Positions 1-32,223 of a DNA stretch of 32,223 nt are shown in pieces (position 1 is the first letter of the stretch; the number at the start of each line of letters is the position of its first letter). The notes beneath the pieces were generated by a model. It was not told where the DNA came from. It ran no database searches and saw only the letters and a list, made by a program, of their open reading frames with translations. This DNA is from Pedosphaera sp. (GTDB lineage Bacteria > Verrucomicrobiota > Verrucomicrobiia > Limisphaerales > UBA1096). The DNA lies in assembly GCA_022451065.1 (NCBI GenBank), contig JAKUOU010000041.1:1-32223 (forward strand), read 5' to 3'. The translations under genes and the position numbers were made by a program.

Positions 1-2491
1 CCAATCCAGCCGCATCGTCCGGATGGATTTCCAGATAGTCCGTTGAACTGTATTCGTTCAATGGAGTTCGGCGGGTCTGTGTGCCGGCGTTGTAATGAAA
101 CAAATGACGGCCTGTGATCATGATAAATGGATAGTCGTTGGAAGTTTTTTCGTTTGGCTCCTCAAACCCCGGCGCGGCGAAGTGGCCAAGGCCCCGATTG
201 AAAACGGTGTCGTGCATGACCATCGTGCCCGGATGATCCGGACTCGGCGCTGGCCATTGAATTGCTTCTGGAGACTCTAATCGTTCATAGTTAATCCCCG
301 CAAAATTAGGAGTCAGTGCGGCCATTTCATCCCATATATCTGACACGTTTCGAGACGAAACAATGGGGCGCCCCATCGCCTCCGCCAACTCAGCGACAAT
401 AAGCCAATCCTCCTTGGCTTGACCGGGCGGCTCAAGCGCCTTGCGGATTCGCTGGATACGGCGTTCGCCGTTGGTATAGGTGCCATTTGATTCTAAAAAT
501 GTCGCAGCCGGCAGGATGACATGTGCGAGCTTGGCGGATTCAGTCATGAAGATATCCTGCACTATGAGCAGTTCAAGCTGACCCAAGGCATCCTGCACGA
601 ACTGGTTGTTGGGATCGGTATGGGCAATGTCGGAGCCGATCATGTACATGCTACGCACATTCCTTTCCTTGATAGCGTGGAGCATTTTTGGATATGTCAT
701 GCCCTCTTTAGTAGGCACCTTTACCCCCCAAGCGGCGGAGACTTTTTCCTGTTGCTCAACATCATCGGCAGATTGATAGTTGGTATAAACATTCGGCAAC
801 GCGCCCATGTCACAGGAACCCTGCACGTTGTTTTGGCCACGGAGCGGGTTGATTCCTGTGCCGGATCGACCGACATTACCGGTTAGCAGAGCCAAACTGG
901 CCAGAGCCATCACACCCTCGCTGCCGTGACTGTGCTCCGTCATACCCAGCCCGTGGACACTCATAGCGGCATCCACCGAAGCATAAAGTTTGGCCGCAGC
1001 TTCCAATGTCTCGACAGGAATCGTTGTCAACTCAGAGCAACGTTCGGGCGTCATCTCCGCGATCATTTCCTTGTATGGCTCAAGATTCTCTGTACGAGTT
1101 TCCATCCATTCCGAAGACGCCTCCAAGCCATCGCGAAGGATTATGTGCGCCATGCCCTGGAACAGGGCAACATTGGTGCCTGGACGTAGTTGCAGGTGGA
1201 TGTCTGCCATTTGCGCAAACTCCGTGCTGATTGGGTCAGCGACGATCAGTTTCATGCCACGTTTACGGGCTCGCATAATGCGAGAGCCGGTAACCGGGTG
1301 GCCATATATCGGGTTGCAACCGGAGGCCAGCAACAGGTCGGTGACATCAATATCCCCCAGGCTATTGGTACCAGCACCGGCACCGAATACCTTCATCATC
1401 CCTTTCACAGTTGCCGAGTGACAAACGCGGGCACAATTATCGACATTGTTGGTACCGACAACTGCCCGCATCAGCTTTGAACCGAGATAATTTAACTCGT
1501 TGGTCGAGCGCGAGGACGTAATTATGCCCAGGGCATCCGGACCTGACTCTTTAAGAATCTGTTTCCAGCGCTCGGTGATGAACTCGTAAACTTCCTCCCA
1601 CGAGGCTTCGCGGAATTCGGCGTCGATCGACTCGCGAATTAGCGGTGTAGTAAGGCGTTCCTTATGGTTGACGTAGGCCGAGGCGAACCGGCCCTTTACA
1701 CAGGAGTGCCCGTTATTCACAGGCGAGTCGGTGGCCGGCTTCATCGTGACCAACTGGTTCCCCTTGATACCGGCATCGAACTGACACCCTACGCCGCAAA
1801 ATCCGCAGGTGGTTCTCACCCATTTGTCGGGATTTCCCGCGGTGCGCAGTTGCTTTTCTTCCAACGCGCCAACCGGACATTCATTCACACAGGCGCCGCA
1901 GCTCACGCAATCAGATTCTTTAAAAGATTCATCGGCGCCAGCAATGATTCGGCTATCAAAACCGCGTCCATCAATTGACAGCGCATGCGTCACCTGCAAA
2001 TCGTCACAGGCCCGGATGCAGCGCGAACAGACGATGCACTTGCTCGGGTCAAAAAAGAAAAACGGATTGGATGAGTCGATCCCACGCTTGACGTTTGACG
2101 GCTCATTGTCGTAGCGCACTTCACGTAAACCAACCTCAGCGGCCACATCCTGCAGCTCGCAATTGCCATTGGCTGAACAGGTCAAACAATCCAGTGGGTG
2201 CTCGCTCACATAAAGTTCAACAATCCCTCGGCGAAGCTTCCACAATTGATCGGTGCGAGTGCTCACTACCATGCCATCTGTCGCAGGAGTGGTGCAGGAC
2301 GCGGCCGTCCCCTGGCGTCCTTCGATCTGCACCACACACATCCGGCACGAGCCAAAGCCCTTAAGTTCCGGTGAATCGCACAGTGATGGAATTGACAGGT
2401 CAGCGTCCCGTGCCACTTGCATGATCGTTTGTCCAGCCTCGGCCTCGATCGTTTTGCCGTCGATCGTCAAGCTGATGGAATCTTCGCTCAT
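1..2491 (-). CDS. fdsA: NAD-dependent formate dehydrogenase, alpha (molybdopterin) subunit, 3' end cut by window
   Basis: The reading frame is open from the ATG at 2491 to the window edge (830 codons, no stop), so the C-terminus is missing. FdsA oxidises formate to CO2 at a molybdenum bis-PGD centre and passes electrons along Fe-S clusters to the NADH-forming partner. Visible in order: a NuoG-like N-terminus with 2Fe-2S cysteines 38/49/52/66; a His-Cys cluster (H98, C102, C105, C111); two ferredoxin clusters (C152/155/158/162 and C195/198/201/205); the molybdopterin-domain 4Fe-4S (C229, C232, C236, C264). The catalytic position reads RVCHSATV, so residue 357 is cysteine rather than selenocysteine, followed by the expected His358. 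The start overlaps the fdsB stop by four bases (ATGA), implying coupled translation. The architecture matches cytosolic FdsA; related NAD-linked molybdoenzymes are a weaker alternative. Confidence 0.93.
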   Translation of the reverse strand, partial: MSEDSISLTIDGKTIEAEAGQTIMQVARDADLSIPSLCDSPELKGFGSCRMCVVQIEGRQGTAASCTTPATDGMVVSTRTDQLWKLRRGIVELYVSEHPLDCLTCSANGNCELQDVAAEVGLREVRYDNEPSNVKRGIDSSNPFFFFDPSKCIVCSRCIRACDDLQVTHALSIDGRGFDSRIIAGADESFKESDCVSCGACVNECPVGALEEKQLRTAGNPDKWVRTTCGFCGVGCQFDAGIKGNQLVTMKPATDSPVNNGHSCVKGRFASAYVNHKERLTTPLIRESIDAEFREASWEEVYEFITERWKQILKESGPDALGIITSSRSTNELNYLGSKLMRAVVGTNNVDNCARVCHSATVKGMMKVFGAGAGTNSLGDIDVTDLLLASGCNPIYGHPVTGSRIMRARKRGMKLIVADPISTEFAQMADIHLQLRPGTNVALFQGMAHIILRDGLEASSEWMETRTENLEPYKEMIAEMTPERCSELTTIPVETLEAAAKLYASVDAAMSVHGLGMTEHSHGSEGVMALASLALLTGNVGRSGTGINPLRGQNNVQGSCDMGALPNVYTNYQSADDVEQQEKVSAAWGVKVPTKEGMTYPKMLHAIKERNVRSMYMIGSDIAHTDPNNQFVQDALGQLELLIVQDIFMTESAKLAHVILPAATFLESNGTYTNGERRIQRIRKALEPPGQAKEDWLIVAELAEAMGRPIVSSRNVSDIWDEMAALTPNFAGINYERLESPEAIQWPAPSPDHPGTMVMHDTVFNRGLGHFAAPGFEEPNEKTSNDYPFIMITGRHLFHYNAGTQTRRTPLNEYSSTDYLEIHPDDAAGL

Positions 2492-4455
2492 GTCGCTGAA
2501 TTCTGAATTTTACTCGATTTCACGGGCATGTCCACCCTTTTAGAAAACGCCTCCGGCCATTTTTGCATCGTTGAGCGAACTGGATTCATCGCCAGTCCTC
2601 CCAAGGCGCAAAGTGAGGTGTTAGTCATTACTTCGTCTAAATCAGTCAACAGGTCGCGATCTCCACCAGACTCTTCACCGGTGCCAACGCGATCTAAAAT
2701 CTCAAGCGCCCGTCGCGTGCCAATGCGGCAAGGCGTACACTTGCCGCAACTCTCCGCCGCGAAAAAATCCATCCAATGGATCACCTCTTCGCGTGGCGAA
2801 AAATCCTCCCCGTAACACACAAATCCACCGTGGCCCAGCAAACCACCAGCTTCGGTTAACCCTTCAAAGGACAATTCTACATCGTCCAATTCCTTGGTGC
2901 GGAATACGCTACCGAGCGGCCCACCGACCTGAATCGCAGTAACCCCATCAACGCCGGAGTACTCGCGCATCATCTCCCCGACCGTAACGCCAAACGGTAT
3001 TTCGACACAAATAGGCTTAGGTACTCTGCCTACAATTTGTGCCACGACCGTGCCTCGGCTCTTTTCCGTTCCTAGGGCCGCGACAGCCTCGGCACCCTCC
3101 CGAAGAATCGCCGCCGCCATAGCCAAAGTCAGCACGTTGTTCACAATCGTCGGTTTCCCGAAAAGCCCTTCCTGTGCAGGGAACGGCGGGCGAGCTCGCA
3201 CCTCGCCGCGTCGGCCCTCGAGGCTCTCAAGCAGCGCTGTCTCCTCGCCACAGACATAGGCGCCCGCTCCGATGTTGATCTCCATGTCGTACCGGTCGCC
3301 GAACAGCCCAGCAGCGCGCGCATCATCGATCGCCTGTTGCAGTATCGCCCGCGCTTCAGGATATTCACTTCTCAAATAAACATGCCCATAGGTCGCTCCG
3401 ATCGCCTCCGCGGCGATGAGCATTCCCTCAATCAGCGAGTGCGGATCACCCTCGATCAACATACGATCAATGAACGTCCCCGCGTCCCCTTCGTCGGCAT
3501 TCGCCACAACATATTTGACCGGCGACGTTTCCTTGGCCGCCGCACGCCACTTGAAGCCGGCCGGAAAACCTGCGCCCCCGCGTCCACGCAAACCGGCTTT
3601 TTCAACCGCGTCCAAAATTCCTGCCGAGCCCAGCTCGCGTGCCTTGGCCAACCCAACGTAAGCCCCGAGCCGCTGCATCCCATCCAAATCATTCGGATGA
3701 CATTCACCCAAGCGACCCATCGTGTATCGCGTTTGGGATTTCATCAAATCTAGCTCCGCCACTGGTCCAAGATACTTATTGTGATTGGCCAAGTCGCCGG
3801 AAGCCACCGCTGCGGAAATGGATCCTGATTCGTCCTCGTTCACAGGACCAAATGCCACTCGTTGCCCACCGGCATCGATCTCAACCATCGGCTCGAGATG
3901 GAACAATCCCCGACTCCCCGTCCGAACCAAAGAATCACTCTCGCCGATCGATTCAGCTAAACGCTTGGCCAAAGGCTCACTGCCCAACTCCCGACTCGCC
4001 GTATCCATGCTGACGAAAAACGTGGTACCATCCTCGACTCCAGTCTTGGCCAAGGGCTCATTGACCGACTCGCCCTCGACTTTGATCGGGCCACAGGCAC
4101 AACGCCCCGTACAGTGAATCATATCCACCTTGGCACCACCGGCCTTCAAGTCATCAAACATGCCAGCCGCACCGCGCGAGCGACAAGCTTCACCCATGCA
4201 CACTTTGACACTTGAGGGATCTTTTGTGAGATCAGAGTAGTACCCGATCACGCCCCGCACTTTGGCGGCGGTGGTATTGTGCTCTTCAGCGATCTCCCTG
4301 ACACGATCGGCACCCGGCATGCCGTTGGCGGGAATCTCTTTGCGTAATGCCTCAAGCAACTCGTGCCCGGGGCGAGCAGGGTCCCACGAAAGTGTGCCCT
4401 GTAAACCGACTGGATCACCAGCTGCTTTGGGCTCTATTCCATTACCGGATTTCAT
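2488..4455 (-). CDS. fdsB: Formate dehydrogenase beta subunit, NuoE-NuoF fusion (diaphorase)
   Basis: This 655-residue protein takes electrons from FdsA and reduces NAD+. Residues about 30-150 form a thioredoxin-like NuoE domain with a 2Fe-2S ligand set C86-x4-C91 and C115-x3-C119. A NuoF-like part follows: the FMN/NADH glycine loop GRGGAGFP at 291-298, ANADEGDAGTF at 318-328, CGEETALLESLEGRRG near 402-417, and the 4Fe-4S motif ESCGKCTPCR with C570, C573, C576 and distal C616. No separate fdsG/nuoE gene lies upstream, so the fused domain probably replaces it. It precedes fdsA with an ATGA overlap. HoxF of NAD-reducing hydrogenases has a similar layout, but the fdsA partner identifies this as formate dehydrogenase. 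The ATG at 4455 lacks an obvious Shine-Dalgarno sequence. Confidence 0.93.
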   Translation of the reverse strand: MKSGNGIEPKAAGDPVGLQGTLSWDPARPGHELLEALRKEIPANGMPGADRVREIAEEHNTTAAKVRGVIGYYSDLTKDPSSVKVCMGEACRSRGAAGMFDDLKAGGAKVDMIHCTGRCACGPIKVEGESVNEPLAKTGVEDGTTFFVSMDTASRELGSEPLAKRLAESIGESDSLVRTGSRGLFHLEPMVEIDAGGQRVAFGPVNEDESGSISAAVASGDLANHNKYLGPVAELDLMKSQTRYTMGRLGECHPNDLDGMQRLGAYVGLAKARELGSAGILDAVEKAGLRGRGGAGFPAGFKWRAAAKETSPVKYVVANADEGDAGTFIDRMLIEGDPHSLIEGMLIAAEAIGATYGHVYLRSEYPEARAILQQAIDDARAAGLFGDRYDMEINIGAGAYVCGEETALLESLEGRRGEVRARPPFPAQEGLFGKPTIVNNVLTLAMAAAILREGAEAVAALGTEKSRGTVVAQIVGRVPKPICVEIPFGVTVGEMMREYSGVDGVTAIQVGGPLGSVFRTKELDDVELSFEGLTEAGGLLGHGGFVCYGEDFSPREEVIHWMDFFAAESCGKCTPCRIGTRRALEILDRVGTGEESGGDRDLLTDLDEVMTNTSLCALGGLAMNPVRSTMQKWPEAFSKRVDMPVKSSKIQNSAT

Positions 4456-4624
4456 TCGATTAATTCAATGAACATCAAAAAAGGTATTCACTGAAGGGGA
4501 GGAATTCTGGAGCAATAAAAGGCTCAGGTCGAGCTAGGATTCGGAGGACTAAACCTTCAAGTTTTGCAGCCGATCCGGTGCTTTAACCCCTTAAGGCCGG
4601 GTTAGCCAGAAGCGTGGACTACAT

Positions 4625-4663
4625 CAACCATGAGGGTGTCAAAAAAAAGCTGTCTCATGGTTG
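4625..4663 (-). terminator. Inverted repeat downstream of the esterase gene, possible terminator
   Basis: A perfect 10-bp inverted repeat (CAACCATGAG at 4625-4634, CTCATGGTTG at 4654-4663) lies 8 bases past the stop of the minus-strand esterase gene. The 19-base loop contains an uninterrupted run of eight T on the minus strand. A normal U-tract after the hairpin is missing, so its function as an intrinsic terminator is uncertain. The rest of the 4456-4671 spacer shows no gene that I can support. Confidence 0.35.
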
Positions 4664-4671
4664 CGCTCAGT

Positions 4672-5877
4672 CTATTGCATTTGGGCCTGTGCGTCGGCGA
4701 AGGCCTTGCCGATTTGGCCGAGCACCTTAGAGGAACCCAGGTAGTGGTAGGCAGCGTTGGAGATACCGGTCTCCAGGATGCGTATTTCCTCCTCAGTGAA
4801 AAGGTCGGCCTTGTAGGTTTCCACAAATTTACTTCTCTCCTCAGCGCTTAGGGTCTTGTCATTGCCTAGGCTCCGGCGCTTGGCGTTCACCTTGCCCATC
4901 CGCGATGAAAGCCCGGAGAGCTGGTGGTCCCAGTAGTTTTCGGTGAACACGGCCGTGACGTTGCCCTTGAACTCAGAGAGCTTCGCCGGGGCAGCCATGG
5001 CCTTACGGAATTCGCTGTGAATGCCCGCATACCGTTTCTGGTCCGGCCCATACTTTTCAACCGGGCCGCCTACGCCCATGACACCTATGACGAACGGCAG
5101 TTTTGGCGCGGAGAGACCCTTGCGCACATCCCGGATGAAGTGGACCAGCACCTCACTGTACTGGGCGTAGCCGCCGGACTGTGCACGGTTCGGGTAGGTG
5201 CCGCGGTCCACCATGTCGTTCCAGCCCTGAAACCAGACGAAACCGGCCAGCTCATAGCCTGCCTTGGCGTCGTAGGCCGGGTAGACGCGCTTGATATTGC
5301 CCAGCACCTTTTTGATATGCTCCATCATCAGGCGATAATATTGTCCGGTCATCTTGGCGCGGCCAGCCCTAGCCTGGGCAATGTCCTTGCCCTGTTTCTT
5401 GAGGTTCTCCAACTGTTGGGCATTGAACTCGTAGGGACCGGCACTGGGTGGACGAAAATCCGTGTTCAGCGACTTGCCGCCCCAGGCAGTCTTGATGATC
5501 AGGATAGGCTCATCCACGTGCTGTTTCATGTAAATGCCGAAGGTCAACTCCGGCCCGATCTTCGGGCCACGCCCCGAGGCACCGTACCCCGCGGTCAATC
5601 GACCGTGCCGTTCGCTCCCCGGCGGCGCCGTATCGACAGACGAAATCCACACATTTTCGCAGACCTTGGGCGTGCCATCTGCGTTGCGGATCGCTTTGAG
5701 GATTGGCGCGGTTTTTGGGTCCATGCCGATGTGGTCGAACGTCCGTACTTGGGCATGGCCCTGCATGTTCGATTGGCCAACAAGGAGGTAGACCTTAAGC
5801 GGCCCGCCGGCCGCCTGCATGGCCGTGCCGCAAATTGCAAGTCCGCCTACCACCGAAAGAAGGATTTGTCTTTTCAT
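4672..5877 (-). CDS. Secreted sialate O-acetylesterase-like SGNH hydrolase (SASA domain)
   Basis: 401 residues with an N-terminal signal peptide (MKRQ followed by a hydrophobic stretch and an AMQAAGG cleavage region). The SGNH block I motif LLVGQSNMQG places the nucleophile at Ser36. Near the C-terminus, AAYHYLGS puts the likely catalytic histidine at His378. The SASA family removes acetyl groups from sialic acids or other acetylated carbohydrates outside the cytoplasm, and such genes are abundant in Planctomycetota and Verrucomicrobiota. It lies 45 bases after the AT-rich gene 5923-6513 on the same strand, so they may share a transcript. The exact substrate cannot be told from sequence; polysaccharide deacetylation is the inferred role. 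Confidence 0.85.
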   Translation of the reverse strand: MKRQILLSVVGGLAICGTAMQAAGGPLKVYLLVGQSNMQGHAQVRTFDHIGMDPKTAPILKAIRNADGTPKVCENVWISSVDTAPPGSERHGRLTAGYGASGRGPKIGPELTFGIYMKQHVDEPILIIKTAWGGKSLNTDFRPPSAGPYEFNAQQLENLKKQGKDIAQARAGRAKMTGQYYRLMMEHIKKVLGNIKRVYPAYDAKAGYELAGFVWFQGWNDMVDRGTYPNRAQSGGYAQYSEVLVHFIRDVRKGLSAPKLPFVIGVMGVGGPVEKYGPDQKRYAGIHSEFRKAMAAPAKLSEFKGNVTAVFTENYWDHQLSGLSSRMGKVNAKRRSLGNDKTLSAEERSKFVETYKADLFTEEEIRILETGISNAAYHYLGSSKVLGQIGKAFADAQAQMQ

Positions 5878-5922
5878 CGTGTCTTATTCAATTGTTGTGA
5901 GTAGGAGGTGTTTCATTCAAAA

Positions 5923-6513
5923 TTATTCTTCTTCAATTTTCACCCTAAAAAATGAGGCACCTTTTAATTCTGCACCTAGCTTAATACTCAATCCTTTAGG
6001 CCATTGATATTCTTTTGGCAGCGGCGACGATAACTTAACTCTACTCCAATTCTTTAAATATTTTGACTGCTCTATTATCAGTTTTGGAACTTGAAAAAAT
6101 GGGACATAATCTAATGTGTCAAAATTCAACAGATTTGTTTCAGGATCAAAAACTCCTATGATCTCGACCAAGTAACCAATCAGACCTGCTTCAACTTCAT
6201 ACTCATCCAATTCCGTATAATTCCCCATAAATATCATGTCAGTCTGACGCCATGTCATGTCACCCTTTTCCTCAAATCGAATTGTATGCGGCATACTACT
6301 TCCACCCCGCATTGGAAATATCTTAATAGATTCATACCTTGTTTTTTCCCATCTAAATGGCTCGTGAAAGTTAACAGAGATTTTGACCTTACCATCTTCA
6401 ATAGAGATGCTGATTTCAGGAGTTGAATCATCTTCGTTCGATTGAGCCAATAAAATTACAGGCGATTTAATTGCTAAAATTAGCCCGATCTGTAACAGAA
6501 GTTTTGGTTTCAA
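5923..6513 (-). CDS. Secreted protein of unknown function, AT-rich
   Basis: I do not recognise a family. The 196-residue product begins with a basic tip and a hydrophobic stretch (MKPKLLLQIGLILAIK through about residue 23), consistent with a signal peptide, followed by an acidic region and a beta-rich body. The C-terminal 45 residues contain YLKNWSRV and, about 30 residues on, FFRV. This resembles DLANWFPV and FFQL near the N-terminus of the neighbouring 6639-9896 protein. The gene is visibly AT-rich against GC-rich neighbours and holds no TGGCCA copy, which suggests recent acquisition or unusual history. It ends 45 bases before the esterase start on the same strand. Confidence 0.6.
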   Translation of the reverse strand: MKPKLLLQIGLILAIKSPVILLAQSNEDDSTPEISISIEDGKVKISVNFHEPFRWEKTRYESIKIFPMRGGSSMPHTIRFEEKGDMTWRQTDMIFMGNYTELDEYEVEAGLIGYLVEIIGVFDPETNLLNFDTLDYVPFFQVPKLIIEQSKYLKNWSRVKLSSPLPKEYQWPKGLSIKLGAELKGASFFRVKIEEE

Positions 6514-6559
6514 ATTTTAATATAGATTTATTTTCGGACTTACTTCACGAAAAACAGAC

Positions 6560-6593
6560 CAAAAATGAAAGCACCCGGAAAGCTTCGAGGTGC
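6560..6593 (-). terminator. Putative intrinsic terminator after the dikinase-like gene
   Basis: An imperfect hairpin has outer arms GCACC (6571-6575) and GGTGC (6589-6593) plus a short inner GAA/TTC pairing. On the minus strand it is followed by TTTCATTTTT. It lies about 45 bases past the stop at 6639 and before the next gene start at 6513, as expected for the end of the long minus-strand transcript. The stem is modest, so confidence is moderate. Confidence 0.45.
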
Positions 6594-6638
6594 ACTAAAC
6601 AACAAGAGCATGGTAATTACATTTGCCTTCTTCAAAAA

Positions 6639-9600
6639 TTAAAACACACGAGCCTCGCCGTCGAAACCAATAATCATGGCATTGGCCGAACGCCACCGTT
6701 CGATAAAAAGATAAATCTGCTTCACATCGGCTTCCTCCATCTCTGCCAGCAATTCTTCGGAGATGCCTTCCTCCATCGATGGTTCAAAGATGAACTCCTC
6801 CCAAAAGTTGTGATGCCCCGGAGCGTAGGTCTGCGAGAACCAGCCCTTGAGGACCAGGGGGTCATCGAGCAGGCCGGTGATGGTGGTCTGCTTCCACGCC
6901 TTGAGCGGGGCGGTGTAACCGGCGGTCGGTCCGGTGGGGTGAGGTGGCCAAAAGAATTCTATTTCGATTTTTTTTCCATCCTTTCCCTCTAATAGACGAT
7001 CCTGGGGTAAATCGTCGGGGCTGATTGTCTCGTTCGGATCAAAGGCTGACAACTGGATCTCCTCGGTTTTGACCGACTTGTAGGTTGGCTTGCCCGTTTG
7101 CCAGTCGATGGACAGATTTTTCAAGGGTTTTGAATAGTTTGCCTCCAGATAAACCGGAAGCTCACCAAGGAACACGGCCGGCGAATTCCTGTCGGGCAGC
7201 CAACGTGGGATGGCGACCGACATCTTGTACCTTGTGGTTTTTCCGTCGCGACTTTCCTGCCATTGATCCACCAGCACAGTTTCGTTGCCGCGCTTTCCAG
7301 TGCTGAAACGATGCTTGGGCCAGCCAGCGATGCCATCCTCCACCACCAGCGTCTCCCCATCGACCACCCGTGTCCAATCGGCCGCATTTATGAGTGAACT
7401 CTTTTGGCCGGTGGTCTCCAACACACGGCTGGCCGCGTCGATGTTCCAGATGGATTTTAGCCGGTGATAGGCGAACACCCCGCCACCACCCGTCTCGCCC
7501 TGAAACAAACGCAAAGTCGCCCGTCCGCCGGCAAGTATCGGTGTTGGATCAGTCAACTCCTTCGGCTGCGGCAACTCGCGGACCTGCTTCACCACGATCC
7601 AGTCTGGGTCCACCTTCTTGTACTCAAAATCGAGCGTGTATTTCTTGCGATCAATAGCGTAGCGCGAGAACCCGGGTGCGATTTTTTCGAACAACTTGTG
7701 CAGCGTCTCATAGGCGCTCTTCCAATCCATCACATGGTCGCGGCCAACCTGCAACAAGCTCGATCTTTTGTTAAAATTGAGCGTTCTACCAGTCGATCCG
7801 GATGACGACTTGTAGAAAGAGATGTTCACCTCCTCTGGTACAGCAGCAGAATCTGGGTTGGCCACACTTGTCGCACCCACCTGCGTCGACAAATCGGTAC
7901 GCATGTTGAACGAGCCAGCCGAGTAGGAGTTATAGTCGCCGACGGCCACCCCGTTGGCCAACTCGATCTCGTCCGGAAATGAGTGATGCACAAGGATCGC
8001 CATACCGACATCATCCTCGTCCACGCCGAAACGCCGCCGCTCAAGGTAGGCGTTGTGGTTGTAAAAACTGGCATACACACGCTTGATCGCCCGGAACACA
8101 CCGCGCTCTCCTGACTTTGAACTGTCGCAGCCACACGGGCCGTCGGTGTCGTCGTCGAGGTCATCGAGCAAACAGCCGCTGTAGCTGTCATAAAGTCCCG
8201 CGCCGGTGAAATGGCGACTATCCTCGATATTGGTCGAACTGCGGAAACGAATCTTCTTGGCCCGATCGAATGGCGATAGAGCAGCAATGATTGCCTGCCG
8301 CTGGCTCTCGACAAATTCACCGTCACGAATCAAATCACGAACTGTTTTCAGGGCATCAGCCAAGTCGGATTGCAAGCCGGACTGATGTGCCTTGGCCAAG
8401 CGCGCATCAATCTCCTGGATCATCGACTTGTCGTTGGCCAATCGCTGCTCCATGAACTCATCCCAAAGATCAAACGTGATTGCAATGGCCGGATCGGGCG
8501 AGTTTTTGGGAATCAACTTTCTCAACAAACTAAACTTGGCCGCCTTGCCACCAACCAATTCGCTGTCGTTTGGCTTGATCTGATTCATTGCAAGCGTGTA
8601 TGTGTCGGCCTTATCCTTGGACTCAAATTCCAGCTCTGGCGGCGCCTTGTAGTCGGCGACCGCTTGACGAAATGACTCCGGCAAATCGTCCTCAAGGGCC
8701 ACCAGTGTCGCCGAACCAGACTCCGAGCTGTTGATCCCCCAGCCGGCCGAGGTTCGCAACATCACCTCGCGACCAGCAAGGCTGAGAAGTTGCTCGCGCG
8801 TGGCTGCGGTGCCCTCATAGTAGAATGGTATCCCGAAGTTTTTAGCCAAGATCGCCACGTGTGAATTGGGCGTCGAAGGATTCATTGCCACGATACCTGC
8901 GACCCTCGGAATCTCTGCGGGCACATGGTCGGTGAGTAGGATGTCATCGCTGGTCAGATCACCATTGCGAAATGCCTCGGTAATCTTCTCGCCCTTGATA
9001 AACACCAACTGGCCCATCGCCCACCCGATCGAGTAAATAGCATCCGAGCCGGTTTCCCAGCGCTGCGCTGACACAACCGGAACATTGCGTTGCGCGAGAT
9101 ACTCCGCCACCACGCCGCTGCCGTCCGCCTGCTCGTACGTCGGCATGTAGAGTCCCGTCAACTCCCCCGGTTTTTCAATCGCGCCATCCACCAAATACCA
9201 AAAAAAACTGACCATCGCCGCCGGCAACCTGTCCTGACCCACCAACTGAATCGCATACTCGCTGTTTTTCTCAGAGAACAAAACAGCGCCTATCACCGCG
9301 CGGCGGTCGGCGTGATAGAGTGTTGCACCATCGAACTCCATGTGCGTCATGTCGTCGAACTCCGGCACGTGATCGGTGCCGAAGTCGTAGTGAAATTTTA
9401 GCTTGTTGCCGTCCTGAAAATAAACCGTGGCTAAGTCATCCATCAGCACGGTGAACTTCACCCATTGCGTCTCCTTGGGCACCTTCGTGCCGGGCGGCAC
9501 CCATGCACCGCCATCGGCCGCCTTGAACTCAACGAGGAACTTGTCGCTTGGCAGGCTGATTTTGGTTTTCCAGTTGGCCGATGCGCTGAACGTGGGTGGC

Positions 9601-9896
9601 GTGGTCTCGAGCAGCTGGAAAAAACGGTGTTCGCGCCCTGACGGCTCGCTGAAACCAAGCGACGTCTCCGTCATGGCCGCTACCGGGAACCAGTTGGCCA
9701 AGTCGTCGGAAAACATGAGCGCCCCGACCTGTCCCTGGTCAACGCCGCTGGCCGTGATGGTCGCCTCACCGGGAGCTTGGCCAAGTGTCACGCTCAACTC
9801 GGACGCCCCGGGTAAGACGCAACCGACCGCGAAAAACAACCCACTCAACCAAGATGTGTAGAGCTTAAAACCTCGAAAACAAGTGGACCCCCTCAT
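6639..9896 (-). CDS. Exported PEP-synthase/glucan-dikinase-like protein with permuted domains
   Basis: 1085 residues from the ATG at 9896. An in-frame TTG at 9935, 11 bases after tsaD, would add 13 residues; numbering below is from the ATG. Residues 1-31 look like a signal peptide (basic start, then LSGLFFAVGCVLPGAS). Residues about 35-97 carry a beta module with DLANWFPV and RFFQLL. A phosphohistidine-like segment follows, with STPNSHVAILAKNFGIP (likely His346), resembling the PEP-utiliser mobile domain. Residues about 440-778 then match the ATP-grasp PPDK_N domain: GGKAAKFSLL, IRFRSSTNIEDSRHFTGAG, and a final EYKKVDPDWIVVKQVRE. The histidine domain precedes the ATP-grasp domain, opposite to PEP synthase and as in glucan water dikinases. 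The last 300 residues are unrecognised. It follows tsaD closely. Substrate and activity are unknown; ATP supply outside the cytoplasm would be a puzzle. Confidence 0.8.
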   Translation of the reverse strand: MRGSTCFRGFKLYTSWLSGLFFAVGCVLPGASELSVTLGQAPGEATITASGVDQGQVGALMFSDDLANWFPVAAMTETSLGFSEPSGREHRFFQLLETTPPTFSASANWKTKISLPSDKFLVEFKAADGGAWVPPGTKVPKETQWVKFTVLMDDLATVYFQDGNKLKFHYDFGTDHVPEFDDMTHMEFDGATLYHADRRAVIGAVLFSEKNSEYAIQLVGQDRLPAAMVSFFWYLVDGAIEKPGELTGLYMPTYEQADGSGVVAEYLAQRNVPVVSAQRWETGSDAIYSIGWAMGQLVFIKGEKITEAFRNGDLTSDDILLTDHVPAEIPRVAGIVAMNPSTPNSHVAILAKNFGIPFYYEGTAATREQLLSLAGREVMLRTSAGWGINSSESGSATLVALEDDLPESFRQAVADYKAPPELEFESKDKADTYTLAMNQIKPNDSELVGGKAAKFSLLRKLIPKNSPDPAIAITFDLWDEFMEQRLANDKSMIQEIDARLAKAHQSGLQSDLADALKTVRDLIRDGEFVESQRQAIIAALSPFDRAKKIRFRSSTNIEDSRHFTGAGLYDSYSGCLLDDLDDDTDGPCGCDSSKSGERGVFRAIKRVYASFYNHNAYLERRRFGVDEDDVGMAILVHHSFPDEIELANGVAVGDYNSYSAGSFNMRTDLSTQVGATSVANPDSAAVPEEVNISFYKSSSGSTGRTLNFNKRSSLLQVGRDHVMDWKSAYETLHKLFEKIAPGFSRYAIDRKKYTLDFEYKKVDPDWIVVKQVRELPQPKELTDPTPILAGGRATLRLFQGETGGGGVFAYHRLKSIWNIDAASRVLETTGQKSSLINAADWTRVVDGETLVVEDGIAGWPKHRFSTGKRGNETVLVDQWQESRDGKTTRYKMSVAIPRWLPDRNSPAVFLGELPVYLEANYSKPLKNLSIDWQTGKPTYKSVKTEEIQLSAFDPNETISPDDLPQDRLLEGKDGKKIEIEFFWPPHPTGPTAGYTAPLKAWKQTTITGLLDDPLVLKGWFSQTYAPGHHNFWEEFIFEPSMEEGISEELLAEMEEADVKQIYLFIERWRSANAMIIGFDGEARVF

Positions 9897-9946
9897 AGCG
9901 AGGTGAAAACTAACTCTACCGAAAAAACCAGACAACCGATTAATTT

Positions 9947-10978
9947 TTAGGCTTCCGTCAGTTTCCAGCCGGGGGCGATCTCGGCATCGAGTGGAGTCAT
10001 CTCGCCGCTCCTGGCCAGGCGTAGATGGGCGACCATGCCGACCATCGCAGCGTTGTCAGTGCAGAGCGTTGGATTGGCCAGGCGCAACGCAAAGCCCTCC
10101 GCAGCGCAAGCCTCGTTCAATGCCGCTCGCAGGCCGCTGTTGCATGTCACACCGCCCGAGGCAGTGACGCATTTCGCATCGAGCTTTTTCGCCGCGCGGA
10201 TTGTCTTGGCCACGAGCACCTCGACAATCGCCGCCTGAACGCCGGCACACAGGTCGCGCAGCCGCTGGCCATCCTCAAGCACGCCGGGGTTGTCGCGGAT
10301 GAAATAGCGCACTGAGGTCTTGAGACCGCTGAAGCTGAAATCATGTGACTCGTCGCGCATCATTGGTCGAGGGAAATTGTGTGCTCTGCCCTCACCCTCC
10401 CTGGCCAGGCGGTCCAGCTCCGGTCCGCCGGGATAAGGCAGGCCAATGAGTTTAGCCACCTTGTCGAAGCACTCGCCGGCGGCGTCGTCCACCGTGCCGC
10501 CTAGGACGCGATGCTCGAGCGGCGCGGCGACGTGGACGAGCATGGTGTGGCCTCCACTGACTATGAGTGACAGGTTCGGTTGAAACTCATCGAGCGCCAG
10601 CGACAACGGCTCGCCTCCTATCCACGGCGAGTAAAGGTGAGCCTCGTGGTGGTGAATGCCGACAAAAGGCTTGGACAAGGCGAAGGCCAAACCTTGCGAC
10701 GCCCGCAAGCCAACCAGCAGCGCCCCCGGCAAACCGGGCCCGCGAGTCGCTGCAACGGCATCGAGTTTGTCAGGCGCGACGCCCGCTTGGCGAAGCGCTT
10801 GACTGGCGACCGGCATCAGATTGCGCAGGTGCTCGCGTGAAGCGAGCTCCGGCACAACGCCGCCATACTCCTGATGAATGTTTATTTGGGAGGAAACTGT
10901 GTTGGCCAAAACACAGCCGTCTCGCAGCAGGGCAACGCTGGTTTCGTCACAGGACGTCTCGATGGCCAACAGCAGCAT
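9947..10978 (-). CDS. tsaD: tRNA N6-adenosine threonylcarbamoyltransferase TsaD
   Basis: 343 residues, full length for the Kae1/TsaD/YgjD family. TsaD transfers the threonylcarbamoyl group to A37 of ANN-decoding tRNAs in the cytoplasm, working with TsaB and TsaE. The N-terminal ASKHA signature LLLAIETSCDETSVAL is present. The metal-binding motif HHHEAHLYSPW has the H-x3-H pair at about residues 110 and 114. The C-terminal LCTDNAAMVG supplies the conserved Asp. The gene starts 36 bases after the ctpA stop, in a spacer that contains one palindrome copy, and ends just before the dikinase-like gene, so the three are probably co-transcribed. Confidence 0.97.
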   Translation of the reverse strand: MLLLAIETSCDETSVALLRDGCVLANTVSSQINIHQEYGGVVPELASREHLRNLMPVASQALRQAGVAPDKLDAVAATRGPGLPGALLVGLRASQGLAFALSKPFVGIHHHEAHLYSPWIGGEPLSLALDEFQPNLSLIVSGGHTMLVHVAAPLEHRVLGGTVDDAAGECFDKVAKLIGLPYPGGPELDRLAREGEGRAHNFPRPMMRDESHDFSFSGLKTSVRYFIRDNPGVLEDGQRLRDLCAGVQAAIVEVLVAKTIRAAKKLDAKCVTASGGVTCNSGLRAALNEACAAEGFALRLANPTLCTDNAAMVGMVAHLRLARSGEMTPLDAEIAPGWKLTEA

Positions 10979-10994
10979 GGGAGGGAAACAGCTT

Positions 10995-11008
10995 CGCTTG
11001 GCCAGGCG
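10995..11008. repeat. Iterated palindrome copy in the ctpA-tsaD spacer
   Basis: CGCTTGGCCAGGCG is a 14-base near-palindrome with one mismatched pair, around the TGGCCA core. It is a non-coding member of the dispersed TTGGCCAA family and lies between the ctpA stop and the tsaD start. Confidence 0.7.
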
Positions 11009-11014
11009 CCGAAA

Positions 11015-12496
11015 TCACTCCGGCTTATCGGCCGGTTTGTTATCGTCCTTGGCCTCGGACTTCGGCTTGGATTCTTTTTTCGGCTCTTCCTTAGTCTCCG
11101 GTTTCTCAACCGGTTTTTCCTTTTTTTCCGGCTTGGAATCAGCCTCTTTCTTTTGCGGCTCCTGTTCCTTTTCTTTTTCCTCCGGTTTTCCCTCTTCCGG
11201 CTTGGTCTTGGCTTGCAGTTGCTTTTTGCCGACGAGCAGTTCCATCGCCTTGGCCAACTGTGGATCGACGAATTTCTCAACATCCTCGCGTCGATTGTCC
11301 GGCACCATCTTAAGGCCGCCTGGCGTGCGCCGGAGGAAGAGCAGTTCCTCGTCCTCCCGGCTGAATTTAACCTCGTGATGCGGCTCGATCCCCTTGCCGT
11401 GAATAACCTGGTGGCTCGGGGTGTAATACTTGGCCGTGGTCAGGCGCAGCGCGGCACCCTGCTGACCATTGATCGGCAGAATCTTCTGCACCGAACCCTT
11501 GCCAAAGGTTTTTTCGCCGACGATCTTGGCACGATCGTTATCCCTGAGGCAGCCAGCGACAATCTCCGAGGCACTAGCGCTGAATCGGTTCACCAGTACC
11601 ACCAGCGGCAGCTCGGGCCGGGCGTTCCGGCCAGACGCCTCATGCTTGGCGTTCTCTCGGCGTCCCTCGGTGGTGACGATTGGCTCTCCCTTGGCGAGGA
11701 ACTTTTCGCAAACCTTGATCGCCTGGTCGAGCAGACCGCCTGGGTTGTGGCGCAGATCAAGCACGAGGCCCTTCATGTCCTCCAGTTCAAGCTTGCGTAG
11801 GGCCTCCTCGAGATCACGCGCGGTTGCCTCACCAAACTGGGTCAGGCGCACATAGCCAATCTTGTTTTCGTCAACGGTGAACTTGCGCTGGTTGTCGATG
11901 TCCTTAACGGTGGCAACCTTAATCAGCGCCCGCTTGAGGGTGACCTCAATGTCCTTCCGGGTGGACGGCCGGAAGAGTGTCATTGTGACTTTCGAACCCG
12001 GCTTGCCCCTGAGCTTGTCCATCGCCTCCGGCATGGAAATGTTGCGGGCGTTTTTGCCCTCGATCTTCACGATGCGGTCGCCCGACATGACGCCCGCCTC
12101 ATAGGCCGGCGTGTCCTCCATCGGCGCCAACACTGTGAGGTAGCTATCCTGAATGTTGATGTGCACGCCGACACCGCCGAACCGCCCCTCGGTATCGTCC
12201 ATCAGATGCGTGTACCGGGTGGGCGGCATGAATTCGCTGTGCGGGTCGAGCATGCCGATCATGCCCCGCAACGCGCCGTGCACAAGATCCTCGTAGGTCA
12301 ACTCGCCACCATCGACGTAGTCGCGCCGGACGCGCTCGAGCACGTTGACAAACAGGTCGAGATTGGCATGGGGATCGTTGACGGTTGAGTTGGCGTCGGA
12401 CTCGGAATAAACCTTGGCCCCTATCGCCAGGTTCAATAACAACACCCCGAGCACCACGCCATGGAGAATTCTTCTTCCAGCCTTGGTCTGTAGCAT
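11015..12496 (-). CDS. ctpA: C-terminal processing protease, S41 family, with charged tail
   Basis: 493 residues from the ATG at 12496. This start leaves a 46-base spacer after the upstream gene and begins directly with a basic tip and membrane anchor (residues 8-27). Order: anchor; helical N-terminal region with LVHGALRGMIGMLDPHSEFM; PDZ domain about 100-185 containing FGGVGVHI and GVMSGDRIVKIEG; S41 peptidase core. FSASASEI gives the nucleophile Ser308 and TFGKGSVQ the general base Lys333, spaced as in E. coli Prc. Residues from about 424 form a lysine/glutamate/proline-rich low-complexity tail. The family cleaves exposed C-termini of periplasmic proteins. Its position behind a polysaccharide cassette may be incidental, or it may act on envelope proteins. 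Confidence 0.95.
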   Translation of the reverse strand: MLQTKAGRRILHGVVLGVLLLNLAIGAKVYSESDANSTVNDPHANLDLFVNVLERVRRDYVDGGELTYEDLVHGALRGMIGMLDPHSEFMPPTRYTHLMDDTEGRFGGVGVHINIQDSYLTVLAPMEDTPAYEAGVMSGDRIVKIEGKNARNISMPEAMDKLRGKPGSKVTMTLFRPSTRKDIEVTLKRALIKVATVKDIDNQRKFTVDENKIGYVRLTQFGEATARDLEEALRKLELEDMKGLVLDLRHNPGGLLDQAIKVCEKFLAKGEPIVTTEGRRENAKHEASGRNARPELPLVVLVNRFSASASEIVAGCLRDNDRAKIVGEKTFGKGSVQKILPINGQQGAALRLTTAKYYTPSHQVIHGKGIEPHHEVKFSREDEELLFLRRTPGGLKMVPDNRREDVEKFVDPQLAKAMELLVGKKQLQAKTKPEEGKPEEKEKEQEPQKKEADSKPEKKEKPVEKPETKEEPKKESKPKSEAKDDNKPADKPE

Positions 12497-12527
12497 CGCC
12501 CGGCGACCATACGCCCATCCGGCCCGA

Positions 12528-12536
12528 TTGGCCAAG
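12528..12536. repeat. Iterated palindrome copy in the spacer before ctpA
   Basis: TTGGCCAAG lies between the stop of the adenylate-forming enzyme gene and the ctpA ATG. It is a non-coding member of the dispersed palindrome family. Confidence 0.65.
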
Positions 12537-12542
12537 CGGGAA

Positions 12543-13931
12543 TCAGAGCCGACTGATGAGCCAAGTCTGCTTGCCGCGTGGCGTCTTTTCAACCTCCTCA
12601 ACCTCTCGTAACACCAGTCGAAAATCGTCGCCGAGCTTCCGTAAAATGGCACTTTCAACTTGAGCCAGGCCCGATGAGTGAAATCCCGGGGATGGGATGT
12701 AGCGAAATTCAGCCACTCCCGGTTCGGATTGGAAAAATTGCACGGCATACAGCCCGTCGAAGATCGCGTCGTGCATGTTGAAGGCGGTCAGCGAGATGCG
12801 TCGCCCCGTGCCAGTGACCAGAAATTCCTGTCCGCGCCCGGCAATCTCTTCGACTGCGGGCCAGGCAAATTCCCGCCTCGCCTCCGGCTTGGCCAGGCGT
12901 ACGAAGTCGCCAGTGCGGTAGCGCACCAACGGCATTGCCATGTTGTGAAATGTGGTGCCGATGACTTCCTGCAACCCGTCAGCATCCGGCTCGCCAAACT
13001 CAACGAAACCGTAGTGCGGCCAGAAATAAAACAGCTCCGACTGCGCGCCCTCAGACGCGAGGACAACGCGTTCGGCGTGTCCGTACCATCGATGCACGCG
13101 GCATTGGAACACGCCCTCGAGGAGACGTTTTTGCGAGAGAGTCAACTGCTCCGAGCCACACAACATGCTCTGGAGCGGCGTGCGCCAGCGCTGGTCGTGC
13201 CGCTGCAAAAAGTCCGCCAACTGCAACGCCGCAGATGGGTAGATGTTTAAAAAGTCCGGCTGAAATTTTTCCAGCGCCTCAAGGTATTCCGGAATACGCT
13301 CGTCGGTGAGGTGGTATGACGAGAGCATCAGCCAGTCGCGGGTGGCGTCGTGCGCAATGATGTCGCCCGTAGCCCGCGAGTCGGTGACGTGACCTCGGAT
13401 CAACGCTAGACGCGCCTTGTCAAAATACCCGGCGCGCCGCCAGTTGGCCTCGAGGAATGCCTGCTCCTTCGGCCGGCTGACCCCCTTCTGCAAATGGAAC
13501 CCAACCGGTACACCGGTCGACCCGCCAGTGGTGATGTAAAGTTTCTGAGAGTCGGAAATGCCGGTTGATGTCAGTTCGTCAAACTGTTGCTGGATATCCG
13601 GCTTGGTTAGAAACGGACAGCCGGTGAAATCGTCGAGCGACATCATTGCATCCGGACGAAAACCGGCTTTCGCAAAAGAACGGCTGTAAAACGGACAGTA
13701 GCTCGCGGCGTTGACGAGTGTACGGCGCAACTCGCGCAACTGGTACTCGCGGATGTCCTGTTCGCTCCAGTTCGGCGCATCGTCGGCGAGCTCGCGGAAC
13801 TCGCCGTATGCCTTACCGTAGCGAATGCGACGTGGAAGCCGTCGGTACGCCGCGCCGACGAAATTGCGCACCCCCTGCGGCAGCCGGTCGTACAACGAGA
13901 GCAACGGATAAAGATTGTCCTCGAGACTCAT
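12543..13931 (-). CDS. PaaK/CapK-like adenylate-forming enzyme
   Basis: 462 residues from the ATG at 13931, chosen because it overlaps the upstream stop as ATGA; the longer frame would run into the DUF362 gene. The AMP-binding loop LYITTGGSTGVPVGF lies at 131-145. GYVEFGEP-like (GFVEFGEPDADG) and later RYRTGDF segments match the phenylacetate-CoA ligase/CapK superfamily. These enzymes activate carboxylates as acyl-adenylates, and CapK-like members are common in capsule clusters with undefined chemistry. As the fifth gene of a coupled polysaccharide cassette it may activate an acyl or amino-acid decoration of the sugar polymer; that role is inference. Confidence 0.82.
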   Translation of the reverse strand: MSLEDNLYPLLSLYDRLPQGVRNFVGAAYRRLPRRIRYGKAYGEFRELADDAPNWSEQDIREYQLRELRRTLVNAASYCPFYSRSFAKAGFRPDAMMSLDDFTGCPFLTKPDIQQQFDELTSTGISDSQKLYITTGGSTGVPVGFHLQKGVSRPKEQAFLEANWRRAGYFDKARLALIRGHVTDSRATGDIIAHDATRDWLMLSSYHLTDERIPEYLEALEKFQPDFLNIYPSAALQLADFLQRHDQRWRTPLQSMLCGSEQLTLSQKRLLEGVFQCRVHRWYGHAERVVLASEGAQSELFYFWPHYGFVEFGEPDADGLQEVIGTTFHNMAMPLVRYRTGDFVRLAKPEARREFAWPAVEEIAGRGQEFLVTGTGRRISLTAFNMHDAIFDGLYAVQFFQSEPGVAEFRYIPSPGFHSSGLAQVESAILRKLGDDFRLVLREVEEVEKTPRGKQTWLISRL

Positions 13932-15325
13932 CGCTTGGCTTGGTTTCCCGGCTCTAGCTCGATTGCACCGACCCAGCCGAAGTGCGGCTTGAACGCAAAT
14001 CGATCGCCCGCTTGGCCAAGTGGCCCATCCCACTCCGACTTGTTCGAGGCGATGCTTATGTCGCTTGACCGAAATGGGATAAAGTTGCGCTTCTGAATCT
14101 CAAAACTGTTCTTCAGCAACCGCAGCTTTTGCCAGTCGAAACCCATGAGCGTCGCGGCTGCCATGTCCACCGCGGCCGGATGGATGCCGGCAAGGATGAC
14201 GCCGCAAGGCTTCGCATCGGGCGACATGGGGCCGTTGCCCTCGCCCCCGATGATACCATCAACCACCGCCAGATAGCGCAACGGCTTTTGGCGCGGCTGC
14301 CCGGCGCCGTCGAAATCGTACAGACACTTGTTGAGGTCCAGCACCATGCGCCAGCAGGTATCGTTGCCGTGCCAGTTGCCGGAGCGGACGACCTTCTGCG
14401 TGTCGCCGAAAAACAGGCGACCCAGCTTTTTCACCGGCACGAATAGGCGAGAGAGCAGCGGCCGACCGTTGACAATGCGCTTGGCCCGGCCCATCCACGA
14501 ATGCTCGAGCTTGGCTTTCGCAGTCGAGGCAGGGAACTGATCGCCGCCCTGGTCGGGTGTGCCCTCGGTGTGGTGCGGCAGCCAGTTTTTGTTGGCATTA
14601 ATACCGACGAGGTTTTTCAGCGCACAGGTCACACCGACTTTTTTGTGGGACTTGAGCTTCGGCAGATTGATGAGCACGTCGGCATCCATCGGCGTGCGGC
14701 ACAGCATGTACTCATGGCGCCCGCCGGAGTGGCGCTCATTTGTCTCGGCCATGTTGAAAGAAGCGCCGAACAAACGGCCGTCGCCGTGGAATCCGACGAA
14801 CTCACTGGCGTCGTTCAGCCCGACGAATGTTTCACCCGCCGGATCACCGGGGAGCTGCGTTTTTGAAACGGTGACACCGTCCACCGCATGCCACTCCTCC
14901 GGGCGCAGATCGAGCAACTCGATCGTCGTGCCGGGGAAGTCACGGCGGCAGCGCTCGACCATTTCGTCGAGACCGCAGTATTGGTTAAGCGCGGCAAACG
15001 ACGAGTCAGTTTGCGGCGCGTCACAAATCGTGATCGAGCCGCTCCCCGCCAGCTGCGTGCCGGCCCAGCGGATGACCGCCTCGATGACGGCTGGGTGAGT
15101 AACAACGTGCTCCCACTGGCCGGGGCCGGGATGACGCTCGTCGTGTTCCTTGACCCAGTTCGGCTTCAGCACGACACGGTCGTGTGGGCGGACATAATCA
15201 TCCGGCAGGCCAAGTGCGTCCAGCGCCTCGCCAACAAGCGAGTCAATGGCGGCGGGATCGTCATAGTGGTCGACCCCACGAAAGGCCGAGACGCGCGCGG
15301 GATCCAGTTGTCCGTCTGTATTCAC
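13928..15325 (-). CDS. DUF362 domain protein
   Basis: 465 residues starting at a GTG (15325) that overlaps the upstream glycosyltransferase stop as GTGA. The pattern VVLKPNWVKE near residue 50, followed by ITICDAPQTDSS, DVLINLPKLKSHKKVGVT and CALKNLVGIN, is characteristic of DUF362 (PF04015). A C-terminal GEGNGPMSPDAKP and AVDMAAATLMGFD are also typical. No ferredoxin-type cysteine cluster is present, unlike DUF362 proteins fused to 4Fe-4S domains. The family has no established general function. Its place between glycosyltransferases and the PaaK-like enzyme, with four-base overlaps on both sides, suggests a dedicated role in making or modifying the polysaccharide. Confidence 0.85.
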   Translation of the reverse strand: MNTDGQLDPARVSAFRGVDHYDDPAAIDSLVGEALDALGLPDDYVRPHDRVVLKPNWVKEHDERHPGPGQWEHVVTHPAVIEAVIRWAGTQLAGSGSITICDAPQTDSSFAALNQYCGLDEMVERCRRDFPGTTIELLDLRPEEWHAVDGVTVSKTQLPGDPAGETFVGLNDASEFVGFHGDGRLFGASFNMAETNERHSGGRHEYMLCRTPMDADVLINLPKLKSHKKVGVTCALKNLVGINANKNWLPHHTEGTPDQGGDQFPASTAKAKLEHSWMGRAKRIVNGRPLLSRLFVPVKKLGRLFFGDTQKVVRSGNWHGNDTCWRMVLDLNKCLYDFDGAGQPRQKPLRYLAVVDGIIGGEGNGPMSPDAKPCGVILAGIHPAAVDMAAATLMGFDWQKLRLLKNSFEIQKRNFIPFRSSDISIASNKSEWDGPLGQAGDRFAFKPHFGWVGAIELEPGNQAKR

Positions 15326-16506
15326 TCGTTTTCCAGCGCCAACAGTGCGGCACGGATTTTTTCACCGAACGCCCGACGCGTAAAGTGCCGCAGAAACTGA
15401 TCGCGCAGGCCAGCCTCGTCGATGCGGCCGAGAAAGCCGTCGAGCCGGTCGGCGATTTGGCCGGGTGATTTTGTGTCCACGAGCCCTTCGTAGCCGGCGG
15501 GAAAGAGTTCCGGCAGAATCCGCCAACGGGTCACCACGATCGGCAGGCCGTGCGCCATCGCCTCGATAAGGCTGACCGGGTGCGCCTCGAACTCATAGTA
15601 CGACGCCAGCACGAACGCGTCGGCTTGGGCTAAGAGCTCACTCTTTTTAGATTCATCGGCGAAGCCGTGGTAAACAACGAGCGGCCCATGGTCGTCGTTC
15701 AAGTCGGCTTGGCCAAGTCGCTCTTCAAATTCAGTCTCTTCCCCGGCGAGATAAAATCTGCCGGCAACGTCGAGTTGCACGCGCGCAGACAGGTGCCTGG
15801 CCTGCAGGCGGCCGTTCAACTCGGCAACAGCATCAACGGCATCGAACAACCCTTTATCGCGGTAGCAAAGACTGAGGTATAGCACGTGAAACGTCACCAG
15901 TGGCCCGCCTCCTGAAAGAGCTTGGCCAAGCGCTTTGGCGCGGGCCTGCTGAACAGATTGCAGCTTATCGGCATAGTCAGGGCAGGGGTCGGACGCACAG
16001 TTCGGCACGGTAACGATCTTGAGTGGCGAGAGCTTGGCAGCATCCTCATGATAGTAATCGCCCAGCACGATGCTCAGCGCTGGTCGGCCCAGCAGCAGCC
16101 GCGACACCCATCGCTCCCAGGCGTACGCCCCGGTCTGGAGCCAGTCACCGACACCAGCCGCCTGGTAGTGATAAATGATCCGCAGAAAAAACGGGCGGCA
16201 CAGCAGCATCACGATCCAGTCCCGGTAAACGGCGTTGCGCAGGCCGGGTGCTGGGACGTAGTAGAAATGGTTCACGCCGTGGCGTAACCGCAGCCAAACG
16301 GCCTTGAGGCAGTAGCCAAGGAGCAGGCCAAGTTTGCGCAGGCTTGCGGAAGCGATGTCATCGACTTCTTTCGAGAGGCGGCTGTTGACGTGAAAGATCT
16401 CGATCGATTGGTCGTCACCACTGCGCAGCTCGTCGAGCAGCTGCTGCACCATGAAACTTTGGCCATGGAACGGCGGCGGGACATGTGCAAAGACGAGCAG
16501 TTTCAT
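15322..16506 (-). CDS. Glycosyltransferase, GT4-like
   Basis: 394 residues from the ATG at 16506, which overlaps the upstream gene stop as ATGA; the start MKLLVFAHVPPPFHGQ is a standard GT-B first strand and glycine loop. The C-terminal half has the GT4 nucleotide-sugar site: DAFVLASYYEFEAHPVSLIE contains the E-x7-E pattern, followed by AMAHGLPIVVT. It is expected to transfer a sugar from a nucleotide donor to a lipid-linked acceptor at the cytoplasmic membrane face. Two palindrome copies lie inside, both read as Leu-Gly-Gln (RLGQAD, ALGQAL). Donor and linkage are unknown. Confidence 0.9.
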   Translation of the reverse strand: MKLLVFAHVPPPFHGQSFMVQQLLDELRSGDDQSIEIFHVNSRLSKEVDDIASASLRKLGLLLGYCLKAVWLRLRHGVNHFYYVPAPGLRNAVYRDWIVMLLCRPFFLRIIYHYQAAGVGDWLQTGAYAWERWVSRLLLGRPALSIVLGDYYHEDAAKLSPLKIVTVPNCASDPCPDYADKLQSVQQARAKALGQALSGGGPLVTFHVLYLSLCYRDKGLFDAVDAVAELNGRLQARHLSARVQLDVAGRFYLAGEETEFEERLGQADLNDDHGPLVVYHGFADESKKSELLAQADAFVLASYYEFEAHPVSLIEAMAHGLPIVVTRWRILPELFPAGYEGLVDTKSPGQIADRLDGFLGRIDEAGLRDQFLRHFTRRAFGEKIRAALLALENE

Positions 16507-17633
16507 GACACGTCGCCGTTGCGCTTGGCCATCTGCCGATACACGTGGTTGTATTTGGCGGCCATCTCGCTGGCGGCCCAACCGCGGACGCTCTCGCGGA
16601 TTTCGCCTGGCGGCGACGGGGTGAAGTCGCCGTTTAGGATGGCGGCGATTTGGTCGCGCAAACCGTCAATGCTACCGGTCTCATACAGCAGGCCGGTCGT
16701 GCCTTCCTGCACGATATCAACGTTGCCGCCGCTGCGGGCCGCAAGGGCGGGGAGGCCCAGCGCGAGGGCTTCCATCAGCGACACGCTGCACGGCTCGTTC
16801 TCCGAGGCGACGACGACGAAATGGCCATCGCGCAGGGCATCGGTGACCTGATTAGTCACACCTCGCAGCAGAACAATTTCCTGTAGGCCATGTTGCTCGA
16901 TCGATTCGCGCAGCTGCTCGGCGAATGCCTGCGAGTCGGGATCGCCCTGCTCCGGCCCCCAGAGATGAAACTCGACGCGGGCCTTGAGGTCGGCAGGCAG
17001 CCTCGCCAGGGCAGCGATAGGGTGATGCCAGCATTTCCAGCGGACAAGCGTGCCCATGCCAACGAGCCTGAGCTTGGCCAAGGGATCAGCGCTTGGCCAA
17101 GTGTTGGCGGTGAGCGGCTCCTGCAAAAAACGATCGGCGCAGCCGGAAAAAATAATGCTGCACCTGGGCGGCCCGACCTCGAGGCCATAATGCGCGGCCA
17201 TGTTGGGGTTGAGCACCACGGTGGTCATCCAGTCACGCCGCGCCGCCCAGCGGTAAAACCAGGCACGGCTGGCATAGCTGTGGTTCGTGAATAGAACCTG
17301 CCGGCCGAGAAACAGGCCAGCTAGCAACGCGACGATGAGTCCACCGCGCGTGTGCGCGTGAATCACATCGAATGACTCCTGCTGGAGCAGTTTGCGCAGG
17401 CTGAAAAACGCCAGCGCGCTGGAAAAAAAAATGGCGATGTGACTCGGCGAGTCGCTGGCGATGAATCCGGTGCGCCGGTAGTCAAGCGCCGGTGCACGGG
17501 TTTCCGCATATTCCCGGTGAACCCAGACCGTATGCCGGGTGCCGACTGCGGATCCGGCTTGGTGCAGGCTGCGGATCACCGCAAGGATGCCGCCGGCATC
17601 CTCGCGCTGGCCGACCAGGTGGAGGATTCTCAT
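16503..17633 (-). CDS. Glycosyltransferase family 4
   Basis: 376 residues from the ATG at 17633, overlapping the upstream membrane-protein stop as ATGA. MRILHLVGQREDAGG is the N-terminal GT-B Rossmann start, FDVIHAHTRGG is the usual second motif, and the C-terminal half holds ENEPCSVSLMEALALGLP with the E-x7-E pair and GTTGLL downstream. It is likely a cytoplasmic enzyme extending a surface polysaccharide. Two perfect palindrome copies 19 bases apart sit at 17073-17101, encoding TWPS and PLAK in different codon phases. Confidence 0.92.
   Translation of the reverse strand: MRILHLVGQREDAGGILAVIRSLHQAGSAVGTRHTVWVHREYAETRAPALDYRRTGFIASDSPSHIAIFFSSALAFFSLRKLLQQESFDVIHAHTRGGLIVALLAGLFLGRQVLFTNHSYASRAWFYRWAARRDWMTTVVLNPNMAAHYGLEVGPPRCSIIFSGCADRFLQEPLTANTWPSADPLAKLRLVGMGTLVRWKCWHHPIAALARLPADLKARVEFHLWGPEQGDPDSQAFAEQLRESIEQHGLQEIVLLRGVTNQVTDALRDGHFVVVASENEPCSVSLMEALALGLPALAARSGGNVDIVQEGTTGLLYETGSIDGLRDQIAAILNGDFTPSPPGEIRESVRGWAASEMAAKYNHVYRQMAKRNGDVS
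17073..17101. repeat. Close pair of CTTGGCCAAG palindromes
   Basis: Perfect decamers at 17073-17082 and 17092-17101 lie inside the glycosyltransferase gene. On the coding strand the first-read copy gives Trp-Pro-Ser and the second Leu-Ala-Lys, so the same DNA word occurs in two codon phases within 29 bases. Confidence 0.85.
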
Positions 17634-19159
17634 TCGAGCTCGGGCTGCTCCGATTGCTGCACTCGCAACCGGTCCCGCAACATGTATTGGCAAGCGATCA
17701 GCAGGCCGGCCTGGAGGGAGAAGGTTTTCATCGCGTACTCGCTGTCGCCGTGCAGGGCGATGAAGGCAACCACGTTGGCCATCCAGAGGCAGGCCACAAT
17801 GCAGCTCACCCGGGAGAACTCATCGTCCACACCATGTTCGCGGAGGTGAAAAATCACCTTCATGGCGACCACCGATCCGGTGAGGAGGAACAGGAGCATG
17901 AAAGCGGTTCCAAACAAGCCGGTATTGACCATCAACCCAATGAATCCATTGTAAAAACGACCTTGATTGATGTGGTAAGTGATCGCCGTTGGATCCCATT
18001 TCAGGGAGTGGTCGCCATAACCGGACTGCCCAAACCCGCGCCCAACCCACAGATACCGTGGTATCATTTTAAACCCCTCCACGCGAAGGACGCGTCGGGT
18101 TTCCATCGTGCTCAATCCATCCAACCGTGCATCGCGGTGCACCGTAATGCCGGGCAACGCCGAGAGCGCACGCTGGGCCGCAAGCGGCATGCGTTCCGCG
18201 AAACCGTAAGAAATGGTCAAGCCGAGGGCCAACAACAGGGCTGCCCCCGCAGCGTTCCTCATGGTGATCAGCCTTTGGGTAAAAATCATGAAGCTCATTA
18301 CGAGGACAAGGATCGCCACCGTGTAGCGGTGTCCACTCAGCAGGCCGACACCCACGATGAACAAGCCGGCTGGAACCAACCAGACACCCCTGGATGTCAC
18401 AAAGTCACTCAGCTTGTTCTTAATGAGCAACAGCCAGAGGAAACCGATGCTCACGAATGCCAGTGACTGGTAACGGTTGATGCCCATCTTCATGCGCTCC
18501 ATCTCAAAGTTACGTGCGTCGCCGGGTACCTCAAGGAAAAACAGGATGTTGAACAGGCCCGGCGCGTTGGTGTAAATCACGTCCGAGATCACCCAAGTCG
18601 CCGAGAGCACACACTGGATGATAAATAATTTCCTGATCTGCCCCTCCTTCAACCGGACCATCATGAACAGTAACGGGAAGATGGCGCAGGTAAGCTGTTG
18701 GAAATAAAATCGCCCGCCCATCTGCGAGCCGCCCATCGTGCGAAAACCAATGCCGCGTTCCATCATTGTAAATATGAGTACGGCACAATAACCGGCCACA
18801 CCAAGCAGCATCCACTTGTGTTCGAAAACAGAGTCCCACATCTTGTCCCGATATTGCCGGAACGAAAACACCAGCACGCACCCGGTCCAGCCCAAGAGCG
18901 CAGCCGCCTCCCAAATAAACGGCCGACCTGGAAAGAAGGGGAGTATCAATGCCGTCGAGAACGTCGCCACCGCGCAGGTCACCGAGAGCGTCGCGTGGTA
19001 CGGCATCAAGACCAGCCAAGCCAGGCCACCAAAGGCGAACGCAGCAAAAAAAGCGTCATCCGCCAGCATGTACCCCAAAACAAGTACAAGCAGCATGATG
19101 ATGCCAAAAACGAGTAACTTTTGCAGGCGCAACGCGCCTTCTAACGAACCGGCATTCAC
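17630..19159 (-). CDS. O-antigen ligase/polymerase-like membrane protein
   Basis: 509 residues, strongly hydrophobic, with roughly ten to twelve membrane segments spread over the length. The late loop RYLWVGRGFGQSGYGDHS followed by YHINQGRFYNGFIGLMVNTG resembles the Wzy_C/O-antigen ligase pattern (glycine-rich loop, then His-Asn-type segment and another helix). Such proteins polymerise or ligate lipid-linked glycans on the outer face of the inner membrane. The start is a GTG at 19159; a candidate promoter lies directly upstream, which would give a very short leader. It heads the coupled cassette. Polymerase and ligase roles cannot be separated from sequence. Confidence 0.82.
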   Translation of the reverse strand: MNAGSLEGALRLQKLLVFGIIMLLVLVLGYMLADDAFFAAFAFGGLAWLVLMPYHATLSVTCAVATFSTALILPFFPGRPFIWEAAALLGWTGCVLVFSFRQYRDKMWDSVFEHKWMLLGVAGYCAVLIFTMMERGIGFRTMGGSQMGGRFYFQQLTCAIFPLLFMMVRLKEGQIRKLFIIQCVLSATWVISDVIYTNAPGLFNILFFLEVPGDARNFEMERMKMGINRYQSLAFVSIGFLWLLLIKNKLSDFVTSRGVWLVPAGLFIVGVGLLSGHRYTVAILVLVMSFMIFTQRLITMRNAAGAALLLALGLTISYGFAERMPLAAQRALSALPGITVHRDARLDGLSTMETRRVLRVEGFKMIPRYLWVGRGFGQSGYGDHSLKWDPTAITYHINQGRFYNGFIGLMVNTGLFGTAFMLLFLLTGSVVAMKVIFHLREHGVDDEFSRVSCIVACLWMANVVAFIALHGDSEYAMKTFSLQAGLLIACQYMLRDRLRVQQSEQPELE

Positions 19160-19167
19160 TGCGCGCG

Positions 19168-19195
19168 GTTATATCTATTTTTCGGAATTGTGCAA
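19168..19195 (-). promoter_or_regulatory. Candidate promoter for the polysaccharide cassette
   Basis: On the minus strand TTGCAC (19195-19190) and TATAAC (19173-19168) are separated by 16 bases. The -10 element matches five of six consensus positions, while the -35 matches only the first three. The AT-rich patch stands out in a GC-rich setting and ends 8 bases before the GTG start, so the transcript would be nearly leaderless. Confidence 0.35.
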
Positions 19196-19212
19196 CCTTG
19201 AGGCTCCGCCGA

Positions 19213-19884
19213 CTACTCCGGATTGATCTGCGCCATCCTCAGCTTCAGTTCTTCCTTCAAGGCATTTCGCTGTTCCTGGGTGACTTTCCGAGGCACTGCC
19301 AGCGGATTGCCAAACACCACGTCACAGCGTGTCAACGGCCATGGCAGCTGGAATCGATCCCAGCTTTTGAAGCGATACTTTCGGTTGGCTTGACAACCAA
19401 GCGGAACAATCGGCAGGCCGGTCACCTGGCCAAGCGACAGGATACCTTCCTGTATCTCGTGACACGGGCCGCGCGGGCCGTCAGGCGTGACGGCCAAGTG
19501 CAAGCCAGCCTTTGCTTGCCGAGATAATTCCAGCAACGCCTGGCGACCTCTCCGACTGGTCGAGCCACGAACCGGCTCGATGCCAAAAGCACGCAGAACC
19601 TCCACGGCGAACGCGCCATCCTTGCTCGCGCTGACCATCGCAACCACCTTACGGCCGGTTTTCGGCTGGATAACATCACGAGTTGCAAAGAGCGCATAGA
19701 TGATCCGGTTGTGCCATGCGCAGAGAATAAACGGCCGGTCGCGGGCAGTATCCATAATCCCATGTGGATCGGACACACGAACGCGCCACGTGAAGCGCAG
19801 CACCCGGAGCAATACATAAACCAGCCGGGCCGCCAGCCGTTGGCCAAGCCCTGCCTCGTTCGGGATGACAACCTGCGTGTCCAA
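19213..19884 (-). CDS. DUF374 lysophospholipid acyltransferase-like protein
   Basis: 223 residues from a TTG at 19884, 7 bases after the ruvA stop. An alternative TTG at 19932 would overlap ruvA by 41 bases and add 16 residues, so the shorter form is preferred. Conserved DUF374 blocks are visible: FILCAWHNRIIYAL with the catalytic-type histidine, VRGSTSRRGRQALLEL, and LAVTPDGPRGP. DUF374 proteins are relatives of lysophospholipid and lipid A acyltransferases, so an inner-membrane role in lipid or lipid A acylation is plausible but not proven. It follows ruvA on the same strand. Confidence 0.85.
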   Translation of the reverse strand: MDTQVVIPNEAGLGQRLAARLVYVLLRVLRFTWRVRVSDPHGIMDTARDRPFILCAWHNRIIYALFATRDVIQPKTGRKVVAMVSASKDGAFAVEVLRAFGIEPVRGSTSRRGRQALLELSRQAKAGLHLAVTPDGPRGPCHEIQEGILSLGQVTGLPIVPLGCQANRKYRFKSWDRFQLPWPLTRCDVVFGNPLAVPRKVTQEQRNALKEELKLRMAQINPE

Positions 19885-19891
19885 GTTTGTT

Positions 19892-20491
19892 TTACTTGCC
19901 GCCCTTGAGCGCGGCGCGGACCAGTTTCTCAACCGAAGCCTGCGGGCCGAGCATCGCCCGTGCAGCCTGGGCGGCTTTTAGAGCCTCGGCCGGCTTGGTG
20001 CCCAGCGCCTCGAGCGCGGCCGCCGTATCGGCGATCGGCTTGTCATGCGCCGCAAGCGCCTGGCCGAGCGGAGCCGCCGCGCCGGGTGCCGGGCCAAGCT
20101 TGTCCTTCAACTCGAGCACCATTCGCTCGGCAGTTTTTTTGCCGATGCCATTGATGCTCGAGAGCCGCTTCACGTCCCCGGTGCCGATCGCACCCTTGAA
20201 CGATGCTACATCCATGCCGCTCAGTACATTCAGCGCCAGCCTCGGCCCGATGCCGCTCACGCCCTGGATCATCCGGAACAACTCGCGCTCGTCGTTTGTC
20301 GCGAAGCCGTAAAGCGTCTGCGAATCCTCACGCACCACAAGCTGTGTCTTGAGCGTTACCGCCTGACCAAGCTCCGGCAGTTTCTCGAATGACGACAACG
20401 GGATCAGCACCTCATACCCGATGCCGTTGACGTCGATCACCGCCTGCGTCGGCAGCGCGTCAGTAAGTTTCCCTTTCAAAAAAGTTATCAT
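19892..20491 (-). CDS. ruvA: Holliday junction branch migration protein RuvA
   Basis: 199 residues, normal length. Domain I is an OB-fold starting MITFLKGKL with NGIGYEVLIP. Domain II has two helix-hairpin-helix motifs, MIQGVSGIGPRLALNVLSG and INGIGKKTAERMVLELKDKL. An alanine-rich linker near 134-150 leads to the C-terminal domain III that binds RuvB. RuvA tetramers bind four-way junctions and load the RuvB motor. Neither ruvB nor ruvC lies next to it. It is divergent from the sugar-nucleotide dehydrogenase gene across 132 bases. Confidence 0.97.
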   Translation of the reverse strand: MITFLKGKLTDALPTQAVIDVNGIGYEVLIPLSSFEKLPELGQAVTLKTQLVVREDSQTLYGFATNDERELFRMIQGVSGIGPRLALNVLSGMDVASFKGAIGTGDVKRLSSINGIGKKTAERMVLELKDKLGPAPGAAAPLGQALAAHDKPIADTAAALEALGTKPAEALKAAQAARAMLGPQASVEKLVRAALKGGK

Positions 20492-20623
20492 GCCTGCGCC
20501 CTAACCGGCCGACAAAGAGTCACACAGAAAACATTGCCGCCGCAAGACAGACCATTCACATCCCCTAGAAAGCGGACTGTCCTTGCGTTTTGAACCGGTG
20601 ACTTCTAGCCTGCCGCGCCTGAA
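20492..20623. other. Divergent intergenic region ruvA / sugar-nucleotide dehydrogenase
   Basis: 132 bases between two divergent starts. Promoters for both directions must lie here or in the flanking genes, but I find no convincing -35/-10 pair, operator or riboswitch fold, and no Shine-Dalgarno sequence before the ATG at 20624. Confidence 0.4.
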
Positions 20624-21922
20624 ATGAAGGTCTCGATTTTCGGTCTTGGCTATGTCGGCGCAGTCACTGCCGGGTGTCTCACCAAGGTGGGGCACACCGT
20701 CGTGGGCGTAGATGTGCAGGCCGAAAAAGTCGAGTCGATCGCCAGCGGCGTATCGCCCATCATCGAGCCGGAGCTGGATGGCCTCCTCGCTGAGGCGGCA
20801 AAAAACGGCCTGCTCTCGGCCACTCAAAATCACGAGCAGGCCATAGAGACGACCGATGTGTCGCTCGTATGCGTCGGCACGCCGTCGGCTGAGAACGGCG
20901 AACTTAATCTGCAATTTGTACGGCAGGTCACCGGGCAGATCGCTGACAAGGTTCGTGTCTCCGGCAAGTCGCACGACCTTGTCCTGCGCAGCACGATGCT
21001 CCCCGGCAGCACCCAAAAAATTGCCACCGACCTGCTCGCCGACCTGCTCGAATCCGGCAAACTGCGCCTCTTTTTTTATCCAGAATTTTTGCGCGAAGGC
21101 ACCGCGGTGGCCGACTTCGACGACCCGTCACTGGTCGTCGTCGGCACGCACGACGGCTCGGCGTTTCCCAACGAGTTGTCGCCCCTTTTCGGCGCGGACG
21201 CCCCGTCGGTGAACTGGCCCAGCGCCGAGATGGTCAAGTACGCCTGCAACGCCTTCCACGCAACGAAGGTGACGTTTGCCAATGAGATCGGCCGCATTGG
21301 CAAAAACATGGGCGTCGATTCGAGGTCGGTAATGCGACTGCTCTGCCAGGACACGCGCCTCAACTTATCGCCGTATTACCTGCGCCCCGGCAACCCGTTC
21401 GGCGGCTCATGCCTGCCCAAGGACGTCCGCGCGCTGACGCACGAGGGGCGGCGAGGCGGCGAGGAACTACCGCTGCTCGAGAGCCTGCTGCCGAGCAATG
21501 AGGCGCATTTGGCCAAGCTCATCGAGTTGACCAAGAGACTGGCCAAGGACCGTGTCACCCTCCTTGGTCTGTCATTTAAGAGCGACACGGATGACCTCCG
21601 CGAAAGCCCGATGGTCGAGGTCGCGCAGCACCTACTCGGGCGCGGATTCGAACTGAGCATTTACGATCCGCAGCTTAATCTGGCCAAGCTCATCGGCACC
21701 AACAAGCGCGTGATCGACGAGAAAATGCCGCACTTAGCCACGCTGCTGACCGGTGACCTAGGCGCCGCGCTTGGCCAATCGGGGCTCGTGATCGCGGCGC
21801 AAAAGTGCATCGACCTCGAGACACTCCGGCCGCTCATCACGACCGAACACACGCTACTCGATGTCAACGGCTGGCCAGAACTGCGCGACTTGCCGGCCCA
21901 CTACGAAGGATTCTGCTGGTGA
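20624..21922 (+). CDS. Nucleotide-sugar 6-dehydrogenase, GDP-mannose dehydrogenase-like
   Basis: 432 residues. The enzyme oxidises a nucleotide sugar to its uronic acid with two NAD+. The N-terminal Rossmann motif is FGLGYVG (GxGxxG at 7-12). The central helix KYACNAFHATKVTFANEIG carries the conserved lysine. The catalytic cysteine is Cys263 in GGSCLPKDVRAL. The GGSCLPKDVRALT wording and IIEPELDGLLAE are closer to AlgD-type GDP-mannose dehydrogenase than to Ugd (GGSCFPKD), but substrate assignment from motifs is tentative. Its stop overlaps the next gene's GTG. It probably supplies uronic acid to the polysaccharide made by the glycosyltransferases here. Four or more palindrome copies lie inside. 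Confidence 0.92.
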   Translation: MKVSIFGLGYVGAVTAGCLTKVGHTVVGVDVQAEKVESIASGVSPIIEPELDGLLAEAAKNGLLSATQNHEQAIETTDVSLVCVGTPSAENGELNLQFVRQVTGQIADKVRVSGKSHDLVLRSTMLPGSTQKIATDLLADLLESGKLRLFFYPEFLREGTAVADFDDPSLVVVGTHDGSAFPNELSPLFGADAPSVNWPSAEMVKYACNAFHATKVTFANEIGRIGKNMGVDSRSVMRLLCQDTRLNLSPYYLRPGNPFGGSCLPKDVRALTHEGRRGGEELPLLESLLPSNEAHLAKLIELTKRLAKDRVTLLGLSFKSDTDDLRESPMVEVAQHLLGRGFELSIYDPQLNLAKLIGTNKRVIDEKMPHLATLLTGDLGAALGQSGLVIAAQKCIDLETLRPLITTEHTLLDVNGWPELRDLPAHYEGFCW

Positions 21923-23106
21923 GCAAAGAGAAGCCCTGTGTTTGTATCGTCGTCGAGAACCTACCGGTGCCGCTCGACCGCCGGGTCTGGCAAGAATCGT
22001 GCGCACTGCGCGATGCAGGCCACGAGGTGGTCGTCATTTGCCCACGAATGCGCGACTTCACCGAGCCGGAGGAAATCATCGACGGCATCCAGGTTTACCG
22101 TCACTGGATCAGCGAGGAGGCCGGTGCAATCAGCGGTTTTTTTCGCGAGTACTGCTCGGCTCTCTGGGGCGAGTTCCGGTTGCTTTGGAAAGCCTGGCGG
22201 CGGCATCGCTTCGATATCTTGCATCTCTGCAACCCGCCCGACCTGCTGTTTCTGGTTGCCGCGCCGTACAAGCTCACCGGCACGCGGATCATTTACGATG
22301 TGCACGATGTTTGCCCGGAAATGTTTGAGGCCAAGTTCGGCAAACGTGGCCTGCTGTACTGGGCCGTGCGTACGGCGGAATGGTGTACGCACTTTTTCGC
22401 AGACGTGGTGATCGCCACGAACGAGTCGGTGCGCGACATCGCTATCGGGCGCGGTGGCCAGTCGTCTGACAATGTGTTCGTCGTTCGCACCGCGCCGCAG
22501 ATCGCCAACACGGGCGTTGAGCCGGATTTCTCGCTGAAAAAAGGGCGCAGATACCTTGTCGGCTACGTCGGCGTGATGGGCAACGCCGACGGCGTGCGTT
22601 ACATCGTCGAGGCCGCGCACCACCTCGTTCACGGGCAGGGACGGGACGACATACAGTTTCTGCTGATGGGCTCCGGCCCGGAGCACGACGCACTGGTCGC
22701 CCTCCGCGACAAACTTGGCCTGGGCAGGTTTGTCGAACTGCCCGGCCGCGTTTCGAATGAGTTTTTGTTTGCGGCACTACAGACGATGGACCTCGGCGTG
22801 TCGAGCGACCCGATCAACCCGTACAATCACCACTGCACAATGAACAAAGTGCTCGAGTACATGGCCTTCGCCAAGCCACAGGTAATGTTCGACCTGAAGG
22901 AGGGCCGTTTCTCGGCCGGCGATGCCGCTTGTTATGTCCCAGAGAACTCCGCCGAAGCCCTTGGCCAGGCGATCGTCAAAACGCTTGATGACCCGGGCGC
23001 ATGCGAGCGGATGGGCCGCTTGGGCCATGAGCGATTCCACACGCAGCTCAACTGGGAAAAATCAGTCAAGCAACTTGAGGCCGCCTACGCCCGGGCGCTT
23101 GGTTAA
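21919..23106 (+). CDS. Glycosyltransferase family 4
   Basis: 395 residues from a GTG at 21919 that overlaps the upstream stop as GTGA; the first residues (SKEKPCVCIVVENLPVP) match the subfamily start, and DRRVWQESCALRDAGHEV is its typical next motif. The middle has DILHLCNPPDLLF and YDVHDVCPEMFE, and the sugar-nucleotide site includes VGYVGVMG, LLMGSGPE and NHHCTMNKVLEYMAFAKP. The classic E-x7-E pair is replaced by the NKVLEYMA form seen in this GT4 subgroup. It is coupled to the uronic-acid-forming dehydrogenase, so a role in surface polysaccharide assembly is likely. The acceptor is unknown. Confidence 0.92.
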   Translation: MSKEKPCVCIVVENLPVPLDRRVWQESCALRDAGHEVVVICPRMRDFTEPEEIIDGIQVYRHWISEEAGAISGFFREYCSALWGEFRLLWKAWRRHRFDILHLCNPPDLLFLVAAPYKLTGTRIIYDVHDVCPEMFEAKFGKRGLLYWAVRTAEWCTHFFADVVIATNESVRDIAIGRGGQSSDNVFVVRTAPQIANTGVEPDFSLKKGRRYLVGYVGVMGNADGVRYIVEAAHHLVHGQGRDDIQFLLMGSGPEHDALVALRDKLGLGRFVELPGRVSNEFLFAALQTMDLGVSSDPINPYNHHCTMNKVLEYMAFAKPQVMFDLKEGRFSAGDAACYVPENSAEALGQAIVKTLDDPGACERMGRLGHERFHTQLNWEKSVKQLEAAYARALG

Positions 23107-23109
23107 GCC

Positions 23110-23229
23110 TCACGCCAAAATATTGGCGACCACCCGGGCCTGCCGGTCGTTGGTGAGCTTTTGCTGGCGGACGCCCTGGTGGTAAATCAGCCCATTGCGG
23201 TCGAGGTCAAACAGGTACAGCAACTTGGC
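23110..23229 (-). pseudogene. Possible gene remnant, short coding-like frame
   Basis: A 39-codon minus-strand frame runs between an in-frame TAG (23232-23230) and a TGA (23112-23110). It encodes a plausible protein tail with FDLDRNGLI, which resembles an EF-hand loop, then QKLTNDRQARVVANILA. No good start codon or upstream domain exists, so it may be the end of a decayed gene. The flanking spacer 23230-23379 shows no other gene. Confidence 0.25.
23113..23128 (+). terminator. Hairpin just after the glycosyltransferase stop
   Basis: CGCCAA and TTGGCG form a perfect 6-bp stem with an AATA loop, 6 bases past the TAA at 23104-23106. No U-tract follows, so it may be a weak terminator or a 3'-end stabiliser. 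Confidence 0.35.
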
Positions 23230-23379
23230 CTAATAAAAAACCTACGACTCCTCGCAACACTGTGCAATGGCCTTTTGTTGACCTACAAGAGGACGGGGAA
23301 AGGCGTTGTAATGTGAACGGTCTGCCCTAGACTGCGCGGCCCGCGGCCCAAGCCATTGGCACCGCGTGATTGTTGGCGG

Positions 23380-24702
23380 ATGAAGAAGCCCACCCTGCTC
23401 ATCGTATTCCTGACCGTGTTCATTGACGTGGTCGGGTTCTCAATCATATTCCCGCTCTTCCCGGAGATGCTCGATTATTACATTGAGCTGGACGGAAAGG
23501 ATAGCCTGATTGGCTCGCTGGTTGCCTGGCTTAGCAAATTCGCCGGAGACGACAAGAACGCCGTGGCGACGCTGTTCGGCGGTGTGCTCGGCTCGCTGTA
23601 CGGTTTTTTGCAGTTCCTCTTCGCGCCGATCTGGGGAGCGTACTCCGACAGGCGCGGCCGACGGCCCACGCTCATTTTCACGCTCGGCGGCATCGTGCTG
23701 GCAAACCTAATCTGGGTGTTCGCCGGGAGCTTTGCACTGCTCGTTCTAGGCCGCGCGCTTGGCGGCATCATGGCCGGGAACATCTCCACTGCCTCTGCTG
23801 TCGCGGCGGACATCACCTCTGGCAAAAACCGCGCCTCCGGCATGATCCTCATTGGCGTCGCTCTTGGCCTGGGCTTCATCCTAGGCCCGGCCATCGGCGG
23901 GTTTGCCTACGGTTGGCAGCTGGTCGAGCAAGGCAAGGCCGTGCCCGGCTTGGCACTGCACCCCTTTTCAGGCCCGGCGATCATCGCCCTAGCCATCGCC
24001 GGCGTAAACTGGTTACTGGTCATCTTCCTTCTCTCCGAGAGTTTGCCTCCGGAAAAACGCGGTCAGCACACGGCCCAGCGCAGCTTCAACCCGTTCGTCC
24101 AACTCAAGCGTATCCACCTGCCGGGCGTCGCTCGCACCAACCTGATATACTTCGTGTACTGGAGCGCGTTTTCGTCGGTCGAGTTTACCATTGCCTTTTT
24201 TGCGACGGAGAGGCTCGGCTTCAAGCCAGTGAACATCGCGTGGATGTTTGTCTTTATCGGCTTGTCACTGATTTTTTTCCAAGGCGGAGTGGCCCGGCAA
24301 CTCATCAAGCGCGTGGGCGAGCGCCGAACGGCGTTGGCTGGCGTCTGTAGCACGCTGCCCGGTTTTCTCATCATCGGTAATGCCACGAGCACAGCCATGC
24401 TGTATGGCGGGCTGCTCCTTATGACTGCCGGTAGCGGGATGACCATGCCGTCGCTCAACTCGCTCGTGTCGCGCTACACGCCGGGAGACCGGCAAGGCTT
24501 ATCGCTGGGTGTGTTCCGTTCGCTTGGCTCGCTTAGCCGCGCCATAGGCCCGATCACGGGCGGCTTGCTCTACTGGAAATTTGATAACTCGATGCCGTTC
24601 TGGGTCGGCGCGGCATTTCTCATTGTGCCGTTCTTCATGATGCTTGGCCTCCCACCGGTGCGTGACCACGACAAGCCCACTGCAGTGAACAGTGAACAGT
24701 GA
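23380..24702 (+). CDS. MFS transporter, TetA/TCR-like
   Basis: 440 residues from the ATG at 23380, where MKKPTLLIVFLTVFIDVVG begins helix 1; an in-frame upstream start would add eight poorly hydrophobic residues. About twelve membrane helices are apparent. The MFS motif A appears as SDRRGRRPTL after helix 2. Helix 1 (FIDVVGFSIIFPLFPEML) resembles the TetA/DHA1 family, which exports drugs or metabolites using the proton gradient. An extra loop of about 30 residues (DGKDSLIGS to DDKNAVATL) follows helix 1. The substrate is not predictable. The stop lies inside a tandem heptamer repeat, and the gene converges on rmuC with 21 bases between the stops. Confidence 0.88.
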   Translation: MKKPTLLIVFLTVFIDVVGFSIIFPLFPEMLDYYIELDGKDSLIGSLVAWLSKFAGDDKNAVATLFGGVLGSLYGFLQFLFAPIWGAYSDRRGRRPTLIFTLGGIVLANLIWVFAGSFALLVLGRALGGIMAGNISTASAVAADITSGKNRASGMILIGVALGLGFILGPAIGGFAYGWQLVEQGKAVPGLALHPFSGPAIIALAIAGVNWLLVIFLLSESLPPEKRGQHTAQRSFNPFVQLKRIHLPGVARTNLIYFVYWSAFSSVEFTIAFFATERLGFKPVNIAWMFVFIGLSLIFFQGGVARQLIKRVGERRTALAGVCSTLPGFLIIGNATSTAMLYGGLLLMTAGSGMTMPSLNSLVSRYTPGDRQGLSLGVFRSLGSLSRAIGPITGGLLYWKFDNSMPFWVGAAFLIVPFFMMLGLPPVRDHDKPTAVNSEQ

Positions 24703-24703
24703 A
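24683..24703 (+). repeat. Three tandem CAGTGAA heptamers over the MFS stop codon
   Basis: Three exact copies of CAGTGAA run in tandem and are followed by a partial CA. The last copy contributes the TGA stop at 24700-24702. Because the unit is not a multiple of three, a change in copy number would alter the last residues of the transporter. Confidence 0.7.
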
Positions 24704-24712
24704 CACCTCCTG

Positions 24713-24722
24713 CTTGGCCAAG
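24713..24722. repeat. Perfect palindrome CTTGGCCAAG between convergent genes
   Basis: A non-coding perfect copy of the dispersed palindrome, in the 21-base gap between the stops of the MFS gene and rmuC. Confidence 0.85.
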
Positions 24723-24723
24723 T

Positions 24724-25980
24724 TCAAGCCTGCTTGGCTTGGTCGGTTTCTCCCTCGGCCGGTGGAGGCAGGCTGCGCAACACCTCAGCCACCGGCTCGA
24801 CGGCGGGGAGTTCCTTACCTTCGGTCTCGCCAACCTGCAGTTTGTTGACTCGCTCGCCGCTTGGTTTGATCGAGCTTTCGTAGCTGCCGACGGCTGCATT
24901 GTACGCCTTGTTCGCGCGGTCCAGGCCAGCGCGAATTTTGTCGAAATGCGTGATAAAGGTGCCGATCCGCTTGTAGAGCTGCTGCGCTGCCTCGGCAATG
25001 GCCCGGGCGTTTTCAGACTGAGAATGGTATTGCCAACTCACCCTAACGGAGCTTAACAACGCAATCAGTGAAGTCGGCGTGGCGAGGGTGATGCGGCGCT
25101 CGGCCGCCCAGACGATCAGGTCGGGGTCGCCCTCGAGCGCGGCGCTGAAAAGTGACTCTGCCGGCACAAACATCACGACGCAATCGAGCGCCCCGTCGAT
25201 GTGTTGCGGGTAGTTGCGGTCGGCCAACGCCTTGATGGTTTCGCGCATTTTTTTGCCGTGCTGCTCGATAGCTGCCTTGCGCTGAGCGGCGTCGCCCGAC
25301 TCGAGCTCATTGAGAAACGACAAATCCGGCGCCTTGGCATCGACAACGATGTGGCGACCCTCAGGCAGATGCACGATCATGTCCGGTCTACCCTCACCGG
25401 AATCGGCTTGTTCGCTGAAATCGCAGTGGCTGCTCAGCCCGGCTGCCTCGACCACGCGACGTAGCGTCGCCTCGCCCCACTTGCCGCGTGCCTGGCTGGA
25501 GTTGAGGATCATTCGCAGCTGCTCCGTCTCGCTCGAGAGCGACTTGCTGTTTTGGCTGAGCGCCTCGAGTTGTTCGCGCAGTTTACCCAGCTGCGTATCC
25601 TGCTTGGTGTCGCTTTGGGCCAGTCGTTTTTGGTAGGTCTCGAGGTGTTGCTCGAGAGGCTTGAGCAGCTTGGCCACGGCTTCCCTGCTGGTGTTCAGAT
25701 CGCCCTTTGCGCTCTCATGAAACTTGCCAAGCGTCTCATTGGCCAGGCGCACTAGTTCCGGCTGCGCCTCCTTGAGTGCATCAGCACTGAGCGCCTTGAA
25801 CGACTCCTTGAGCGCGGCTAGTTGCTCCTCCGACTGCCGCCGCTGGTCCTCAAGCCGCTGTTCAGCCGCCCGGCTCTCGGCCTCGGCCTCGGCCCCCTTG
25901 CGCGTACCGCCCAGCCAGCCGATTACCGCCCCCAGCGCAATGCCAACGAGCAGGTAAATAAAAATCTCTGGATTTTCCAT
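24724..25980 (-). CDS. rmuC: DNA recombination protein RmuC
   Basis: 418 residues from the ATG at 25980, where MENPEIFIYLLVGIALGAVIG forms an N-terminal membrane anchor; an in-frame start at 26019 would put 13 residues in front of it. Residues about 25-155 are a glutamine/glutamate/alanine-rich coiled coil. The conserved RmuC core follows: ARGKWGEATLRRVVEAAGL, RPDMIVHLPEGRHIVVDAKAP with the nuclease-like DAK, and PTSLIALL. E. coli RmuC limits inversions at short inverted repeats and has a predicted restriction-nuclease-like fold, which is of interest in a genome rich in short palindromes. The gene is divergent from pyrD. Confidence 0.95.
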   Translation of the reverse strand: MENPEIFIYLLVGIALGAVIGWLGGTRKGAEAEAESRAAEQRLEDQRRQSEEQLAALKESFKALSADALKEAQPELVRLANETLGKFHESAKGDLNTSREAVAKLLKPLEQHLETYQKRLAQSDTKQDTQLGKLREQLEALSQNSKSLSSETEQLRMILNSSQARGKWGEATLRRVVEAAGLSSHCDFSEQADSGEGRPDMIVHLPEGRHIVVDAKAPDLSFLNELESGDAAQRKAAIEQHGKKMRETIKALADRNYPQHIDGALDCVVMFVPAESLFSAALEGDPDLIVWAAERRITLATPTSLIALLSSVRVSWQYHSQSENARAIAEAAQQLYKRIGTFITHFDKIRAGLDRANKAYNAAVGSYESSIKPSGERVNKLQVGETEGKELPAVEPVAEVLRSLPPPAEGETDQAKQA

Positions 25981-26080
25981 GAGCACCACCAGTCTGTCGC
26001 CCCAGGGGCCCGGCGACAAACTGAAAAAGGTTTACAGTTTCTTTCTGTGGTTCTCTGCGTCTGGAGCCATGAACAGCGAG

Positions 26081-26090
26081 CTTGGCCAAG
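26081..26090. repeat. Perfect palindrome CTTGGCCAAG in the rmuC-pyrD spacer
   Basis: A perfect copy of the dispersed palindrome just upstream of the chosen pyrD start. A TTG inside it is in frame with pyrD, but using it as the start would add only four residues that do not resemble PyrD. Confidence 0.8.
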
Positions 26091-26093
26091 TCG

Positions 26094-27209
26094 ATGCTCG
26101 ACGGCTTGGCGCCTCCGCCTGACAATCCGCCTGTGTCTTGGCTCTACAAGACGTTCGTTCGACCGAACTTTTTTCAGCGCGACCCCGAGGAAACGCATAA
26201 CCTCGTTATCAACCAACTCGCCTGGGCGGCCCGGAGGCGCTGGGCACTGGGCTTGGCCGGATGTTTTTTGCGCGGCCCTAGACTACCCATCGAGTTGTTC
26301 GGGTTGACCTTCCCCAACCCGCTTGGCCTCGCCGCCGGCATGGACAAGGGCGGCTCGGCGATCCCGGCCTGGGCCGCGCTGGGACTTGGTTTCAGTGAAT
26401 TGGGCGGCGTCACACGACACGGGCAGCCCGGCAACCCGCAGCCGCGCATGTTCCGCGTGGTCGAGGACGAGGCACTCATCAACCGCATGGGCTTCAACAA
26501 TCCCGGCGCTAATGCGATGGCCGAGCGGCTCGGTGACTGTCGCGACTCCGGTGCCTGGCCCAGCCACCCAGTCGGCGTCAACCTTGGCAAATCCAAAGTC
26601 ACGCCGCTCGCCGATGCGCCCGCCGATTACCTGTACTCGTTTCGGTTGCTGAAAAATCTCGCTGACTTTTTTGTCGTCAACGTCAGCTCGCCGAACACGC
26701 CGAACCTCCGACAGTTGCAGGACAAGTCGGCGCTGGCCGAGATTCTCGGCGCATTGCAGGAGGTAAACGATAGCCACCAGCCGATCCTCGTCAAGGTCGC
26801 GCCTGATCTGGGTTTTAAGGCGCTCGACCAGATTCTTGAGTTGGTCGAGCCGTACAACCTCGCCGGCCTTGTCGCCACCAATACCACCAACGCACGTCCC
26901 ACCCAAACCGGGATTTACGCTGAGCCCGGCGGCTTAAGTGGCCGCCCCTTGGCCAAGCGCAGCACCGAAGTCATCCGGCACCTCTACCAGCAGTCGGGCG
27001 GCCGCGTGCCGCTCATCGGAGTTGGCGGCATTTTTGACACCAACGACGCTTGGGAAAAAATCACTGCCGGCGCATCGCTACTGCAGATTTACTCCGGTTT
27101 GGTTTACGAAGGGCCGCAAATCATACGCATCATCCTGAAGGGACTAACCAAGCGGCTGGCCCGTGAAGGCTTCACGGAACTGAGCCAAGCCGTCGGAACC
27201 GAACAATGA
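26094..27209 (+). CDS. pyrD: Dihydroorotate dehydrogenase (quinone), class 2
   Basis: 371 residues from the ATG at 26094; a GTG at 26133 just before SWLYKTFVRP is a good alternative that matches the usual family N-terminus better. PyrD oxidises dihydroorotate to orotate in pyrimidine synthesis and passes electrons to quinones at the membrane. The N-terminal helix DPEETHNLVINQLA is the class 2 quinone-binding region. FMN and substrate motifs are clear: LTFPNPLGLAAGMDKGG, INRMGFNNPG, NVSSPNTPNLR with the catalytic serine, IATNTT-like VATNTTNA, GGLSGRPL and IGVGGIF. The stop overlaps the next gene as ATGA. Confidence 0.96.
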   Translation: MLDGLAPPPDNPPVSWLYKTFVRPNFFQRDPEETHNLVINQLAWAARRRWALGLAGCFLRGPRLPIELFGLTFPNPLGLAAGMDKGGSAIPAWAALGLGFSELGGVTRHGQPGNPQPRMFRVVEDEALINRMGFNNPGANAMAERLGDCRDSGAWPSHPVGVNLGKSKVTPLADAPADYLYSFRLLKNLADFFVVNVSSPNTPNLRQLQDKSALAEILGALQEVNDSHQPILVKVAPDLGFKALDQILELVEPYNLAGLVATNTTNARPTQTGIYAEPGGLSGRPLAKRSTEVIRHLYQQSGGRVPLIGVGGIFDTNDAWEKITAGASLLQIYSGLVYEGPQIIRIILKGLTKRLAREGFTELSQAVGTEQ

Positions 27210-27937
27210 ACCCCGCCTGGCCAAGCGCGTTGCTGCTGTTGACTGTCTGGACGGTCAGGGCGGACGATGCAGACCAACTCCGGGCGCTTGGCGGCAGCGT
27301 GTTCACCAAAGGCGACGTAGTTGCGGAGATCAACCTCAACCGTTCGAAGATCAGCGATGACCAACTGAAACTCGTCGCCGGTTTCGGGCATCTCACCGAC
27401 CTCTCGCTTGAGCAAACCAAGATTGGCGATGCCGGACTCGCGCACCTCGCCGGTTTGATCAAGCTTGAGTGGCTCAACCTTTACCAGACACAAGTCGGCG
27501 ACTCCGGGCTCAGGCACCTGACCAAACTGCCGCGGCTCCAGCATCTGCCGATCGGCGAAACCAGGGTGAGCGATGCAGGCATGGAACACATCGCGAAAAT
27601 GAAACGGCTGGTTTACCTCGGCCTACGCGGGAACAAGATCAGCGACGCGGCGTTGGCGCACCTGGCCAAGCTGACCAGGCTGACCGAACTGCACCTCGGC
27701 GAAACCGGCATCACCGACAAGGGCACAAGGCAGCTCGCCGCGCTTGGCCAGCTACAAAAACTGTGGCTGTACGACACGCGCATCACTGACGCAAGCGTGC
27801 CGCGCCTAGCCGGGCTCAAGCAGTTGCAGGCGCTCTATCTGCATCGGACGCGACTGACCGTCGAGGGCGTCCGGCGGCTACAAAAGGCACTGCCGAAGTG
27901 TCGTATTTTTTACCGCTCGGCCAACATGCCGGAATAA
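27206..27937 (+). CDS. Secreted leucine-rich repeat protein
   Basis: 243 residues. A signal peptide (hydrophobic ALLLLTVWTV, likely cleavage after VRA near residue 19) is followed by about eight consecutive 24-residue leucine-rich repeats. They have the form LxxLxLxxTxIxDxGLxHLAxLxx, for example LTDLSLEQTKIGDAGLAHLA. This repeat type is frequent in Planctomycetota and Verrucomicrobiota and makes a solenoid for protein binding; the partner is unknown. The ATG overlaps the pyrD stop, so it is co-translated with an unrelated metabolic gene. Palindrome copies fall inside the signal peptide (WPS) and in the repeats (LAK, LGQ). Confidence 0.85.
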   Translation: MNPAWPSALLLLTVWTVRADDADQLRALGGSVFTKGDVVAEINLNRSKISDDQLKLVAGFGHLTDLSLEQTKIGDAGLAHLAGLIKLEWLNLYQTQVGDSGLRHLTKLPRLQHLPIGETRVSDAGMEHIAKMKRLVYLGLRGNKISDAALAHLAKLTRLTELHLGETGITDKGTRQLAALGQLQKLWLYDTRITDASVPRLAGLKQLQALYLHRTRLTVEGVRRLQKALPKCRIFYRSANMPE

Positions 27938-27943
27938 ATTAAA

Positions 27944-28657
27944 ATGAAAAATTCACAACGCACAACCCTGGCGATTCACCGCTGGCTCGGACTGATAACC
28001 GGGCTGCAACTTTTATTTTGGTGCGCCGGTGGGTTTGTATTTTCAACGCACGACATCGAGTGGGTGCGCGGCAACCACGGCCGCGACAAATCAGCCCCGC
28101 CGGCGCTACCGGCTACCGGCATCGCCGCATCGCCGGCCGAGGCCATCGTCACCAGCGGCTTGGTCGGCGTGCACGAAGTCACGCTGACCACGCAGCTCGG
28201 CAAGCCGGTCTACCGGCTCGTTGGCCAGGACGGCTCGGCGCTGGTCGATGCCGCAAGCGGCGAAGCTTTCGTGATCGACGAGGCGCAGGCCCGCCAAATC
28301 GCGCAAGACGATCGCGCTGAAAAACCAGAGGTCACACAGGCCACGCTGATCACCGGCGATGCCCCAACGGAGTTTCGCAGGCGCGACCTACCGGCATGGC
28401 GGGTGGACCTGGCAGATGCCGACAACACGCACATCTACATCGATCAGGTGACCGGGGCGATCGCCGCGCGGCGAAACGATGCTTGGCGGCGGTTTGATTT
28501 TTTCTGGATGCTGCACACGATGGATTACTCTGGACGCGACAATTTCAATACACCGTGGCTCGTCGGTTTCTCTGTGCTCGGCCTGTTGTCGGTCGGCTCC
28601 GGTTGGGCGATCTGGCTGTTCCGGCTCGTCCGCAAAATCGGTCGCGCGACGGCATGA
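27944..28657 (+). CDS. PepSY-domain membrane protein
   Basis: 237 residues. IHRWLGLITGLQLLFWCAGGF is the typical first membrane helix of PepSY-TM proteins. A periplasmic region with PepSY-like segments follows (VYRLVGQDGSALVDAASGE, and HIYIDQVTGAIAARRND). A C-terminal helix, WLVGFSVLGLLSVGSGWAIWLF, ends in a basic cytoplasmic tail. PepSY proteins occur with iron reductases and peptidases, but no such partner is adjacent, so function is open. The stop overlaps the pseudouridine synthase start as ATGA, and the gene starts 6 bases after the LRR stop. Confidence 0.8.
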   Translation: MKNSQRTTLAIHRWLGLITGLQLLFWCAGGFVFSTHDIEWVRGNHGRDKSAPPALPATGIAASPAEAIVTSGLVGVHEVTLTTQLGKPVYRLVGQDGSALVDAASGEAFVIDEAQARQIAQDDRAEKPEVTQATLITGDAPTEFRRRDLPAWRVDLADADNTHIYIDQVTGAIAARRNDAWRRFDFFWMLHTMDYSGRDNFNTPWLVGFSVLGLLSVGSGWAIWLFRLVRKIGRATA

Positions 28658-29370
28658 CAGGCACGTTGTTCGAGATCGTCCACGAGGACGACGAGTTGCT
28701 GGTGATCAATAAGCCAGCCGATCTGGTTTGCCATCCAACCAAGGGCGACGAGATGAGTAGCCTGATCAGCCGTGTGCGGCTGCACCTTGGACAAGCGGCG
28801 GCGCACATGATCAACCGGCTTGACCGCGAGACAACCGGCATCGTGCTATTGGCCAAGCGCGACGAGGCGGCGGTTGAGTTGCGGCGGCTCTGGGAAAGCG
28901 GCGGCGTGAAAAAGTCATACAACGCGATCGTGCACGGCCACGTCGAACCGGACTCCGGCACCATCGACGAGCCGCTGGGATGCGACGAGGCGAGTCCGGT
29001 GGCAATCAAAAATTGCGTGCGCGCGGACGGCAACCGATCGCAAACCGGGTTCACGGTGGCCGATCGATTGGAAAGGGAGGAAGGCCTGTTTTCGCTGCTA
29101 CGGGTTCGGCCACGAACAGGGCGCAAGCACCAGATTAGGATTCACTTGTCACACATTGGGCACCCGATCGTTGGCGACAAGTTGTATGGACACGACGAGG
29201 ACTGCTATCTCGCGCTGGTGGAGGGCCGCCTCACCAGCGAGCAACGGCGGGCGTTGCTACTACCATGCCACGCGCTGCACGCCTGCCAACTCATGTTTCA
29301 TTGGCGCGACAGAGAGTGGCGCTTCGAGGCCAAGCCGGATGCGCGGTTTTCCGATTTTCTTGTGGGCTGA
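28654..29370 (+). CDS. RluA-family pseudouridine synthase
   Basis: 238 residues from the ATG at 28654 (ATGA overlap with the PepSY gene). It converts uridine to pseudouridine in rRNA or tRNA. Motif I is DELLVINKPADLVCHP. Motif II is MINRLDRETTGIVLLAK, with the catalytic aspartate at Asp57 and Asn where many homologues have His. Motif III is RTGRKHQIRIHLSHIGHPIVGDKLYG. No N-terminal S4 domain is present, so it resembles short RluA/TruC-like enzymes rather than RluD. The exact RNA site cannot be predicted. Confidence 0.92.
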   Translation: MTGTLFEIVHEDDELLVINKPADLVCHPTKGDEMSSLISRVRLHLGQAAAHMINRLDRETTGIVLLAKRDEAAVELRRLWESGGVKKSYNAIVHGHVEPDSGTIDEPLGCDEASPVAIKNCVRADGNRSQTGFTVADRLEREEGLFSLLRVRPRTGRKHQIRIHLSHIGHPIVGDKLYGHDEDCYLALVEGRLTSEQRRALLLPCHALHACQLMFHWRDREWRFEAKPDARFSDFLVG

Positions 29371-29377
29371 CCACCCT

Positions 29378-29391
29378 CGCCTGGCCAGGCG
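29378..29391. repeat. 14-bp perfect palindrome between convergent stops
   Basis: CGCCTGGCCAGGCG lies between the stop of the pseudouridine synthase gene (29370) and the stop of the minus-strand DUF1080 gene (29392). It is the CCTGGCCAGG variant of the dispersed family. Without a loop it is a poor terminator hairpin. Confidence 0.8.
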
Positions 29392-30369
29392 TTATTTCTC
29401 GACCGCCCAGATGTTGCGGTAGCGCACCGGGTTGCCGTGGTCCTGCAGGTGCAGGAAGCCCGGGGCGGCGCCCTCAGCCAACGGGCTTGCGGTGGTGCGC
29501 TTGGTTAGCTCGACGTTATCGTGGATAAGCACGCCATTATGACGGACCGTGATGCGTGCGCTCTCCGTCTTTTTGCCTTCGCTGTCGAACTTCGCGGCAG
29601 TGAAGTCGATGTCGTATGACTGCCACTGCAGCGGCGGAAAGCACATGTTCACGTCCGGATCCTTGATCGTATAGATGCCGCCGCACTCGTTGTGTTTGCC
29701 GGCCAGGCCGAATGAGTCGAGCATCTGCACCTCATAGCGGGCCTGTAGGTAGCAGCCGCTGTTGGCACGGCCCTGGCCGCGCTTCTTTGGCTCGTACGGC
29801 AGACGGAACTCAATATGCAACTTGTGATCCTGGAATTTCCTAACACTGTTGGCGCCCTGCATCAGCAGGCCGGTCTCGGTCATGCGACCCGGCTTGAAGT
29901 TCTCGGCGGATTTGCCGTCGAACAACACAACCGCGCCCTCGGGAGGCTTGGCACCTAGCGTCGGACTTTTGCGGATGGTGCGGTCGATGGAAAACTCCTG
30001 CCCGTCACGAGAAAAGATCAGCTTGCCGCCGGTAATCGATTTGGAAGTGGTGCCGCCGGTGAAGGTGACCGTGTCGCCGTCGCGCGCACCGTCGTACTCG
30101 CGCTTCTCCGCCGCGCCATCGTAGCCGGCACCGGGCAGGCCGCCGGGGAAAAGCACCAACTTGAACTTGCCATCGCCGAGCGCGATAACCTGCGAGCCGA
30201 CGTCGTATTGGCCGGCCAGCACCCCAGCGTATTCGCCCTGGAACGCATAGTCGGCATCGACCTTGGCCGGGTCAGCCGCGTCCTCATTCTTAGCCGCGTA
30301 AACTGGAATCAGCCCAGCCAGTAGGATACCGGTGGCAAGGCACAACAGGTGTCGTGTTTTGATTAACAT
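29392..30369 (-). CDS. Secreted DUF1080 (3-keto-disaccharide hydrolase-like) protein
   Basis: 325 residues from the ATG at 30369, where a basic tip and LLCLATGILLAGLIPVYAA form a signal peptide. A frame open further upstream would run into argG and is not used. Residues about 40-140 form an unassigned N-terminal region. From about 147 the DUF1080 domain begins with VVLFDGKSAENF, then GRANSGCYLQARYEVQMLDS, CGGIYTIKDPDVNMC and a final VRYRNIWAVE. The fold is a concanavalin-like jelly roll. Some members hydrolyse 3-keto-glycosides, and the family is greatly expanded in Planctomycetota and Verrucomicrobiota. It is divergent from argG. Confidence 0.88.
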   Translation of the reverse strand: MLIKTRHLLCLATGILLAGLIPVYAAKNEDAADPAKVDADYAFQGEYAGVLAGQYDVGSQVIALGDGKFKLVLFPGGLPGAGYDGAAEKREYDGARDGDTVTFTGGTTSKSITGGKLIFSRDGQEFSIDRTIRKSPTLGAKPPEGAVVLFDGKSAENFKPGRMTETGLLMQGANSVRKFQDHKLHIEFRLPYEPKKRGQGRANSGCYLQARYEVQMLDSFGLAGKHNECGGIYTIKDPDVNMCFPPLQWQSYDIDFTAAKFDSEGKKTESARITVRHNGVLIHDNVELTKRTTASPLAEGAAPGFLHLQDHGNPVRYRNIWAVEK

Positions 30370-30390
30370 GGTACTTCGCGGCAACCCGTA

Positions 30391-30440
30391 TCGCGCTTGG
30401 TCAAGCGAGTCAACCGAATTTGACCAAGCGTGGTTTTTTC
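30391..30440 (+). terminator. Terminator-like hairpin in the argG leader (possible attenuator)
   Basis: A perfect 11-bp inverted repeat, CGCTTGGTCAA (30394-30404) and TTGACCAAGCG (30420-30430), extends outward through G-U and C-G pairs and has a 15-base loop. It is followed by TGGTTTTTTCTTT, giving an intrinsic-terminator shape on the plus strand 47 bases before the argG ATG. It could attenuate argG or block transcription arriving from upstream. Confidence 0.5.
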
Positions 30441-30486
30441 TTTCATCGACCGGGGTTTTGTCGATGATTTGCGCCTTGTTTTGAGC

Positions 30487-31731
30487 ATGAAGATTGTTCT
30501 CGCATATTCCGGAGGGCTCGACACCTCCGTTCTGTTGTCCTGGATCAGGGAAAAGTACTCCGCCGAGGTCATCGCATTCTGCGCCGACATCGGGCAGGAG
30601 GAGGAAACCAAGGGCCTGCGCCCGAAGGCGCGCAAGACCGGCGCATCCGATGTTTATATAGACGACCTTCGAGAGGAGTTCGCCACCGATTTCATTTTCC
30701 CGATGATGCAGGCCGGCGCGATTTACGAGGGACAATATTTTCTCGGCACCAGCATTGCGCGCCCGTTAATCGCCAAGCGCATGGTGCAGATCGCGCGCAA
30801 ACACAAGGCGCAGGCCATCGCCCACGGCGCCACCGGCAAAGGCAACGACCAGGTGCGGTTCGAGCTGGCCGCAGCCGCGCTCGCGCCCGACCTCAAGGTG
30901 ATTGCGCCGTGGCGGGACGAGGCCTTCCGCGACCAGTTCCCCGGCCGAAAGGAGATGATCGACTACTGCCTAGACAAAAAAATCCCGGTCGAGGCGAGCA
31001 TGAAAAAACCATACTCGATGGATCGTAACCTCCTGCACATCTCGTTCGAGGCTGGCATGCTTGAGGATCCATGGCTCGACGCCTCCACGCCGAAGTACCG
31101 GGACATGTACAAGCTGAGCGTGTCGCCCGAGGACGCACCGGACAAACCAGAGTACGTCACGCTCGATTTCAAAAAAGGAAACTGCGCCGCCGTCAACGGC
31201 CGGGCAATGTCGCCGCTCAAAGTGATGCAGACCCTCAACCGGCTCGGTGGTAAACACGGCATCGGCCGGGTGGACATGGTGGAGAACCGATTTGTCGGCA
31301 TGAAGTCGCGCGGAGTGTACGAGACACCGGGCGGCGCGATCCTGCACGCGACACATCGCATGATGGAGTCGATCACGATGGACCGCGAGATGATGCACCT
31401 GCGTGACTCGCTGATCCCAAAATATTCTGAGTTGGTTTACAACGGCTTCTGGTATGCGCCCGAGCGGGAGGCGCTGCAGGCGCTCGTCACCGAGAGTCAG
31501 CAAAACGTATCCGGCACCGTGCGTGTGAAACTATACAAGGGCAACGTGATCGCCGCCGGGCTCAAGTCGCCGGTCAGCCTGTACAACCCGGATATCGCGA
31601 CGATGGAGGCCGACCCGACGGATGCCTACAACCAGAGCGACGCCACCGGGTTTATTCGGCTAAATAGCCTTCGGCTGAAGGTGGTGGCCAATGTGGCCAA
31701 GTCCAGGCGCTTGGCGAAGCGCAAGCGCTGA
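30487..31731 (+). CDS. argG: Argininosuccinate synthase
   Basis: 414 residues from the ATG at 30487, which gives the canonical start [20 protein letters not shown], the ATP pyrophosphatase P-loop. ArgG joins citrulline and aspartate using ATP in the arginine pathway. Other family motifs: [45 protein letters not shown] and [19 protein letters not shown]. The C-terminus ends in a basic [10 protein letters not shown]. No other arg gene is in view. A terminator-like hairpin lies in the leader, and a coding-like continuation follows the TGA in the same frame. Confidence 0.97.
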
Positions 31732-31839
31732 CCTTGCCAAGAGGCGCAGAAGCAGGAGCCGGACAACTTACCCGAAGAGAACCTGCCCTTTGATACGCCG
31801 TTGCCGCCGGAGGATGGTGAATCGGCGGTTGAGGGCTAA
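31732..31839 (+). other. Coding-like continuation in the argG frame after its TGA
   Basis: Thirty-five sense codons follow the argG TGA in the same frame and end at TAA (31837-31839). The peptide is acidic and proline-rich (EAQKQEPDNLPEENLPF, then PPEDGESAVEG) with GC-rich third positions like the neighbours. It could be a former C-terminal tail cut by a nonsense mutation, the end of another lost gene, or chance. The stop shares bases with the convergent LOG gene stop. Confidence 0.3.
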
Positions 31840-32223
31840 TTGAACGCCTGGCTGATGCGCTTCCGGCCGCTCGTTTTGCGGATATAGTTGAGAAGGATTT
31901 CCACCGCCTCATCCACATCATCTGTCAACGTCAGCAATTCAATGTCACCCGGGCTGATGTAACCGTCTCCTTCGAGTGTTTTTTTCGCCCAGTTGAGCAG
32001 ACCCCGCCAGTGCTTTTTGCCGAACAAGATCAACGGGAAAGACTCAATGCACTGGGTTTGCACCAAGGTCGCCACCTCAAACAACTCGTCCAGTGTTCCG
32101 AATCCTCCCGGCATGTAAACAAAGCCAAGGCTGTACTTCACAAGGCAGACCTTGCGCGAGAAAAAGTAGTGAAAGTTGATCGGCAAATTGGCGTACTTGT
32201 TGCCGCACTGCTCAAACGGCAGC
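31836..32223 (-). CDS. LOG-family (TIGR00730) Rossmann protein, 5' end cut by window
   Basis: 128 codons of the C-terminal part; the frame stays open to the window edge, so the start lies outside. The visible part begins with LPFEQCGNKY, NLPINFHYFFSRK and holds the hallmark PGGFGTLDELFE. The LOG family (formerly annotated lysine decarboxylase) releases free bases from nucleoside 5'-monophosphates; PGGxGTxxE is its nucleotide-binding and catalytic motif. Its physiological role in non-plant-associated bacteria is mostly unclear. It converges on argG. Confidence 0.9.
   Translation of the reverse strand, partial: LPFEQCGNKYANLPINFHYFFSRKVCLVKYSLGFVYMPGGFGTLDELFEVATLVQTQCIESFPLILFGKKHWRGLLNWAKKTLEGDGYISPGDIELLTLTDDVDEAVEILLNYIRKTSGRKRISQAFN

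Follow-up and report, generated by a model that had tools for sequence, protein, structure and literature searches.

Why does one palindrome, TTGGCCAA, stand twice within a few bases of a single gene, each time in another codon phase, and does its cause lie in the protein or in the DNA? The gene encodes a family-4 glycosyltransferase (16503–17633, minus strand) and is located in the window, that is, the whole stretch of 32,223 bases which was analysed. As originally predicted, it holds two exact copies 19 bp apart. The first (17074–17081) is in the Leu-Ala-Lys (LAK) phase and the second (17093–17100) is read as T-W-P(-S), with Trp-Pro-Ser.

Copies of the Palindrome in the Window

The window contains 25 exact copies of TTGGCCAA, against a mean of 0.92 and a maximum of 4 in 100 dinucleotide shuffles. 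Fifteen have their first base at codon position 1 (Leu-Ala-Lys/Asn), seven at codon position 2 (xGlyGln), and one, at 17093, at codon position 3 (Trp-Pro). The other two are outside called genes (12528–12535 and 24714–24721, the latter between genes). Besides the first member of the pair, copies in the LAK phase are located at 3644–3651, 3965–3972, 4046–4053 (81 bp from 3965), 8392–8399, 11250–11257, 21509–21516, 26949–26956, and 28849–28856. Copies in the LAN phase are found at 3785–3792, 7954–7961, 8434–8441 (42 bp from 8392 and in helical phase with it), 9694–9701, and 10902–10909. One copy, at 26082–26089, coincides with a called TTG start, a start codon that is possibly miscalled. The xGlyGln copies are read as VGQ at 5773–5780 and as LGQ at 9777–9784, 14012–14019, 15709–15716, 15922–15929, 19840–19847, and 21771–21778. 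The copy at 9777 is 83 bp from that at 9694, and this pair keeps helical phase across differing codon phases.

The copies listed in the original prediction are real, but five of their positions were one base too low (17073, 15708, 15921, 14011, and 9776 instead of 17074, 15709, 15922, 14012, and 9777). The position 27217 had been taken for a further Trp-Pro-Ser copy. It is a near-copy, CTGGCCAA (CGCCTGGCCAAGCG; 27217–27224), of the CGC[CTGGCCAA]GCG type with one mismatch, and the window has one exact Trp-Pro copy, not two. Another near-copy, TTGGCCAG (CGCTTGGCCAGGCG; 10998–11005), belongs to the most frequent one-step variant class.

The gene at 2488–4455 (minus strand) encodes a 655 aa protein, in which an N-terminal formate dehydrogenase gamma-like part is fused to a NuoF-like part. 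Within 410 bp it carries the word four times, and six matches to the protein are found in G016, a close relative. At 6639–9935 (minus strand), a protein of ~1,050–1,098 aa is encoded, the mid-part of which matches the N-terminal nucleotide-binding part of PEP synthase alone.

A Graded Palindrome Restricted to One Genus

In the whole source assembly (G000; 3.48 Mb in 244 contigs), TTGGCCAA is present 1,745 times and the reversed control word 117 times. The 10-mer CTTGGCCAAG is found 982 times against 11 for its reversed control (89-fold), and in the richest relative (G008) 3,274 times against 19 (172-fold). The respective densities of TTGGCCAA are ~500 per Mb in G000 and ~1,080 per Mb in G008. 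The alignment of copies showed a graded palindrome of ~14–16 bp, with a consensus of about SCGCTTGGCCAAGCGS and with TTGGCCAA as its core. Information is similar in both halves and none is present outside the palindrome. An asymmetric true motif, first suspected from counts of TGGCCAAG, was ruled out by the symmetry of the flanks.

Copies show mild clustering in G000, with 51 close pairs (<200 bp) observed against 32 ± 5 expected. The copies of this genome are not evenly spaced, unlike what has been claimed for uptake sequences. A recurrent 12 bp tandem, TTGGCCAAGCGCTTGGCCAA, was found at L212:14509, L214:9217, L215:12188, L223:92, and other places. The flanks of its two sites overlap (GCGC). 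This distance is the most frequent of the very short spacings and is out of phase with the other distances, off the 10.5 bp rhythm described below.

The palindrome is a property of one uncultured marine genus of Verrucomicrobiota, all members of which are incomplete metagenome assemblies (61–93%). Eighteen of its 21 genomes are rich in TTGGCCAA (1,086–4,314 copies). The three motif-poor members (G001, G005, and G019) have 192–265 copies, are 67–76% complete, and show ~40–42% G+C in the stretches read. No replacement word was found in 186 kb of these AT-rich genomes, and TTGGCCAA, though residual, still ranks first among their 8-mers. In a single-gene tree of NuoF, two of them form one clade (G019 is without a homologue), but the root is unsafe since the outgroup is too distant.

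None of the other genera represented in 424 genomes of Verrucomicrobiota is comparably rich. In detail, the 37 genomes that belong to the order but to other families reach at most 350 8-mers (reversed control 207), and the 387 further genomes at most 76 10-mers. Among named relatives, those nearest to the TsaD protein of the window are uncultured marine Verrucomicrobiota; the four TsaD loci of at least 81% identity have 68 copies, 45 of them as the 10-mer, in 50 kb, and the next 45 loci (53–74% identity) have 12 copies in 649 kb, with no 10-mer.

The word is also found in a viral contig of 13.7 kb (L312/L388; IMGVR_UViG_3300032087_002358, 1–13670), with 8 copies of TTGGCCAA against 0.26 expected; the contig was picked through a 14-mer search, so at least one copy is there by selection, and eight are still far above chance. 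Its genes include a terminase, a DnaB-like helicase, a DnaD-like loader, an exonuclease, and RusA. Relatives with 59–89% terminase identity carry 0–2 copies, and a search for more phages with a wider exact 21-letter pattern gave no matches. This phage may copy the word of its host.

The Force Acts at the DNA Level

Codon phases were tabulated for 286 coding copies in 675 kb (19%) of G000, with genes from a simple codon-score caller and therefore approximate. All three phases are used, as the original prediction stated, but very unevenly: 160 copies are LAK/LAN, 103 xGQ, and 23 xWP. A within-gene shuffle of synonymous codons expects 33.5, 15, and 1, respectively, so every phase is in excess (4.7×, 6.8×, and 23×). 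The places where the protein permits the word are occupied alike in the three phases, at 0.40/0.32/0.34 in G000 and at 66%, 60%, and 43% in G008, so that the word stands at as many as 66% of the LA[KN] places. This similarity indicates that the inequality of the phase counts is mainly due to what the proteins can tolerate. A single dominant phase matching codon-pair bias, which would have spoken for a protein-level or codon-level cause, was not found.

LAK and LGQ tripeptides are 3.2–4.9 fold over expectation in motif-rich genomes, where control tripeptides stay at about 0.8–1.3; in relatives without the motif, LAK is at 1.1 and LGQ at 0.83 of expectation. A DNA-level signal thus reshapes protein sequences across the genome, and the force behind it is strong enough to alter proteins. 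Noncoding DNA takes part as well, both in the phasing described below and in density: outside genes, copies are 1.4× as dense as inside them in G000, 1.7× in G008, 1.3× in G016, and 0.8× in a small sample of G014.

In the stretches of G000, G008, and G016, the first tenth of genes has about twice the copy density of mid-gene, to which start-codon miscalls may contribute. Convergent intergenic DNA of the same three genomes is dense in copies.

Homologues were compared in pairwise alignments of ~175 kb at 80–84% identity. Copies are retained exactly in the relative in 52% of cases, and local in-phase control windows in 25%. The raised conservation is confined to the motif itself. Among the one-step variants, T→C at the outer base leads (38 of 80). 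The original prediction of a DNA-level cause is supported by these results, except that the insertion process it had allowed for is not supported. Only 5 of the 275 aligned copies (1.8%) face a gap in the relative, compared with 3.0% of local controls; the changes are point substitutions. Insertion as the origin of the copies was rejected, as the gap counts are below those of the controls.

Copies Lie on One Face of the Helix

The helical phasing of inter-copy distances is the new result of this work. The spacing test was applied to 1.76 Mb from the genus. Distances pile up at 19–22, 29–33, 38–43, 50–54, and 60–63 bp, with troughs between them. At a period of 10.5 bp, over distances of 15–203 bp, exact copies reach a Rayleigh power of 25.4 and scored copies one of 47.7, whereas 1,000 jitters that keep the codon phase averaged ~1 and did not exceed 8.6 and 6.0, respectively. 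The best period among 4–40 bp is 10.45 (range 10.45–10.5 bp). Coherence extends to ~180 bp, and nothing is seen beyond ~200 bp (204 bp).

The phase optimum, 10.5k−1.1, is common to all three distance classes modulo 3, and phasing is present in all codon-phase classes. Distances divisible by 3 phase most strongly, with peaks at 21, 42, and 63 bp. Pairs involving noncoding DNA (N = 154) have a power of 11.5. Because pairs common to related genomes are not independent, results are also given per genome: the power is 17.3 in G000, 13.7 in G008, and 32.0 in G016, and with one pair per 2 kb it is still 5.2, 6.2, and 14.6, respectively. In the window, the pair in the glycosyltransferase gene is in phase, 0.9 bp off the optimum. 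The pairs at 19, 42, and 83 bp fall within 1.1 bp of it and that at 81 bp within 1.9, but those at 141 and 180 bp are not near it.

The phasing depends on the motif. Its strength declines with the match score of the partner (0.31, 0.22, 0.21, 0.12, 0.03, and 0.02), and when all 256 tetramers in the surroundings of strong copies were screened for periodicity, pieces of the motif took the first eleven places. No phasing was seen in unrelated palindromes, weak GGCC sites, or non-motif relatives. Control words sharing TTGGCCAA or TGGCCA, and GCCTCGGCCGAGGC, do show a signal. This is expected, because a full motif copy itself passes their score threshold (it scores 13.0 against GCCTCGGCCGAGGC, with the threshold at 12.5). 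Places of LAK, LGQ, or WP which permit the word but are free of it show no phasing (65 pairs only). After synonymous shuffles of the coding sequence a weak residue remains, which is what a prior shaping of the amino acids by the word would leave. Copies with an in-phase neighbor are not more conserved than those with an out-of-phase one (0.53 vs. 0.56), and this weakens the case for present-day selection on spacing.

A Putative Docking-Site Array and Its Alternatives

These results are probably best explained if the palindrome is a genome-wide array of docking sites for a putative dimeric nucleoid protein that binds cooperatively. The simplest cause of a two-fold symmetry combined with same-face spacing would be a dimeric protein with neighbor contacts along or across the DNA. 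One putative dimer would occupy each site of 14–16 bp through its two-fold symmetry, with CGCTTGGCCAAGCG as the predicted target. Adjacent dimers, up to ~17 helical turns apart, may touch or bridge each other. In this case the same DNA face would work best and selection would favor spacings near 10.5k−1 bp. Copies would be tolerated outside genes as well as in all three codon phases, as far as the encoded protein can accommodate them, even at the price of altered amino acids. The sites number thousands and are mostly intragenic, which suggests chromosome architecture over promoter control. The data themselves show the hyperabundance, the graded two-fold symmetry, the DNA-level cause, the conservation above controls, and a helical phasing that declines with match strength; from these we infer a bound protein as the cause, its cooperative action, and its architectural role. 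Against this reading, thousands of GC-rich palindromic sites would be unusual for such a protein, in-phase copies are not more conserved, and the 12 bp spacing is out of phase.

The alternatives differ mainly in what they make of the symmetry and of the phasing. The word could be a DNA uptake signal, with a competence receptor that prefers DNA with the motif and recombination that spreads it, as in Neisseriaceae and Pasteurellaceae. We regard this as unlikely. The density of 0.5–1 per kb and the extragenic enrichment do resemble uptake sequences, and ComEC is found in 10 of the 21 incomplete genomes and in none of the three motif-poor ones, though these are only 67–76% complete. However, 8 of the 18 motif-rich genomes gave no ComEC, and four of the five order relatives that lack the motif have it. 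In addition, known uptake sequences are not palindromic (PMC1939737), the word here is symmetric, and a receptor gives no reason for the phasing of neighbors over 180 bp. A HIP1-type element, made or kept by a DNA methyltransferase together with mismatch repair, is very unlikely. It would fit the hyperabundance of an 8-base palindrome in and between genes, as well as the lead of T→C at the outer base, since the one-step variants of HIP1 also concentrate at outer bases according to Elhai (PMC4390886). In Elhai's model, every HIP genome has a methyltransferase matching part of the word (PMC4390886). Here, PF01555, PF02086, and PF07669 methyltransferases are absent from all 21 genomes of the genus, PF00145 is present in one (a C5 enzyme of G008, C53), and PF02384 gives three borderline matches only, near E = 4e-4, although it is present in all five order relatives tested. 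Phosphorothioation by DndC, a candidate at GGCC, had no match in 26 genomes. With methyltransferases essentially absent, the methylation model does not fit. Nor does it predict helical phasing, and none was seen for HIP1 in six 50 kb stretches of cyanobacterial plasmids (300 kb; 41 GCGATCGC pairs, power 0.1), a weakly powered comparison on plasmids and not on chromosomes. CGATCG on the same 300 kb was also unphased (276 pairs, power 1.1).

The near absence of DNA methyltransferases, by which the genus appears to be without restriction-modification, speaks in part for another alternative, a self-marker or Chi-like signal of recombination or repair read by an enzyme on double-stranded DNA. The viral contig, with its surplus of copies, likewise looks as if adapted to the word of the host. 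Yet Chi sites are directional and lack symmetry, same-face spacing is not needed for a marker, and only one phage is clearly enriched, with few copies in its relatives; the idea seems quite improbable to us. Least of all can a functionless origin be credited, either through mutation or codon-pair bias or through the alpha-helix or heptad periodicity of proteins. Heptads would also yield 21, 42, and 63 bp, in line with the strongest phasing at distances divisible by 3. On the contrary, phasing is also seen at distances not divisible by 3 and in noncoding pairs, it is lacking at the motif-free tripeptide places (only 65 pairs) and in unrelated words, and synonymous shuffles stay far below the observed counts.

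The docking-site array remains the preferred reading. As a more tentative extension, which we hold at somewhat less than an even chance, this methylation-poor lineage might compact its chromosome through a same-face, cooperative putative protein on palindromes that dictate amino acids, and its phages might copy the code. With the same-face signature, the function becomes accessible to pull-down and spacing assays.

Comparison with Known Systems

Since its description in 1995, HIP1 has posed the question of what highly iterated palindromes do, and one leading idea links them with DNA methylation. HIP1 (GCGATCGC) and the alternate HIPs of cyanobacteria are, like the word here, hyperabundant palindromes of ~8 bp. 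HIPs reach about 1,000–2,000 copies per Mb, and the word here roughly 0.5–1 per kb. HIPs similarly occur in and between genes, in all phases and lineage-wide, and are reduced in some members. The word and the phylum differ, and the consensus here is longer and graded, with no matching methyltransferase in the genome. This is an independent highly iterated palindrome in a second phylum, in a genus with almost no methyltransferases. HIP1 was unphased on the plasmids tested, whereas the palindrome here is helically phased. Xu et al. (2018) reportedly found a periodicity of HIP1 at the chromosome scale, 10–90 kb, a scale different from that of helical phasing.

The DUS of Neisseriaceae and the USS of Pasteurellaceae share with the present word its density, genome-wide spread, enrichment outside genes, and likely selection or drive at the DNA level. 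They are asymmetric, while the word here is palindromic and helically phased.

Helically phased palindromic sites with contacts between neighbors are known from cooperative architectural regulators, such as Lrp-type octamers and looping repressors. Their sites number in the tens to hundreds and are mainly promoter-proximal, whereas the present word has thousands, most of them intragenic. Site spacing by whole helical turns, a trait of arrays of cooperative architectural proteins, is found here as well. The physical signature of the palindrome, copies on one helix face up to ~180 bp, points to a bound, cooperating putative protein.
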